Assembly (NCBI RefSeq): GCF_000816845.1
Contig: NZ_CP006877.1
Span: 811,501-875,500 of the forward strand
DNA: 64,000 nucleotides
Direction of reading: 5' to 3'
Source of the DNA: Rhizobium gallicum bv. gallicum R602sp
Lineage (GTDB): Bacteria; Pseudomonadota; Alphaproteobacteria; Rhizobiales; Rhizobiaceae
The translations under genes and the position numbers were made by a program. Within the stretch, counting starts at the first letter, position 1. Each line of letters opens with the position of its first letter. Below, piece after piece: positions 1 through 64,000 of the stretch. The notes under the pieces were generated by a model. The model ran no database searches and was not told the DNA's origin. It worked only from the letters and a program-made list of their open reading frames with translations.

Positions 1-1064
1 CGGATGCTGCCGCGCACCGGCTCCATACCGGCGCGCCGGATTGCCTCGACGGCGTTCTCGATGATTTCCGGATGGCGGTCGAGGATGGCCTTCATGTTGC
101 GGTACTGCGGCTTGACTTTGAAGCCGTAAGAGGAGCCGGGATAGTCCGCCATGACCTCCTTTATGATCCTCTCCAGCATGGCTTCCTTGGCCGCGAGGCC
201 ACCGTCATTGAAGTCACGAACGATAAGGTTGAGGGCTGCTCTTTCCATCGAGCCTGTGACGCCCGTCGGGTGGACGAATCCCTCTTTGCCTTCGGTCGTC
301 TCCGGTGCCATGTTCTTCGGCAGCCGGCTGATGATCGCGCCGGCGATCTTGATGGCGTTTTCCATCTTTCCCTTTGCGAAGCCGGGATGGATGGCCACAC
401 CTTGAATAGTGATCTCGACGCCATCGGCGGAGAAGGTCTCGTCTTCGATATGCCCTGCCGTTTCGCCGTCCATGGTGTAGGCAAACCGGGCACCGAGCTT
501 TTCAAGGTCGACCTTGTCGACGCCACGGCCGATTTCCTCGTCCGGCGTGAAGAGGATCTTGATCGTCCCGTGCTTGATATCCGGATTGTCGACCAGGATC
601 TGGGCTGCCGTCATGATCTCGGCAATGCCGGCCTTGTCGTCGGCCCCGAGCAGCGTCGTACCGTCGGTGGTGATGATGTCGTTGCCGATCTGGTCGGTGA
701 GCGCCGGATTGTCGTCAACGCGAATGATCTGCTGCGGATCGCCTGAAAGCCTAATGTCGCCGCCGCTGTAGTTCGGCACGATTTGCGGCTTGACATTCGT
801 TCCGGTGAAGTCAGGTGCCGTATCCATATGCGAACAGAAGCAGATGACCGGCACTGGCTTGTCCACATTGGACGGAATGGTCGCATAGACATAGCCGTGT
901 TCGTCGAGATGCGCATCCGAAAGACCGATTGCCAGCAGTTCCTCGACCAGCATACGGCCGAGGTTCTTCTGCTTATCGGTGGAAGGCTGCGTCGACGACG
1001 TAGGATCCGATTGCGTATCAATGACGACATATCGAAGGAAGCGATCGGTAACAGTATCGGTCAT
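1..1064 (-). CDS. pepT: Peptidase T (tripeptide aminopeptidase), C-terminus cut by window edge
   Basis: This is a cytoplasmic M20-family zinc aminopeptidase that releases N-terminal residues from tripeptides. Reading back from 1064, the protein starts MTDTVTDRFLRYVVIDTQSD and keeps the family metal-site segments: FCSHMDTAPD near residue 80, LGADDKAG near residue 140 and FTPDEEIG near residue 175. About 354 codons are visible against roughly 410 for the family, so only the last part lies outside the window. The ATG at 1064 is the first methionine of the conserved N-terminus. No neighbour shares its strand nearby; the next feature upstream is a terminator and a degraded DUF2950 gene, so pepT probably marks the left border of the accessory DNA. 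The identification is firm; substrate preference is taken from the family. Confidence 0.93.
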   Translation of the reverse strand, partial: MTDTVTDRFLRYVVIDTQSDPTSSTQPSTDKQKNLGRMLVEELLAIGLSDAHLDEHGYVYATIPSNVDKPVPVICFCSHMDTAPDFTGTNVKPQIVPNYSGGDIRLSGDPQQIIRVDDNPALTDQIGNDIITTDGTTLLGADDKAGIAEIMTAAQILVDNPDIKHGTIKILFTPDEEIGRGVDKVDLEKLGARFAYTMDGETAGHIEDETFSADGVEITIQGVAIHPGFAKGKMENAIKIAGAIISRLPKNMAPETTEGKEGFVHPTGVTGSMERAALNLIVRDFNDGGLAAKEAMLERIIKEVMADYPGSSYGFKVKPQYRNMKAILDRHPEIIENAVEAIRRAGMEPVRGSI

Positions 1065-1108
1065 AGGCTCAAGTCCAGTGCATGATCGTCAGCGATGGAC
1101 TGCTGTAA

Positions 1109-1140
1109 CCTTCATCCGCCTTGCGGTGAAGGCCTTTTTT
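1109..1140 (+). terminator. Intrinsic terminator without a visible upstream gene
   Basis: An imperfect hairpin (CCTTCA-t-CCGC, short loop, GCGG-TGAAGG) is followed by a run of six T on the plus strand. No plus-strand gene ends just upstream, because pepT is on the other strand, so the terminator looks left over from a lost gene or lies at a rearrangement junction. It sits directly before the DUF2950 remnant. Confidence 0.55.
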
Positions 1141-1164
1141 GCGCCTGTGTCAGCGCGCAGGCAG

Positions 1165-1362
1165 GCTTCGTATGGAAACGTGATCGCCGGTTTCGGCCTC
1201 GTCGCCTGGCCGGTGACAAACGGCGAAACCGGTATCCACACCTTCGTGGTCAACCGCAACGGCATCGACTATCAGGCGGATCTCGGAGGAGGCACGGAAA
1301 AGCTGGCTTCTGGCATCGAGCGGCTCAAGCCGAACGACAATTGGGCCGTGATCGAGGATTGA
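1165..1362 (+). pseudogene. C-terminal remnant of a DUF2950 protein
   Basis: About 65 codons in one frame read ASYGNVIAGFGLVAWPVTNG and then a HTFVVNRNGIDYQADLG segment. As I recall the family, this resembles the conserved C-terminal end of DUF2950 envelope proteins. The full protein has several hundred residues with an N-terminal signal, and none of that is present. The open frame continues upstream to 979, but that part is antisense to pepT and runs through the terminator, so I exclude it. No start codon or ribosome site fits the remnant. I interpret it as the tail of a deleted gene. The family name rests on recalled motif similarity and has not been searched. Confidence 0.55.
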
Positions 1363-1622
1363 GCGGATTTCACCGCAGTTCTTGGAAAGGGAATTGCGAG
1401 GAGAAATGGCTTGTTGGGAAATCTGTTGACCTCAATCCGGACCTTCATTGGCCGACACCGACACTGGTAAGTGGACTTAGAGCGGAGCCGGAGCGGAGGC
1501 CGGAGTCGTAGCCAAGCGCAGCCTCTGGTAATGAACGGCGCAGGTGGAAATATGCCGGCCGCTGCCAAAGCCGATTGCCTGCGGACGTATCGACCTCTCA
1601 TGAATTGGTGGGACAGCAGAGC

Positions 1623-2681
1623 TCAATCCTCCGGCAGGGTGAAGACAGCGCAGGGATCAGCGATGCCGCGCAATGGGTGTTCGCCCAAGGGGATCAGGTC
1701 CGTTACCGTCTCCTTGGCGACAGCGCCCGAGATGAGCACGCTGTGACCGAGGGGCTTGCAGAGCCCTTCGAGCCGGCTGACCAGATTGACCGCGGGGCCG
1801 ATGGCGGTAAAGTCCAGCCGGTCGGCCGCGCCGATATTGCCCCATAGCATCTCTCCGAAATGCAGTGCTATGCCGAAGGGCAGCGATGGCAGGCCCTGCG
1901 CCTGCCGCGTCGCATCGAGATGAGCCATTCCGGCGCGGGCGGCGGCGACCGCGCGCAGCGCCGCGTCGCAAGCCTCGCCCGGCGCGCCGGCGGCCGGGAA
2001 GATCGCCAGCACGCCGTCACCCATGAACTTCAGCACTTCGCCCCCGAAAGCATGCACCGCTCCCGTGACGCGGTCGAACCAGGCGTCAAGGGCGGCGATC
2101 ATGACGGAGGGCTCTGTCGCTTCGGACAGCGCTGTGAAATCGCGCAGATCGGCGCAGAGCAGTGCAGCGCGGATGGTCTCGCCGGCACCCCGGCAGAGCG
2201 CGCCGGCCTGCACCTGCGCGGCGCTGCGCCGGCCGAGATAGGCCTCGAGCAGCGTTGCCAGTGCCGCCCGCGCGGCCAGCGCGGCCAGGGGTGCGGCGGC
2301 AAAGCGCGAGGCCTGTCGCAGCCGGTAAGCCTCGACGGGATCGAATGCTCGGCACCCGGCAAAGCCCAGCATCGGGCTTTCCGGAGCCGGGCCGACCGTC
2401 TCCTCCAGCACGGGGCCAAGTGCGGCAAGCCAGCCGTGTCCGGCCTGATCGTGCGGACCGCCGGCAAAGCCGAGCGCCTCGATCACTACCCCGGTTTCGG
2501 CCCGCCATAACCAGGTGCGGCGGGCGATGATCGGATGCGGCACGGCAAGCGTCAGGGCTGCGCCGGCCAGCGGCAGGCCGTCGGCCAGCAACCGGCCGCC
2601 GAGTTCGGCCAGGAACAATTCGGGGCCGGATGAGGCGCCAGCCTCGTCGACCAGCCAGGCGAGGGGGGCGGGAAGATCCAT
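1623..2681 (-). CDS. Class III adenylate/guanylate cyclase
   Basis: The protein (352 aa from the chosen ATG) ends in a class III cyclase catalytic domain that would make cAMP or cGMP. The domain covers about residues 170-350, with metal-site segments CADLRDFTAL and KFMGDGVLAIF and a nucleotide-binding stretch FTAIGPAVNLVSRLEG. The N-terminal half has no recognisable domain or membrane segment, though rhizobial cyclases commonly carry a sensory region there. An in-frame ATG exists 13 codons upstream (2720), but the sequence between is rich in R/P/W and unlike a protein start, so I prefer 2681. The gene stands alone, about 230 bp from the SRPBCC gene on the same strand. Class III assignment is firm; substrate choice and input signal cannot be told from the sequence. 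Confidence 0.85.
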   Translation of the reverse strand: MDLPAPLAWLVDEAGASSGPELFLAELGGRLLADGLPLAGAALTLAVPHPIIARRTWLWRAETGVVIEALGFAGGPHDQAGHGWLAALGPVLEETVGPAPESPMLGFAGCRAFDPVEAYRLRQASRFAAAPLAALAARAALATLLEAYLGRRSAAQVQAGALCRGAGETIRAALLCADLRDFTALSEATEPSVMIAALDAWFDRVTGAVHAFGGEVLKFMGDGVLAIFPAAGAPGEACDAALRAVAAARAGMAHLDATRQAQGLPSLPFGIALHFGEMLWGNIGAADRLDFTAIGPAVNLVSRLEGLCKPLGHSVLISGAVAKETVTDLIPLGEHPLRGIADPCAVFTLPED

Positions 2682-2910
2682 GCCGCGATCATGCCACGGG
2701 GGCCGGAGGCTGTCATCCACGCCGTGGCGACGCCATGTCCGCCTGTCCGATGTCGGAGGACATCCCGCGACAGGACGTCATCGAGGAGAGTTGACCCCGG
2801 ACGAAGCTATCTAGCGGTGCCGCAACGGCCGCTTCACGTTAAGGCCCATGTTCCGGGCGGCTGGCCGTTGCCGGGTAATTGCCTCAAGGCGGGCGTTTCG
2901 GGAGCGGAGT

Positions 2911-3360
2911 TCAGTCGTATCTGCCATGCATCGGATCCGGGCCGGGGTCGCGTCCGGCTGCCACCTCGACCAGCCGGCCGAGGTAGTGAGCCCAGCCTTC
3001 CGCATGGCCGGCGCATTGTTCGGCATTGGGCAGGCCAGTGTGGGTCAGGCGCAGCAGCGTCCCGTCCGGCTGCTCGATCAGGTCGATCTCGACCAGGCTC
3101 GACCCCGGCGGCACGATCTCGCTGCCGTCCCAGCCGAAGCTGTAGGCCAGACGGTGCACCGGCACCACTTCGCGAAAGGAGCCGCGGGCGAAGCGAGCGC
3201 CGGTGACGTTGACCAGATAGATCCCCCCAGGCTGCGGCTCGATCTCCGCCTCGGTACCCATCCAGCGCAGGATTTTCTCTGGATCTGTCAACAGGGCAAA
3301 CACCGCCGAGGGCGGCGCCGGGATATGGGTTTCGCGACGAACGACAAGGGCCTCTTGCAT
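2911..3360 (-). CDS. SRPBCC (START/AHSA1-like) domain protein
   Basis: This 149-residue cytoplasmic protein has the SRPBCC helix-grip fold pattern. It opens VVRRETHIPAPPSAVFALLT, continues with DPEKILRWMG, and ends with the typical helix segment NAEQCAGHAEGWAHYLGRL. Members bind small hydrophobic ligands or, in the AHSA1 group, act with chaperones; no specific ligand can be named. The frame stays open upstream to 3474, but the ATG at 3360 is preceded by CAGGAGAG at good spacing and begins the conserved domain. In many genomes such genes follow an ArsR regulator; none is visible here, and the 230 bp upstream hold only the degraded end of a DUF899 copy. The domain call is solid and the role unknown. 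Confidence 0.8.
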   Translation of the reverse strand: MQEALVVRRETHIPAPPSAVFALLTDPEKILRWMGTEAEIEPQPGGIYLVNVTGARFARGSFREVVPVHRLAYSFGWDGSEIVPPGSSLVEIDLIEQPDGTLLRLTHTGLPNAEQCAGHAEGWAHYLGRLVEVAAGRDPGPDPMHGRYD

Positions 3361-3589
3361 TGGTCTCTCCTGTTGTTGCTGCCCCGTTTGAGGCGCAGAA
3401 TGGACGGGGGATGCCCCGCTTGGCGTGAGACAGCATGTAGGCAAACGCTCACCCGCAACAAGGGCACCGGCCACCGCTTGCGATGGCCAGATGATTGCTG
3501 GTTATGCCACCGGGCGCCGCATCTTTTGCGTCGGATCAATACTGATCGTGCCGGCTTAGCCACTGCATCGGGTCGTTTTTAAACCGTCC

Positions 3590-3873
3590 TCGTCAGGGCC
3601 CTTTCGGCACGAGGTCGAGGTACTGGTAGGCGCGCGGCCCGATTGGTCGTTATAGGACGCCTCGCCCTTGGCGATCTCTTCCGGGGTGAACGAAACATGA
3701 TAGTCGAAATTGAAATCGCCCCTCGAACTGATAGGACTTCTCCACGCGCTCCCAGGGCAACGCCACGCGGCGCGCGTCAGCGCATCACGCTGGCGCGTGA
3801 ATTCCTTCCCGCCAGTGAGCAGGTCAAGGCGCGCCTTCAGCCACTCCTCGTGCGAAACGACTTGATCCTGCAT
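3590..3873 (-). pseudogene. Degraded DUF899 (thioredoxin-like) gene
   Basis: The N-terminus reads MQDQVVSHEEWLKARLDLLT and continues GGKEFTRQRDAL, matching the start of the intact DUF899 protein next door. The frame then shifts and jumps to GDFNFDYHVSFTPEEIAKG, which belongs to the middle of the family, and in another frame to YQYLDLVPKGPDEDGL near the C-terminus. At least two internal deletions or frameshifts have removed the bulk of a protein of about 240 residues, including the Cys-containing region. It is a second, divergent DUF899 copy rather than part of the intact gene. Its start overlaps the end of the small membrane-protein gene upstream, as expected of a former operon member. Confidence 0.75.
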
Positions 3874-4198
3874 CGTTATTCTCCTGTTCGTTGGTGCTTT
3901 GCGGAGCGAAAGCTGAATCGGGACGACAGGTTCCGCTTCGCCGGCTGGAGAGCAGCTTCAGCCAGGGTGCCAAATGAAACGCGCTCATCAGCACGTACAT
4001 TGGGACCATTCCGGTCAGCGGTGACGTATGAGACGCGGCAGAGCAGATCATGTCCGTACCGCCAGAGACCGACGTCAACACCGCCATGACCGCGAAGGTC
4101 GGGGCCGCCGCAAGGGATAGCCAATCGGCGAAACCGAGAGCCGCCAGGTTGCCGCTTTCGCCGGAGGAGCCCAAAGTTTCACGCCGAGCAGCAATCAT
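3824..4198 (-). CDS. Small membrane protein in the DUF899 operon
   Basis: The protein (124 aa from the ATG at 4198) has a hydrophobic helix around LGFADWLSLAAAPTFAVMAV and a second around MVPMYVLMSAFHLAPWLKLL, so it is probably an inner-membrane protein with two or three segments. I recall similar short proteins next to DUF899 genes in rhizobia, but no function is known. The ATG overlaps the end of the DUF899 gene upstream (4179) in a different frame, which suggests translational coupling. Its C-terminus runs about 50 bp into the start of the degraded DUF899 copy. The last 40 residues are polar and may be an extension created by that decay. A start nearer the first helix is possible. Confidence 0.6.
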   Translation of the reverse strand: MIAARRETLGSSGESGNLAALGFADWLSLAAAPTFAVMAVLTSVSGGTDMICSAASHTSPLTGMVPMYVLMSAFHLAPWLKLLSSRRSGTCRPDSAFAPQSTNEQENNDAGSSRFARGVAEGAP

Positions 4199-5015
4199 CG
4201 TTGTGATCCCCCCGGCGAAATTGCTTGTCGTACTTGTCGTGGTGGCGCCACCAGACGCCGTGCTCGTTGCGCCCCATAGGAGCACGGTCGAGCCATTGGT
4301 ACATACCCCACAGGCCGTCCAGACCGCGCGCATAGCTGGAATAGGTATGGTAGACGATGCCGTCGTCGAGCACGAAGGCACTGAGGCCCGGCCTGTCGCG
4401 CGTATATGTGGCAACGTCGGTTCCGGTCATGGCTGCGATCTGCGCGACCGGTCCCTCGCTGCCACGCACCTGCCATTCCTGAACGGTTTTTCCTGCGAGC
4501 GGCTCCGGTGCCGGCGGCTCGCGATGGAAATTGTATTCTATGCTGCCCTCGCGCTGCTGCTCTTCAGTAAACCAGACGCCGAAGTCACGGTTGAACTCGC
4601 CGCCGTTCGACGACGCCCAGGGAAAGGTCCAGCCCATCCGCCGCTTGAACCCCTGCAGCTTTGCGAGCGGTGCGCGCGAGACCGCCGAGAAGGCGACATC
4701 GTGGTTCTCCAGATGGACGACGATGCCGTTGAATCCATCTGCGATCGAAGAGCAGGACGGGCAGCCGGCCGTATAGTCGGGACCGAACATGAAGTGATAG
4801 ACGAGAAGCTGCGAGCGGCCCCTGAAAAGATCCGCCAGCTTGGTGCTTCCTTCATCGGTCTCGAACCGGTATTCCTTGTCGATCCGAACCCAGGGCAATT
4901 CCCGACGCCGCAACGCCAATGCGTCGCTGCGCCGTGTCAGCTCCTTCTCATCCTTGAGCAGGTCGAGCCGTGCCGACAACCACTCTTCGCGTGTTCCGGT
5001 TACGTGTGCCGTCAT
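4179..5015 (-). CDS. DUF899 family protein (thioredoxin-like)
   Basis: This 278-residue protein fits the DUF899 family, predicted to have a thioredoxin-like fold. Recognisable parts are the TREEWLSARLDLLKDEKELT start, the LALRRRELPWVRIDKEYRF segment, a FGPDYTAGCPSCSS stretch with the CPSC pair (the likely redox site), and the C-terminal YHTYSSYARGLDGLWGMYQW. There is no signal peptide, so it should be cytoplasmic. The ATG at 5015 follows a GGAGAAGAAAAG ribosome site; an upstream in-frame methionine at 5051 is less likely. It is divergent from the regulator at 5138 and heads an overlapping operon with the membrane protein. A redox or oxidoreductase role is inferred from the fold; no substrate is known. 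Confidence 0.85.
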   Translation of the reverse strand: MTAHVTGTREEWLSARLDLLKDEKELTRRSDALALRRRELPWVRIDKEYRFETDEGSTKLADLFRGRSQLLVYHFMFGPDYTAGCPSCSSIADGFNGIVVHLENHDVAFSAVSRAPLAKLQGFKRRMGWTFPWASSNGGEFNRDFGVWFTEEQQREGSIEYNFHREPPAPEPLAGKTVQEWQVRGSEGPVAQIAAMTGTDVATYTRDRPGLSAFVLDDGIVYHTYSSYARGLDGLWGMYQWLDRAPMGRNEHGVWWRHHDKYDKQFRRGDHNDDCCSA

Positions 5016-5137
5016 CTTTTCTTCTCCAATGGCTGACTGTCGCCGTCTCATTTTCGGTGCGGCGTGTTGCTTGCTGGTCGTGAATAGACTAGGGCCGGAT
5101 ATCGAATGGTGGGAGTTACAAGTGTGACGGGATTCCG

Positions 5138-6358
5138 ATGGACTCGCTGATCACTGCCGCGGCACGCGCCCTCGCCGCAGGCGATCCCCTCGGCGCATTG
5201 AAGCGGGTCGCCCTGCGCGACGACGCTCCAGCACTTGCGCTCAGAGGTATTGCGATGGCGCAGATCGGCGATCTCGTCCGTGCCACGGCTCTCCTCAAGA
5301 GTGCGGCGCGTGCGTTCGGCCGCAAGGAGGCGGTGGCGCGCGCAAGGTGTGTCGTCGCCGAGGCCGAGATCGCACTCGTCTCGCGCGATCTCACCTGGCC
5401 TGCGAAGGCGCTCGACGCAGCGCGGGCGACCCTCGAAGCCCACGGCGACCGCATCAATGCCGCGCACGCACGGAACGTAGAGGTCCGGCGCCTGCTCCTG
5501 ATCGGCCGCCTCGACGAGGCCGAGCGTATGCTGGCTACGCTCGATGCAGCACCGCTTCCGCCCGCGTCGAGGGCCGCCCATGAGTTGGTGGTTGCGGGGA
5601 TCGCCATTCGGCGTCTCCAGACGAAATCTGCGCGCGAGGCTCTCACGCGGGCCAGGCACGCGGCGAGCGAGGCAGATATCCCTGCGCTCATGGCGGAGGT
5701 AGAACGAGCATCTCGCCTCCTGATAACGCCCGCAGCGCGTCTGATTGCGCGTGGTGAGCAACGCCCCCTCCTGCTCGAGGAGATCGAAGCGCTCCCGGCG
5801 TCCGGTGCGCTTGTTGTGGACGCGTGCCGGAATATCGTGCGGGACGCGCGGCTGGCCGTCCCGCTCGCGACGCGCCCGGTGTTGTTCGCGCTTGCCCGTG
5901 CGCTGGGCGAAGCCTGGCCTGGAGACGTGCCGAGGGGCGTGCTCATCGCACGCGCATTCCGGGGAAAACATGCCGATGAATCCCATCGCGCGCGGCTGCG
6001 GGTCGAGATCGGGCGGCTGCGCGCGGAAATCCGGACGCTTGCAGATGTGAAGGCGACGAAGCGAGGCTTTGCGTTGGCGCCGCGCCGGGCTTGCGAGATC
6101 GCTGTGCTGGTGCCGCCCGTCGAAGAGCAGCATCCGGCGGTGCTCGCCTTTCTGGCCGACGGCGAGTCATGGTCGAGCTCAGCACTTGCGATTGCGCTCG
6201 GAGCCAGCCCGCGCACGGTACAGCGGGCGCTCGAGCAGCTTGCCGCAGCAGGCAAGGTGCAGTCTTATGGTCGCGGGCGGGCGCGTCGCTGGATGACCCC
6301 GCCCGTGCCGGGATTCCCGACAATCTTGTTACTCCCCGGTGCGCTGCCGGGTGATTAA
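5138..6358 (+). CDS. Transcriptional regulator with TPR-like N-terminus and C-terminal helix-turn-helix
   Basis: The 406-residue protein is alanine/arginine-rich and helical. Residues 1 to about 200 form repeated helical pairs resembling TPR-like repeats (GDLVRATALLKSAARAFG, GRLDEAERMLATLDAAP). A middle part, about 240-320, resembles the winged OmpR-like DNA-binding element of bacterial activators. The C-terminus, about residues 340-390, reads SSSALAIALGASPRTVQRAL followed by GKVQSYGRGRARRWM, a clear helix-turn-helix with wing. It lies divergent from the DUF899 operon across 122 bp and 48 bp before a beta-propeller gene, so it probably controls one or both. Its ligand is unknown. The regulator call is good; the target assignment is inferred from position. 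Confidence 0.75.
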   Translation: MDSLITAAARALAAGDPLGALKRVALRDDAPALALRGIAMAQIGDLVRATALLKSAARAFGRKEAVARARCVVAEAEIALVSRDLTWPAKALDAARATLEAHGDRINAAHARNVEVRRLLLIGRLDEAERMLATLDAAPLPPASRAAHELVVAGIAIRRLQTKSAREALTRARHAASEADIPALMAEVERASRLLITPAARLIARGEQRPLLLEEIEALPASGALVVDACRNIVRDARLAVPLATRPVLFALARALGEAWPGDVPRGVLIARAFRGKHADESHRARLRVEIGRLRAEIRTLADVKATKRGFALAPRRACEIAVLVPPVEEQHPAVLAFLADGESWSSSALAIALGASPRTVQRALEQLAAAGKVQSYGRGRARRWMTPPVPGFPTILLLPGALPGD

Positions 6359-6406
6359 GGTCCGTGCCTGAGCTGAGTTGAAAACCTGAAACGACAGGGT
6401 GGAATC

Positions 6407-7036
6407 ATGAAAAGATCCGCAGCCGAAATTCTCCGTGAATATGGACCTTTTCCGGGTGCCGAGCAGGTGCACGGCGTCTCCTTCGACGGGCGGCACGTCT
6501 GGTTTGCTTCCGGAGACAAACTGAACGCCCTCGACCCCGCGAGCGGAGAGACGGTGCGCTCCATTGATGTTGCCGCGCACGCAGGGACCGCCTTCGACGG
6601 CGAGCATCTGTTTCAGATTGCCGAGGACCGCATCCAGAAGATCGACCCGAAGACCGGCCGCGTCCTCGCCACGATCCCGGCGCCCGGCGGCGGCGACTCT
6701 GGCCTTGCCTGGGCCGAGGGCACGCTCTGGGTGGGGCAATACCGGGACCGCAAGATCCATCAGATCGATCCGGAGACAGGAGCGATTCTCCGCACCATCG
6801 AGTCCAGCCGCTTCGTCACGGGGGTCACCTGGGTCGACGGCGAACTCTGGCACGCCACCTGGGAAGGTGACGAGAGCGACGTCAGGCAAATCGACCCTGA
6901 AACGGGAGAGGTCCTGGAAGTGCTCGCTATGCCGGCCGATGTCGGCGTCTCCGGACTCGAGTCCGATGGCGGCGATCAGTTCTTCTGCGGCGGCGGAAGC
7001 AGCGGTAAAGTGCGGGCCATCCGCCGGCCGAGGTGA
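6407..7036 (+). CDS. Beta-propeller protein, glutamine cyclotransferase-like
   Basis: The protein (209 aa) consists of repeated blades of about 40 residues with alternating phrases such as VSFDGRHVWFASGDKLNALD, HLFQIAEDRIQKIDPKTG, GTLWVGQYRDRKIHQIDPE and GELWHATWEGDE. This resembles SMP-30/Vgb/glutamine-cyclotransferase-like propellers. It has no signal peptide, unlike secreted glutaminyl cyclases, and is short, so enzymatic cyclotransferase activity is doubtful. The ATG follows a weak purine-rich site. It sits 48 bp behind the regulator gene on the same strand and may be co-transcribed. Fold assignment is supported by the repeats; function is open. Confidence 0.7.
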   Translation: MKRSAAEILREYGPFPGAEQVHGVSFDGRHVWFASGDKLNALDPASGETVRSIDVAAHAGTAFDGEHLFQIAEDRIQKIDPKTGRVLATIPAPGGGDSGLAWAEGTLWVGQYRDRKIHQIDPETGAILRTIESSRFVTGVTWVDGELWHATWEGDESDVRQIDPETGEVLEVLAMPADVGVSGLESDGGDQFFCGGGSSGKVRAIRRPR

Positions 7037-7211
7037 GACGCGCCGCAGTACAGTCACCAGCTACGCAAAACGGCACTAATCTTCGCTTCCGGGGCTATCC
7101 GGACCTTCAGCGGTTTTATATCTCTGCCGAAAAGGCAGCATGCCTTTGCCGTTACCCAGGAACGTCTCAGTCTGGCAAGACGGCGGAATGGCGAAGGGCT
7201 GTTCCGATCCC

Positions 7212-8258
7212 TCAACGAAGTTCCTGGCATTCGATCAGTTCAATCCGACCCTTGCCCTTGATTTCTACGAAGCCCAGTGTATGCCCGCGACCCCGCTCGC
7301 GTATGCGATGCCACGTGGCCCCGCTGGTCGCTACAGTCCCAGGGCTAGCATGGGCTGCGATCCGGGAGGCCATATTGACCGTGTCGCCCCACAGGTCGAA
7401 CACGTATTGCCGCTGCCCGATGATTCCCGCCACAACCGGACCGAATTGAACGCCGACTCGCACCTCCCATTTGGGCTCGATGCGGCGTGATGCCCTCACC
7501 ATGTCGAGCCCGCATTGCAAGCTGGCAAAAACCGGATCTGGCATGCGGTCAAACAGGCCGGCCGTAGCCATAAAGGCGTCACCAATAGTCTTGATCTTCT
7601 CCATCCCATGCTGACTGACGATTCGTTCATATTCGCCGATCAGCGCCTGGAGATCCTCCACCACTTTCTCTGGCGGATTCTCGTCGCAATAGGCTGTGAA
7701 GCCAACGACATCACAAAATAGCACCGCGACTTCATTGTATCGGCGGGGACGGACCTCATTGGTCGCTTTGAGCTCACGCACCGCGCCGGCGGGTAGGATG
7801 GCGTACAGAAGCTCGTCGGCTCGGCGCTTTTCGTTTTCGATTTGCTGCATATATACCGCCTCTTGGTCGCGCAGCCTCTTCTTTTCCAGGCACGCGGCCA
7901 CGCGGGCACGCAGCAGAACCGCGTTGAACGGTTTTGCCAGATAATCCTCGGCACCGAGGCTGATGCAGCGCGCCACATTGTCGATCTCATCGACCGCCGA
8001 TATCATGACAACCGGAATGTTGCGCAGCGTTGTGTCGGCTTTCAGGTGCTCGAGCACTTGGTAGCCGTCCATTTCCGGCATCGTAATGTCGAGCAGCACG
8101 AGGTCGAACGGTCTCGTTGCCAGCATTTCGAGCGCCTCGCGTCCATTGCTGGCGCATGCCACGTTCCGGTAGCCTTCTCGCTTCAACCGCTCGGTCAGCG
8201 TAAAGCGATTGTCCTCGTTATCATCGACGACGAGCAGGGCATGTCCAACCTCACTCAT
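7212..8258 (-). CDS. Response regulator with adenylate cyclase output
   Basis: The 348-residue protein begins with a receiver domain (residues 7-125) carrying the acidic pair in VVDDNEDN, the phospho-acceptor Asp57 in LVLLDITMPEMDG and the conserved lysine in YLAKPF. A short coiled linker (about 130-160) follows, then a class III cyclase domain (about 170-345) with VLFCDVVGFTAYC, KTIGDAFMATAGL and DLWGDTVNMASRI. Phosphorylation by a partner kinase would therefore set cyclic-nucleotide synthesis. Its ATG overlaps the stop of the preceding receiver gene by 4 bp, so it is the last gene of the sensory operon that includes the hybrid kinase. The architecture is clear; activation by this kinase is inferred from operon position. 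Confidence 0.9.
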   Translation of the reverse strand: MSEVGHALLVVDDNEDNRFTLTERLKREGYRNVACASNGREALEMLATRPFDLVLLDITMPEMDGYQVLEHLKADTTLRNIPVVMISAVDEIDNVARCISLGAEDYLAKPFNAVLLRARVAACLEKKRLRDQEAVYMQQIENEKRRADELLYAILPAGAVRELKATNEVRPRRYNEVAVLFCDVVGFTAYCDENPPEKVVEDLQALIGEYERIVSQHGMEKIKTIGDAFMATAGLFDRMPDPVFASLQCGLDMVRASRRIEPKWEVRVGVQFGPVVAGIIGQRQYVFDLWGDTVNMASRIAAHASPGTVATSGATWHRIRERGRGHTLGFVEIKGKGRIELIECQELR

Positions 8259-8632
8259 CGCATCGACTCCTTTGGGAGCAGGGCCTTGATCTTTCCAAGC
8301 AGGCGCGCGAAGTCGACGGGCTTGGTATCGAAGTCATCGCACCCGGCCGCCAGTGCTGCTTCGCGGTCGCCAGCCATCGCGTGCGACGAGAGTGCGATCA
8401 CGGGAATACCCCGCGTCTCAGCCAATGCCTTGAGACGTCTTGTCGCCTCCCAGCCGTCGAGGACGGGAAGGCTTAAGTCCATCAGAATGAGCGCCGGCGC
8501 GTCCGATCGTGCACGCGCCACGCCCTGATCGCCATCGGTGGCGACGACTACCTCGTAGCCTTTGCGTCTTAGCCGCGCAGACAGCATGTAGATGTTGTCG
8601 TCATTGTCCTCGACATAGAGGATCCTAACCAT
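8255..8632 (-). CDS. Stand-alone receiver (CheY/DivK-like response regulator)
   Basis: This 125-residue protein is a single receiver domain: acidic residues in VEDNDDN near the start, phospho-acceptor Asp52 in [13 protein letters not shown], and the lysine in FDTKPVD. It has no output domain and resembles DivK-type phosphorelay intermediates. The frame is open further upstream, but the ATG at 8632 begins the conserved domain and overlaps the last 8 bp of the hybrid-kinase gene, indicating translational coupling. It also overlaps the following receiver-cyclase by 4 bp. A role as shuttle between kinase and cyclase is inferred. Confidence 0.9.
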
Positions 8633-11600
8633 CACGGCGGTCCTTGTCAGGTGAGCTTCGTTTGACAATGTATCGAGCAACCATCTTGCGCAATTCCTCC
8701 AGAAGGTCGTCGCGGCTGAAGGCGGTCTTGGCGAGCACGCGCTCGACGCCACCGTTCAGACGAAGGTGGTCTTCCTTGCCAAGGGTTGCCGCCGTCACAA
8801 CCACGACCGGCATCGCCTTGAAGGCAGGCTGCTTTCGCAGTGCGATAAGGAACTCGAAGCCGTCCATTTCCGGCATGATGAGGTCGAGAATGATCAGGTC
8901 CGGAGGCGCGCGGATCAGCCGTTCCAGCGCGACCCGGCCATTCTCGGCCTCGTCCACATCGCAACCCTCGGTACTCAATATACGACGCCATTGCTGGCGC
9001 GTGTTCTCATCATCTTCGACGATCAGAACACGAAGCGCTCGGCTGGGCGCGCCGGACCAGAATTTGGCGATCAGTTTGCGGAGCGCATCGCGGTCGATCG
9101 GTTTCATCAAGTAATCGGCGGCACCGAGCGCATACCCCCGATTCCTCTTATCGGCCATGGTGAGCATCACCACGGGGATACTCGCGAGCTCAGGATCTGC
9201 CTTCAGTTGCTGCAGGACGCTCCAGCCGTCGCAGCCCGGCATGAGCACGTCAAGGGTGATGAGTGCTGGCTTCACCTGCCGGGCCAGATTAAGGCCTTCG
9301 GCACCGTCCCTGGCCGTCACTACATCGCAACCCTCGCGGGCAAGGAACCGGCGCATCTGGTCCCGCACCGCCTTATCGTCATCAACGACGAGGACCACGT
9401 TCGAGACGAGGCGAAGGTTATCATCAACGGCGATCCCGGAGCCAGGGGCAGGCTGCTCTTCTAGCATGGGGCCAGCGTCGATTGCCGACGGCAGCCACAC
9501 CGTGAACTTGGTACCGGCGCCGGGGATGCTGTCTACAGTGATCTGGCCATCCATCGCGCGGCACAGACGTTGGCTGATGGCAAGCCCTAGCCCGGTGCCG
9601 CCGTACTTGCGGGTGGTGGAGCTGTCGGCCTGACTAAACTCCTGGAACAGGTTCGTCATCTGCTGCGGCGTCATGCCGATGCCAGTGTCGGCGATGGTGA
9701 ACATCACGCCACCGCCTCCATCACGCTTCGCGCAGGTCGCCCCAATCGTCACTTGGCCGTTCTCCGTGAACTTGCAGGCGTTACTCAACAGGTTGAGGAG
9801 GATCTGGCGCACCCGAAGCTGATCGGCGCGCATGGTGCCAATGTCATCCGCGCAGTGGATGATGATCCGGTTGCGGTTTTTCTGCGCAAGGGGCTGCGCG
9901 GTTGTGGCGGCATCTTGAACCATTCCCGCGATATCGAACTCCTCGATATGCAATTCCAGGCGGCCGGCCTCGATCTTTGACAGATCGAGGACCTCATTAA
10001 TGAGCTTGAGCAGATGCTTGCCGGCGCGCGAAACCCGCTGAAGCGGTTCGACCAGTTCGTCCTGGCCAGCTTCGCTGGCATCTTCCTGCAGCATTTCGGT
10101 AATGCCCAGGATGGCGTTCAGCGGCGTGCGCAACTCGTGGCTCATGCTGGCAAGGAACTTGCTTTTGGCCTGGGTCGCCGCCATGGCCGCGTCGCGGGCG
10201 ATCTCGAGCTCCGTTTCATGCCTCTTAAGTTTGCTGATATCGGTGTAGACCGCGACCGTGCCGCCACCGGTAATGCGCCGCTCGTTTACCTGAACCCAGT
10301 GGTCATGGCTGCGATGTTGAACGAGCGTCTGCTTAGGGTTGCAGTGCGCCTCAAGCCGCGCGGCGAGCCACTCCTCCTCCCGACCTTTCGCATCCTCGAC
10401 GAGGCCCTGTTCCACCGCCTTGCGCACAATCGTCTCAAATTGCGCACCCGGTACGACGGCATCGGCTATGCCGGGATAGAGGATTTCCCTATAGCGGCTG
10501 TTGCACAGAACAAGTCGGTCCTCAGCATCGTAAAGGGCGAAGCCCTCGGAGATGCTCTCGATCGCATCGACGAGTCGCTGGCGCGCTTCGGCGACCTCAC
10601 GCAGGTTTTTTTCCTCGACCTCGACCGCAGTGTCGCGGAACAACAGAAGCGCCTTGGCCATGCGGCCGATCTCGTCGCGGCCCGTGGGAGGCAGTGGTGC
10701 GCGAAGATTGCCGCCGGCGATGGCAAGCATGCTTTGGCTCAGCCCCGACAAGCGGGCAAGAAGATTGCGGTCGACATACAGCCATACGACCAGCACCGAA
10801 CTCAGGAGGCTCAGAACGGCTGAGCCAAGAACAACACCGGTACCGTAGCGCTGGACGGTCGCAGCTTCACGGCCAGCCTCGGTGATGTCACGGTTTGCCG
10901 CAGCTACCAGGCGATCCACGGCAACGGTCAAATTACGCGAGAGCTGAGCGTTCTCGACCAATAGCTTCCCGCCGTTTGCGAGTAATGCGAGCTCATCCTC
11001 ACGCGCTTGCGCGATGCTCTTCGGGCCGTCGATCAGCCCCTCGAACTCGTCAACGCGCTGGCGGAACCGCGTCCGCAGCTTCTCATCGATCTCCGATGTC
11101 ACCGCCGCAAGCGACTCGACCGAGCGGCGCAGCGGAAACGACATCACCGCTAGGTCGCCGGGCGTCGGCGCAACCGCCGTTTTGAGCAGCGCTTCGTTGA
11201 TCGCGGAAATCTCCCGTTGGGCCTTTTGTTGCGGGATGTAGGCGGAAATTGCCTGAGCAAGCTCTGTCGTCGCCGCCGCGCGTGCTTCGGGTGGTACGGC
11301 GGCATCCGCCACGGTTACGCGCCACTGGGGGACCTTCGAGTTCATCACGAGGATGCCGGGTGCCACAAGACGCTCGCTTGCGACTGTCGTAGCCGACAAA
11401 CGGCCCAGCAGTTCCTCTTTGCGTGCAACCACACCGAGGCGATCGGCGACAAGATCGTTGAGAGCATTGAGATTGCGCCTCAGGCCAATCACTGCGGCTT
11501 CGATCTCAGCCACCGCCGCCGTGCTTGCCGCGGTGCCTTTGAGCGCGGCGAGCAAGTCTTCCAGGCGCGACATCTCCACTCCGATCGCAGCCGAGACCTC

Positions 11601-11843
11601 GTTGTGCTGAACCGTGCTGGTCGTAGCAAGTACGGCCGGCGTAGTGGCGGCGACCCGCTCAGCTTGGCGGGAGAGCTCGAGCGATGAAAGCGCCGACGGG
11701 ACCCGTCGCTCCGTGATCCTTTCGACGACCTCGCCCACTTGCAGGAAGGCATACACGGCTGCAGCGGTTGCGAGTACCGCGAAGGTGCTGATCCCAAAGA
11801 AAGCGAAGAGTAAGCGACCACGTATGCCGAGACGTTCAAACAT
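8625..11843 (-). CDS. Hybrid sensor histidine kinase with HAMP, PAS and two receiver domains
   Basis: The 1072-residue inner-membrane kinase has a first membrane helix at about residues 10-33, a long, mainly helical periplasmic region (about 35-335), a second helix at about 335-357, and a HAMP domain (about 358-410). A PAS domain (about 425-540) precedes the HisKA box with His569 in [18 protein letters not shown]. The ATPase domain (about 670-790) has DTGIGM and [13 protein letters not shown]. Two receivers follow, with Asp865 in [13 protein letters not shown] and Asp987 in [13 protein letters not shown]. The gene lies 87 bp after the binding-protein gene and overlaps the next receiver gene. 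I infer that the binding protein presents a ligand to the periplasmic domain. There are no signs of decay. Confidence 0.93.
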
Positions 11844-11930
11844 CGCGGCGACCCATCGATCCGGCTGATGTGGTCAACATGGCCCGCACAGCTTTTTTCT
11901 CGAACGCAATCCGCCGTGGTCAGCGTTGCG

Positions 11931-13025
11931 TTATTCCAATGGCACGTATTCGCCACCCTTCCAGATATACCATACCCAGCTCTGGACCGTGAGGTCGCCC
12001 TTCTCGTCAAAGTCGATACGGCCCAATACAGTATCAAACGAGTGGCCGCGCAATGAAGCAATCACCTCGCCCGCCTCCAGCGAACCGGCTTCCTTGAGCG
12101 CCTGCGCCCAGGCCTGAACGGCGCCGTAGCTCAGCAGCGTGTAGCCTGCGGGTTCGAAGTTTTCTGCACGGAACCGCTCGACCACCGGGGCCGCTTCGGG
12201 GGTTCGCCGGGCGTCTGCGGAGAACGTGAAAAGGGTTCCTTCAGCGGCTGGACCGGCGATCAGCGCAAATTCCTCGGTTGCCAGGGCATCGCCTGAGATG
12301 AACTGAACCGCGTAGCCTTGATCGTGTGCAGCGCGAACCATCAACGCAACTTCAGCATGATAGCCGCCGACATATACGACGGCGACTTTTGCAGCCTTTA
12401 GTGCAGCGATTTCAAACGAATAGTCGTTCTTCGCAGGACTGTACGCCTCGTAGATCGTGTCGGTCGCGCCCCTCTTGTTCAACTGCTTTTTGGTCTCATC
12501 GGCAAGGCCCCTGCCATAGGTGGTGCCATCATGAAGGATTGCAATTTTCTTGTTGCCCCAATGATCGGCCAGATAGTTGCCGGCGACGACGCCTTGTGCA
12601 TCGTCGCGACCAATGACGCGAAACACGTTGGCACGGCCTTGCTCGGTCAGCAGCGGATTGGTCGACCCCGGTGAAATCTGCAGAACTCCCGCCGCCTCAT
12701 AAACCTTTGATGCCGGGATCGAGGCTCCAGAGCAGTAGTGCCCGACGACGAGAACCACACCGTCAGCCACGAGTTTTTTGGCGACGGCCACCGCTTGCTC
12801 TGGATCGCAGAAGTCGTCGACCGCGATGAGCCGCACCCGCTGGCCTAAAACGCCGCCCGCCGCATTGATATCGGCCACGGCCATCTCTGCGCCACGCTGT
12901 CCCTGTTCGCCGATCCACGCGAGCCGTCCGGTCATCGCTGCTGAAACGCCGATCAGAACCTCAGCGTGCGCGGAATAACCGACCACGGCTGCAAGCGCGA
13001 AAACTGAGACGGCGATACGGTGCAT
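11931..13025 (-). CDS. Periplasmic amino-acid/urea-type ABC substrate-binding protein
   Basis: The protein (364 aa) is a type I periplasmic binding protein of the branched-chain amino acid (LivJ) group. The signal peptide MHRIAVSVFALAAVVGYSAH is followed by VLIGVSAAMTGRLAWIGEQG, the typical first strand and ligand loop; later segments AVDDFCDPEQAVAVAKKLV and VGHYCSGASIPASKVYEAAG are also family-typical. The start is the ATG at 13025, which gives a clean signal peptide and has GGCGGAAGG upstream; a GTG at 13061 would add a charged leader. No permease or ATPase genes are nearby. It instead heads the operon with the hybrid kinase, so it more likely serves ligand sensing than uptake. Ligand identity cannot be read from the sequence. 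Confidence 0.88.
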   Translation of the reverse strand: MHRIAVSVFALAAVVGYSAHAEVLIGVSAAMTGRLAWIGEQGQRGAEMAVADINAAGGVLGQRVRLIAVDDFCDPEQAVAVAKKLVADGVVLVVGHYCSGASIPASKVYEAAGVLQISPGSTNPLLTEQGRANVFRVIGRDDAQGVVAGNYLADHWGNKKIAILHDGTTYGRGLADETKKQLNKRGATDTIYEAYSPAKNDYSFEIAALKAAKVAVVYVGGYHAEVALMVRAAHDQGYAVQFISGDALATEEFALIAGPAAEGTLFTFSADARRTPEAAPVVERFRAENFEPAGYTLLSYGAVQAWAQALKEAGSLEAGEVIASLRGHSFDTVLGRIDFDEKGDLTVQSWVWYIWKGGEYVPLE

Positions 13026-13138
13026 GAAACAGCCTTCCGCCTTGATACCAATCTTGCGCACGAGAGGGGTACCGCAACCGCAGCGGGGGCGCCTCTGTCA
13101 TGATGTGGCACTCGCGACCTGCCGCGATCAGCAGTCTG

Positions 13139-13345
13139 CTATTCCAGCGGCGCCTAGTCGCACGTTTCAAAATATACCATGCGGCGCTGAGGAGTGATAC
13201 GGCCTTTAGTGTCGATGGCGCTGAGCAGGGCACGTTGATGGCGAGACGTGAGCGGCTCCGCCGCAAAGAGGGCCGGCAGCGGGGCTTGCCGAGCGGAACC
13301 GCCGAATTTCGCGACGTCTGTCGTATGGTGGGCGCTTGCATGAAG
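13139..13345 (-). pseudogene. C-terminal remnant of a second LivJ-type binding protein
   Basis: The frame reads AIDTKGRITPQ, then MVYFETCD, a stop codon, APLE and a second stop. It lines up with the C-terminus of the intact neighbour, which reads IDFDEKGDLTVQ...WYIWKGGEYVPLE. Upstream, SLHASAHHTTDVAKFGG resembles the helix before that region. The full protein would need over 300 residues and a signal peptide; neither is present, and a premature stop interrupts the last codons. It is on the same strand immediately upstream of the intact gene, consistent with an old tandem duplication or a replaced copy. The alignment was made by eye. Confidence 0.55.
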
Positions 13346-13591
13346 CGATGAAGTGGAAGCCGCAATCAGGGAGGCGGCGAAAAAGGGACTGCCAAAACCC
13401 GCCATTATCTGAGACAATTATGCGGGGAGGATTACCTCTAAAGTTCGCTCAGCCGCAGAGGGCGGTTTCGAATCTGTATCCCGTCGAAACATCCTTGGAT
13501 CCTGCCCCGTCCGCAGCGATGAGTCTGCTGTCGGCAAGCATCTAGCGAACACCTTTCATTGTTCAGCAAACGCGAGCCAGGAGCACTTCAC

Positions 13592-14986
13592 ATGGTAACG
13601 TGGAAACCCGATCCAAGTTTTTATCCGTCACCGCGAATGGCCATGAAGGCTGCGCCGGAGACACTTGCCTATGTCGTCGCCTTCGATCCGACCCGAGCGG
13701 TTCCCGACGAACTCGCGGTCGTCGATGTCGATCCTCAATCAGCCTCCTATAGTCAGATCGTCACATCGCTTGCGATGCCTAATGTCGGTGACGAGTTGCA
13801 TCATTTCGGCTGGAACGCCTGTTCATCCTGCCTTTGCCCGAATGCGCCGCATCCGCATGCAGAGCGCCGCTATCTGGTGGTGCCGGGATTGAAATCCTCG
13901 CGTATCCATATCATTGACACCAAGCCCGATGGCCGCAGGCCATCGATCGTCAAGGTCATCGAACCCGGCGAACTCGCCGACCGGGCCGGTTACTCCAGGC
14001 CGCATACCGTTCACTGCGGACCAGAAGGGATCTATGTCGCAGCACTTGGCAATGCCGAGGGTAAGGGACCAGGCGGCGTATTCCTCATGGATCACGAGAC
14101 ATTCGAGGTTCGCGGCCAGTGGGAAATGGATCGCGGACCGCAACAGCTTTCCTATGACGTCTGGTGGCATCTCGGCCACGACACACTCATCACCAGCGAG
14201 TGGGGCACGCCGGATACGTTCGAAAACGGCCTGGTCCCGGAAATCCTGCTCGGCGCGAAATACGGCCGCCGTCTGCACTTCTGGGATCTGCATAAGCGCA
14301 AGCACCTGCAGACTATCGATTTCGGTGACAAGTATCAGCTCGTATTCGAACTTAGACCCGCGCATGACCCGACCAAGGCCTATGGTTTTGTCAACTGCGT
14401 TCTCAGTCTTGAGGACCTCTCCTCCTCGATATGGGTCTGGCACCGTGACGGCACCCAGTGGGCGGTGACAAAGGTGATCGACATTCCGGCGGAGCCCGCC
14501 GATCCGGACCTGTTGCCGCCGATGCTGAAGGGTTTCAATGCCGTGCCACCACTCGTCACCGACATCGACCTTTCGATGGATGACAGATTTCTCTACGTGT
14601 CCTGCTGGGGCACCGGCGACCTGCATCAATACGATGTTTCCGATCCGTTCAAGCCGAAGCTGACAGGCAAGGTTCGGATCGGCGGCATCGTTTCGCGTGC
14701 TTCACATCCAGGAGCGAAGAATGGCGCGCTGAATGGCGGCCCGCAGATGGTCGAGATCAGCCGGGATGGTCGCCGTGTCTATTTCACCAACTCTCTCTAC
14801 GGTGCGATCGACGAGCAGTTCTATCCCGACGGTGTCTCTGGCTGGATGGTCAAGCTGGACGCTAAGCCTGACGGCGGCATTGCATTCGACGAGAAATTCT
14901 TCGTCGAATGGCCAAAATCGCATCGCCCGCACCAGGTCCGCCTCCAGGGTGGGGATTGCTCGTCAGATTCATATTGTTATCCGTAA
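13592..14986 (+). CDS. Selenium-binding protein SBP56 / methanethiol oxidase-like
   Basis: The 464-residue protein matches the SBP56 beta-propeller family, whose bacterial members include methanethiol oxidase (methanethiol to formaldehyde, sulfide and peroxide). Key parts are WNACSSCLCPNAPHPHAERR with the CSSC motif, YSRPHTVHCGPEGIYVAALG, the DVWWHLGHD region, RPAHDPTKAYGFVNCV and the C-terminal SHRPHQVRLQGGDCSSD. Histidines in these segments are the likely metal ligands. I see no signal peptide. An in-frame TTG at 13559 is possible, but the ATG at 13592 has a CAGGAG site. A membrane-protein gene follows 29 bp later and is probably co-transcribed. The family is certain; methanethiol as substrate is inferred. 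Confidence 0.9.
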   Translation: MVTWKPDPSFYPSPRMAMKAAPETLAYVVAFDPTRAVPDELAVVDVDPQSASYSQIVTSLAMPNVGDELHHFGWNACSSCLCPNAPHPHAERRYLVVPGLKSSRIHIIDTKPDGRRPSIVKVIEPGELADRAGYSRPHTVHCGPEGIYVAALGNAEGKGPGGVFLMDHETFEVRGQWEMDRGPQQLSYDVWWHLGHDTLITSEWGTPDTFENGLVPEILLGAKYGRRLHFWDLHKRKHLQTIDFGDKYQLVFELRPAHDPTKAYGFVNCVLSLEDLSSSIWVWHRDGTQWAVTKVIDIPAEPADPDLLPPMLKGFNAVPPLVTDIDLSMDDRFLYVSCWGTGDLHQYDVSDPFKPKLTGKVRIGGIVSRASHPGAKNGALNGGPQMVEISRDGRRVYFTNSLYGAIDEQFYPDGVSGWMVKLDAKPDGGIAFDEKFFVEWPKSHRPHQVRLQGGDCSSDSYCYP

Positions 14987-15015
14987 GGAGCGACGCATAG
15001 CCGGATGAAGCGCCT

Positions 15016-15645
15016 ATGAACGAACTCTGGCCATGGATTTTGCTGGCGGGACTAGGAGCCTTTCATGGTCTCAACCCGGCGATGGGATGGCTGTTTGCCG
15101 TGGCGCTTGGCGTTCACCGGCAGAGTTCTGCCGCCGTGGTTCAGGCAGTGCCCGCCATCGCCGTCGGACACGCCGTATCGATAGCACTGGTGGCTGGAGC
15201 CCTGGTCGCGGCCGGCCTCTTCGTGGACCAGGCTGCCGTGCAAACGGCTGCTGGAGCCGGCCTCATAGGCTGGGCTGTCTGGCATCATTTCGTCGGACAC
15301 GGGCGTCGCGTTCGTATCGGCATGCGCACGGGGCTTGCCGGTCTGGCGTTCTGGTCGTTCCTGATGGCGACGGCCCATGGAGCCGGACTGATGATCCTGC
15401 CAGCGTTGATACCACTTTGTCTCGCGGATTCGCCATTGCGCGAAATCGGCGGAGATGGGTCTGTCGCCATCGCGATCGCCGCGGTCGGCGTCCATACACT
15501 TGCGATGTTGGCAGTTACAAGCCTCGTTGCCCTGGCGGTCTATCGCTGGGTCGGGCTCGAGATATTGCGCAGCGCCTGGTTCAATGTGGATCTCGTATGG
15601 ACGCTGGTGCTGCTTGGCACCGGTTGCGTGCTGCTGATCGTCTAG
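15016..15645 (+). CDS. Polytopic inner-membrane protein next to the SBP56 gene
   Basis: The 209-residue protein is almost entirely hydrophobic, with about five or six membrane segments. It opens with WPWILLAGLGAFHGLNPAMG, in which a His/Asn/Pro turn follows the first helix; later His residues occur in GHAVSIALVAGALV and in ATAHGAGLMILPAL. The first turn recalls the HxxxP pattern of nickel/cobalt and UreH-type permeases, but similarity is too weak for a name. Co-location 29 bp after the SBP56 gene suggests metal supply or product export for that enzyme, which is inference. The ATG at 15016 has only a weak ribosome site. Confidence 0.7.
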   Translation: MNELWPWILLAGLGAFHGLNPAMGWLFAVALGVHRQSSAAVVQAVPAIAVGHAVSIALVAGALVAAGLFVDQAAVQTAAGAGLIGWAVWHHFVGHGRRVRIGMRTGLAGLAFWSFLMATAHGAGLMILPALIPLCLADSPLREIGGDGSVAIAIAAVGVHTLAMLAVTSLVALAVYRWVGLEILRSAWFNVDLVWTLVLLGTGCVLLIV

Positions 15646-15873
15646 CAAAGACGAGAAAGTTCTTCGACCGGCTTCTGATCGCAAGCGGGACATCCAAGGG
15701 GCGAAGGAATACCACGTCGTTGACATAATCATCTGTCGCGTGCCGTTTTACGCCACCTTCTCGTTTGGACGCGAGGTCGGTTCACTGCGTGGGAATAATC
15801 AGATAGCGAAATATGATTTACTTGAAAAAATGTGGTTGTCTGGGGAATCTGGGGTCTTCCGCTGTCAGTCCGA

Positions 15874-16257
15874 TTAACATGGACCTTGTGATTTGCACGC
15901 GTCGTTGATGGCGTCGATCAGCAAGGCGGCCGGAAACGGCTTCCGTAGATAGGCGATGCAACCTGCTTGTGTCGCCTCAACTTCCAGGGTATCGTCTTCG
16001 AGAGCAGTGATGAAGATCACCGGAAGGCCGGAGCCAGCCTCCTTCAATCGGCGCTGCAGCTCTATCCCGGACATGCCGCCCAGATCAACATCCAGAACAA
16101 GGCATTCCACATTGCTTCCCGCATCGCGACCGAGAAACGATTCTGCCGACGTATACTCCTCAGCCAGAAATCCGTGGGCATTCAGCAGCCGCAGGACGCT
16201 TCTTCGCATACTTGCATCGTCTTCAACGATCGCCACCGTGCGGCGCAGGCTTTCCAA
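15874..16257 (-). CDS. Single-domain response regulator (FixJ-type receiver)
   Basis: The 127-residue protein is one receiver domain of the FixJ/TodT type: VAIVEDDASMRRS at the start, phospho-acceptor Asp56 in CLVLDVDLGG, threonine in FITALED and lysine in YLRKPFPAALL. No DNA-binding domain follows. It is the last of three same-strand genes that also encode a LuxR-type regulator and a histidine kinase, about 100 bp behind the former. It may act as a phosphate sink or as a connector to other proteins. Downstream to the neighbouring gene is an AT-rich 228 bp stretch. Confidence 0.88.
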   Translation of the reverse strand: MESLRRTVAIVEDDASMRRSVLRLLNAHGFLAEEYTSAESFLGRDAGSNVECLVLDVDLGGMSGIELQRRLKEAGSGLPVIFITALEDDTLEVEATQAGCIAYLRKPFPAALLIDAINDACKSQGPC

Positions 16258-16359
16258 CTTGTGCCTCTCTTTCGCTCGTGTGGAAGATGTTCGGCTCGTG
16301 CATATGACTGTAGGCCTTCCACGGTACGTCGGATATTGTCCTAAGGGGAAACGGCACGC

Positions 16360-16995
16360 TCATGAACGCTGCAGCGGTCTCGCGTCGGGATCGAGGAGGC
16401 CGCTTTTCTCGGCGATGGAGACCGCTTCGGCCAACGAACGCACCCCAAGCTTTTCCATGATACTGTGGCGATGGGCCTTCACGGTCCTCTCGGAGGTGCC
16501 AAGGGCATAGGCGATTTGCTTGTTGAGGTGGCCGCGCACGATCAGGCCGAAGACCTCGGCTTCGCGAGGTGTCAAGCCGGCCACTAGTACCTGCAGCGCG
16601 CGAATGCGGTCGTGCTCCACACGCCGCTTTTCGTATTTGACCAGCGCTCGTTGGATGGCCTCCAACAAAATATTGCCGGACGCCGGCTTCTCTAGAAAAT
16701 CTTCCGCGCCGGCCTTCATTGCACTGACACTGGCCCTTATGTCGCCTTGGCCTGTGAGATACACGATCGGCAGCAGGGGCGCTTTCTCCAAAAGGCGGTC
16801 CTGCAGTTCCCGACCGCTCAACCCAGGCAGTTGGAGGTCAAGGAGGAGGCAGCCAGGCTCGGTGGCGGGCAACTGCGCGAGAAACTGATCGCCTGATTCA
16901 TAGAGAGCCACGCGGAAACCTGACGCCGACAGCAGCCGCCCGACTGCTGTCCGGAAAGATTGGTCGTCATCGACGATGTGAACGACGGGTTCCAA
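16360..16995 (-). CDS. FixJ/NarL-type response regulator with LuxR DNA-binding domain
   Basis: The 211-residue protein has a receiver (residues 4-120; acidic triad in VDDDQSF, phospho-acceptor Asp53 in LLLDLQLPGLSG, Lys in FLEKPAS) and a C-terminal LuxR-type helix-turn-helix (about 138-200; LTPREAEVFGLIVRG, NKQIAYALGTSERTVKAHR). This is the TodT/FixJ arrangement. It begins only a few bases after the stop codon of the histidine-kinase gene, so the two form a two-component pair. The pair is divergent from the sulfatase locus, which is its most likely target by position. Domain calls are firm. Confidence 0.92.
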   Translation of the reverse strand: MEPVVHIVDDDQSFRTAVGRLLSASGFRVALYESGDQFLAQLPATEPGCLLLDLQLPGLSGRELQDRLLEKAPLLPIVYLTGQGDIRASVSAMKAGAEDFLEKPASGNILLEAIQRALVKYEKRRVEHDRIRALQVLVAGLTPREAEVFGLIVRGHLNKQIAYALGTSERTVKAHRHSIMEKLGVRSLAEAVSIAEKSGLLDPDARPLQRS

Positions 16996-17000
16996 TGGAT

Positions 17001-18884
17001 TTATCCGCTTCGGGCAAGAGGCAGCACAACACGAAAAACAGCTCCGCCCTCGGGGCGGTTGTCGGCCCAGATCTTGCCGCCATAGGTTTCGACTATCGCG
17101 CGCGCGATGGAAAGGCCAAGGCCCGTCCCGGTGGGCTTTGTAGTATAGAACGGCTCGAAAACGCAGGCGAGCTGTTCGTCAGGGATACCGCGGCCCGTAT
17201 CGGAAATCGACAACTCGACCTGGGTTTCCTTCGTGAGCGTTGTCTCAAGCACGAGCCTTCTTTCAGTCGTTACCATCTCCAGCATCGCGTCTATGGCGTT
17301 GGTCGCGAGGTTGAGAATAACCTGCTGGACATGGACCTTGTCGGCTCGGACCGGCAGCGCCTGTGGGGGCCGGTTGGAACTGACAACAACACCCTTCCGC
17401 TCCGCTTCGCCGTGGAGGATTTGGATGGCACTGGTCGTCACTTCATTGAGGTCGAACTCTTGCCAGTCGATCTCGCTTCTCTTCTTAAGCAGGCCTCTCA
17501 TCCGCAAAATGATATCACCAGCGCGTTGATCGTCGTCCTGAATGTCTATCAGGATCTGCTCGATCAGCTTGAGATCGGGCCTCTCGGATCGAAGAATGAC
17601 CGCAGCCGCTTCCGCGTTACTGCGGATAGCACCCAGCGGCTGGTTGAGTTCGTGCGCGATCGACGCCGACAGCGCGCCGGCTGTCGCGGACTGATTGAGG
17701 TGAACCACTTCGAGGAGACGGCGGCGCGATTCGATCTCCGCCTTCCGGCGGCGGAGGCGTTCGATAAGCAGACCGCTGATGACGATCCCCTGTGCCGTGA
17801 TGACGGCTAATGCCGCAACCACGGCGAACCAGTGTTGCTCCCAGAACGTCGGTTCCCTGAACATCTGGACTGTGCCCGGAGGAAGGTTCTTCTCCGGCAG
17901 CCCCCAGTGCTGTAGTTGCCTCGCGTCTGCGATATAGGTCTGGGGAGACTCGAGGTTGGAGATCGGCTTGCCGGCGAGAGCATCGAGTGCCAGGTCCGCC
18001 ACGGTCATGCCCAACGACTCGAACGTGACAACGTTGCCACCGACAACGCCGTAGTCGATGTAGGTGGGATATGGACCGTAGATCGGAGCGCTGGCAGTCT
18101 GCGATATTTGTCTGATCGCTTCACGCGGAATGAAATTGCGGCCGGCGCTATCTTTGAAAATCGTCAGCGCAAGGACGATGCTGTTACGGGGAAACTCCGC
18201 GGCCCGCTTGGTGAACTCGTCGATCGTCATGTCCTCCAGATAGGTCGTTTCGTAGTCCCTGGAGAATGCCGCAAGATCGGCCCGCGCCGTGGCGAGCCAC
18301 CACCGATCGAATTCTGAGGATCCTCCGATAATGAAGAGATAACGCGCCTCGGGCTGGAGTCCGCGCGCCATCTCCGCTGTCTTTAAGATGTCAAACTCGG
18401 TGAAGGCACCGATCACATCGCTGGGCAAGTCTATTTTTTCGGCGGTGGAGCTACTGAAACCGGCGTGGATTATCTTTGCATTCCCTGCAAGCTGCTTGCG
18501 GTTCGCAATGATGAACCTTGCCGACTGCTCGCCGAGCGCAACGACCACATCAGGACGACGATCAGCATATTTGGCCGAAAGATACTGCGCCATACGATCA
18601 ATGTGGGCGCTTTCCGGAAATCTCGAAAGGTCGAGAAATTCGGAGAAAAGATCGATCTTTCCCTGGGTGGCATCCAGCAGCCGCGTCCTCACGGCCTCTC
18701 CGGCGGCGGTTGTTGCCGCTATTCGTTCATCGTATGGGTAGAGAATGAGAACACGGGGAAGCCGGCCCACGATCTCCGTGGACGCGGATGGTATCCAAGC
18801 GATCACTACGACAAGAAAACAAAAGAGGGCCGCACACCGACCGAGCCGGTCCGATCGAAACGCCCACTTGCGCCCCAAGCCCAT
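17001..18884 (-). CDS. Sensor histidine kinase with periplasmic ABC-substrate-binding-like domain
   Basis: From the ATG at 18884 the protein has 627 residues. A membrane helix (about 16-33) is followed by a periplasmic ABC_sub_bind-like domain (about 45-335) that starts PRVLILYPYDERIAATTAAG and includes DVVVALGEQSARFI and IYGPYPTYIDYGVVGG. A second helix (about 353-376) leads to the HisKA region with His411 in SASIAHELNQPLGAIRSNAE and an ATPase domain ending DTGRGIP and TGLGLSIARAIVETYGG. The start is chosen because a strong GGGGGAAGG site precedes it; the frame is open 17 codons further. The partner regulator lies just downstream. Ligand binding by the periplasmic domain is expected from the fold, but the ligand is not known. 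Confidence 0.9.
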   Translation of the reverse strand: MGLGRKWAFRSDRLGRCAALFCFLVVVIAWIPSASTEIVGRLPRVLILYPYDERIAATTAAGEAVRTRLLDATQGKIDLFSEFLDLSRFPESAHIDRMAQYLSAKYADRRPDVVVALGEQSARFIIANRKQLAGNAKIIHAGFSSSTAEKIDLPSDVIGAFTEFDILKTAEMARGLQPEARYLFIIGGSSEFDRWWLATARADLAAFSRDYETTYLEDMTIDEFTKRAAEFPRNSIVLALTIFKDSAGRNFIPREAIRQISQTASAPIYGPYPTYIDYGVVGGNVVTFESLGMTVADLALDALAGKPISNLESPQTYIADARQLQHWGLPEKNLPPGTVQMFREPTFWEQHWFAVVAALAVITAQGIVISGLLIERLRRRKAEIESRRRLLEVVHLNQSATAGALSASIAHELNQPLGAIRSNAEAAAVILRSERPDLKLIEQILIDIQDDDQRAGDIILRMRGLLKKRSEIDWQEFDLNEVTTSAIQILHGEAERKGVVVSSNRPPQALPVRADKVHVQQVILNLATNAIDAMLEMVTTERRLVLETTLTKETQVELSISDTGRGIPDEQLACVFEPFYTTKPTGTGLGLSIARAIVETYGGKIWADNRPEGGAVFRVVLPLARSG

Positions 18885-19231
18885 AGCCTTCCCCCGAAAA
18901 GCTAATCGACGAATGGCAGTTAAGCCAAGTCGCATCGGCCTTGCAACCGTTTAAATATATTTCATGAAGCTTATAAAAAGCCATGGTTGCCCGAAGGTAC
19001 AATATCGGCGCGGATTGCCATCCGGTATGGTGCGAGCCATGGGTGTCCTTGGCCATCTGCAAGGGATGCTCAGGCTGGATGCCATTTCGACTGAAGGGCG
19101 TCCGCAGTTTGATATTGCTCCATTTTGTTTCGATTGAATTCAGAGTGAATACGCGACCGGCGGCGCTCGGTTGCCGTGGTGCGTTTGGATGTACCATCGC
19201 TTGGCCGGAAATCACACGGGAGGAACTCAAG
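18885..19231. promoter_or_regulatory. Divergent intergenic region between the two-component system and the sulfatase locus
   Basis: This 347 bp stretch lies between the start of the histidine kinase (minus) and the first sulfatase (plus), so it should hold both promoters. It has an AT-rich core around 18950-18980 and, from about 19140, a block repeated before the second sulfatase. I see no convincing gene or palindromic operator in it. Confidence 0.45.
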
Positions 19232-19290
19232 ATGAATCGCAGAATAATCTGCGGAATTGGAGCAGTGGCTGCTTCAACCGTTCTTTGGTC
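19140..19290 (+). repeat. Leader repeat before sulfatase 1 (partner at 20966-21120)
   Basis: The roughly 90 bp before the ATG and the first 60 coding bases closely match the same region of the second sulfatase. Shared stretches include GCGACCGGCGGCGCT, CGTTTGGATG, GGCCGGAAATC and the ribosome site CACGGGAGGAACT. The conservation extends beyond coding sequence, so the leader was duplicated with the gene. Confidence 0.8.
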
Positions 19291-20899
19291 TACCGCATCG
19301 CCTCTGCAAGCCCAGGACGCGCCAGCAAAGCCCAACATCCTATTCATCGTGTCCGACGACACTGGCTACGGCGATCTCGGGCCTTATGGCGGCGGCGAGG
19401 GCCGCGGCATGCCGACGCCGAACATCGACAAGCTGGCAGACGAAGGGATGACCTTCTTTTCCTTCTACGCTCAGCCAAGCTGCACTCCCGGCCGCGCCGC
19501 GATGCAGACCGGCCGTATTCCAAACCGCAGCGGCATGACGACGGTCGCCTTCCAGGGCCAGGGCGGCGGACTGCCCGCAGCCGAATGGACGTTGGCGTCG
19601 GTGTTGAAGCGAGGCGGCTACCAGACCTATTTCACGGGCAAGTGGCACCTTGGCGAGGCGGACTACGCGCTACCGATCGCGCAGGGCTATGACGAAATGA
19701 AACATGTCGGCCTTTATCATCTGAACGCCTACACCTATGCCGATCCTACCTGGTTCCCGGACATGGATCCGGCGCTCAGGGAGATGTTCCAGAAGGTGAC
19801 CAAAGGCTCGCTGTCCGGCAAGGCCGGCGGCGAGGTCAAGGAAGACTTCAAGATCAACGGCCAGTACGTCGACACGCCGGTGATCGACGGCAAGGAAGGT
19901 GTCGTCGGCATCCCATACTTCGATGGCTATGTTGAGAAGGCGGCGATCGAATTCCTGGATGCGGCCGCCAAGAAGCCGGATCAACCGTTCTTCATCAACG
20001 TCAACTTCATGAAGGTGCACCAGCCGAATCTTCCAGCCCCCGAGTTCCAGCACAAGTCCCTGTCGAAGTCGAAGTATGCAGACTCGATCGTAGAACTCGA
20101 CACGCACATCGGCAGGATCTTGGACAAGCTGCGTGAAACCGGCATGGACAAGAACACGCTGGTTTTCTACACGACGGACAATGGAGCCTGGCAGGATGTC
20201 TATCCGGACGCCGGATACACGCCGTTTCGCGGCACCAAAGGCACCTTGCGCGAGGGCGGCAACCGCGTTCCCGCGATCGCCGTATGGCCCGGTAAGATCA
20301 AACCTCGCGGCAAGAACCACGACATCGTCGGTGGTCTCGATCTCATGGCGACATTCGCCTCCGTCGGCGGAGTGCCGCTTCCCGACAAGGACCGTGAAGA
20401 CAAGCCCATCATCTTCGACAGCTTTGACATGTCGCCAATCCTGCGCGGCACCGGAAAGTCGGACCGCAAGTCATGGTTCTACTTTACCGAGAACGAGCTC
20501 TCGCCGGGCGCGATCCGCGTCAACAACTACAAGTTTGCGTTCAATATCCGCGGCGATGACGGAGCGTCAACGGGCGGGCTGGCCGTCGATTCCAACCTCG
20601 GCTGGAAGGGTGCGGAGAAATATGTAGCCACGGTGCCCCAGGTGTTCGATCTGTGGCAGGACCCGCAGGAACGCTACGACATTTTCATGAACAACTTTAC
20701 GGAGCGAACCTGGATGGGCGTGGTCATGGGCGAGGAATTGAAGAAGATCATGGCCACTTACGTGGAGTATCCGCCTCGGAAGCCCCAAAGTCTGACTTAC
20801 AACGGTCCCATCACACTATCGGATTACGAACGCTTCCAGTGGATACGGGACTCACTAGCAAAGGAGGGCGTAAGTATTCCGATGCCGACCGGCAACTAA
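19232..20899 (+). CDS. Periplasmic sulfatase (type I, formylglycine-dependent), copy 1
   Basis: This 555-residue exported enzyme should hydrolyse sulfate esters. The signal peptide is about MNRRIICGIGAVAASTVLWS followed by ASPLQAQ. The metal site begins ILFIVSDDTGYGDLGPYGGG (Asp42, Asp43), and the formylglycine motif is CTPGR with Cys84. Later landmarks are FFINVNFMKVHQPN, VFYTTDNGAW and GTKGTLREGGNRVPAIAVWP, typical of arylsulfatases. The start is the ATG with GGGAGGAACT upstream. Cys84 must be converted by a formylglycine-generating enzyme, and no such gene is in the window. A second sulfatase follows after 162 bp on the same strand. Family is certain; whether aryl, choline or sugar sulfates are used is not known. 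Confidence 0.93.
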   Translation: MNRRIICGIGAVAASTVLWSTASPLQAQDAPAKPNILFIVSDDTGYGDLGPYGGGEGRGMPTPNIDKLADEGMTFFSFYAQPSCTPGRAAMQTGRIPNRSGMTTVAFQGQGGGLPAAEWTLASVLKRGGYQTYFTGKWHLGEADYALPIAQGYDEMKHVGLYHLNAYTYADPTWFPDMDPALREMFQKVTKGSLSGKAGGEVKEDFKINGQYVDTPVIDGKEGVVGIPYFDGYVEKAAIEFLDAAAKKPDQPFFINVNFMKVHQPNLPAPEFQHKSLSKSKYADSIVELDTHIGRILDKLRETGMDKNTLVFYTTDNGAWQDVYPDAGYTPFRGTKGTLREGGNRVPAIAVWPGKIKPRGKNHDIVGGLDLMATFASVGGVPLPDKDREDKPIIFDSFDMSPILRGTGKSDRKSWFYFTENELSPGAIRVNNYKFAFNIRGDDGASTGGLAVDSNLGWKGAEKYVATVPQVFDLWQDPQERYDIFMNNFTERTWMGVVMGEELKKIMATYVEYPPRKPQSLTYNGPITLSDYERFQWIRDSLAKEGVSIPMPTGN

Positions 20900-21061
20900 C
20901 GCTGGCGCGGCGGCTTGGGATTACGCCTGGGCCGCAGCGTTGCGGGCGGATTACTTAACCGCGCATCAGAGCGAATAGGCGACCGGCGGCGCTTGATGAA
21001 TTGCCGTCGTTCGTTTGGATGAATCATCGTTCGGCCGGAAATCGCACGGGAGGAACTTAAG

Positions 21062-22684
<1,623 letters not shown>

Positions 22685-22812
22685 CACGGCGTCAATCGGG
22701 CGGCTGATCGCTCTTTGCGGTCGGCCGCCAACGAATATGTCGCCGTCGATCGGCAATCAGCAGCAGACATATAGCAGCCGTTCGACAACGTCATGAACAT
22801 ATGGAGTGTCAC

Positions 22813-23826
22813 ATGCTTGCGAAGTATGATCTACCCGAACTGATCCGTCGCGTCATATTGGCTGCCGCCGCGGCTCTGCTCGTCGCTCCCCTCGCTCTCG
22901 CCCAGACCGACCCTCTTCCCTCCTGGAACGACACCGCCCCGAAAGCGGCGATCGTCGCCTTCGTCGAGAAGGTGACAAAGGAGGGTTCGCCCGAGTTTAT
23001 CCCGGAACATGAGCGCATTGCCGTGTTCGACAACGACGGCACGCTTTGGACCGAGCATCCTATGTACACCCAGCTCGCCTTCGCGCTCGACCGCGTCAAG
23101 GCGCTTGCTCCGGACCATCCGGAATGGAAGGACACGCAGCCGTTCAAGGCCGTGCTCGAAGGCGACATGAAGACCTTGGCCGCATCCGGCGAAAAGGGCC
23201 TTCTGGAACTCATAATGACGACCCACGCGGGAATGACCAGCGACGACTTCCAGAAGGTCGTCACCGATTGGCTTGCCACAGCGCGCGACCCGAAATTCAA
23301 GCGCCCTTACACGGAGCTGGTCTACCAGCCGATGATCGAGCTGCTCGCTTATCTGCGCGCCAACGACTTCAAGACCTTCATCGTTTCAGGTGGCGGTATC
23401 GAATTCGTGCGGCCATGGGCGGAGAAAGTTTACGGCATCCCGCCTGAGCAGGTTGTCGGGTCGTCGATCAAGACAGAGTTCAGGATGCGCGATGATACGC
23501 CGACCTTATATCGCCTGCCGCAAGTCAACTTCATCGACGACAAGGCGGGGAAGCCTGTTGGGATCAACGAGCACATCGGCCGTCGGCCGATTGCTGCCTT
23601 CGGCAATTCCGACGGTGACCTTGAAATGCTGCAATGGACGACGATGGGCGGTGCGCCCGCGCGTTTCGGCATGCTCGTTCATCACACAGATGCGGAACGC
23701 GAATATGCCTACGACCGTGAGAGCGAATTCGGCCGCCTTGACAAGGCGCTTGATGCGGCAGCGATCACTGGTTGGACCGTGGTCGATATGAAGGCCGACT
23801 GGAAGCAGATTTTCCGGGAGAAGTAG
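22813..23826 (+). CDS. Exported HAD-superfamily phosphatase
   Basis: The 337-residue protein has a hydrophobic signal segment (LIRRVILAAAAALLVAPLAL, cleavage after AQ) followed by a HAD phosphatase domain. Motif I is IAVFDNDGTLW, where the two Asp are nucleophile and acid/base; motif II is FIVSGGGIEF; motif IV is AAFGNSDGDLEML. It belongs to the phosphoserine-phosphatase-like branch, here periplasmic. The ATG at 22813 has TATGGAG upstream and is preferred over one four codons earlier. It lies 128 bp after sulfatase 2 on the same strand. Together with the sulfatases it suggests removal of both sulfate and phosphate groups from an imported compound, which is inference. Confidence 0.88.
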   Translation: MLAKYDLPELIRRVILAAAAALLVAPLALAQTDPLPSWNDTAPKAAIVAFVEKVTKEGSPEFIPEHERIAVFDNDGTLWTEHPMYTQLAFALDRVKALAPDHPEWKDTQPFKAVLEGDMKTLAASGEKGLLELIMTTHAGMTSDDFQKVVTDWLATARDPKFKRPYTELVYQPMIELLAYLRANDFKTFIVSGGGIEFVRPWAEKVYGIPPEQVVGSSIKTEFRMRDDTPTLYRLPQVNFIDDKAGKPVGINEHIGRRPIAAFGNSDGDLEMLQWTTMGGAPARFGMLVHHTDAEREYAYDRESEFGRLDKALDAAAITGWTVVDMKADWKQIFREK

Positions 23827-23926
23827 GGCGTTTTGTGCCAGCGACGGCTTTGGCGGAGTAATCCATCTGCAACAAGAATGGACAGGTGGCCCTGCCGCTT
23901 GTCCCGAAGCTCGAGGGAGAACAACA

Positions 23927-24214
23927 ATGAACATCCATCGTCTCGCCCGCGTGCCAGCCTTTGTCGGATGCTTGGCACTGGCATCAACTGGTGTAGTCGC
24001 CCAGGATTCCACCAAGAAACAACATGTGCCGCTGGCAAAGAACATTGGCCAAGTCCCCGCCACCGCCCCGGTGCCGTCGCTTGCGGTCATCAACTCGGAT
24101 GGCGCCAGGATTGATGGCGAAAAGCTGGTACCCACCGTGCTACTAAGCTTTTGGGTTGGTCTAATCGGCACGAATGCAAGCGTTCCCAACAGATGGTCGA
24201 AAAGCTCCGGCTGA
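23927..24214 (+). CDS. Truncated exported protein of unknown function
   Basis: The first 68 codons look genuine: a signal peptide (MNIHRLARVPAFVGCLALAS, then TGVVAQ) and a mature start with PVPSLAVINSDGARIDGEKL. I recall somewhat longer proteins with this start beside rhizobial sulfatase genes, about twice this length, but cannot name a family. After codon 68 the sequence turns into PTVLLSFWVGLIGTNAS and stops at codon 96, with no sign of the expected continuation. The gene therefore seems cut by a deletion at about 24130 that joined it to other DNA. GAGGGAGAACAACA precedes the ATG as ribosome site. It may still yield a short secreted peptide. Confidence 0.5.
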   Translation: MNIHRLARVPAFVGCLALASTGVVAQDSTKKQHVPLAKNIGQVPATAPVPSLAVINSDGARIDGEKLVPTVLLSFWVGLIGTNASVPNRWSKSSG

Positions 24215-24307
24215 TTGGAGGCTGCCCAGTTGCATTTTTGCCCGATGCTTGGTCAAGCTGCCGGGTACAGCGAGACCTTTGTTCCAGAACGACGCGGGAG
24301 CGATCGA

Positions 24308-26599
24308 TTGACGGGGTTTTTCCACTCAGCGGCAATTGTTCGGGCAGCCTTATTATTTGGCGCCCTGCTTGTGTTTGCCGCACCGATTGTTGCCGCCGAG
24401 ACGGCTCCGTCGTCGACTGCCGATCCTCGAATCTCCATCCACACCGGATTCGTGGACGAGAAGACGTGTACATCCTGTCATGGCGACCAGTCAGCCGCCT
24501 TCGCCAAATCCAACCATTCAAAAGCGATGGCACTCGCCGATGAGAGGACGGTGCGGGGCAATTTCGACAATGTCCGGTACGATCACGACGGCATCGTCAC
24601 GATCTTTTCCCGCCGCGACGGCCGCTTTTTCGTCAGGACCCAGGGGCCGGACGGCAAGCAGGGGGAATTCGAGGTCAAATACACCTTCGCCTATGAGCCT
24701 TTGCAGCAGTATCTGGTCGATCTGGGCGGCGGCAGGCTGCAGGCTCTCGACATTGCCTGGGATACCGACAAGCGGGAATGGTTCTGGCTTGGCGAAGGCA
24801 AGCCAGCAAAGCCGGGCTCGACATATCATTGGACAGGTCCGTTCTACCGGTGGAACCGCACCTGCATCGACTGTCATTCCACCGATCCCCGGAGCAATTT
24901 TCAGCCGGAGACGAGCGACTATCGATCAACCTATGTCGCGACCAGCATCGGCTGCCAGTCCTGTCACGGCGCTGGTGCCAAGCATGTCGAATGGGCCGAG
25001 GCGAGGTCGAAAGGTGCTTCAATACCCGTCGGTCCGGGTCTGGGGTTACCGCAGGTCGACGCGAACACCTGCGTCGGTTGCCACTCCAGGCGGATCAAGC
25101 TTAGCGACGGCTATGCTGCTGGGAAGCCTTTTCTTGATCATTTTTCGCCGGCGTTGCTCCGCCCGGACCTCTACTTTCCGGACGGGCAGATTCTCGACGA
25201 GGTTTTCGAGTATGGCTCCTTCCAGCAGAGCAAGATGGCAAGAGCGGGCGTCACCTGCCTTGATTGCCACAGGCAGCACGAGGCAACGTTGAAGGCGGAT
25301 GGCAATGCCTTGTGCACTCAATGCCACACGAAAACCGCGTCCGAGCGGTTTGCCAGGAATGACCCGAGCGGCATGTTCGATACCCCGGCCCACACTCACC
25401 ACCCGGCCGGTTCGAGCGGCGCGCAGTGCGCCAACTGTCACATGCCGGAGCGTCCCTATATGAAGGTCGATCCGCGGCGCGACCACTCCTTCGTGATCCC
25501 GCGCCCCGATCTCTCCGTCGCTTACGGAACGCCGAATGCCTGTACGACGTGTCATGAGCACAAAACCAATGCCTGGGCGGCGGAGAACATGGACAAGTGG
25601 TACGGGACCGCCTGGCGTGCGCGCCCAACGAACGCGCACGCCTTCGCCGCAGCCGCAAGAGGCGATCCGGCTTCGATCGGGGCTCTGCGCAAGCTTGTGG
25701 TGGACAAAGAACAGGCTGGCATCGTCAGAGGCAGCGCGATCGCGCAGATGAGCCGCATTGGCGGAGCCGACGTCGTCGCTGACGTAAAAGCGGCCGCGGG
25801 GGACTTCGATCCTTTGGTCAGGCTAGGCGCCGCAGAAGCGGCCGGCAGCTTGCCGCCCGAGCTCAGATTGGAGGCTATCGGCAATCTGCTCGGCGATGCA
25901 ACCCGCGCGGTGCGCGTGGCTGCAGCGACGGCACTCGGCAGCACGCCGTCGTTGGACCTCCTTGGCAATCAACGGAAGAGCTTCGACGCCGCCGTCGAAG
26001 ACCTGCGTGCCTATGTCGAGGCCAACGCCGACGTCGCCGAGGCACAGAACAACTACGGAACCTTCCTGTTCGGCCAGCGGCTCGCCGGAGACGCGGAAAA
26101 AGCGTTCCGACAGGCGATCGTGCTCGACCCGGCGCTTGCGGGTCCACATATCAACCTTGCCGAACTCTACCGCGCTACGGGCCAAAACGACAAATCGGAA
26201 CGCGCCTACGCCGAAGCCATCGCGATCTCTCCCGATCACGCGGGTCTGCGCTACGGACATGCGCTGTCGCTCGTTCGCGAGAAAGCAATGCCAGAGGCGA
26301 TGCGGGAACTCGATGAAGCCATACGGCTGGATCCGGGAAATACCCGCTACAAGACGACGCTTGCCATCGCACTCGACTCGCTCGGCCGGACGCAGGAGGC
26401 ACTCGACCTGCTCGGTCGCGCAGTTGCGGGCGGAGAGCTCGACGCCGAGCTGCTCGGATCTGCGGTCAGGTACGGACTGAAGCTCAGACGCTTTCCGGAG
26501 ACACTGGAATATGCCGAGGCGCTGGCCCGCCTGCGGCCGGACGATCCACAGGTTGCGGAGCTGGTCAGACAATTGCGGGAAGTAACCGGTGCAAAATGA
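24308..26599 (+). CDS. Octaheme c-type cytochrome with HEAT and TPR repeats
   Basis: From the TTG at 24308 the protein has 763 residues: a signal peptide (FFHSAAIVRAALLFGALLVF, then APIVAA), a multiheme domain and C-terminal repeats. Eight CxxCH heme sites start at about residues 54 (CTSCH), 186 (CIDCH), 216 (CQSCH), 255 (CVGCH), 317 (CLDCH), 336 (CTQCH), 374 (CANCH) and 412 (CTTCH). The layout is reminiscent of cytochrome c554/hydroxylamine-oxidoreductase relatives. HEAT-like helices (about 445-560) and TPRs (about 570-750) follow. The frame opens at 24215, but GGGAG sits 7 bp before this TTG and gives a clean signal peptide. It would act in the periplasm as an electron carrier or multiheme reductase. 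No quinol oxidase or maturation genes are near. Confidence 0.85.
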   Translation: MTGFFHSAAIVRAALLFGALLVFAAPIVAAETAPSSTADPRISIHTGFVDEKTCTSCHGDQSAAFAKSNHSKAMALADERTVRGNFDNVRYDHDGIVTIFSRRDGRFFVRTQGPDGKQGEFEVKYTFAYEPLQQYLVDLGGGRLQALDIAWDTDKREWFWLGEGKPAKPGSTYHWTGPFYRWNRTCIDCHSTDPRSNFQPETSDYRSTYVATSIGCQSCHGAGAKHVEWAEARSKGASIPVGPGLGLPQVDANTCVGCHSRRIKLSDGYAAGKPFLDHFSPALLRPDLYFPDGQILDEVFEYGSFQQSKMARAGVTCLDCHRQHEATLKADGNALCTQCHTKTASERFARNDPSGMFDTPAHTHHPAGSSGAQCANCHMPERPYMKVDPRRDHSFVIPRPDLSVAYGTPNACTTCHEHKTNAWAAENMDKWYGTAWRARPTNAHAFAAAARGDPASIGALRKLVVDKEQAGIVRGSAIAQMSRIGGADVVADVKAAAGDFDPLVRLGAAEAAGSLPPELRLEAIGNLLGDATRAVRVAAATALGSTPSLDLLGNQRKSFDAAVEDLRAYVEANADVAEAQNNYGTFLFGQRLAGDAEKAFRQAIVLDPALAGPHINLAELYRATGQNDKSERAYAEAIAISPDHAGLRYGHALSLVREKAMPEAMRELDEAIRLDPGNTRYKTTLAIALDSLGRTQEALDLLGRAVAGGELDAELLGSAVRYGLKLRRFPETLEYAEALARLRPDDPQVAELVRQLREVTGAK

Positions 26600-26760
26600 T
26601 GGCAATACATACGATCAACCAGTCGCCTCCGCACGACCAAGTATTGCTGTGCTTCGGCCCCAATACTTGCTATCTGTAGAGAGCTGATTTGTCTTTGCGA
26701 GTGCGCAGACAGCTTGGGGACGCTTGCTGCGCTGAACATGACTTAGGCTCGGGGGGAAGC

Positions 26761-28092
26761 GTGAGCAGTCTTCGCAGTGGTGGCATCCGCGTCACCTCAT
26801 CATCGTCGCTTCGTCGCCTTCTGCGGCTGTCGTTTTGCATCGCGCTCATCGTCCCTGCCGGATGTGGCGGGCATCCGAAGGGCGTGTTGGCGCCCGTTGC
26901 CGATGCGTCGCCCGGTTCGAGCAGGGTCAGCATGCTGATCACCACCACGCGTGGGCGCTCGGAGCGTGCCGGAGAGATGTTCACGGGCGAGCGGGCACGC
27001 ACCCCAGCCTTTGCGGACATCACGGTGTCGATCCCGCCTGTCCGCAAGGTCGGCGATGTCGCCTGGCCAAAGAGGCTTCCCCCCAATCCGGCGACCGATT
27101 TCGCGACTCTCAAGGCCGAAGAGATCAGCCAAGAGGAGGCAAAGACCTGGCTCAACGCCGCGGTGAAGAAGAGTCCCGACCGCAGCGCGTTCGTCTTCAT
27201 CCATGGGTTCAATAATCGCTTCGAGGATTCCGTCTACCGCTTTGCGCAGATTGTCCACGATTCAGGTGTCCGCAGCGCTCCCATTCTTGTGACCTGGCCA
27301 TCGCGAGGTAGCCTGCTCGCCTATGGATATGACCGCGAAAGCACCAATTACACGCGAAACGCCCTTGAGAAATTGTTTCAGTATCTGGCTGCCGATCCTG
27401 AAGTGAAGGAGGTCTCTATCCTCGCGCACTCGATGGGCAACTGGCTGGCCCTCGAAGGGCTACGCCAAATGGCGATCCGCAATGGTGGTCTGCCACCGAA
27501 GTTCAAGAATGTGATGCTTGCTGCTCCGGACGTCGACGTGGACGTGTTTCGCTCGCAGATCGAGGACATGGGCAAGCGGCAGCCGCGCTTCACATTGTTC
27601 GTATCCCGCGATGACCGCGCGCTGGCCTTTTCGCGCAGGGTCTGGGGCGACATCCCCCGGCTGGGCTCGATCGATCCGGAGGAAGCGCCCTACAAGGACG
27701 AGATGGAAACCAATGAGGTCACCGTCATCGACCTCACCAAGGTGAAGGCGGGCGACGGTCTCCACCACAGCAAGTTCGCGGAATCCCCGCAGGTGGTCCA
27801 GCTCATCGGCGCACGCATCTCCGAGGGCCAGACGCTGACCGACAGCCGGATGGGCCTTGGGGATCACCTGATCGCCGGAACGACGGGGGCGGCGGCAGCG
27901 GCCGGCAACGCCGCAGGTTTGATCCTTGCCGCTCCGGTGGCCGCGGTTGATCCGCATACCAGAGACAACTACGCCCACCAGGTAAGCGGGATGGCTGGAC
28001 ACATCGGCGCAGAGCAGAAGATTGCGGTGAACGACTGCACGTGGAAGCAGGCAGCGGCACGGGATCCGGCGTGCCGCGCGGTGCAGAACTGA
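26761..28092 (+). CDS. Exported DUF900 alpha/beta hydrolase
   Basis: The 443-residue protein from the GTG at 26761 has an N-terminal hydrophobic helix (SLRRLLRLSFCIALIVPAGC) ending in a cysteine that could be a lipoprotein site, though proline at -3 is atypical. A DUF900 hydrolase domain follows: FVFIHGFNNRFEDSVYRFA forms the oxyanion region, ILVTWPSRGSLLAYGYDRES is family-typical, and Ser224 in ILAHSMGNWLALEGLR is the nucleophile. The catalytic His is probably in the DGLHHSKF segment. The GTG has GGGGGGAAG upstream; a TTG at 26689 in the same frame is less likely. It follows the cytochrome gene by about 160 bp on the same strand. Substrate is unknown. Confidence 0.85.
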   Translation: MSSLRSGGIRVTSSSSLRRLLRLSFCIALIVPAGCGGHPKGVLAPVADASPGSSRVSMLITTTRGRSERAGEMFTGERARTPAFADITVSIPPVRKVGDVAWPKRLPPNPATDFATLKAEEISQEEAKTWLNAAVKKSPDRSAFVFIHGFNNRFEDSVYRFAQIVHDSGVRSAPILVTWPSRGSLLAYGYDRESTNYTRNALEKLFQYLAADPEVKEVSILAHSMGNWLALEGLRQMAIRNGGLPPKFKNVMLAAPDVDVDVFRSQIEDMGKRQPRFTLFVSRDDRALAFSRRVWGDIPRLGSIDPEEAPYKDEMETNEVTVIDLTKVKAGDGLHHSKFAESPQVVQLIGARISEGQTLTDSRMGLGDHLIAGTTGAAAAAGNAAGLILAAPVAAVDPHTRDNYAHQVSGMAGHIGAEQKIAVNDCTWKQAAARDPACRAVQN

Positions 28093-28134
28093 GGAAGTAA
28101 TGGCAATGGTGCCTTCCGACAGAAGGGGATTGGG

Positions 28135-28926
28135 ATGAAGCTTTTGAAATTCGGGCTTTCCGCGGCTGTCGTCGCCATGATTTGCAGCGGCGCCCAGGCG
28201 GCCGACGTATCGCCGCTCCTTACTCAGGACCCAAAGCCTGCAGAAGCCCCGGAAGGCTGGACATTCTCGATTGCTCCATACCTGTGGATGGCCGGGATAT
28301 CCGGCGAGACGGCGCAATTCGGGCTTCCCACCACGGTGGACATCGATGCCGACTTCGGCGACATCCTGGACAATCTCGATTTCGCCTTCATGGCGGCAGG
28401 CGAGGCCCGATATGACCGCTTCAGCGTCATCGGCGACGCCATCTATGTCAAGGTGTCTGCCAATGGCGAGACTCCTCTTGGAATATTTGCGACTGATGTC
28501 GATGTCACGTCGGAGAGTTTTTCGGGCTTGCTGGGCATAGGCTACGCGCTCCTCGATGGTCCGGCCGGACATCTGGACATCGTCGGGGGTGCGAAGCTCT
28601 GGTCGGTCGACACAACGCTCTCGTTCAACGGCGGCCTCCTCGGCGGCATCGAGCGAAGCGACAGCGCGACATGGGTGGATGGCATGGTCGGCTTGCGTGG
28701 GAAGTATTCCTTCACGCCGGAGATTTATCTGACGGGATGGGGACTGGTCGGCGGCGGTGGAGCCGACATCGACTGGGATGTCGCCATGGGCGTCGGCTAC
28801 GATTTCAACGACAGGATTTCCGCCATCGCCGGATATCGAGCCCTCGGAGTTGATTACAGCGACGACGGCTTCGTGTTCGATGTTGTTCAGCAAGGACCGA
28901 TCCTCGGGCTCGCCGTCCGCTTCTAG
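28135..28926 (+). CDS. Outer-membrane beta-barrel protein
   Basis: The 263-residue protein has a signal peptide (MKLLKFGLSAAVVAMICSGA, then QAAD) and a mature part of alternating polar/hydrophobic strands with many Gly and aromatic residues: WTFSIAPYLWMAGISGETAQ, ARYDRFSVIGDAIYVKVSAN, GKYSFTPEIYLTGWGLVGGG. It ends with the barrel signature LGLAVRF, a C-terminal phenylalanine recognised by the BAM complex. It is probably a small porin-like or OmpW/Omp25-like barrel. The ATG has a GAAGGGGATTGGG leader and lies 42 bp after the DUF900 gene, suggesting one transcript. Its place at the end of the sulfatase locus fits uptake or release of that pathway's compounds, which is inferred. Confidence 0.8.
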   Translation: MKLLKFGLSAAVVAMICSGAQAADVSPLLTQDPKPAEAPEGWTFSIAPYLWMAGISGETAQFGLPTTVDIDADFGDILDNLDFAFMAAGEARYDRFSVIGDAIYVKVSANGETPLGIFATDVDVTSESFSGLLGIGYALLDGPAGHLDIVGGAKLWSVDTTLSFNGGLLGGIERSDSATWVDGMVGLRGKYSFTPEIYLTGWGLVGGGGADIDWDVAMGVGYDFNDRISAIAGYRALGVDYSDDGFVFDVVQQGPILGLAVRF

Positions 28927-28941
28927 CGCGATTTCGCCTCT

Positions 28942-28972
28942 GACAGCCTGGAGCGCATCGCGACAGGCTGTC
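28942..28972. repeat. Perfect 9-bp inverted repeat after the barrel gene
   Basis: GACAGCCTG and CAGGCTGTC face each other across 13 bases, starting 16 bp behind the stop codon. No T run follows, so it is not a classical intrinsic terminator. It may protect the mRNA end or mark the limit of the operon. Confidence 0.35.
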
Positions 28973-29069
28973 GACGCCGGCCATCGTCAGCTTTCGTTGA
29001 AAAGTTTTGTTACAGGATCGTGCAGTTTAAACACCATTCAGCGCCGGAACCGACCAGCAATATTGGCAT

Positions 29070-29759
29070 TCAGAACTTTGTCATGTTCGCCGCCGGTGGG
29101 TTGGGTGATCGCTCGAGGGTCGCCTTGTATTCCCCCACTACCTTCAGCAGCGGTCCGAGAACCCAGTTGTACATCTCGCCGATATTGTGCTCTTCCTGCG
29201 GATCCGACTCAATGTTGAACACCTTCGGATACCCGTTCATAGGTGCGGCGCCGGATCCGATACCGCCCATCAGCGTCGCGCCGCCTGGGCCGCTCCGTCC
29301 AGGTGCTACGTCCACAAAATAGGCCCGGAATTGTTTCCAGCGAACGGCGACCAACTCGGAACCCACGAAGGTCAGCAAATGCTCTCGCCGTCCTCTATCA
29401 TTCTCGCCGCGCAGCAGATCGATCTGGTTGATACCGTCGATTGGCCTGTCGTCGGGCGCCTTGCCGTCTGCCACGTGCGCGAAGGTGGGGAAGAAATCCA
29501 TGATCGAAAACATCGCGTGGGAGGACCGTGGCCTGATCCGTTGCGGCCAGCGGATCACGGCGGCGGTGCGGATCGCGCCTTCGCTGACGTCACCCAACGC
29601 GCCGCGATAAGGTCCGGTCGTCCCCATGTCTGGCATGTCGGTGCCGAAGCGGCTCGCTCCGGGGCCGTCCGGTCCGTTGTCGGAAGCAAAGACCACGATG
29701 GAGTCGTCCGCAATCCCAAGCTCCTTCAACGCATCAAGCATCGCGCCGAAAATTGAATC
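29070..29759 (-). pseudogene. Truncated third sulfatase (C-terminal part only)
   Basis: About 230 codons match the C-terminal half of a sulfatase: MLDALKELGIADDSIVVFAS followed by DNGPDG, then AAVIRWPQRIRPRSSHAMFS, IMDFFPTFAHVADG and the late VFNIESDPQEEHNIGEMYNW. The N-terminal half with the metal Asp pair and the formylglycine cysteine is absent; sequence upstream of about 29760 does not resemble the family. Without that half it cannot be an active enzyme. It is on the opposite strand to the two intact sulfatases and converges on the barrel gene. It is clearly different in sequence from both, so it is a third family member, not a fragment of one of them. Confidence 0.8.
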
Positions 29760-29964
29760 TGGAGGACGTCGCGTTGGGCATCAGTCAACAGGAGGGTACA
29801 GCGGCAATTATTTCCGCTGGCCGGGCCGAAGTCGTCATCTGGCGATGACCGCGTGCGTGACCGTTTTGGAATTGCGGACTTCGGCCGCGTCAGAAGCCTA
29901 GACGAAACGGCGTCCGAAAAGTCGCGACGGGATGAACAGCATCCCGCGGCGCCACGCTTATCGA

Positions 29965-31155
29965 TCAGCGTACGGTGCCCTTGCTGTAGTCTCCCTCCGA
30001 GACCTTCTCCATCCACGTCACCGAGCTTCCGTCCAATGCTTCTGCCACGGCGAAGTGCGTCATCGGCTCACCGCTCGATGCTCCGTGCCAGTGACGGACC
30101 TGCGGAGGTATCCAGACGACATCGCCCGGATTAACTTGCTGGATCGGTTCTCCTTCCTTCTGCACCCAGCCACGGCCACGTACGATGAACAGCGTCTGAC
30201 CAAGCGGATGGGTATGCCATGCCGTACGCGCACCCGCCGAGAAGGACACTGTTGCGCCTCCGACGCGCGCAGGCTCGTCAGCCTGGTAAAGGCCGGAGAT
30301 CCCAACCTTCCCTGTAAAAAACTGCTCGGGAGCCGAAGCCGCCCCGCTTCCCGCCGGAGTGATCTTGAGGTCTGCCTGGGGAGCGGTCACCTGGGTTCCC
30401 TTCCTGCTTTCGAACACCTGCTTGAGAACGGGTACGGCTGACATTGCTCTCGGCCAGCCCGCGTAGAAGGCGACATGGCTCAGAACTTCGGACACCTCTG
30501 CCTGGTTCAGGCCGTTGTCCATGGCGCGGTTGGCGTGGAATGGCAGTTGCTCGGGCTGACCGACGGCGATCAATGCCGACATCGTCACCAGGCTGCGGTC
30601 GCGTGCCGAGAGTTCCGGGCGCTGCCACAGATCGCCGAACAGGACACGGTTGGTCAGGTCGGCAAGCGCCGCCGAGGTCGGTGCGACCGACGTGTTGAGG
30701 GTCTGTCTGCGAGCAGCCTCGGCGGCTGCCTCAAGTTCGACGCGCGGCGCGGCGATGTTCTGAAGCGGCGCGATCTTCCGCTCATCGAAGACCTTTTTCG
30801 TTTCCTCGACAGCGGAGATCGCGTTCGGCCAGCCGGAGTAGAAGGCGAGATGCGTTACCAGCTCTCCGATCTCTTCCGGCTTCACGCCGTTATCCAGCGC
30901 GCGACCGACATGCGCGCCGATCTGCGCCGTCTTGCCCGTCGATACGATCGCCGAGACCGTGACCAGGCTGCGGTCACGAGGTGCGAGCTCCTTCCGTTCC
31001 CAGACTTCACCGAACAGGACATCGTCGGTGAAGTGGCCGAGGCCGGGCGCGACATCGTAGACGGCCGGCGGAGCAACACGGCGGCGTTCTTCCTGAGCCT
31101 CCGCTCCCGTAGCAGCGAGCGCAGAGATCGCTATGGACGCAGCGATGTTCTTCAT
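29965..31155 (-). CDS. Exported protein with two carboxymuconolactone-decarboxylase domains and a cupin
   Basis: The 396-residue protein has a signal peptide (MKNIAASIAISALAATGAEA) and two similar CMD-like domains. The first (about 30-130) contains RDRSLVTVSAIVSTG and THLAFYSGWPNAISAVE; the second (about 150-250) contains RDRSLVTMSALIAVG and SHVAFYAGWPRAMSAVP. A C-terminal cupin (about 285-385) has AWHTHPLGQTLFIVRGRGWV and IPPQVRHWHGASSGEPMTHF with several His for a metal. Neither CMD domain has the CxxC of AhpD, so peroxidase activity is unlikely. It is last in the MFS/cyclophilin/hydrolase operon. Related CMD-cupin proteins accompany quinone or aldehyde detoxification genes. The domain calls are firm; the reaction is unknown. 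Confidence 0.88.
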   Translation of the reverse strand: MKNIAASIAISALAATGAEAQEERRRVAPPAVYDVAPGLGHFTDDVLFGEVWERKELAPRDRSLVTVSAIVSTGKTAQIGAHVGRALDNGVKPEEIGELVTHLAFYSGWPNAISAVEETKKVFDERKIAPLQNIAAPRVELEAAAEAARRQTLNTSVAPTSAALADLTNRVLFGDLWQRPELSARDRSLVTMSALIAVGQPEQLPFHANRAMDNGLNQAEVSEVLSHVAFYAGWPRAMSAVPVLKQVFESRKGTQVTAPQADLKITPAGSGAASAPEQFFTGKVGISGLYQADEPARVGGATVSFSAGARTAWHTHPLGQTLFIVRGRGWVQKEGEPIQQVNPGDVVWIPPQVRHWHGASSGEPMTHFAVAEALDGSSVTWMEKVSEGDYSKGTVR

Positions 31156-31232
31156 CTTTCAGTTCCTTCTCAAAAAGGTCGGCGACGTCGAGCCCAGCTC
31201 GCCCGACGACGCCGGGTCGGTGGCTTCCTCGC

Positions 31233-32312
31233 CTATGCCAGATGCTGTCCGAAGAAGTCGGCGATCCGGTCGAAGGGGATCTTGTCTACCCGGTCGTACA
31301 GGTCGGTATGGCTGGCACCGGGGATGATCATCAGCTCCTTAGGCTCCGCGGCGGCGGCGAAGGCAGTTTCGGCGAAGTAGCGCGAATGGGCCTTCTCGCC
31401 GTGGATGAAGAGCACCGGGCGCGGAGAGATCTCCGCGATGTAGGTCAGGATCGGCATGTTCATGAATGACAGCGGCGTCGTCTGGGACCAGGCGTTGCCG
31501 GAGTTGACCGCGCGCGGGTGGTAGCCACGCGGTGTCATGTAGTAGTCGTGATAGTCGACCAGGAACGGTGCTTCGCCGCCCTTGAGCTCGTTGTAAGGGG
31601 ACTGATACGCAGGGGTTCCTTTCTCGGCATCCGCCCAGCGCTGCCGGCTCATCTGCTCGAGCGCCTGCGTCCGCTGCTCCAGCGTCACGCTGTCGTTGTA
31701 GCCTTTCGACATCACGCGGGTCATGTCGTACATCGTGCTGGCGACGACCGCCTTGACGCGCTTGTCCACGGCGACGGCATTAAGCGCCATGCCGCCCCAG
31801 CCGCAGATGCCGATCATGCCGATGCGCTCGCGGTCAACGAAGGAGTGGAGGCCGATGAAGTCCACCGCCGCGCTGAAGTCCTCCGTGTTGATCTCCGGCG
31901 AGGCTATGTTGCGGGGCTCGCCGCCGCTTTCTCCCGTATAGGAACCATCAAAGGCCAGCGTCGCAAAGCCGCGTTCGGCCATCGTCTGCGCGTAAAGTCC
32001 GGAAGACTGTTCCTTCACGGCGCCGAAGGGGCCGCCGAGGACAAGCGCGGCAAGCGGTGTATTTCCCCGCTCCTTCGGCAGGTAGAGATCGCCTGCCAGC
32101 ACGATGCCGTAGCGGTTCTTGAACGACACCTTCTGGTGATCGACCCTGTCGCTCTTCGGAAACACCTTGTCCCATGAGGTCGACTGGGCTAAAGCCTGCG
32201 TCGCGGCGACTGCCGGAACCACGCTCATCGCAGCGACGGCGATGCCCGTCGCCTTCATCAAGCTGCGCCGGCCGGCGTTGAATCCTTCGGCATTATCTAT
32301 CTTCCTGGTCAT
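31233..32312 (-). CDS. Exported dienelactone-hydrolase-like alpha/beta hydrolase
   Basis: The 359-residue protein carries a twin-arginine-type signal (GRRSLMKATGIAVAAMSVVP, cleavage after ALAQ). The hydrolase domain contains GVVLAGDLYLP-like strands (GIVLAGDLYLPKERG) and a nucleophile elbow GICGWGGMAL, in which Cys replaces the usual Ser as in dienelactone hydrolases. Probable acid and His lie in PVLFIHGEKAHSRYF and GASHTDLYDRVD. The ATG at 32312 has GGAGATCC before it; the frame is open further. It follows the cyclophilin-like gene by 31 bp and precedes the CMD-cupin gene by about 80 bp, so all three share an operon. Function in breakdown of a toxic or aromatic-derived lactone is inferred. 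Confidence 0.85.
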   Translation of the reverse strand: MTRKIDNAEGFNAGRRSLMKATGIAVAAMSVVPAVAATQALAQSTSWDKVFPKSDRVDHQKVSFKNRYGIVLAGDLYLPKERGNTPLAALVLGGPFGAVKEQSSGLYAQTMAERGFATLAFDGSYTGESGGEPRNIASPEINTEDFSAAVDFIGLHSFVDRERIGMIGICGWGGMALNAVAVDKRVKAVVASTMYDMTRVMSKGYNDSVTLEQRTQALEQMSRQRWADAEKGTPAYQSPYNELKGGEAPFLVDYHDYYMTPRGYHPRAVNSGNAWSQTTPLSFMNMPILTYIAEISPRPVLFIHGEKAHSRYFAETAFAAAAEPKELMIIPGASHTDLYDRVDKIPFDRIADFFGQHLA

Positions 32313-32343
32313 GATCGGATCTCCTTCTATATGAGGCGTTTGG

Positions 32344-32811
32344 TTACTGGATACGTTCGATACGCAATGGGAATTGCCCTCGGACATGCAGCGCCTCGTA
32401 GCCGTCGTCGAAGCGTCCGAGGCGCACCAGCCCTGGATGCTTGTAGTCGGCGTAGAACATCGCGAGATTGCCCCAAGGCATGTAGTAGCAGAGGTCGTAC
32501 GGCCGCTCGTTCGTGAATGGGCCGTGGCCTTCCACGGTCAGTTTGCGAGGAAGGTAGGCGATCTTCTCGTTGGATCCGAAGTCGTCGATCTTGAGATCCA
32601 GCGGAAGCATGGAAGCGAAGTCGCGCGCCGACGGGTTGTCGTAGAGCGTCGCGGTCATCGTATGCTTTTCGAACGTCAGCCTGATCTTCACGTTGGTTCG
32701 CTCCTGATTATTGGGATCGCTCTGGCCGAACACGGTTCTTGGGAAGACTGCGGCGGCCATGGCCGTTGCGAGAAGGCTGCGTCGGGTCAGGTTCCTGAAC
32801 GGGATGCTCAT
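32344..32811 (-). CDS. Exported cyclophilin-like fold protein
   Basis: The 155-residue protein has a twin-arginine-like signal (LTRRSLLATAMAAAVFPRTV) and then a cyclophilin-like barrel of the small bacterial group: NVKIRLTFEKHTMTATLYDN, PSARDFASMLPLDLKIDDFG, LCYYMPWGNLAMFYADYKHP. Members occur with flavodoxin, MFS and hydrolase genes; they are not established prolyl isomerases. The ATG shares a base with the stop of the MFS gene, which indicates translational coupling. The longer open frame begins inside the MFS coding region and is ignored. The role is unknown. Confidence 0.82.
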   Translation of the reverse strand: MSIPFRNLTRRSLLATAMAAAVFPRTVFGQSDPNNQERTNVKIRLTFEKHTMTATLYDNPSARDFASMLPLDLKIDDFGSNEKIAYLPRKLTVEGHGPFTNERPYDLCYYMPWGNLAMFYADYKHPGLVRLGRFDDGYEALHVRGQFPLRIERIQ

Positions 32812-33989
32812 CACGACCTCGTCACACGCCACACTGCAAGGGATGCCAGCGATGATCCGCACAGCAGCGCGGCGCTAAGGGCGAAGGTGGACTGCCAGCC
32901 CACGACATCGAACAGAAGACCGCCGAGCGAGGCCCCGGCCGTGATCGCTAGCTGTATGACGGCAACCTGGAGTCCGCCGCCGGCCTCCACATCTTTCGGG
33001 AGAACGCGGCTCAGCCAGGTACCCCAGCCGACTGGCGCGGCCGTTCCGAGTAAGCCCCAGCCGACCAGCGACAGGAACACGGGGAGCTTCATGTCGCCGA
33101 ATGCGATCATGGCCAAGGCGATGCAGGCCATCAACAACGGGATGACCATGAGAATACTGAACAGGCGATGGGACAGGAGCCAGCCGATAACCCATGTGCC
33201 GACCGCTCCCGCGAGGCCCATCATCAGAAGCGCGAGCGAAAGCGTTTCGATCTCTAGGCTAGTCACTGTTTCCAGGAACGGCCGCAAATAGGTGAAGAGC
33301 GCGAACTGTCCCATGAAGAGGAGCAGGATCGCCCCCATGCCGAGCGCGACGGGCGGACGTCCCAGGAGCCGGAACACGTTTCCCGAGGTTCCCTCGCGGC
33401 GTGGGGGGAGGCTGGGCAGGCTGATCCACTGCCAGATGAGTGCGAGCAGCGCTACCGGGACGACGAGGAAGAAGGCGCCGCGCCACCCGATGTAGGCGCC
33501 AAGCAGGCTTCCCATCGGCGCGGAGATCGTCGCGGCGATCGCGTTGCCTGCGTTGAGCAGGGCGAGGGCCTTCGGCACTTGGTCTTGGGAGACGAGACGC
33601 ATCACGATCGCCGTGGACATCGACCAGAAGCCGCCGATCGAAATGCCGAGCAGGGCGCGACCCAGCATCAGGACCGGATAGGAAGGTGCGAGGGTCACTG
33701 TGATCCCCGACAGCATCAGCAGTCCCGTCAAAGCCAGTACGACCATGCGGCGGTCTGACCGGCGGATAAGCGTTGCGATGAACAGGCTGGTTAAGACGGC
33801 GAAGATGCCCGAAATCGAAATCGCCTGTCCTGTGTTTCCTTCCGAAACGCCGAGGTCGGCCGCGATGGGCGTGAGCAGGCTGACCGGCATGAATTCAGAC
33901 GCGATCAGCACGAAGACGCACAATGTCATGGAGAATACGGCCCCCCAAACCGAGCGTCTGCTGTCGATATGGTCGATGGTCAGCGTCAT
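32811..33989 (-). CDS. MFS transporter of the DHA1 group
   Basis: The 392-residue protein has about 12 membrane helices and the DHA1 pattern: VFSMTLCVFVLIASEFMPVS at the start, the RRSDRRMVVLALTG loop, and LLGISIGGFWSMSTAIVMRL, which resembles motif C of sugar/arabinose exporters such as AraJ and YdhP. Probable role is proton-driven efflux. The start is the ATG at 33989; the frame is open to 34397 but that would antisense the LysR gene. It is first in an operon with the cyclophilin-like protein, the hydrolase and the CMD-cupin protein, and is divergent from a LysR regulator at 34114. The exported substrate is not known. Confidence 0.9.
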   Translation of the reverse strand: MTLTIDHIDSRRSVWGAVFSMTLCVFVLIASEFMPVSLLTPIAADLGVSEGNTGQAISISGIFAVLTSLFIATLIRRSDRRMVVLALTGLLMLSGITVTLAPSYPVLMLGRALLGISIGGFWSMSTAIVMRLVSQDQVPKALALLNAGNAIAATISAPMGSLLGAYIGWRGAFFLVVPVALLALIWQWISLPSLPPRREGTSGNVFRLLGRPPVALGMGAILLLFMGQFALFTYLRPFLETVTSLEIETLSLALLMMGLAGAVGTWVIGWLLSHRLFSILMVIPLLMACIALAMIAFGDMKLPVFLSLVGWGLLGTAAPVGWGTWLSRVLPKDVEAGGGLQVAVIQLAITAGASLGGLLFDVVGWQSTFALSAALLCGSSLASLAVWRVTRS

Positions 33990-34113
33990 ATGCAATCGTC
34001 CTGGATGGATCTCGTTTTCAACGTTGCACGGAAGATAGTTCTTGCGTACTTTGCGGATAAGTCGAGCCAATCCGCATGGACCTATCGGTCTCCAATATGA
34101 ATAAGGTGCGCCG

Positions 34114-35013
34114 ATGCAGCGCGAGGACGTGAAGGATCTGCTCTGGTTCCTCGAGGTGGCGAAGGAGCAGAGTTTCACAAAGGCCGCCGCGAACCTCGGC
34201 ACGTCGCAGTCGACGCTCAGCCACGCCATCAAGCAGTTGGAGGCTCGCCTCGGCGTCCGTCTCCTGACAAGAACGACCCGCAGCGTCGCCACGACGGAAG
34301 CCGGGGAACGCCTGTTCAGGTCGATCGCTCCACGCTTCGATGGGATCGAAGCGGACCTTACAGATCTTGTCGCCTTCCGCGAAAAGCCGTCCGGCACCGT
34401 CCGGCTGACCCTGTCGGATCATGCCCTGCAGACGACGGTATGGCCGAAGCTGGCCCGCGTCCTCGCTGGCTACGCCGACCTCAAGGTCGAACTCTACGCC
34501 GACAACGGGATGCGCAACATCGTGGAGGAGCGCTTCGACGCGGGCGTGCGGCTGGGAGAGAGCGTCGACAAGGACATGATCGCCGTGCGGATCGGTCCCG
34601 ACTGGCGGCTTCGCGCCGTCGCCTCGCCGAAATATCTTGCGGCCTACGGATCTCCGACGACGCCGCAGGATCTTGTGGGGCATGTCTGCATCAACACACG
34701 CCAGGCGACATGGGGTGGATTCTATGCATGGGAGTTTGAGAAGGACGGTCGGGAACTCCGGGTCAGGGTTGACGGCCAGCTCAGCTTCAACTCCTCCATC
34801 GTCCAGATAGACGCCGCCTTAAACGGGTACGGGATCGCATATATCCCGGAAGACCTCGTCGAAGAGCACATCGCCGCGGGGAAGCTGCAGCCGGTTCTGG
34901 ACGACTGGAGTCAGCCGTTCACCGGCTACCATCTCTATTATCCCAGCAGACGTCAGATGTCGCCGGCCATGGCGGTGGTCGTAGACGCTCTTCGACATCG
35001 CGGCGGAGCTTGA
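34114..35013 (+). CDS. LysR-family regulator divergent from the MFS operon
   Basis: The 299-residue protein has the LysR winged helix at residues 4-62 (DLLWFLEVAKEQSFTKAAAN, then LGTSQSTLSHAIKQLEARLG) and the periplasmic-binding-like effector domain from about 90. The subtype resembles the AaeR/DmlR group that controls efflux or aldehyde-stress genes. The 124 bp up to the MFS start hold both promoters; LysR boxes are expected there, but I cannot point to a definite T-N11-A site. An insertion sequence begins about 25 bp after the stop codon. Target assignment is by divergence. Confidence 0.9.
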   Translation: MQREDVKDLLWFLEVAKEQSFTKAAANLGTSQSTLSHAIKQLEARLGVRLLTRTTRSVATTEAGERLFRSIAPRFDGIEADLTDLVAFREKPSGTVRLTLSDHALQTTVWPKLARVLAGYADLKVELYADNGMRNIVEERFDAGVRLGESVDKDMIAVRIGPDWRLRAVASPKYLAAYGSPTTPQDLVGHVCINTRQATWGGFYAWEFEKDGRELRVRVDGQLSFNSSIVQIDAALNGYGIAYIPEDLVEEHIAAGKLQPVLDDWSQPFTGYHLYYPSRRQMSPAMAVVVDALRHRGGA

Positions 35014-35036
35014 GTCTCGGCTTCCGTTAGCCTGTT

Positions 35037-36628
35037 TTGGGCGGATATTGTTGATTTAGTCGGTGGTTGATCTCGTTACTGCTTCGAGAGGAGAGCGCAA
35101 CGATGATGGGGATGCAGTCGGAACCGGCGCAATTGTTTTACGATTTCTGCCTGGATGATCACCTCCCCGACGAACATATGCTGCGCGGCATCGATCGTTT
35201 CCTCGACTGCGGCGATATCCGCAGAGAGATGAAGCCATTTTACAGCTCAATTGGCCGGCCTTCGATTGATCCAGAGCTGATGATCCGGATACTGCTCGTT
35301 GGCTATTGCATGGGCATTCGTTCTAAGCGGCGTCTGTGCGACGAGGTCCATCTCAACCTTGCCTATCTCTGGTTCTGCAAACTCGGTCTCGACGGCAAAG
35401 TGCCTGACCACTCGACCTTCTCACGCAACCGCCATGGCCGCTTCCGCGACAGCGATCTTCTCCGTCATCTGTTTGAGACTGTCGTCAAGCGATGCATGTC
35501 AGAGGGCCTGGTGCGTGGCGAGGGCTTTGCCGTGGACGCAAGCCTGATCGCCGCCGACGCTAACAAGCAGCGCTCTGTTTCCGGTGAGGAGTGGGCCGCG
35601 CCAAACGACGAGGATGCCGCGCGTGCGGTCAGGGAATATCTGGAAAAGCTGGATGATGCCGCCTTTGGAGCGGCCTCGGAGGTGACGCCGAAGTTCATCT
35701 CTGCTGCCGATCCGGCCGCGCAATGGACCGGGGCGCACAAGGGCCATGCCTTCTTCGCCTATGCCACCAATTATCTGATCGACACCGACAATGCCGTCAT
35801 CCTGGATGTCGAGGCTAGTCGTGCCATCCGCCAGGCCGAGGTCGGCGCTTCCCGCACCATGATCGAGAGGACAGAGACAAGCCTTGGGCTCAAGCCAGAA
35901 TGGCTTGTGGCCGACACCGCTTATGGATCGGCCCCAAACCTTGCCTGGTTGGTAAAGGACAAGAAGATCACGCCGCACATCCCGGTCTTCGACAAGTCGA
36001 ACCGCACCGATGGCACGTTCTCACGGGCCGACTTCACATTTGATGCGGATGCAAACCACTACATCTGCCCGGCGGACAAGCTGCTGGTGCAATTCCGGCG
36101 TACCTACGACAAGCCGCGGACCGGCATCACGAAGGCCGGAACCAAGCTTTACAGGGCCAGCAAGAAGGACTGTGCGGTCTGCGATCTGAAGCCAAAATGC
36201 TGCCCGAACATGGTCGCTCGAAAGGTTCCGCGCGACGTCAATGAGGATGCCCGCGATGTGGCCCGTGCGTTGGTTGGAACGCCGGAATACGAGCGCGCAC
36301 GACATCTCCGCAAGAAGGTCGAGATGCTGTTCGCTCACCTCAAACGGATATTGAGGCTCGGGCGGCTGAGACTGCGAGGTCCACGCGGTGCGCGTGACGA
36401 GTTTCTGCTGGCCGCCACCGCGCAAAATCTACGAAAGCTCGCAAAATTGCGACCTCTCGTGGCTCCAACCAACCCGATCGCGGCATAGGGAGCATAGAAA
36501 TGCGGGCCACGCCACCTACCACCAGCACCGAAGCTCGATAAACGAGGCACTACCCGACGGAACCATCAGCTATGAGACGGCAGACACGTTGAATCCGCGA
36601 CTAAATCAACAATATCGGCCGATTGCGG
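35037..36628 (+). mobile_element. IS1182-family insertion sequence
   Basis: The element contains one transposase gene flanked by inverted repeats. The left end (35043-35062) and the right end (36603-36622) share the core GATATTGTTGATTTAGTCG in opposite orientation, with weaker similarity a few bases further out. A target duplication is not obvious. The right end abuts the broken 5' end of an integrase gene, while no remaining integrase is found left of the element, so adjacent DNA was probably deleted. Outer limits are accurate to about 10 bp. Confidence 0.8.
35103..36488 (+). CDS. IS1182-family transposase
   Basis: The 461-residue protein has the IS1182/IS1380-like N-terminal domain (FYDFCLDDHLPDEHMLRGID, IDPELMIRILLVGYCMGIRS), the VPDHSTFSRNR motif and a DDE core with FAVDASLIAADANK (first Asp) and LVADTAYGSAPNLAWLV (second Asp). 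A Cys-rich insertion (CPADK, CAVCDLKPKCC) and the C-terminal VEMLFAHLKRILRLGRLRLR carrying the Glu-region complete the pattern. The ATG at 35103 has GAGGAGAG in front. The frame is intact over the full length, so the element may be mobile and its insertion fairly recent. Confidence 0.92.
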   Translation: MMGMQSEPAQLFYDFCLDDHLPDEHMLRGIDRFLDCGDIRREMKPFYSSIGRPSIDPELMIRILLVGYCMGIRSKRRLCDEVHLNLAYLWFCKLGLDGKVPDHSTFSRNRHGRFRDSDLLRHLFETVVKRCMSEGLVRGEGFAVDASLIAADANKQRSVSGEEWAAPNDEDAARAVREYLEKLDDAAFGAASEVTPKFISAADPAAQWTGAHKGHAFFAYATNYLIDTDNAVILDVEASRAIRQAEVGASRTMIERTETSLGLKPEWLVADTAYGSAPNLAWLVKDKKITPHIPVFDKSNRTDGTFSRADFTFDADANHYICPADKLLVQFRRTYDKPRTGITKAGTKLYRASKKDCAVCDLKPKCCPNMVARKVPRDVNEDARDVARALVGTPEYERARHLRKKVEMLFAHLKRILRLGRLRLRGPRGARDEFLLAATAQNLRKLAKLRPLVAPTNPIAA

Positions 36629-36644
36629 ACCTCAATCCAAACAC

Positions 36645-36708
36645 GAGCGCGCCAGTAAAATATGTTGCCGCGGCCAGTAAGGTTCTCGACGTCGTGGCGG
36701 ACCGCCAT
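36645..36708 (-). pseudogene. 5' stub of a tyrosine integrase, broken beside the IS element
   Basis: Twenty-one codons read MAVRHDVENLTGRGNIFYWR followed by ARV and then lose similarity about 20 bp before the IS end. They match the first codons of the integrase remnant at 44747-44975 (MAVRHEVENLIRRGNIFYWR). The DNA upstream of the start codon is also alike, through to the tRNA-Gln end copy. This is the second integrase of the region, destroyed by the IS insertion and deletion. Confidence 0.75.
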
Positions 36709-36887
36709 GGGGTATTTGCCCTTGCCTGCCACCTGCTATACCGCCACGCAGTTTTCGCGTGGGCATCACCTGTGGGCACCAGTTCTGGTGCATCAGGTCG
36801 CCAATGATGCCAAAACGATATCCAGCACGACTAGAAAATCAAGGAATTAAGGGGATTTAGAGAGAATTGGCTGGGGAGCCTGGATTC
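36648..36887. repeat. Direct repeat: integrase start plus attachment-site copy (partner 44912-45152)
   Basis: About 240 bp here resemble the DNA at 44912-45152. Common stretches include GGGCATCACCTGTGGGCACC, CAGGTCGCCA, ATGATGCCAAAACG, AAAATCAAGGAA and GAGAATTGGCTGGGGA. The repeat joins the 5' end of an integrase to the 3' end of tRNA-Gln in both places. It is the basis for reading the region as two elements inserted in tandem. Confidence 0.8.
36862..36887. other. Attachment-site-like copy of the tRNA-Gln 3' end
   Basis: The plus strand reads GAGAATTGGCTGGGGAGCCT then GGATTC, against GAGAATTGGCTGGGGAACCT then GGATTC at the real tRNA. Orientation is the same. There is one mismatch over 26 bp, after which similarity stops. 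This is the expected form of an att site left by integration at a tRNA 3' end. Confidence 0.7.
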
Positions 36888-37140
36888 TCACATGATTTCA
36901 ATGACTTAGCGAAATCGCCTTTGAATTCCCTATATTTTCCCGCCGCGAGCGACCGTGGATGCCACCTTTGTGCCCGGCTTTGGGCCTCAGTCAACCGGTG
37001 TGCAAAACGGTAATAATTTCCGCTCTTGGGGCGTAAAGCGGACCTCGCACGTCAGGGTGTTAAGGTCCGAATCGCGTGGATAGCAGAAGTTCAAAGCGAA
37101 GCCGCTGAAAAGCCGCTTTGCGCGCCATAGCGGCCATATT
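36888..37140. other. Intergenic region with no recognisable feature
   Basis: The 253 bp between the att copy and the end of the cyclase-hydrolase gene contain no credible gene. With the integrase stub and the IS end, the whole stretch 36489-37140 is non-coding. Near 37095 there are two close GCCGCT repeats without terminator character. Confidence 0.4.
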
Positions 37141-38550
37141 TCACTGGTTGTACGCTGTCAGGAACCTGGAGTACTCGTCAAAGAACTGTTCGAAGGCAGC
37201 CGTGTCCTCCATGAGCACATGATTGTTTCCAGGAAGCTCAACGAAGGTCGCGTTAGGAATAAGCGTAGCCATGAGACGCCCTTCCTCTATCGGCGCGACG
37301 CGATCGCCGATGCAATGCAGGACCAACGTCGGAACATTGACCTGCTTCGCCAACTCCGTCACATCGACCGTGCTGTTCATTTTCCAGATCCGCATCGCCG
37401 CTTCCGGACTCGTAGCAATGCGCTGAAGTTCGTCGAAATTCGCAGCCATCTCGGGCTGAGCGTCGGGCATGAAGGTTGTTGTAAAAAAATGCCTGAAGAC
37501 TGGATTGGTCGAGCCCCAGCCGTCGCGGATCATCATCGTCCCGAGTTTATAAAGGTGCTTTTGGTCCGGTTGCGTCCGCTTGAGCCGACCCCGAAGAAAT
37601 CCGCCCAAGAGGACGAGGCAGGTCACCTGCTCGGGATTCTCCACGGCGTAGCGGACACTGAATGAGCATCCTTGCGAAATGCCGAGAAGCGCGAACCGGC
37701 TCAGTCCAGCAGCGGCTGCGACGGTCGACATGTCGCCAGTCATTGCCCCCTCGGATACAGCTTCGACGCCCCAATCCGATAGGCCATTTCCCCGCTGGTC
37801 GAATCGTACCAGCCGGCACAGCCTCGCCAACCTGACCAGCCATGGGTGCCAGATTGGACTGCGCCATTCATACTCCAGATGGTTCAGCCAATTCGGTGCC
37901 TTCAGCACCGGCATCCCTTGGCCAATACTGGCCCACGCGATCTGCACTCCGTCTGGGGCAGTGGCGAACTGTACCTGTTGTTGCTGCGCAGCTTTGGGAA
38001 GCTCCGAGCTAGGCAGCGAAGCGTCGGGTGTCCACTGCCAAACCCGGATGGGGCGGGAGATATTCTTCACCCGCTGGTTGCCCATGTCGCGAAAAGGCAC
38101 TTTGATCTTATCCGCGACCGCTTGATGTACAATGTCGGAGATGCAGATGCCGCCTGGCTTCGCCAGCCCCTCAAGGCGGGAAGCCACGTTGACGCCATCG
38201 CCGAAGATATCTCCATCCTCGAAGAGGACATCCCCGAGATTGATCCCGAGGCGGTAGAGAATGCGGCGTTCTTCCGGTGACGCTCCCTCACGGTCCGCCA
38301 TAGCCACTTGGATGTTGATGGCGCAGCGGACGGCATCCTGTGCTGAAGCGAATTCGACCAACATCCCGTCGCCCGTGGTCTTGACGATGCGGCCTCCACG
38401 AGTTGCGATCTGCGGATCGAACAACTCCGTGCGGTGCACCTTCTGACGCGTAAGGATATCTTCCTCATTTTGCTCCATGAGGCGGCTATAGCCTGCCATG
38501 TCGGCGGCCAGAATCGCGGTCAAGCGACGTTCCACAGAGCGCGTCCCCAT
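37141..38550 (-). CDS. Adenylate cyclase fused to an alpha/beta hydrolase
   Basis: The 469-residue protein joins a class III cyclase domain (about 8-180; LTAILAADMAGYSRLMEQNE, VKTTGDGMLVEFASAQDAVR, DIFGDGVNVASRLEGLAKPG) to an alpha/beta hydrolase (about 200-465). In the latter, LLGISQGCSFSVRYAVENPE holds the nucleophile Ser, TLVLHCIGDRVAPIEEG the acid and LPGNNHVLMEDTAAF the His. This fusion is common in rhizobia, where it is assumed that the hydrolase part senses or acts on a small molecule while cyclic nucleotide is made. It has no signal peptide. It lies alone on the minus strand inside the inner island, with no partner genes in the operon. Confidence 0.9.
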   Translation of the reverse strand: MGTRSVERRLTAILAADMAGYSRLMEQNEEDILTRQKVHRTELFDPQIATRGGRIVKTTGDGMLVEFASAQDAVRCAINIQVAMADREGASPEERRILYRLGINLGDVLFEDGDIFGDGVNVASRLEGLAKPGGICISDIVHQAVADKIKVPFRDMGNQRVKNISRPIRVWQWTPDASLPSSELPKAAQQQQVQFATAPDGVQIAWASIGQGMPVLKAPNWLNHLEYEWRSPIWHPWLVRLARLCRLVRFDQRGNGLSDWGVEAVSEGAMTGDMSTVAAAAGLSRFALLGISQGCSFSVRYAVENPEQVTCLVLLGGFLRGRLKRTQPDQKHLYKLGTMMIRDGWGSTNPVFRHFFTTTFMPDAQPEMAANFDELQRIATSPEAAMRIWKMNSTVDVTELAKQVNVPTLVLHCIGDRVAPIEEGRLMATLIPNATFVELPGNNHVLMEDTAAFEQFFDEYSRFLTAYNQ

Positions 38551-38691
38551 AGTTTCAGCCAGATATCACACTACCACATGTCGGCGATCGGATTAAGATT
38601 GAGCGCAAGTGCCGAGCCTTTGAGAAAATGCACATCGTAATGCGACGACCGGCTGAACGGCCGCATCGGGCTTGCAAACGAACATAAGAGC

Positions 38692-39588
38692 TCACTGTCG
38701 CGAGAGCTCACGCGCAAGTTCCAAGAACGCCCTCACCCCGGCTGACAGATTTCGGCGCCCAGGGTAGTAAAGGCAAAGCCCCGGATATGGTGGCGTCCAG
38801 TCTTCCAGTACACGGACGACGCGCCCCGCCTCAATGTCCGGGAAAATGTCTTGCTCGAAGATGTAGCCTATACCGGCGCTTTCCAGGACAGCGGTTCTTG
38901 TGAGGCCAGCCTCGTCCAGGGATATCGGACCGCGTGCATCGATTTGCACCTGCTCCCCGTCCTTCTCGAAACGCCACCGAAACGAGGAGCCATCGGGCAG
39001 GCGAACGCGAATGCATCGATGGCTGAGAAGGTCGGGAGGGACCACCGGCTTCCCATGCCTCTCGAAGTATTCAGGAGACCCAACCACAGCATGTCGCTGG
39101 GGGTGGCCGAGCGAAACGGCAATCATGTCGCTGGGAACGAGGCCCGCAACCCTAACCCCCAGATCAAACCCGTCCTTGACGATATCAACCATCTTTCCTT
39201 CAGTTACAATATCGACATTCATGTCGGGATAGCGGCGCAGGAACTCAAGCACGAGCGGTGAGATGATGGCGCGAGCCGCAAACGGCGCCGCGTTGATCCG
39301 TATTGTTCCGGAAGGTGTCTCACGTTGCGCACGCACCGAATCCAAAGCGGCATAGAGATCCTGGAGCGACGGCGCCACCTGCTGCACAAAGAGCCTGCCG
39401 GCATCTGTGAGCGACACGCTGCGTGTGGTGCGGTTGAACAATCGCACTCCCAGCCCCGCCTCAAGCCTGCCGATTGTGTGGCTCAGCGCGGTCGTGGACA
39501 TGTCGAGATCGATGGCCGCTGCACGGAATGTCCCACGCCGGGCAATAGCAATAACCGCTTCAAGTTCTTTCAGGCTGGTCTGTTCCAT
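38692..39588 (-). CDS. LysR-family regulator divergent from NTF2/SDR genes
   Basis: The 298-residue protein has the LysR DNA-binding domain (residues 5-63; [40 protein letters not shown]) and an effector domain starting near residue 90. It resembles the AaeR/DmlR-type subgroup, as does the regulator at 34114. It faces the NTF2-like gene at 39685 over 96 bp, where its operator should lie. Regulation of that operon in response to a small electrophile or carbonyl compound is inferred from the enzymes encoded there. Confidence 0.9.
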
Positions 39589-39684
39589 TGTCCCGGTCTG
39601 TTCATTACCGCATGCCGGTTTATCCCACTTATCTACGCAATGGTCGAGCGCTAACTATCGGGTCAACCAGTGAGGAGAAACACA

Positions 39685-40005
39685 ATGGATATGCCCGATA
39701 TCGTGAACATGTACTTTGACGCTGAGAGCGGCAGCAACGCGGATGCGCTGTCGGACACCTTTGCGATCGAAGCCGTTGTCGAAGATGAGGGATCGCGCCA
39801 TCAAGGCGTCGTCGCAATCCGTGAATGGTGGGTGGCAGCGAAGAAGGCGACTCAGTACGTTTCTGAACCTTTGGAATCCACCATTGACGGCAACAGAGTG
39901 CTCGTCCGAGCCAAAGTTAGCGGCCAGTTTCCCGGCAGTCCGGTGACGCTCTCATATGCCTTCACCATCAAGAACGGCAAGATCGCTAAGCTGGAGATCC
40001 GGTGA
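39685..40005 (+). CDS. NTF2-like (SnoaL-type) small protein
   Basis: The 106-residue protein has the cone-shaped NTF2-like fold pattern: [20 protein letters not shown] at the start, [29 protein letters not shown], and the closing strands [17 protein letters not shown]. Such proteins are ligand-binding isomerases, cyclases or partners of SDR enzymes. The ATG at 39685 has GAGGAGAAA upstream and is preferred over a GTG five codons before. Its TGA overlaps the ATG of the SDR gene by one base, so the two are translationally coupled. The specific reaction is unknown. Confidence 0.8.
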
Positions 40006-40784
40006 TGACAGACTTTCTCAACCTGAGAGGCAAACGAGCCCTCATCACTGCTGGAACCAAGGGCGCCGGGGCTGCGACCGTCAGCCTGTTTCGGGAACTC
40101 GGCGCGCAGGTGTTGACGACCGCGCGGGCGCATCCTGAGAACCTGCCGGAGGAATTGTTTGTCGAGGCCGACCTCACGACTGAAGAGGGGTGCGCGGCCG
40201 TCGCGGACGTTGCGCGTCAACGTCTCGGCAACATCGATATCATCGTTCATATGCTGGGTGGCTCGTCAGCAGCCGGCGGTGGTTTTGGGGCGCTAACTGA
40301 TGCCGAGTGGCACAAAGAAATGTCGCTCAATCTTTTTCCCGCTGTTCGACTCGATCGCGAATTGGTTCCAGACATGGTCGCACGCGGAACCGGTGTGGTT
40401 GTGCATGTCACGTCCATCCAAAGAGTGCTGCCTCTCCCGGAAGCGACTACCGCTTACGCTGCAGCCAAGGCAGCACTCTCGACTTATAGCAAGGCCATGT
40501 CCAAGGAGGTGTCGCCCAAGGGCGTCCGCGTCGTGCGAGTTTCTCCGGGTTGGATCGAAACGGAAGCGTCCGTCCACTTGGCCCAGCGCTTGGCGGACAA
40601 GGCGGGCACGGACCTTGAGGGTGGCAAGAAAATTATCATGGATAGCTTGGGTGGCATACCTCTCGGGCGCCCGGCCAAGCCGACGGAAGTCGCAGACCTG
40701 ATTGCCTTCCTGGCATCGGATCGCGCTGCATCGATCACTGGTACCGAATACACCATCGATGGAGGAACGGTGCCAACAGCTTAG
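40005..40784 (+). CDS. Short-chain dehydrogenase/reductase
   Basis: The 259-residue classical SDR begins [20 protein letters not shown], a variant of the TGxxxGxG dinucleotide site with Ala-Gly-Thr-Lys. Catalytic Ser is in [17 protein letters not shown] and the YxxxK pair is in [40 protein letters not shown] and the C-terminal [11 protein letters not shown] are typical. It should oxidise or reduce an alcohol/ketone with NAD(P). Translation is coupled to the NTF2-like gene upstream. It ends about 20 bp before a convergent MarR/OhrR gene. Confidence 0.9.
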
Positions 40785-40804
40785 GAACGAGACGCCTTCA
40801 CGGA

Positions 40805-41272
40805 TCAAGCGGGTGCGTCCCAGCCGCCGATCTGTGAATAGATGGCGTCGCGGAGATGCCGGACATCGCGATTCAAGGATGCCAACTCCTGAGGCGTCTG
40901 TGTAGAGGTTGCGAGCAGGGTGTCGCTGAGGCAGCCGGCCCTGTGCTGCAACGTGCGTCCCTCGTTCGTCAATGCAACGACAACCTGCCGTTCATTGCTC
41001 AGATTTCGTGTCCGTCGCAGCAAACCCGATGCTTCAAGACGCTTCAGAAGTGGCGTAAGCGTGCTGGATTCCAGAGCGAGGGTATGGGCGATGGCACCAA
41101 CCGTCTGCTCGTCCTCACGCCAGAGGACGTTGAGCACGAGGTACTGCGGATAGGTCAAGCCCAGTTGGTCGAGCAATGGCTTATAGGCGCGCTGAATAGC
41201 GATGCCCGCGGTGTAGATTGCGTAGCAAAGCTGATCATGAAGCGCTGGTGGATCGTTATGCCGTTCGGTCAT
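40805..41272 (-). CDS. MarR/OhrR-family redox-sensing regulator
   Basis: The 155-residue protein is a winged-helix MarR member of the OhrR group. It keeps the reactive N-terminal cysteine (Cys16 in LHDQLCYAIYTAGIAIQRAY) and the LGLTYPQYLVLNVLW helix. The wing region is LALESSTLTPLLKRLEASGL and then RRTRNLSNERQVVVAL. OhrR proteins usually repress an organic-hydroperoxide reductase and release DNA when the cysteine is oxidised. Here no ohr gene is adjacent; it is divergent from an alpha/beta hydrolase at 41417. Palindromes in the intergenic region fit its operators. A nearby extra cysteine in AGCLSDTLLA could form the second redox partner. Confidence 0.88.
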   Translation of the reverse strand: MTERHNDPPALHDQLCYAIYTAGIAIQRAYKPLLDQLGLTYPQYLVLNVLWREDEQTVGAIAHTLALESSTLTPLLKRLEASGLLRRTRNLSNERQVVVALTNEGRTLQHRAGCLSDTLLATSTQTPQELASLNRDVRHLRDAIYSQIGGWDAPA

Positions 41273-41322
41273 TTGTAAACTCCTATCGGCTCAGAAATAG
41301 CAAATGATACCGCAAAAAACAA

Positions 41323-41332
41323 TATCGCGATA
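41323..41332. promoter_or_regulatory. Palindrome TATCGCGATA, probable MarR/OhrR operator
   Basis: A perfect 10-bp palindrome lies in the 144 bp between the regulator and the hydrolase gene. It shares its half-site (GCGATA) with the palindrome at 41379, so both may bind the same dimer. Position suggests autoregulation. Confidence 0.5.
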
Positions 41333-41378
41333 AATGATGTTTGACACGGAAAATGAAATCTGCCAGCTTATAGTTACC

Positions 41379-41395
41379 GCGATAACAGTTATCGC
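41379..41395. promoter_or_regulatory. Inverted repeat GCGATAA-CAG-TTATCGC, probable MarR/OhrR operator
   Basis: This perfect 7+7 bp inverted repeat with a 3-bp centre ends 21 bp before the hydrolase start codon, overlapping where its promoter or transcription start should be. The size fits a MarR dimer site. I infer repression of the hydrolase gene until the regulator is oxidised or bound by ligand. Confidence 0.6.
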
Positions 41396-41416
41396 ATACA
41401 CAAAGAGGAGAAAGCC

Positions 41417-42199
41417 ATGACCACCAGGACCATATTGGCCGCCGTCGCAGCCGCAGCCGCAATATCCGCCGCAGTGCCTGCGAACGCTGCGGACATAATC
41501 CGTGAAAACCAGACCGTGAAAAACGTTGTACTCGTTCACGGTGCCTTCGCCGATGGCTCTGGCTGGAGGGGCGTCTACGACAATCTCACGAAGCGCGGAT
41601 ATCGCGTCACCGTCGTCCAGAATCCGTTGACCTCCCTCGAAGACGATGTTGCCGCCACCAGGCGCGCAATCGAACGACAGGATGGTCTCGCCATTCTGGT
41701 AGGCCATTCATGGGGTGGTACAGTCATTACGGAAGCCGGCATCGATGCGAAGGTCGCGGGGCTGGTCTACGTCTCCGCGCTGTCACCGGACGCAGGCGAG
41801 ACGACGGCCCAGCAGTATGAAGGTTTTGCCCCTGCAACGGAATTCGTCATCGAGACCACGAAAGATGGTTTTGGTTATGTCAGCCCCGAAAAGTTCAAGG
41901 CGGGATTTGCGCATGACGTTAGCGACGCCGACGTCGCCTTCATGCGGGACGCGCAGGTCCCCATCAACATGTCGGCGTTCGGCACGAAGCTGGAAAACGC
42001 TGCTTGGCGAACCAAGCCAAGCTGGGCTGTCATCGCCACCGAAGACAAGGCATTCGACCAAGCCATGCTGATCCATATGGCAGAGCGGATTAAAGCCAAG
42101 ATTACCAAGGTTTCAGCAAGCCACGCGCTGTTCATGACGCAGCCGACGGTGGTGGCGGACACTATCGACGAGGCCGCGAAAACTGTTTCGGCGCAGTAA
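41417..42199 (+). CDS. Exported alpha/beta hydrolase
   Basis: The 260-residue protein has a signal peptide (MTTRTILAAVAAAAAISAAV, cleavage after ANA) and an alpha/beta hydrolase domain of the EstC/salicylate-esterase type. VVLVHGAFADGSGWRGVYDN contains the oxyanion region, Ser nucleophile is in AILVGHSWGGTVITEAG, acid probably in WAVIATEDKAFDQ and His in VSASHALFMTQP. The ATG has AAAGAGGAGAAAG upstream. It is divergent from the OhrR-like gene and has an operator palindrome in its promoter. Periplasmic hydrolysis of an ester is likely; the substrate is unknown. Confidence 0.9.
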   Translation: MTTRTILAAVAAAAAISAAVPANAADIIRENQTVKNVVLVHGAFADGSGWRGVYDNLTKRGYRVTVVQNPLTSLEDDVAATRRAIERQDGLAILVGHSWGGTVITEAGIDAKVAGLVYVSALSPDAGETTAQQYEGFAPATEFVIETTKDGFGYVSPEKFKAGFAHDVSDADVAFMRDAQVPINMSAFGTKLENAAWRTKPSWAVIATEDKAFDQAMLIHMAERIKAKITKVSASHALFMTQPTVVADTIDEAAKTVSAQ

Positions 42200-42369
42200 G
42201 GATGATCATTCGAGCTTTATCATCGGGACAGGCATCCCTGTTCCGATGATTGCTTGCTGGAACGTCCTCAAACCGTCGATCTCCAATTGAGATCGATTGC
42301 GCCTTTGAGCCGTTAGCGCGCACCGCCATTTCTCACAATTTAAGCTCATCAATTCACAAAGGTAACCCC

Positions 42370-43998
42370 GTGGATCAGAATACGCATGACCTAAACCGAC
42401 ATGAAAATCCGGCACCAACACGTCATGAGGTTTCAGACGATTTTGATTTTATCGTATGTGGAGCGGGCTCCAGTGGTTCAGTGATTGCCGCTCGACTGGC
42501 AGAATGCGGAGACGCCCGCGTCTTGCTTCTTGAGGCAGGCGGCGATGACGTAGCCGAGTCTGTTAGAGACCCGGCGCAATGGCCACTCAATCTCGGCACG
42601 AGCCGTGACTGGGGTTTCGTTGGAGAGCCGGCGCCTGAGCTCTGCGGTAGGCGGCTTCCTCTCAGCATGGGCAAGGGTCTGGGCGGCGGCTCGAGCATCA
42701 ATGTCATGGTCTGGGCGCGAGGCCACAAGGAAGACTGGAATCATTTCGCGGCCGAAGCGGACGATGAAGCCTGGGGCTATGAATCGGTTCTCGGCTACTA
42801 TCGGCGGATCGAAGACTGGCGCGGCCCGCCAGATGCTGTGCGCCGCGGCGCTGGAGGGCCGGTTTATGTCGCCCAGCCACGTTCGCCACAGCCCATCGCG
42901 GAGGCTCTATTGAACGCTGCATCGGCGATTGGCATTCCGGTATTCGACACTCCGAACGGCGAACTGATGGAAAGTGCCGGAGGTGCATCGATCGCGGAAC
43001 TGCGCATCCGGGATGGCAGGCGGGAGTCCGTATTCGGATCCTATGTTCGTCCGCTCATGTCACGACCAAACCTTACGGTCCTCACCGACGCGTTGGTCAC
43101 GAGCATCATCTTCGATGGCAAACGGGCGACAGGCGTTGAGGTTCTCGTCAACGGTCAGCGGCGTGCGTTCACTGCGCGATGCGAAACGGTGTTGTCGCTG
43201 GGTGCGATAAACACGCCAAAGGTGCTGATGCAGTCAGGCATTGGCCCGAAGGATGAACTGAAAGCTCACGGGATACCTGTCGTGCAGCATCTCCCTGGTG
43301 TGGGTCGAAATCATCAGGATCATCTCGCGTTCGGCTGCACGTGGGCATATCGAAAGCCGGAGGGCGTCGGTGGGGGAGGTTGCGAAGCAAAACTCTTCTG
43401 GAAAAGCGACTCTCGCCTCTCTCAGCCGGACATTCTTCAGTGCCAGTTGGAGTTCGCCGTACCTTCGCCGGCGGAAACAGGTCTGGAAACCCCGGCGCAT
43501 GGCTGGACGATGTTTTCAGGGCTTGCGCAGCCGAAAAGCCGTGGCCGGCTGAGGCTCTCCGGCCCCAATACAAACGACCCTATCCTGATTGAACCAAATT
43601 CTCTCAGTGAGCCGGAAGACATGGCTGCCGCCTTGGCCGCGGTTGAGCTGTGCCGCGAACTCGGAAACAGCGACGCCTTCACGCCGCTGGTCACGAGCGA
43701 GGCAGCTCCGGGCACACGCGACCGGGCAGGGATGATCGATTTCATCCGAAAGTCGGCCGTCACTTACTGGCACCAGTCCTGCACGGCCAAAATGGGACGC
43801 GACAGCATGTCCGTGGTCAATAACGAGCTCAAGGTCTACGGGATTGAAAGTCTTCGTATCGCAGATGCCTCGATCATGCCGCGTATCACCACCGGAAACA
43901 CGATGGCACCGTGTGTCGTCATCGGAGAGCGCGCAGGCGATTTGATCAGGAAGACGCATGGTCTTGCTGTCTTGAGTGGTGTCGCTCCATTCGCCTGA
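42370..43998 (+). CDS. GMC-family FAD-dependent oxidoreductase
   Basis: The 542-residue protein from the GTG at 42370 belongs to the glucose-methanol-choline family. The FAD dinucleotide site is DFIVCGAGSSGSVIAARLAE. GKGLGGGSSINVMVWARGHK is signature 1, and VLSLGAINTPKVLMQSGIGP is signature 2. Catalytic His is in TYWHQSCTAKMG and the second residue (Asn) in ITTGNTMAPCVVIGERAG. It would oxidise an alcohol, perhaps choline-like or a polyethylene-glycol-type compound. The frame opens earlier (42250), but the GTG follows AAAGGTAA and the early part has no similarity to the family. It follows the hydrolase by about 170 bp on the same strand and may share control. Confidence 0.88.
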   Translation: MDQNTHDLNRHENPAPTRHEVSDDFDFIVCGAGSSGSVIAARLAECGDARVLLLEAGGDDVAESVRDPAQWPLNLGTSRDWGFVGEPAPELCGRRLPLSMGKGLGGGSSINVMVWARGHKEDWNHFAAEADDEAWGYESVLGYYRRIEDWRGPPDAVRRGAGGPVYVAQPRSPQPIAEALLNAASAIGIPVFDTPNGELMESAGGASIAELRIRDGRRESVFGSYVRPLMSRPNLTVLTDALVTSIIFDGKRATGVEVLVNGQRRAFTARCETVLSLGAINTPKVLMQSGIGPKDELKAHGIPVVQHLPGVGRNHQDHLAFGCTWAYRKPEGVGGGGCEAKLFWKSDSRLSQPDILQCQLEFAVPSPAETGLETPAHGWTMFSGLAQPKSRGRLRLSGPNTNDPILIEPNSLSEPEDMAAALAAVELCRELGNSDAFTPLVTSEAAPGTRDRAGMIDFIRKSAVTYWHQSCTAKMGRDSMSVVNNELKVYGIESLRIADASIMPRITTGNTMAPCVVIGERAGDLIRKTHGLAVLSGVAPFA

Positions 43999-44009
43999 AG
44001 ATGCTTTAG

Positions 44010-44049
44010 AAGAGCTCGGCGGTCAGCATACACTGGCGGTCGAGCTCTT
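44010..44049. terminator. 9-bp inverted repeat after the GMC gene, possible terminator
   Basis: AAGAGCTCG and CGAGCTCTT form a perfect stem across 22 bases, 11 bp after the stop codon, followed by only TTT. The long loop and short T run make termination uncertain. The rest of the 312 bp up to 44310 holds no gene I can support. Confidence 0.35.
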
Positions 44050-44310
44050 TGCGCCCTCTTGGGTCAACCGTTCGGCGTGTTCAAGACCTTCTACGAGCAC
44101 CTCATAGATGAGCGCTTACTGAGTTGTGCTCAGCATATTGACGGCAGTGTCGCGCACCCAATCGGGCATTGAGCCTCAGAGATAGAGCCCGGAAAAGCAG
44201 ACAGTCACTTCCGAAATTGTCGAAGTGCAGGAGGAAGCCAAGTCGCCGCAGAAAACCTGCGGTATCCGACGAAAAACATCGATTCGCCCTCGATTTGACC
44301 TCCGGCATAA

Positions 44311-44585
44311 CTAAGTAGCGACCAGTTCGGCGATTTTAGCGGCGACTTCCGCCATCGGCTCCTCGGCAGTATTCAGCCCGGCTCGGGAGGCTAGCAGGAG
44401 GCTGACCTGTTCAAGCTCTTCATAGGTCGTTCCGTGAACGACCGGGACGAGCCGCTCTCGCCGGAGTAGCGCCGAAAGCTCTTTGTCTGCGATGCGTTCT
44501 GCCGGGAGGCGCCGCAACAGAGCCGGGGTCACCAAAACGATACCGACCGCGAATTCACCAAGCCCTTGTCGATCGCCCGCATCAT
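44311..44585 (-). pseudogene. Frameshifted C-terminal half of a TIR-domain protein
   Basis: In one frame the DNA reads MMRAIDKGLVNSR; after a single-base shift near 44545 it continues VGIVLVTPALLRRLPAERIA, DKELSALLRRERLVPVVHGT and LLLASRAGLNTAEEPMAEVA, ending at 44311. This order matches the second half of bacterial TIR domains: the DxGL-NSR helix, the GIVVLSPAFL strand, the E-L-x-ALL helix and the VIPVWHG strand. The first half, with the nucleotide-binding loop, is missing and replaced by DNA next to the integrase remnant. The family call rests on the recalled consensus and is fairly strong; the gene itself is dead. TIR proteins in such islands often act in NAD-depleting defence. Confidence 0.6.
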
Positions 44586-44746
44586 CGGCGCCCGAGGCGA
44601 AGGCTTCTGAAAGTCGGTTGTGGCCCTGAGACGACCGACATGAGGTGAGCGACGGAGTGGTATATATGCTAGGCTCTGGCCGACAGCGGAATGACAGCTA
44701 CCGGCCCTCTCGAGTTCCTTGTCCCGCTCATGCTCGAACAGGATCT

Positions 44747-44975
44747 GGAGCTGCTGTTTGGTGGTCATCGCGTCCTTCGAATTCATCTTCAGTTCGGCCA
44801 GCCGGGTGTTGAGCTTCCGGCCGATGATCTGAGCCTTTCTATGGTCCGAACAATGAAGGCTGAGTGAAAGACGGCTACCCGGACGGCAGTGAACGAATGC
44901 GGCGGGGATGCGCGGCCGCCAGTAAAAGATGTTTCCGCGGCGGATCAGATTCTCGACCTCGTGGCGCACGGCCAT
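44747..44975 (-). pseudogene. N-terminal remnant of a tyrosine recombinase/integrase (DUF6538-type)
   Basis: About 76 codons read MAVRHEVENLIRRGNIFYWR, PRIPAAFVHCRPGSRLSLSL, KAQIIGRKLNTRLAELKMNS and LQILFEHERDKELER. This is the N-terminal arm-binding region of rhizobial site-specific integrases. The catalytic R-H-R-Y domain is absent; after codon 76 the frame enters unrelated DNA and the TIR remnant. The start codon faces the tRNA-Gln 3' end 159 bp away, the normal arrangement for an island integrase. Confidence 0.75.
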
Positions 44976-45152
44976 GACGAATACCCTGTCTTCGCCCGAA
45001 GGATCGGCTGCAGCGCATTGCGCGCCTGGGCATCACCTGTGGGCACCAGTTCTGGGCATCAGGTCGCCATTGATGCCAAAACGGGATCCGGCACGACTGG
45101 AAAATCAAGGAACTAAGGGCTTTTAGGGAGAATTGGCTGGGGAACCTGGATT
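44912..45152. repeat. Direct repeat: integrase start plus tRNA-Gln 3' end (partner 36648-36887)
   Basis: This is the right-hand copy of the repeat described at 36648. Here it merges with the functional tRNA-Gln gene. The integrase start, the leader with GGGCATCACCTGTGGGCACC and the att core are in the same order and orientation as in the left copy. Confidence 0.8.
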
Positions 45153-45207
45153 CGAACCAAGATCGACGGAGTCAGAGTCCGCTGTTCTACCATTGAACTA
45201 TTCCCCA
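45134..45207 (-). tRNA. tRNA-Gln (anticodon CUG)
   Basis: Read on the minus strand, the gene begins TGGGGAATAGTTCAATGG and ends with GGTTCGAATCC and CAGGTTCCCCAGCCA, forming a complete cloverleaf. The anticodon loop CTCTGAC gives CUG, so it charges glutamine. The CCA end is encoded. The 3' end overlaps the att core, so integration has kept the tRNA whole. Confidence 0.92.
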
Positions 45208-45425
45208 GCAGCGCGCGGCCGGCAAAGCGGCTCCGCTGGTGTGCGGCGCTTATAAACAAAAGCCGGAGGAATGCAAATACCTGTTTTGGAAAAATTTCTG
45301 CTCCCTAATCGGGTGAGGTCGAGCGGGTCTCAAATTCTGAATCCAAAAAGAATTTGGCGATTTTGCATCGCGCTGGTATTCTCGCGGCAACGCAAAAATC
45401 TAATGAGCGCCTGCTGCATACCGTC

Positions 45426-47030
45426 ATGGACTTGCGCGGCGCGTGGAAAACGAACGTGGAAGACCCCGAAGGCGGCGCAAAGCCGCAATTTGACGGGGCG
45501 TCAGCGGCAGTGCGCAGGGACGGCAAGAAATCCCGGCGCCGAAAGGGCAAACGGGGCGGTCAGTCCCGCAACGCGCCTCATGCCGCTTCGCAGGCCTCCT
45601 CCGAGACATCCGGAGAGGCAGCGCGCCCGATGGAAGCTGCAGCCGGGAACCCGGCCCGCAAGCGCAAACGCCGCCGCGGTAACGGCGGCCAGCGGCATGA
45701 CGGCGCATCCCCAGCGATCCAGCAGCATGAAAAGCCGGCTTCGGCCGCGCAGGCCGATGGCGACGCTTCATCCAGCCGCCGCAACCGGCGCAAGCACCGC
45801 GGGAAGCGCGGCCTGCAGGGCCGTCCGCTGGCGCCTGGCAAGCCGGTCGGCCAGCCGGGGATCGCCGCCCAGCCTGCCGCCATTGCCCGGGATCCTGCCA
45901 TTGCGAGAACCCCAACAACGGCCAAGGCCAATGGGCATTCCGAGCCTCGAAACGATGGCTTCAATCGCGGCGGCCGGCCGCCTGAACGCGAGCGCCGCGA
46001 TCAGGGAGCCGAGCATCCCTGGCCGGACGAACTTTATGCCGCGCTCGACCTCGGCACGAACAACTGCCGCCTGCTGATTGCCCAGCCCACCCGGCCGGGC
46101 CAGTTCCGCGTCGTCGATGCCTTTTCGCGCATCGTGCGCCTCGGCGAGGGGCTTGCCGCGAGCGGCCGCCTTTCCAACGAGGCGATGGACCGCGCCGTCG
46201 ATGCGCTACGCGTCTGCGCCGGAAAGCTGAAAAGCCGCGAGATCCGCCGCATGCGACTGATCGCCACCGAAGCCTGCCGTCAGGCGGCAAATGGCGCCAT
46301 TTTCCTAAATCGCGTCGTTGCCGAAACCGGCCTCGAACTGGAGATCATCGACCGCGAAACGGAAGCCCGCCTTGCGGTATCCGGCTGTTCGTCACTGGTC
46401 GGCCGCGAAACGCGTTCCGTCGTGCTTTTCGATATCGGCGGCGGCTCCTCGGAAATAGCGGTCATCCGCATCGGCGAGAATCGGTTCAGCCGCCTTGCCA
46501 ATCACATCACTCACTGGACCTCGCTGCCGGTCGGCGTCGTCACGCTTTCCGAGCGCCACGGCGGGCAGCATGTGACGCCGGAGAGCTTCGAGACCATGGT
46601 ATCGGAGGTGGGGGGCATGCTTGCGCGGTTCGACTGCCCGGAAATCGAGGTCGCACATTCCGGCGATTTTCACCTGATCGGCACGTCCGGCACGGTGACG
46701 ACGCTGGCGGGCGTCCACCTCGACCTGCCGCGCTACGACCGCCGCAAGGTGGATGGCATCTGGCTTTCGGATGACGAGGTTTCAGCCATGCAGGCGAAGC
46801 TTCTTTCGTGGGATTTCGACAGCCGCGCCGCCAATCCCTGCATCGGGCCGGACCGCGCTGACCTGGTGCTCGCCGGCTGTGCCATTCTGGAGGCGATTCG
46901 CCGCCGCTGGCCGAGCCCGCGCATGCGCGTCGCCGACCGCGGCTTGAGAGAAGGCCTCTTGACCGACATGATGGCGGACGACGGCGTCTGGCGGCGCCAT
47001 CGAAACCGCCGCGGCCAGCGCGCAAGGTAG
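45426..47030 (+). CDS. ppx: Ppx/GppA-family exopolyphosphatase/guanosine pentaphosphatase
   Basis: The protein (534 aa from the ATG at 45426) has a basic, low-complexity N-terminus of about 170 residues ([22 protein letters not shown]), typical of rhizobial versions, then a Ppx/GppA domain. [20 protein letters not shown] is the phosphate-1 loop, [20 protein letters not shown] follows, and [20 protein letters not shown] is the phosphate-2 loop. It hydrolyses polyphosphate or pppGpp in the cytoplasm. Several starts are possible (45354, 45426, a GTG at 45456), and none has a strong ribosome site. The gene is followed 7 bp later by rlmE, so the two are probably co-transcribed. Confidence 0.88.
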
Positions 47031-47037
47031 GGACAGA

Positions 47038-47757
47038 ATGACCAAGGCACCGATCGCGGGCAACCGCACCGGCCGCAAGCTCGGCCAGCGCGTCAAGAAG
47101 AAGAAGCTCAAGGCCTCCTCGCGGCAATGGCTGCAGCGCCATATCAACGATCCCTACGTGCAGCGCGCGCAGCTTGAGGGTTACCGGGCGCGGGCTGCCT
47201 TCAAGCTTCTGGAGATCGACGAGAAGCACAATATCCTCAAAGGCGCCCGCCGCATCATCGACCTTGGCGCCGCACCGGGCAGCTGGTCGCAGATTGCCGC
47301 CAAGGTGACGGGCTCGACCGACGAGGATGTCCGCGTCGCGGCCATCGATTTTCTGGAAATGGCGCCGCTTCCCGGCGTGAAGATCCTGCAGCTCGACTTT
47401 CTCGATCCGGACGCGCCGACGAAACTGATGGAAGCGGTCGGCGGTACGCCGGATCTGGTGATGTCCGACATGGCCGCCCCCACGACCGGACACCACCGCA
47501 CGGACCATCTGCGGACGATGCATCTCTGCGAAGTTGCCGCGCATTTTGCCGTCGACGTTCTGGGCGAAGGCGGCCATTTCCTCGCCAAGACCTTTCAGGG
47601 GGGCACGGAGCGTGAATTGCTCAACATGCTGAAGCAGCATTTCCGTCAGGTGGTGCACGTCAAACCGGCTTCCTCACGTGCCGAATCGGTCGAGATGTTC
47701 CTGCTGGCGAAGAGCTTCAAAGGCCGCAAGCCGGTCACGGACGCTGTGGGAGCTTGA
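47038..47757 (+). CDS. rlmE: 23S rRNA (uridine-2552-2'-O)-methyltransferase RlmE
   Basis: The 239-residue protein is the RrmJ/FtsJ methyltransferase that modifies U2552 of 23S rRNA in the 50S subunit. It has a basic N-terminal extension ([20 protein letters not shown]), the R-A-A-F-K-L segment with catalytic Lys ([20 protein letters not shown]), SAM motif [40 protein letters not shown] with the catalytic Asp, and FLAKTFQGG with the second Lys. Length and order match the family with the usual alphaproteobacterial N-terminal tail. The ATG lies 7 bp behind ppx. Confidence 0.95.
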
Positions 47758-47815
47758 TCTTTGGCTTCGTCTGTGGCGATGATGGCGGCTTGCAGGATTG
47801 GAATACCACGATCTG

Positions 47816-48199
47816 ATGCTACTCTACGTCACTCTCGGAACCAATGACATCGAGCGCGCCCGGCGCTTCTATGACGCCGTTCTGCCGGTGCTCGGTTACA
47901 AACTTCAGCGTCTCTCTGACGAGGAGATCGGCTACTCCGCCGATGGCGACACCCGCTCGCGCCTCTGGATCGTCACGCCGTTCAACCGCCGCCGTGCCGC
48001 CGCCGGCAACGGTTCGATGATCGCCCTCAGCGCTGAAACGCGCGCGGATGTCGATGCGTTCTATGCGGCGGCCCTCGCGGCGGGCGGTACTGATGACGGC
48101 AAGCCCGGCTTGCGCTCCTATCATGCGAATTTCTACGCCGCCTATATCCGCGATCCCGACGGCAACAAGCTTGCCGCCGTCTGCGAAAAGCCAAAATAG
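47816..48199 (+). CDS. VOC (glyoxalase/bleomycin-resistance-like) protein
   Basis: The 127-residue protein is a single vicinal-oxygen-chelate module: LLYVTLGTNDIERARRFYDA at the start, VLPVLGYKLQRLSDEEIG, and AAYIRDPDGNKLAAVCEKP near the end, where the Glu/His metal positions usually lie. Its exact reaction is unknown; many such proteins are lactoylglutathione-lyase-like. The ATG at 47816 begins the domain; a TTG six codons upstream is less likely. It lies between rlmE and a convergent MFS gene and ends only 6 bp from that gene's stop. Confidence 0.82.
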   Translation: MLLYVTLGTNDIERARRFYDAVLPVLGYKLQRLSDEEIGYSADGDTRSRLWIVTPFNRRRAAAGNGSMIALSAETRADVDAFYAAALAAGGTDDGKPGLRSYHANFYAAYIRDPDGNKLAAVCEKPK

Positions 48200-48205
48200 C
48201 AGGGC

Positions 48206-49627
48206 TTATTTCACCGCTTGTTGCTCGGTCTCGATGGCTGGGCCGATCCGCTTGGCGCGATGGCCCGAAACCAGCGCCCCTGCATTCCTGTCCATGCGAA
48301 TGAAGGGGATCGTCGCCACGACCGTCAGTCCGGCGATGACGTAGAAGGCCAGATGGAAGTCGGCGACCTGCAGTGTCTCACCGCGGAAATAGATGGATGC
48401 CTCGAGGATCGCTGCTGCCACGGCAACGCCGAGCGCGAGGCTGATCTGCTGCATCACCGAGCTCATCGATGTGGCCTGGCTCGCTTCTCGATCCTCAATG
48501 TCCGCAAAGGCCAGCGCGTTCACCCCGGTGAACATGAACGAGCGCGAGAATCCGCCGATGAGCAACACCGTGATGATGACGAGATGCGGCGTTGCAGGCG
48601 TGAAGAAGCCCGTCGTGATTGTGACGATCGTTGTGACCGCGGCTGCCGAAAGAAGCGTCGTGCGAAAGCCGGTGGCGGCGAAAACGCGCCGTGCCATGAA
48701 TTTGGTAGTGATGGCGCCGATTGCGCCGGAAAAGGTGATGAGGCCGGATTGGAACGGTGTCAGGCCAAAGCCAAGCTGCAGCATCAGCGGCGTCAGGAAG
48801 GGCATGGCGCCGACGCAGATGCGAAACAGGTTGCCGCCAGTCGTAGCAGTGCGGAAGGTCGGGTTGCGGAAGAGGTTCAGGTTCAGGATCGGGGCTGGGT
48901 GGCGCTTGGCGTGACGCACATAAAGGTAGCCGCAAAGGAAGCCGGTCAAGGTGGATGTGACGCCGATTGCCGGCGGCAGCGCCGGAAGGCTTACGACGGA
49001 CAGGCCGAAAACGACACCCGCGGCGGAAAGTGAGGTCAGCATGAAGCCGGTGAAGTCCAGTTTCGGCGGCATGGTTGCTTCAACCTCCGGCAGAAAGATT
49101 GTTGCAAGCCAGACGCCGATGATGCCGACAGGCACGTTGATCAGGAAGATCCAGTGCCAGCTGAAATAAGTGGTGATGAAGCCGCCGAGCGGCGGACCGG
49201 CGAGCGGACCGACAAGGGCGGGAATCGTCAGCAGCGCCATGGCGGAAACCAGTTCGCTCCGCTGGGTGGTGCGTAGGAGAACGAGCCGGCCGACCGGCGT
49301 CATCATCGCACCGCCCATGCCTTGCAGGAAGCGGGCGAAGACGAACTCGACCAGATTGGAAGATACTGCACAGAAGATCGAGCCGATGACGAAGACGCAG
49401 ATCGCAAGCCGGAAGATGCGCTTGGCGCCGAACCTGTCGGCCATCCAGCCGCTGACGGGAATGAAAACCGCAAGCGACACCATGTAGGAGGTCAGCGCCA
49501 GCTTCAGCGTGATCGGCCCGACATTCAGGTCGCTGGCGATCGCGGGCAGGGCGGTCGAAATGACGGTGGAATCCATCTGCTCCATGAAGAGCGCGACGGC
49601 GAGGATCAGCGGAACAATGCGGTTCAT
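48206..49627 (-). CDS. MFS multidrug exporter, DHA2 (EmrB/QacA-like) group
   Basis: The 473-residue membrane protein has the DHA2 layout with about 14 helices. Signatures are LFMEQMDSTVISTALPAIAS in helix 1 (motif D1), WMADRFGAKRIFRLAICVFV (motif A), and LVGPLAGPPLGGFITTYFSW followed by HWIFLINVPVG (motif C and the EmrB consensus). It should expel drugs or toxic metabolites against protons. The ATG at 49627 has a weak AAGGC site. Some 520 bp without a recognisable gene separate it from guaB. The substrate cannot be told. Confidence 0.9.
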   Translation of the reverse strand: MNRIVPLILAVALFMEQMDSTVISTALPAIASDLNVGPITLKLALTSYMVSLAVFIPVSGWMADRFGAKRIFRLAICVFVIGSIFCAVSSNLVEFVFARFLQGMGGAMMTPVGRLVLLRTTQRSELVSAMALLTIPALVGPLAGPPLGGFITTYFSWHWIFLINVPVGIIGVWLATIFLPEVEATMPPKLDFTGFMLTSLSAAGVVFGLSVVSLPALPPAIGVTSTLTGFLCGYLYVRHAKRHPAPILNLNLFRNPTFRTATTGGNLFRICVGAMPFLTPLMLQLGFGLTPFQSGLITFSGAIGAITTKFMARRVFAATGFRTTLLSAAAVTTIVTITTGFFTPATPHLVIITVLLIGGFSRSFMFTGVNALAFADIEDREASQATSMSSVMQQISLALGVAVAAAILEASIYFRGETLQVADFHLAFYVIAGLTVVATIPFIRMDRNAGALVSGHRAKRIGPAIETEQQAVK

Positions 49628-51635
<2,008 letters not shown>

Positions 51636-51637
51636 TC

Positions 51638-52198
51638 GTGACTGCGGGCAGCCGGATACCCTCCCGGATGATCGGGCTGCTTGCCATTCTCTGCCTCGCA
51701 GTGCTGGCATGGACGACCTTCGGCTTCGTCCTGCCATTCCGGCATGAAACCGGAGCAATGGTGCTCGACACCTATTTCACCGGCTATGATCGGCCTACGG
51801 TTGCCGCCATGCAGCATGTGCTGAGCGACAACGATGTCGCGCGTGCGCTGCTGCGGAGCATGTATCTTGGTCCGGAGCTCGTCCTGCCGGCGCTGGTGAT
51901 GATGCTTCTCTTCACGATTGTTGTGAAGCTCCAGCCGGGCGGCAGCTATTTCGGCAAACCGATGCATCCAGCGTTCATCAAGGCGATCTACGTTCTGCCG
52001 TTCGTCTACTGCTTTGCCGATTATGCCGAGAATCTCTCCAGCCTGATTGCTTTCGGTGACAGCGGCGCCGCGGCATCCGCCGCCGCTTTGCTGCCCTGGA
52101 TGACAAAGCTGAAATTCGCAACACTCGCCGTTTCGGCAATCGTCATCCTTCGTTTCGTCCTGATCCGTCTGACACCCGGCGGTGTCGACGGGCGATAG
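51638..52198 (+). CDS. Small polytopic membrane protein downstream of guaB
   Basis: The 186-residue protein has about four membrane helices (MIGLLAILCLAVLAWTTFGF, LVLPALVMMLLFTIVV, AIYVLPFVYCFADYAENLSS, FATLAVSAIVILRFVLI). The conserved-looking YCFADYAEN motif joins helix 3 to a loop. I know of no function. It starts with GTG only 2 bp after guaB, so it is probably translated from the same mRNA. There is no sign of transfer. Confidence 0.75.
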   Translation: MTAGSRIPSRMIGLLAILCLAVLAWTTFGFVLPFRHETGAMVLDTYFTGYDRPTVAAMQHVLSDNDVARALLRSMYLGPELVLPALVMMLLFTIVVKLQPGGSYFGKPMHPAFIKAIYVLPFVYCFADYAENLSSLIAFGDSGAAASAAALLPWMTKLKFATLAVSAIVILRFVLIRLTPGGVDGR

Positions 52199-52265
52199 GC
52201 TGGAAAGTGCCGGAGCTTTCCTCTACTGCTTTGAAAAATATGAGAGAAGCCGCAGAGGAGACATT

Positions 52266-52685
52266 ATGACCGGCTACGAAATGTTTTGGCCCATTATTGC
52301 CCACGTCGCGCTGGTCAATGGCCTCTACATGCTGCTCAGCGTTCGCCGCCGCAAGGCGGTGGAAGCCGGCAATGTGAAGCTTTCGGACTATCGCGAAAAC
52401 CGCAGCGAGCCGCCGGAAAGCCTTTTCGTCAAGAACAGCATCGCCAATCAGTTCGAGCTGCCGGTTCTCTTTTATGTCTGCTGCATCTTGCTCTACATCA
52501 CCGAGGCCGACAATCTGGGCGCCCTCGTGCTCGCCTGGATCTTCGTGGCGTTGCGGTATGCCCACGCTTTCGTGCATGTGACGAGCAACCGCATGCGCTT
52601 GCGCAGTCCGCTCTTTGCTGCCGGATACGTCGTGCTTGGTGCCATGTGGGCGTGGCTTGCCGGCTGGTTGGCCTTCAGCGGGTAA
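52266..52685 (+). CDS. MAPEG-family membrane protein
   Basis: The 139-residue protein has four membrane helices and the MAPEG pattern: FWPIIAHVALVNGLYMLLSV, NSIANQFELPVLFYVCCILL, and VALRYAHAFVHVTSNRMRLR, the last with the Arg/His residues typical for glutathione binding. MAPEG proteins are membrane-bound glutathione transferases or relatives. The ATG at 52266 follows GAGGAGACAT. It lies 67 bp after the previous membrane protein on the same strand. Enzymatic activity is inferred from the family. Confidence 0.85.
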   Translation: MTGYEMFWPIIAHVALVNGLYMLLSVRRRKAVEAGNVKLSDYRENRSEPPESLFVKNSIANQFELPVLFYVCCILLYITEADNLGALVLAWIFVALRYAHAFVHVTSNRMRLRSPLFAAGYVVLGAMWAWLAGWLAFSG

Positions 52686-52768
52686 CGCAGTTTTGTTCCT
52701 GCGTTATCGTCGGCTGGCCTATCTTCTCTCATCGGGCTTTGGCTCGGCGAGGAAAAGAGGAGGTTCAC

Positions 52769-53641
52769 ATGGACAAGCCGGAAATCACGCAGGCGATGAT
52801 CAACGCGTATGACGAATACACGCATCTGACGCTCGACCGCCGCAGCTTCATGGACAAGCTGACGAAACTTGCAGGATCGGCAGGTGCTGCCGCCGTCATC
52901 GCACCGATGCTTGCGGCAAACAAGGCGAGCGCGGAAATGGTCCCGGCCAACGACGAGCGGCTGAAGGTGCAGGATGTCAGTTATCCCGGCGGCAGCGGCG
53001 AGATGAAGGGCTATCTGGTCGAACCGAAAGAGGCATCCGGAAAGCTCGGCAGCGTTATCGTCATTCACGAAAATCGCGGCCTCAACCCGCATATCCGCGA
53101 CGTCGCCCGGCGCATGGCGCTGGAAGGCTTCGTGGCGCTAGCTGCGGATTTCCTGTCGCCGCTCGGCGGTACGCCGGAGAACGAGGATCAGGCGCGGGAA
53201 ATGTTTGGCAAGCTCGAGCCGGCCGAAACTGTCGCGAATGCCGAAGCAAGCCTCAAATACCTGAAGACGCTTCCCTCCGCCAATGGCAATGTCGGCGCCG
53301 TCGGCTTTTGCTGGGGTGGCGGGGTCGTCAACAATTTCGCGACGCAATCGCCGGAACTGAAGGCAGGCGTCGCCTATTACGGTGCGCAGCCGAAGGATGG
53401 CGTGCCGAACATAAAGGCGGCGCTGATGCTGCACTATGCCGGTCTCGACGACCGCATCAATGCCGGCATCGAGGCCTACAAGAAGGAACTGGAAGCAAAC
53501 GGCAAGAGCTTCCAGATCTTCGTCTACGACGGCGTCAACCATGCCTTCAACAACGACACGTCCTCGGCGCGCTACGACAAGAAAGCGGCCGATCTTGCCT
53601 GGAGCCGCACCGTCGAGTTCTTGAAGAAGAGCCTGGCCTGA
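52769..53641 (+). CDS. Dienelactone hydrolase family protein with twin-arginine signal
   Basis: The 290-residue protein starts with a long leader that has LDRRSFMDKLTKLAGSAGAA, a twin-arginine motif, and cleavage likely after KASA. The mature part is a dienelactone hydrolase: VIVIHENRGLNPHIRDVARR with the acidic Glu, GAVGFCWGGGVVNNFATQ with nucleophile Cys, AALMLHYAGLDDRINAGIEA with Asp, and YDGVNHAFNNDTSSARYD with His. It would act in the periplasm on lactones or related esters. The ATG has AAGAGGAGGTTCAC upstream. It resembles in type, but not in detail, the exported hydrolase at 31233. Confidence 0.92.
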   Translation: MDKPEITQAMINAYDEYTHLTLDRRSFMDKLTKLAGSAGAAAVIAPMLAANKASAEMVPANDERLKVQDVSYPGGSGEMKGYLVEPKEASGKLGSVIVIHENRGLNPHIRDVARRMALEGFVALAADFLSPLGGTPENEDQAREMFGKLEPAETVANAEASLKYLKTLPSANGNVGAVGFCWGGGVVNNFATQSPELKAGVAYYGAQPKDGVPNIKAALMLHYAGLDDRINAGIEAYKKELEANGKSFQIFVYDGVNHAFNNDTSSARYDKKAADLAWSRTVEFLKKSLA

Positions 53642-53911
53642 TCAGGATGCAACCGCCGCTTTCGTGCTCTTGAAAAACAGCACGGCCACAGGCTCGATGC
53701 GATCCGTGCACAGCCGGCGGCTGCCTAATAACTGATCCACAGCTTTGGGCGACCAAATCGGGGCTTATCACCCCGATTTTCATATGCTTTCTGGCGTCTG
53801 TTAAAATGCGAGCTTTTCGATTTACGGCGCATGAATACCTGCATGCCATATCGCTCGGATGCGCCGGGTTGAGCCATCTTCCGCCGCTCAACGATAATTC
53901 ATGGGAACGAT

Positions 53912-54541
53912 ATGAGCGCGCAGGGTATGGATCGCATCGGCCTTCGCCGGAAGCCGAAGCAGGAACGCAGCATCCAGAGACTTGATCTGATCCTCGCCGC
54001 CGCCGCAGAGCTGATCGCGCAAAAGGGCGTCAGCGCCATGCGCATGACGGAGCTCGCCGCTGCCGCCAAGGTGCCGATTGGCTCGGTCTATCAATATTTC
54101 CCTGAAAAGGCGGCGATCGTCAAAGCGCTCTTCGACCGGCATGCGGCCGCAGTCCAGGCGAAAACGGCCGTCATGTTCTCCAACGTCGAGTCCCTCGATG
54201 AAGCACTGGATCTGATCTCGGTGATGATCGACTGGTACTATAACGAATACCGCAACGACGCCACCTATCTCGGCGTATGGATGGGAACGGAGACCGACCA
54301 GGATCTCTTGCAGCTCAACATCGAGCACAGCAATCGCGTGGCCGAGATTTTCCTCGAGGCGATAAAACGAATCGCCCCGGAGATGCCGGAAGTCGATATG
54401 CAAGCGCGCACTTACCTTTTCAGCCACCTGATCGGCGCGTCGATCCGCCTCGCGGTCAAGAGCGAAGAAAAGCTGGCAAAAAGGATGCTGGACGAATGGA
54501 AGCACGTCATCCGCGCTTCGCTTTTCGCCGAGGCGGCCTGA
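53912..54541 (+). CDS. TetR-family transcriptional regulator
   Basis: The 209-residue regulator has a TetR DNA-binding domain at about residues 18-65 (RLDLILAAAAELIAQKGVSA, then MTELAAAAKVPIGSVYQYFP). The C-terminal helical domain (about 80-200) binds an unknown ligand. It has a basic N-terminus (LRRKPKQERSIQ). It is convergent with the LysR gene at 54545, with only 3 bp between stops. No obvious divergent target exists; the dienelactone hydrolase upstream on the same strand is 270 bp away. Confidence 0.9.
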   Translation: MSAQGMDRIGLRRKPKQERSIQRLDLILAAAAELIAQKGVSAMRMTELAAAAKVPIGSVYQYFPEKAAIVKALFDRHAAAVQAKTAVMFSNVESLDEALDLISVMIDWYYNEYRNDATYLGVWMGTETDQDLLQLNIEHSNRVAEIFLEAIKRIAPEMPEVDMQARTYLFSHLIGASIRLAVKSEEKLAKRMLDEWKHVIRASLFAEAA

Positions 54542-54544
54542 AGC

Positions 54545-55501
54545 CTACCAGCTCGGTACCATGTTAGCGGCCTTCAGGCGCGGATACTGCCGCGCATAGG
54601 CCGTCTTCACATCCGGTTCCAGGTTGTCGTCGACGACCGCAGGGGTGATGTTGTCGAGGCAGGCGGTGATATGCGCCGTGATCGCGTTCATCAGCGAGAT
54701 TGAAACCCCCGGACGCTTCATGATGCCGATCTGCACCGGCGGCAGGGCAGGGAAGCCGTCAGCCTGGCTCAAAACCTTCATGCCTGTCCGCAATGCCGAT
54801 TCCGGCATCACCGATACCGCCATGCCGGCAAGCACCGCAGCGGCAACCACCGTGCATGACCAGCTTGTGAAGAGGATCTGATGCTCGCGGCCCACGGCAT
54901 CGAGCGCCGAACAGGCGAGTTGCCGCCACTGGCAGTCGCGGCGTCCGACAGCAAGCGGCACAGGCGCGTCGTCACGGAGCGGGTGGTTGGCGGAGCCAAC
55001 CCAGCAGAGCGGCTCGGTTCTGACGACGTCGGACATTCGTTCCCGCGGGTTATGCGTCACCAGCGCGATGTCGAGCTCGCCCTTGTGCATGCGTTCTGCC
55101 AAATCCACCGAAGGCTCGCACACGATGTAAAGCTCCACATTCGGATGAGTCTTGGCGAAACGGCCGATGATCTCCGGCATGTAGCGGTCGGCGTAGTCGT
55201 CCGGCGTGCCGATGCGCAGCATGCCTTCGAGACGATTGTCGTCGAAAGCGGCGATTGCCTCGTTGTTGAGGCGGATGATACGGCGGGCGTAATTCAGAAG
55301 CTTCTCGCCCTCCACCGTCAGGCGGTTGCCGCGGCCATCCTTGATGAAGAGCTGCTTGCCGATTCGTTCCTCGAGGCGGCGCATCTGCATCGAGACGGCG
55401 GATTGCGTCTTGTAGACGCGATCGGCCGCCTTGGTGAAGCTGCCGGAATCTATGATGGCGATGAAAGTCTGCAACTGGTCAATATCAAGAGGCGCGGACA
55501 T
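54545..55501 (-). CDS. LysR-family transcriptional regulator
   Basis: The 318-residue protein has the LysR helix-turn-helix at residues 8-66 (LQTFIAIIDSGSFTKAADRV, KTQSAVSMQMRRLEERIGKQ) and an effector domain with GMLRIGTPDDYADRYMPEII and ELDIALVTHNPRERMSDVVR. It resembles regulators close to the CbbR/HdfR type, but no target is known. Upstream, the 200 bp to the DUF1127 gene (55701, divergent) may contain its operator. It is convergent with the TetR gene. Confidence 0.9.
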   Translation of the reverse strand: MSAPLDIDQLQTFIAIIDSGSFTKAADRVYKTQSAVSMQMRRLEERIGKQLFIKDGRGNRLTVEGEKLLNYARRIIRLNNEAIAAFDDNRLEGMLRIGTPDDYADRYMPEIIGRFAKTHPNVELYIVCEPSVDLAERMHKGELDIALVTHNPRERMSDVVRTEPLCWVGSANHPLRDDAPVPLAVGRRDCQWRQLACSALDAVGREHQILFTSWSCTVVAAAVLAGMAVSVMPESALRTGMKVLSQADGFPALPPVQIGIMKRPGVSISLMNAITAHITACLDNITPAVVDDNLEPDVKTAYARQYPRLKAANMVPSW

Positions 55502-55700
55502 GGGCTCACCTATAACGATTGCTGATAATAACCATTAGAAACATTCGTTGGACTGATCAATAGGTCTTTGGCATCTTCGGGATGCAAATCAAGCAAAGTG
55601 ACGGACAGACACCCTGCTGTCCTGCCTAGGTTTCAGCCCTCCTTCCCGCTCGACCTCGCGGGAGGGGTGGGCTGTTGCGCCCGAAAGAAAGGAGAGTTCG

Positions 55701-56000
55701 ATGCGCATGATTGACCAGACAGTAGAACTCGACTGTGCCAAGCAGCCTGCGACGTTTTCCCAGCGTCTCGGCGGAACCCTTGCGCCGCTGACGGCTCTCT
55801 TTCGCGCATTCCGCAATCGTAGAGCGATCAACGGCCTGAATGACCTCGACGACAATCAGTTGCGGGATATCGGCCTGACGCGGGCCGACGTTACCGGCGC
55901 CCTGTTGACGTCGAGCTTCTTCGAAGATCCGTCGGCGCATCTGACGAACTCGGCGCGCCGCCGCTGGCGCCTCGCGATATTCCGTTCCTGCGTCGAGTAG
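55701..56000 (+). CDS. DUF1127 small protein
   Basis: The 99-residue protein carries the DUF1127 motif in its centre (FRAFRNRRAINGLNDLDDNQ, LRDIGLTRADVTGALLTSS). Small DUF1127 proteins of alphaproteobacteria take part in RNA binding and in phosphate and carbon metabolism. This one has longer N- and C-terminal extensions than the minimal 47-residue form. A GAAAGGAGAGTTCG ribosome site precedes the ATG. A strong terminator follows at 56049. It is divergent from the LysR gene. Confidence 0.88.
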   Translation: MRMIDQTVELDCAKQPATFSQRLGGTLAPLTALFRAFRNRRAINGLNDLDDNQLRDIGLTRADVTGALLTSSFFEDPSAHLTNSARRRWRLAIFRSCVE

Positions 56001-56048
56001 GAGCGGCCAGTTTCCCCGCAGGGTGATAGCCAATAGCCCTGCCGCTTG

Positions 56049-56091
56049 ACCCGGTGACCGGCTTTCCCAAGCCGTCTCCGGGTTTTTTTTA
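56049..56091 (+). terminator. Intrinsic terminator of the DUF1127 gene
   Basis: ACCCGGtGACcGGCTT and AAGCCGTCtCCGGGT form a long GC-rich stem with a 4-base loop, followed by eight T. It lies 49 bp after the DUF1127 stop and reaches the end of the convergent DUF937 gene. Confidence 0.88.
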
Positions 56092-56949
56092 TATCTTGGA
56101 GGAAGGCTGGCCCTTCTTAGGCAGATATGTCTCGAAGATCGATTCCATGCTTTTCTGATAGCCCCTCTGCACCTCAAGCCCGCTGTCGAACATGGTGTTG
56201 AGCATCTTCAGATAATTCTCCGCCTGCTCCTTGGCTTCTTCTTTCGGAGGCTCGGGCGCCTTTTGCGCCGCCGGCTGATTGAGGCTTCCCATCATGTCCT
56301 GAAAGGCCTTGGCGAAAGGATTGTCGAGGAACGGGTTGGCTGGAGCCTTCTTGGATTCTGGTTGCGGCGTGCTGAACATCAGCTGCATCGCTTGCGTGAA
56401 CGGATTGTCGAAGATGCTCGGCTCGGGTGCTGTTTTCGGCTTTGGCGCAAAACCGGTGCTTTCCAGCCATTTCTGGATCGTTTCGCCCATCGCGGTATTG
56501 ATGAAGGGGTTGACGGGCGAGATCATCTGTCCGGTCGCTTGCTTGAAGAGCCCGCCCATCAGCGTATCGGCCATCACCGGCAGCATCTGCTTGTAGATCT
56601 CCTGGCCGATGCCGGTCATCTGCGCTGCTTGTGCGGCGACGGCGCGCGAAACCTCCTTGGAGCCGAAAAGCTGGCCGAGGATATTGTTGCCGTCCGAGAT
56701 GCCCTGCGGGGTGAAGGCCTTCGTCATGTCCTCGAAATATTTGGCATAGTTGCCGGATGCGACCGCCTGCATGAGACCCATGAAGTCATAGGGATTGCTC
56801 GTGCTGCGCTTCAGCCCGGCGGAAAAGGCCGGCATCAGCGCCGCCATCGCCTTGGTCGCCTGTTCCTGGGCAAGGTTGAACTGCTTGGAGATCGCGTCCA
56901 TCGCCGCGCCATTCTGCGCCTGCATCATCATGTCGAAGAGTGGCAACAT
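56089..56949 (-). CDS. DUF937 family protein
   Basis: The 286-residue protein begins LPLFDMMMQAQNGAAMDAIS and QFNLAQEQATKAMAALMPAF, the DUF937 pattern of helical repeats rich in Gln, Met and Ala, which covers about residues 1-140. The second half is low-complexity and proline-rich (PKPKTAPEPS, QPAAQKAPEPPKEEAKEQAE), then a final helical stretch (YLKMLNTMFDSGLEVQRGYQ). There is no signal peptide. The function of DUF937 is unknown. It is read on the minus strand, convergent with the DUF1127 gene. Confidence 0.82.
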   Translation of the reverse strand: MLPLFDMMMQAQNGAAMDAISKQFNLAQEQATKAMAALMPAFSAGLKRSTSNPYDFMGLMQAVASGNYAKYFEDMTKAFTPQGISDGNNILGQLFGSKEVSRAVAAQAAQMTGIGQEIYKQMLPVMADTLMGGLFKQATGQMISPVNPFINTAMGETIQKWLESTGFAPKPKTAPEPSIFDNPFTQAMQLMFSTPQPESKKAPANPFLDNPFAKAFQDMMGSLNQPAAQKAPEPPKEEAKEQAENYLKMLNTMFDSGLEVQRGYQKSMESIFETYLPKKGQPSSKI

Positions 56950-57035
56950 GATAGTCCTCCCCCGCTTTCCAGTGCTTGTGAATCGCCACTATAAACGGAA
57001 ATCGGAATGCGCAAACGGCTTTTTGCCGAAGGGGT

Positions 57036-58409
57036 TCAGTACTGATATTCCTCGAAGACCGGCTCGACGGAGTGCTGCCAGCGGCCGTTGTAACGCGCCA
57101 GCAGGTCCTCGGCGAGCGTGGCTTTTTTGGCCATCACCTCGTCGAGCGGCGATAGGAAGATGCTCTCATCCTGGCCTTCCTTGTTCAGCCGGTTGCGCGA
57201 CTTCAGACCCGCCTTCGAAATTCCGATGACCTCGCGGGCGGTTTCATAAAGGGCGTGGCCACCGAACTCGGCCTTCAGGCCGGCCGTTGGAACGGCATTG
57301 CGCAGCGCGCTGACTTCGGCAAATGTCCAGTTCTTCGTCAGCTGATCGGCCGCATCGAGCGCCGCTTCGTCGTATAGAAGGCCCACCCAGAAGGCGGGCA
57401 GGGCACAGATGCGGCGCCACGGACCGCCGTCTGCACCGCGCATCTCGAGGAAACGCTTCAGGCGAACGTCGGGGAAGAGCGTCGAAAGATGGTTCGTCCA
57501 GTCGCCCATCGTCGGCTCCCACGCGGCGACCTTGCCCTTCAGCGCGCCGTTCATGAACTGGCGGAAGGTGACGTGGGTACAGTCGTGATAGTGGCCGTCG
57601 CGGACGATGAAGTACATCGGCACGTCGAGCGCCCATTCCATGTAGTGCTGGAAGCCGAAGTCGTCGCGGAAGGTGAAATCGAGCAGGCCGGAGCGCCGGT
57701 TGTCCGTGTCGCGCCAGATGTCGCCGCGCCAGGAAAGCATGCCATTCGGCTGAGCTTCTGTGAAGGGCGAGGACGCGAAGAGCGCGGTTGCCAGCGACTG
57801 AAGCTTCATCGACACGCGCATCTTCTTCTGCATGTCGGCTTCGGAGGAGAAGTCGAGGTTCACCTGGATCGTGCAGGTGCGGTACATCATGTCGAGGCCC
57901 TTGGTGCCGACCTTCGGCATGTAGCGGGTCATGATGTCGTAACGGGATTTCGGCATGCGCGGCGTCTCGGCGAGCGTCCATTTCGGGCTGCCGCCGATGC
58001 CGAGGAAGCGGATGCCCATCGGCTCGGCGATTTCGCGCAGCGTCGCGAGATGCGAATTGGATTCCCGGCAAGTCTCGTGGATCGTTTCCAGCGGCGCACC
58101 GGACAGCTCGAACTGGCCGCCCGGCTCGATCGAGATCGCGCCCATGCCGTGCTGTTCGGCAAGGCCGATGATATTTTCGCCGTCCATGATCGGCTCCCAG
58201 CTGTTCTTTGCCTGCAGGCCCTTCAGAAGGGCTGAGATGCTGGCTTCGCCGGCATAGGGAACCGGGTTGTTGTCGGCACGGAAGAAGGCGAACTTTTCAT
58301 GCTCGGTGCCGATGCGGAAGCGCTCCTTCGGCTTGTTCCCCGCAGCAATGTAATCGGTCAGCTCCTGCACCGAAGAAATCGGTGTCTGGTCGGTAGTATC
58401 GCGAGCCAT
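57036..58409 (-). CDS. gshA: Glutamate-cysteine ligase
   Basis: The 457-residue enzyme makes gamma-glutamylcysteine, the first step of glutathione synthesis. It is the plant/alphaproteobacterial type (GCS2). Landmarks are FRIGTEHEKFAFFRADNNPV, EPGGQFELSGAPLETIHETC, MYRTCTIQVNLDFSSEADMQ, and YFIVRDGHYHDCTHVTFRQF, which lines part of the active site. The length is normal for the group. It lies about 150 bp after rsmE on the same strand, an arrangement I recall from other rhizobia. Identification is certain. Confidence 0.95.
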   Translation of the reverse strand: MARDTTDQTPISSVQELTDYIAAGNKPKERFRIGTEHEKFAFFRADNNPVPYAGEASISALLKGLQAKNSWEPIMDGENIIGLAEQHGMGAISIEPGGQFELSGAPLETIHETCRESNSHLATLREIAEPMGIRFLGIGGSPKWTLAETPRMPKSRYDIMTRYMPKVGTKGLDMMYRTCTIQVNLDFSSEADMQKKMRVSMKLQSLATALFASSPFTEAQPNGMLSWRGDIWRDTDNRRSGLLDFTFRDDFGFQHYMEWALDVPMYFIVRDGHYHDCTHVTFRQFMNGALKGKVAAWEPTMGDWTNHLSTLFPDVRLKRFLEMRGADGGPWRRICALPAFWVGLLYDEAALDAADQLTKNWTFAEVSALRNAVPTAGLKAEFGGHALYETAREVIGISKAGLKSRNRLNKEGQDESIFLSPLDEVMAKKATLAEDLLARYNGRWQHSVEPVFEEYQY

Positions 58410-58557
58410 TCAACGTAACCTGTATTCTGGGGAATGCCCGGTAGCACGGGCAATTGGAAGGGTGATTAGTGCCGGTCTCACGTATGTTGCAAGTGAAATT
58501 CTTTCAACGACGCATCAAAAAAATAGCAGGCTGTGTCAACGGACCCTGATTTGAAGG

Positions 58558-59295
58558 TTAATTCCAGTCGCCGACCGCCGCCTGGATGACCGCCATGGCC
58601 GCAACCGCAGCCGTGTCGGCGCGCAGGATACGCGGCCCGAGCGGGATGGCCGTGACGAAATCGAGGCCGCTCAGCCGCGCGCGCTCCTCCTCGGAAAAAC
58701 CGCCCTCCGGCCCGACGAGCAGCGCAAGCTGCTTTTCCTCGATCTTTAAAAGCAGTGGCAGCGGGTTTTGCCCCGCATCGCCCTCGTCGCAAAATATGAT
58801 CCGCCGCTCTTGCGGCCAGTTGTCGAGCAGATCGAAGAGCTTCACCGGCTCGGCAACTTCCGGGATGGCGAGGATGCCGCATTGCTCTGCCGCCTCGACA
58901 GCATTGGCCTTCAGTTTATCGAGATTGGTGATCTTGCCCTGCACATGTTGCGTCATGACCGGCTGCAGCACGCCGGCGCCCATCTCGACCGCCTTCTGCA
59001 CGAGGTAGTCCAGGCGGCCGACCTTCAGCGGCGCAAAAAGATAGTGCAGGTCGGACGGAGCCGGCTGGGGCCGGGTCTGCTCGGTTGGCGTCACGAGGAT
59101 GCGCTTGCGGGTCGGAAAGGAAAGGCTTGCCTTCCATTCTCCGTCTCGGCCGTTGAATACCAGGATTTCGGCGCCGTCGGTCATGCGCAGCACATTGGCG
59201 AGATAATTGTACTGGTCGGAACTGGCCTCCACTGCGGCGCCCGGCGACAAGGAAGCATCGACGAAAAGCCGCTGCATGCGGAAATTGGCGCGCAT
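58558..59295 (-). CDS. rsmE: 16S rRNA (uracil-1498-N3)-methyltransferase RsmE
   Basis: The 245-residue protein is the SPOUT-type methyltransferase for U1498 of 16S rRNA. It has the N-terminal PUA-like part ([29 protein letters not shown] [19 protein letters not shown]), and the knot region with [40 protein letters not shown]. The ATG at 59295 is chosen over a TTG three codons earlier. It precedes gshA and follows the Pit transporter gene on the same strand by 15 bp. Confidence 0.94.
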
Positions 59296-59310
59296 CTCAA
59301 ACAATCCCGA

Positions 59311-60807
59311 TCAAACGAAGAGGGCGAACATAACCCAATAGAGCAACGCCGCAAGCGCCGCCGACACAGGCACGGTAATGATCCAGGCTGCAACGATGGT
59401 CATGAAATGCGAGCGCCGCACAAGATAGCGGCGGCGCGCCTCATGAACGTTCGGATCTTCCGGTTCGTCGATCGCCCAGGCCTCGGCCTTGCTGCGCATA
59501 TATTCGATGCGGCGCTTGGAATTGCGCGTATACCATTCGCGGAAGAAACCGACGCCGAAGACGGCGCCGACGGCGATGTGCGTCGTGCTGACCGGCAGTC
59601 CGAACCAGGACGCGACAATGACGGTGAAGGCAGTCGAGAGTGCGACACAATAGGCCCGCATCGGATTGAGTTTGGTGATCTGCTCGCCGACAAGGTGGAT
59701 GAGGCGCGGGCCGAATAGCAGCAGACCGACGGACATACCGAGGGCACCGATCAGCATCACCCAGAGCGGCGGCGCGTCACCGCCGGATGAAAGGCCCGAT
59801 ATCGAACGCACGATCGCCGAAAGCGGGCCGATGGCGTTCGAAACGTCGTTGGCGCCGTGTGCGAAGGACAGCAGCGCTGCAGAGCCGATCAGCGGGAATT
59901 TGAAAAGAGTGCGCAGCGAACTGTTGCGGTTTTCGAGGCCTTGCGATTGCCGTGCGACGATCGGCATTGACGCTGCCCAGGCAACGAGGCCGGCAGATAA
60001 TCCGAAGGCAAGGATCATCGGTGACGAAAATCGCCCGGCGGGCGTGAGCTGCAAGATCATATAAGCCGCAAAACCGCCGGTCATCATGGCAATCAGAGCC
60101 GGAACCCAGCGCCGTGCTGCCGCAATCTTGTCGTCACGGTAGATGATCAAGGTCTTGACGAGGTAGAGCAGGCCAGCGGCGATGACGCCGCCGATCAGAG
60201 GCGATGTCATCCAGCTTGAGGTAATCTCGACCATGACGCGCCAGTTGACGGGATCCGGCCCGACAGCGGCAATTCCGGCACCGATCACCGCGCCGACGAT
60301 CGCATGTGTCGTCGAGACTGGCGCGTTCAGCCAGGTCGCAAGATTGATCCATAGCGCTGCGGCCATCAGCGCGGCCATCATGATCCAGGCAAGCAGGCCT
60401 TCGGGAACCTCTACGGCATCGATGATGCTCGACGAGATCGTTCTGACCACCGCTCCGCCGGCGATGGTTGCTCCGAGAACCTCGAAGGCTGCCGCGATGA
60501 CGAGAGCCTGTGCCATCGTCATGGCACGCGCCCCGACGGCGGCGCCGACATTGTTCGTCACGTCGTTCGCGCCGATGTTCATGGCCATGTAGGCAGCGAG
60601 CGCAGCAGCGGCGATGACGAGAACGGCGCCCTGCCGGTCGAAGACGTAGACGCCTGCAAATAGCATCGCCAGACCGAGGAAGATCAGGCCGAGGCCCGGG
60701 GCGACCAGCTTGCGCGCGACGAACTTCGCCGCGTCCTCGGCATGGGTGATTTTGTCGAGGTCCTTGTCGAGCGTTCGTTTCGTAAGAACGGGAGTTCGGC
60801 TGGGCAT
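59311..60807 (-). CDS. Inorganic phosphate transporter of the PiT/PHO4 family
   Basis: The 498-residue membrane protein has the two repeated PiT signatures: YMAMNIGANDVTNNVGAAVG in the first half and LSFAHGANDVSNAIGPLSAI in the second. WLNAPVSTTHAIVGAVIGAG and WFGLPVSTTHIAVGAVFGVG are the matching second elements. About ten helices are evident, with a hydrophilic loop around residue 290 and a charged C-terminal loop (RRIEYMRSKAEAWAIDEPED). It carries phosphate, usually as a metal complex, with protons. Unlike many Pit genes it has no DUF47 partner gene beside it. The stop is close to rsmE. Confidence 0.93.
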   Translation of the reverse strand: MPSRTPVLTKRTLDKDLDKITHAEDAAKFVARKLVAPGLGLIFLGLAMLFAGVYVFDRQGAVLVIAAAALAAYMAMNIGANDVTNNVGAAVGARAMTMAQALVIAAAFEVLGATIAGGAVVRTISSSIIDAVEVPEGLLAWIMMAALMAAALWINLATWLNAPVSTTHAIVGAVIGAGIAAVGPDPVNWRVMVEITSSWMTSPLIGGVIAAGLLYLVKTLIIYRDDKIAAARRWVPALIAMMTGGFAAYMILQLTPAGRFSSPMILAFGLSAGLVAWAASMPIVARQSQGLENRNSSLRTLFKFPLIGSAALLSFAHGANDVSNAIGPLSAIVRSISGLSSGGDAPPLWVMLIGALGMSVGLLLFGPRLIHLVGEQITKLNPMRAYCVALSTAFTVIVASWFGLPVSTTHIAVGAVFGVGFFREWYTRNSKRRIEYMRSKAEAWAIDEPEDPNVHEARRRYLVRRSHFMTIVAAWIITVPVSAALAALLYWVMFALFV

Positions 60808-60871
60808 TCTGTTCCTTGGGGCAAATCCTGCGTTAGCGCCCCTCTATCCTAGCAGCGCAAGAAGGCAGGAA

Positions 60872-61396
60872 TCATTCCGCTGGAATCTGCCTGGGCAAGC
60901 TTGCCTGAGGCCGCTCGCTCATCCTTCGCTTGAAGAGCAGGAAGAGATCGCGAAGCTCGGGCTCGTTGACGCGCTTGACCGCCTCGTCACAGGTTACCCA
61001 CTCGATCTTGCGTTCGCCCTTTTCCTTGAAGTTCTTGGCGACATCGATGACCTCAAGCACATAGACCTGGACCTTGCAGGTTACTTTCAGTCCGTCCTTC
61101 AGGATCTTCGGATAGGTGTAGGAGCCGAGCGGCTCGTGTTCGACAGCGCCACGCGCGCCCGCTTCCTCATGGGCCTCTCGGGCGGCAACTTCATAGGAGC
61201 GCTTGCCGTTCATCGGCCAGCCCTTGGGGATGACCCAGCGGCCCGTATCGCGGCTCGTCATCAGGAGAACCTCGACCTCACTGGTCTTCTTCTTCACCCG
61301 GTAGCAGAGGGCAGCATATTGCAGTCGCGGCGGGCGACGGAACATCAGCTGCACATCAGAAGCCAGTCGGGTAAGAATCGTCAATTGTCGGGTCAC
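60872..61396 (-). CDS. Nudix hydrolase, diphosphoinositol/diadenosine-polyphosphate type
   Basis: The 174-residue protein has a Nudix fold with the box in RSYEVAAREAHEEAGARGAV, including the REAHEEAG catalytic core, preceded by RWVIPKGWPMNGKRS, as in the DIPP group. It should cleave a nucleoside-diphosphate-X or polyphosphate compound in the cytoplasm. The C-terminal tail is basic. The 65 bp to the Pit gene hold its terminator or none. The 285 bp between its start and the next gene show no further coding region. Confidence 0.88.
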   Translation of the reverse strand: MTRQLTILTRLASDVQLMFRRPPRLQYAALCYRVKKKTSEVEVLLMTSRDTGRWVIPKGWPMNGKRSYEVAAREAHEEAGARGAVEHEPLGSYTYPKILKDGLKVTCKVQVYVLEVIDVAKNFKEKGERKIEWVTCDEAVKRVNEPELRDLFLLFKRRMSERPQASLPRQIPAE

Positions 61397-61681
61397 CTTT
61401 TAAAGTCTGCCTCAGGAATCACTAATATAAGTTTCGCATGGAAATCTCGCACGGTCCATGCGCCGTTCGACGGTCGAGGACATGATCTACACTTCGAATA
61501 AGGAAATTCGTTGCCGTTCCGCTTCGGAATTCCGTCAGATCGTGTGCTGATTCCGTCCTTGCACAGCTGTTCAATATGATCTCGACTGACATCTCATTCA
61601 ATGCCGGGCACATTTGTTCCTCCGGAATCTTTCAAGATATGGTGACTATGCGTCTTCCGCTGCTCAACTCTCGTGCGTTGC

Positions 61682-62578
61682 CTAAAGTTCCCAGTAAGGA
61701 ACCGGGCCGTAGAGGTCGGCGAGATAGTCGATGAACAGGCGAACCTTGGCCGGTAAAAACTGCCGGCTGGGGTATACTGCGGAGAGCGCCACGTTGCGGG
61801 AGCCCTCATAGGCCGGCAGCACCTGCACGAGATTGCCGCTCTTGAGTTCATCGCCGATATCCCAGGTGGAGCGCAGCGCGATGCCGAGCCCCGCGATCAC
61901 CGTCTCGCGGATCACCTCGCTGGAGTTGGTGACGAGCATTCCCTCCGGCCGCAGGCTCGTCGCGCCGCCCGGTCCTTCAAGGCGCCATAGGTCGTTGTTG
62001 TGCGCCGGCAGGCAGCGATGGTTCTTCAGGTCGTCGATGCTTTGCGGCATGCCATGCATGTTGAGATAGGAAGGCGCGGCACAAAGCAGGCGCCGGACCG
62101 GCGCGAGCCTTCGGGCGACGAGGCTGGAATCGGTGAGCTCGGCAATGCGGATTGCCAGGTCGAAGCCGCCGCCGACGATATCGCTTAGTTCATCCGTCAG
62201 CACGAGGTTGATCGCAAGCTCCGGGTGTGCGTCCATGAACGCCTTGAGATGCGGCGCAATATGCATGCGGCCGAATGAAGTGGGTGCCGAGATCTTTAGC
62301 GTGCCGTGCATCAGCGCCGAGCGGCCGGAGATATAATATTCCGCTTCCTCCAGCCCAGCGAGAATGCCGAGCACGCGGTCGTAGAAACCCTGGCCGGCCT
62401 CGGTCAACGAAATCTGGCGGGTCGTGCGTTGCAACAGACGTGTGCCGAGCCTGTCTTCCAGTCGTTTGATGCGCTTGGAAACGACGGCCGGCGAAAAGCC
62501 GAGCACGCGCGCGGCAAGCGACATGCTGCCGGTCGAAACGACCTTGGCAAATATCTCGAGATCACCCAGATTTGTCAT
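61682..62578 (-). CDS. LysR-family regulator divergent from glcD
   Basis: The 298-residue protein has a LysR domain (residues 4-62; LEIFAKVVSTGSMSLAARVL, SPAVVSKRIKRLEDRLGTRL) and an effector domain of the DmlR/AaeR type (HGTLKISAPTSFGRMHIAPH, GGFDLAIRIAELTDSSLVAR). It is divergent from the glycolate-oxidase gene over 137 bp and probably controls it, for example in response to glycolate or lactate. That assignment is positional. Confidence 0.9.
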   Translation of the reverse strand: MTNLGDLEIFAKVVSTGSMSLAARVLGFSPAVVSKRIKRLEDRLGTRLLQRTTRQISLTEAGQGFYDRVLGILAGLEEAEYYISGRSALMHGTLKISAPTSFGRMHIAPHLKAFMDAHPELAINLVLTDELSDIVGGGFDLAIRIAELTDSSLVARRLAPVRRLLCAAPSYLNMHGMPQSIDDLKNHRCLPAHNNDLWRLEGPGGATSLRPEGMLVTNSSEVIRETVIAGLGIALRSTWDIGDELKSGNLVQVLPAYEGSRNVALSAVYPSRQFLPAKVRLFIDYLADLYGPVPYWEL

Positions 62579-62715
62579 ATTGCTTTTAGACTTTTTCCCT
62601 TTTTGGCATAAATGCCTAGCATTTGCGCCGGTTTCGGGAAAGTGCTAAGCCAAACGAGCCGGTTGTCGTGGAGGACGCGCCGGTTTCGCCGCCATTCGTC
62701 CGAAGGAAGCGCGCC

Positions 62716-64000
62716 ATGTCCGACGCCATCTCTTTTCTCGCTCCGCGCGCCGATGTGCTGGCCCGCCGCCGCCAGATCGTAGGCGACCTCATCGACTTGC
62801 TGCCGCCCGAATGTCTCATTCACGAGGCGCGAGAGCTCGTGCCCTTCGAAACAGATGCCTTCGTTGCCTATCGCCGGGTGCCGCTTGCCGTCGCATTGCC
62901 ACGCACCACCGTCGAAGTCGCAGCCGTGATGAAATATTGCAATCGCTACGGCATTCCGATCGTGCCTCGCGGGGCGGGCACGTCGCTCTCAGGCGGCGCC
63001 ATCCCGCAGGAGGATGCGGTCGTGATCGGCCTTTCGAAGATGAACCGCATTCTGGAAATCGATTATCAAAACCGGGCAGCCGTCGTCCAGGCGGGCGTCA
63101 CGAACCTCAATATTTCCGAATCGGTCTCCGCGGATGGTTTCTTCTACGCGCCCGATCCCAGCTCGCAGCTGGCCTGCACCATCGGCGGCAATATCGGCAT
63201 GAATTCCGGCGGTGCGCACTGCCTGAAATACGGCGTCACGACCAACAACCTACTCGGCGTGAAGATGGTGCTGACGGATGGAACGGTCATCGAGCTCGGT
63301 GGCAAGGCGCTGGATGCGGGCGGCTACGACTTGCTGGGTCTCGTCTGCGGCCACGAGGGACAGCTCGGCATCGTCACCGAAGCGACGGTCCGCCTGATCG
63401 CGAAGCCCGAAGGTGCGCGGCCCGTGCTTTTCGGCTTCGACAGTTCCGAGGAAGCCGGCTCCTGCGTCGCCGATATCATCGCGGCGGGCATCATTCCCGT
63501 GGCGATCGAGTTCATGGATAAGCCGGCGATCGAGATATGCGAGGCCTTTGCCCATGCGGGATACCCGCTCGATGCCGGTGCGCTGCTGATTGTCGAGGTC
63601 GAAGGCTCCGAGACGGAGATGGACGGCATTTTGAAAAACATCGTCGAGATCGCCCGCCGTCATGGCGTAAGATCCATTCGCGAGAGCCAGTCGGCGACGG
63701 AGGCGGCCCAGATATGGAAAGGCCGCAAATCTGCATTCGGGGCCACGGGGCGGATTGCGGACTATATCTGCATGGACGGCACGGTGCCTCTCAGCCAACT
63801 TTCCTATGTGTTGAAAAAGTCGTCGGAGATCGTCGATCGCTACGGTCTGCGCGTCGCGAACGTCTTTCACGCCGGCGACGGCAACATGCATCCGTTGATC
63901 CTTTTCAATGCCAACGATCCGGAGGACGCAGCGCGAGCCGAGGCCGCCGGCAACGACATCCTGAAGCTCTGCGTCGATGCCGGCGGCTGTCTCACCGGCG
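62716..64000 (+). CDS. glcD: Glycolate oxidase FAD-binding subunit GlcD, C-terminus cut by window edge
   Basis: The visible 428 codons encode an FAD-linked oxidase of the FAD_binding_4 type. IVPRGAGTSLSGGAIPQEDA is the pyrophosphate-binding loop, SSQLACTIGGNIGMNSGGAH and YGVTTNNLLGVKMVLTDG are the conserved follow-up, GHEGQLGIVTEATVRLIAKP closes the FAD domain, and ANVFHAGDGNMHPLILF belongs to the C-terminal half. GlcD oxidises glycolate (and D-lactate) to glyoxylate together with GlcE and GlcF, whose genes usually follow and would lie beyond the window. The ATG has AAGGAAG in front. The last part of roughly 480 residues is outside. Confidence 0.92.
   Translation, partial: MSDAISFLAPRADVLARRRQIVGDLIDLLPPECLIHEARELVPFETDAFVAYRRVPLAVALPRTTVEVAAVMKYCNRYGIPIVPRGAGTSLSGGAIPQEDAVVIGLSKMNRILEIDYQNRAAVVQAGVTNLNISESVSADGFFYAPDPSSQLACTIGGNIGMNSGGAHCLKYGVTTNNLLGVKMVLTDGTVIELGGKALDAGGYDLLGLVCGHEGQLGIVTEATVRLIAKPEGARPVLFGFDSSEEAGSCVADIIAAGIIPVAIEFMDKPAIEICEAFAHAGYPLDAGALLIVEVEGSETEMDGILKNIVEIARRHGVRSIRESQSATEAAQIWKGRKSAFGATGRIADYICMDGTVPLSQLSYVLKKSSEIVDRYGLRVANVFHAGDGNMHPLILFNANDPEDAARAEAAGNDILKLCVDAGGCLTG

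What the first reader, a model, noticed from the sequence alone, without database searches (positions are those of the whole stretch)
36648..45207. Two islands in tandem at tRNA-Gln, each with an integrase start next to an att copy
The integrase 5' remnant plus leader plus tRNA-Gln 3' end occurs twice in the same orientation, at 36648-36887 and 44912-45207. The inner element (36.9-45.1 kb) lies between the two att-like sites; an outer element must extend left from 36.87 kb. Both integrases are broken, so the elements are now fixed. This explains why the region from pepT to tRNA-Gln is a mosaic.
Basis: partly seen in the sequence, partly recalled or inferred. Interest (0 to 1): 0.72.

Follow-up and report, generated by a model that had tools for sequence, protein, structure and literature searches.

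The report
Tandem mobile islands at Rhizobium tRNA-Gln
This stretch of a Rhizobium chromosome is a stack of mobile DNA units that entered at the same tRNA gene; stacking of this kind is known, but related strains suggest that some units carry no integrase and have a conserved end of their own.

Summary
w36650-36887 and w44917-45153 align at 80.6% over 242 bp in the same orientation, and both end in the 20-bp 3' end of tRNA-Gln. Each is the right end of an integrative element: integrase 5' end, leader, tRNA core. Right of the left core lies a conserved left end (LE, w36868-37030) that recurs in relatives.

In two of 148 Rhizobium genomes the left flank lies under 100 bp from tRNA-Gln; these empty sites make about 44 kb (w1.14-45.13) inserted DNA.

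The middle unit's cargo recurs in one relative (G162, 80%) between an LE and a different right end. Both window integrases are stubs; six relatives keep a whole ~696-aa tyrosine recombinase beside the tRNA.

In relatives some LEs follow the integrase leader, others an integrase-less arm with an inverted core 146-162 bp away. I read this as two ways of growing: accretion at the tRNA, and insertion of integrase-less units at the far end. The second is inferred. Known kind, possibly a new variant.

The parts
   Evidence: Pfam M20_dimer and Peptidase_M20; matched in 145 of 148 genomes, one only barely; alignments outside the nearest group end at w1068-1139
7033..7093 (+). tail of an element left end (LE); the att core itself is deleted
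   Evidence: weak model hit, 11.8 bits, E 0.0047; G137 has a degenerate leader-core-LE at the same point and is 96-97% identical on both sides
15728..15857 (+). place where G137, G092 and G100 carry an LE; the window has none, only a core-like 20-mer with 4 mismatches
   Evidence: inferred from relatives
29070..29741 (-). sulfatase gene that keeps only its C-terminal part and ends at the LE remnant
   Evidence: Pfam Sulfatase profile positions 221-300 of 301
29770..29821 (+). LE tail: left border of the middle unit
   Evidence: 36.6 bits, E 1.1e-10; this copy was not in the model
29918..35003 (.). cargo of the middle unit: CMD/cupin protein, S15/S9-type hydrolase, cyclophilin-like protein, MFS transporter, LysR regulator
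   Evidence: Pfam; 80% over 5.1 kb in G162
35041..36620 (+). insertion sequence with a DUF772/DDE_Tnp_1_6 transposase (35067-36488) and imperfect terminal inverted repeats
   Evidence: limits approximate
36650..36867 (-). right end of the middle unit: integrase stub (about 20 codons from 36708) and leader
   Evidence: 258 bits; this copy was in the model
36868..36887 (+). att core, copy of the tRNA-Gln 3' end, one mismatch
36888..37030 (+). LE of the inner unit
   Evidence: 174 bits with the core; this copy was in the model
37141..43998 (.). cargo of the inner unit: cyclase-hydrolase fusion, LysR, SnoaL-like, SDR, MarR, alpha/beta hydrolase, GMC oxidoreductase
   Evidence: Pfam; two modules with different relatives
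44529..44975 (-). integrase stub of the inner unit, DUF6538
44976..45133 (+). leader (right arm) of the inner unit
45134..45207 (-). tRNA-Gln(CTG), the target; its 3' end 45134-45153 is the core
45354..47030 (+). ppx, right chromosomal flank
   Evidence: Pfam Ppx-GppA

Best explanation
w1.14-45.13 kb is a decayed tandem array of integrative elements at the 3' end of tRNA-Gln. Each element had a conserved left end (core plus about 145 bp), cargo, and a right end made of a tyrosine recombinase gene reading away from the tRNA and its leader. The recombinase joined circular elements to the 20-bp tRNA end; each newcomer took the place next to the tRNA and pushed older ones left, leaving leader-core-LE junctions such as w36650-37030. 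Shown: the ends and their orientation, the empty site, an exchange point inside the core, breakage of both window integrases. Inferred: the circular forms, the order of arrival, about five units, and that an insertion sequence took part in losing most of the middle element's integrase side.
For: Direct repeat and tRNA. Conserved LE and RE in relatives. In sequences that hold the tRNA, 31 of 31 LE and 35 of 35 RE hits of at least 40 bits share its orientation. Empty sites in 2 of 148 genomes. In 7 genomes with GACTC in the tRNA core, 15 of 15 LE cores have T at that base, 9 of 9 tRNA-adjacent RE cores have C, 2 of 2 internal RE cores have T. G118 follows the G078 empty site up to the core and then becomes LE. 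Whole integrase without stops beside the tRNA in 6 of 148 genomes.
Against: No excision or transfer has been seen; it is all sequence comparison. The two window copies are only 80.6% alike and the left LE relics are partial; that at 7 kb is marginal on its own. No LE is visible at w15.7. Parts of the cargo live elsewhere without listed LEs. LEs also occur where no tRNA was found within the fetched stretch (10 loci), so the tRNA is not the only site.
Confidence: 0.88

Rival explanations
1. One composite island entered once and already carried several internal LE and leader copies; it later broke up. No repeated insertion at the tRNA took place.
For: Arrays with whole integrases share a long stretch next to the integrase (for example G104 and G118, 17 kb at 85%), so large parts may travel together. 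A review notes that a whole composite may move at once (PMC5704250, passages).
Against: The number and kind of units differ between relatives, the same cargo stands in different arrays with its left edge at an LE (12 of 79 matches of at least 1.5 kb, from two cargo families; none in 200 randomisations).
Confidence: 0.08
2. Segmental duplication: the integrase start and tRNA end were copied within the chromosome by ordinary recombination.
For: The repeat alone would allow it.
Against: The sequence right of the left core is not tRNA but an LE shared with other species; empty sites exist; the core base pattern follows site-specific exchange.
Confidence: 0.02
3. On the integrase-less units of relatives: they are not independent cassettes but decayed elements (cis-mobilizable elements) that kept their ends; the B arms are right ends of relatives of this element whose integrase gene was lost.
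For: The published decay-and-accretion scheme (PMC5704250, passages). Deletions are common here: G163 keeps 1.2 kb between LE and tRNA, G103 and G114 have integrase stubs. The 10.7-kb cargo is followed by a B arm in G103, G114 and G118 but by the integrase gene in G156.
Against: Five unrelated cargoes share the last 150 bp before the LE at 76-89% and B families resemble each other (leave-one-family-out: 12 of 13 arms recovered, 9 of 13 at E<0.001), which suggests a maintained end. I found no integrase next to a B arm other than the stub in G103, but I did not search for one beyond the fetched sequences.
Confidence: 0.5

Closest known systems
ssrA-specific genomic islands of Dehalococcoides (PMC3146451, passages read)
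   Same: Tandem islands at one RNA gene, bounded by a 20-bp repeat of its 3' end; some with an integration module, some without; strain-specific cargo
   Different: There a serine recombinase and a six-gene module at tmRNA; here a DUF6538 tyrosine recombinase at tRNA-Gln, with a 165-bp left end and, in relatives, a B arm
Accretion of ICE/IME with cis-mobilizable elements, CIMEs (PMC5704250, passages read)
   Same: Decayed elements keep att sites and stack with new arrivals at the 3' end of a gene
   Different: No conjugation gene was named among the parts I annotated; integrase-less units have a right arm unlike that of the integrase-bearing ones
Tycheposons (original description not held; passages of PMC10872708 read)
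   Same: tRNA-associated, tyrosine recombinase, variable cargo
   Different: Prochlorococcus and Methylophilaceae in the passages read; relation of the recombinases not tested
Integron cassette arrays (recalled, no call)
   Same: Integrase-less units in one orientation, separated by sites that hold a core and an inverse core, at a locus with an integrase
   Different: Units of several kb instead of single genes; the stretch between the cores does not fold beyond shuffles; the protein is a DUF6538 recombinase; the integrase sits at the tRNA end

Membership tests
tRNA-targeting integrative element (genomic island) | repeat of the tRNA 3' end at both borders | tested here: met
tRNA-targeting integrative element (genomic island) | tyrosine recombinase gene beside the tRNA | tested here: met
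   stubs in the window; whole protein in relatives with Phage_integrase above cut-off and DUF6538 just below it, 26.3 of 27 bits; R500/R501, K532, H605, R608, H609, Y642 invariant in 17 sequences, their catalytic role recalled
tRNA-targeting integrative element (genomic island) | empty site in relatives | tested here: met
   G078 and G151
tRNA-targeting integrative element (genomic island) | excision as a circle | not testable with these tools
   needs PCR or reads
tandem accretion | hybrid junction right end-core-left end between units, same orientation | tested here: met
   w36650-37030; 10 of 50 LEs preceded by a clear RE; orientation
cis-mobilizable element (CIME) | no integrase, both att ends kept | tested here: inconclusive
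   the window units have integrase stubs; integrase-less units with LE and B arm exist in relatives, mobility untested
ICE or IME | conjugation or mobilization genes | not tested
   no dedicated search; none named in the Pfam scans of 18 proteins of w13.5-44.5 or of the backbone of G104
integron | attC-like site that folds as a single strand | tested here: not met
   16 sites: mean z -1.46 whole, -0.35 without the inverted cores; controls -0.02 and 0.04
Dehalococcoides ssrA islands | serine recombinase DsiB at tmRNA | tested here: not met
   tyrosine recombinase at tRNA-Gln
tycheposon | same recombinase family and tRNA set | not tested
   no reference sequence fetched

The most novel reading that the evidence does not exclude
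The Rhizobiaceae carry a cluster-capture system at tRNA-Gln: a DUF6538 tyrosine recombinase next to the tRNA, perhaps with a convergent 777-aa partner, assembles arrays of integrase-less multi-gene units. These have a common left end and a right arm with an inverted core, and enter at the far end of the array, so that growth is integron-like on the scale of whole gene clusters (catabolic and anti-phage).
Probability: 0.25. Interest if true: 0.75.

Novelty: new variant of a known kind. Interest (0 to 1): 0.5.

Why it matters
The array explains how one chromosomal site in Rhizobium collects catabolic, transport and restriction gene clusters, and its ends are precise enough to find such units by sequence alone: LE matches occur in 38 of 394 sampled genomes of the family, from 19 of 109 genera, and in 23 plasmid records. 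If integrase-less units move by themselves, the site is a natural capture device for gene clusters, and growth at two ends can be tested in harmless soil bacteria.

Tried and rejected
attC-like folding of the B arms: whole-site mean z -1.46, without the inverted cores -0.35, controls -0.02 (10 leaders) and 0.04 (16 cargo pieces); only the cores pair, so rejected. Structure prediction of the 777-aa neighbour: mean pLDDT 51.7, not used. Solved-structure searches with the integrase and with both alignments: no match at E<=1. NCBIfam: nothing for the integrase or its neighbour. Phage records: three weak integrase matches covering 24-60%. Arm motif GGCATC: 6 in 396 bp against 1.5 per kb in the window; chosen after the fact, so given no weight. 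Papers: none for DUF6538 with integrase; one for Rhizobium, genomic island, tRNA-Gln and integrase, a genome announcement seen only in the listing; the S. meliloti hot-spot paper has no hit for gln. In one search the protein query files held many records, so most of its printed tblastn rows are not from the intended query; I use its orientation counts and the first block of rows (the 777-aa protein), which includes the 100% self-match.
Full report
Observation. The two segments are a real direct repeat (80.6%, 242 columns, E 8e-45; score 240 against a maximum of 31 in 200 shuffles). The right one runs into tRNA-Gln(CTG) 45134-45207, minus strand, the only tRNA of the window; the left one ends in a 20-bp copy of the tRNA 3' end with one mismatch. 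Reading away from the tRNA, both hold the start of the same integrase, and both are broken. The right frame carries DUF6538.

Host. The window is G000:C1:811501-875500 of a 7.3-Mb genome. The nearest named ppx genes are from Rhizobium mongolense (97%). 148 genomes of the genus, the window's own included, were searched. Species names for G genomes are my inference from equal contig lengths.

Empty site. The left flank (M20 peptidase gene) has a match in 145 of 148 genomes, in G102 only barely. In G078 and G151 the flank match and the match that covers tRNA-Gln are 84 and 97 bp apart, and alignment shows them continuous. In the window the same marks are 44 kb apart. By eye, in the listed rows, both marks lie on one contig in the same orientation in 20 genomes (window included), 0.1-77 kb apart; in the others they lie on different contigs or in other contexts, which says nothing either way. 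Only the two are empty.

Ends. Aligning the sequence right of 13 internal cores gives a conserved left end (LE) of about 165 bp with the core, one of the 13 (G100_10018) departing after about 45 bp and left out of the model; aligning the sequence left of 17 cores gives the right end (RE), integrase start plus leader. Models of both find in the window LE at 36868 (174 bits), 29770-29821 (36.6 bits) and 7050-7093 (11.8 bits, E 0.0047), and RE at 36650 and 44917; the next RE hit has 2.8 bits. The strong hits were in the training sets, the two weak LE hits were not. The relic at 7 kb would be marginal alone, but G137 has a degenerate leader-core-LE at exactly that point. The relic at 29.77 kb abuts a sulfatase gene that keeps only its C-terminal part. 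At w15.7 the window has no LE, but G137, G092 and G100 do where they leave the shared sequence. In sequences that hold the tRNA (32 of the 46 used), 31 of 31 LE hits and 35 of 35 RE hits of at least 40 bits share the tRNA's orientation.

Exchange point. In seven genomes the tRNA core reads GACTC instead of GATTC. There 15 of 15 LE cores keep T, 9 of 9 tRNA-adjacent RE cores have C, and 2 of 2 internal RE cores have T. So strands were exchanged left of that base, and the right part of each LE comes from the element. In genomes whose tRNA has T the test says nothing. G118 shows the chromosome border: its sequence follows the empty site of G078 up to the core and then becomes LE.

Cargo. The middle unit (w29918-35003) matches G162 at 80% over 5.1 kb, where it lies between an LE and a B arm; no other genome has the whole unit in the listed rows (two candidates scored per genome). 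In the window an insertion sequence (about 35041-36620) lies between this cargo and the integrase stub; an IS-linked deletion is suggested, not shown. The inner unit joins two modules: w38.70-44.05 is found at 78-80% in ten genomes, in two of them in two pieces, away from the tRNA, and w37.08-38.67 at 97% in G164 and G075. w1174-15727 is shared with G137 at 92-97% with gaps. Among 79 matches of at least 1.5 kb between arrays with LE in both genomes, 12 start within 45 bp of an LE core in both; 200 randomisations of LE positions gave none. The 12 are two cargo families, so two independent cases; the other 67 do not start at an LE in both.

Integrase. The whole protein is 696 aa with Phage_integrase above its cut-off and DUF6538 just below. 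24 of 148 genomes have a match at E<=1e-20, some remote or fragmentary; six have it whole without stops, G162 has one stop, G156 has 612 of 696 residues. 133 homologues at E<=1e-10 were found among the scored candidates; most of those with a species name are Rhizobiaceae (120 listed). A convergent 777-aa gene lies beside the integrase in G118, G104, G101, G064 and G170, and in part in G122. It has no Pfam, NCBIfam or solved-structure match (the first two with the 743-aa reading of G104) and 1338 homologues, a few named integrase by sources. Its invariant R572, H719, R722 and Y754 recall a tyrosine recombinase; that is my reading, and the model was too poor to test it. Genes nearby in G104 include an MmeI-type enzyme, Mrr and HNH nucleases and an AAA ATPase.

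Two kinds of junction. I classed 50 LEs in 46 sequences, chosen from those fetched because they hold arrays or integrase ends. Ten are preceded by a clear RE (core tRNA-type in 9, unclear in 1). Eighteen are preceded by another conserved arm, the B arm (core of type B in 12, tRNA-type in 2, unclear in 4). Eight have only a weak RE match at the core (tRNA-type 7, unclear 1), fourteen nothing known (tRNA-type 11, B 2, unclear 1). Sixteen of the 18 B arms and the two other type-B LEs have an inverted core 146-162 bp to the left; none of the other 30 do. The arm model was built on 13 of these arms and includes the inverted core, so the two marks are not independent; leaving out one family at a time recovers 12 of 13, 9 of 13 at E<0.001. 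B arms stand beside unrelated genes. The B1 arm occurs in 7 of 148 genomes, in 6 of them next to an LE listed. Of 35 tRNA-adjacent cores, 27 have RE, 8 neither, none a B arm. In G118, G156, G122, G101, G162 and G104 the leftmost LE that I fetched has the tRNA-type core; only in G118 is it shown to be the chromosome border, and in G104 an RE stands to its left. A simple model fits: whole elements enter at the tRNA, integrase-less units at the left border. Decayed elements that kept their ends are the main rival, and I rate it higher.

Spread. In the genus 53 of 148 genomes match an LE query that includes the core; by eye 33 have a row of at least 94 bits, the rest being mostly core-only. Without the core, 38 of 394 sampled genomes of the family match, from 19 of 109 genera. 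23 plasmid records match.

Literature. Tandem islands with a repeated RNA-gene end, with and without an integration module, are described for Dehalococcoides (PMC3146451, passages); accretion onto decayed elements is reviewed in PMC5704250 (passages); tycheposons I know here only through passages of PMC10872708. Searches listed no paper whose title or shown abstract describes this Rhizobium system; one search listed 15 of 44, and the library lacks most subscription journals.

Verdict. The finding is correct and its interpretation stands, extended from two to about five units. The phenomenon is of a known kind; the B-arm units, which are in relatives and not in the window, may be a new variant.

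Noticed in passing
w18983-22684: Two neighbouring sulfatase genes share an 83% repeat near their starts (19140-19288 and 20966-21118), which suggests an old tandem duplication.
   Followed up: partly
w44310-44560: A 250-bp stretch beside the integrase stub matches G026 (88%) and, inverted, a unit of the G122 array (84%); no Pfam hit for the open frame. By eye it recalls a TIR protein end.
   Followed up: partly
L262 (R. johnstonii 3841 pRL11 107276-121885): A restriction island on a reference-strain plasmid is bounded by the same LE and integrase-leader end, with no tRNA found in the fetched stretch L235.
   Followed up: partly
L143:14759-17089: 777-aa protein convergent with the whole integrase: 1338 homologues, no Pfam family; perhaps a second tyrosine recombinase.
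   Followed up: partly
L122 and L128/L129 (G116, G141): A second att style: internal copies of about 48 bp of the tRNA end, without LE or integrase leader of this family, so another element family may use the same tRNA.
   Followed up: no
G000:C1:4080765-4080862: A weaker match (73%) to leader plus tRNA end elsewhere in the window's own genome; possibly another tRNA-Gln gene.
   Followed up: no
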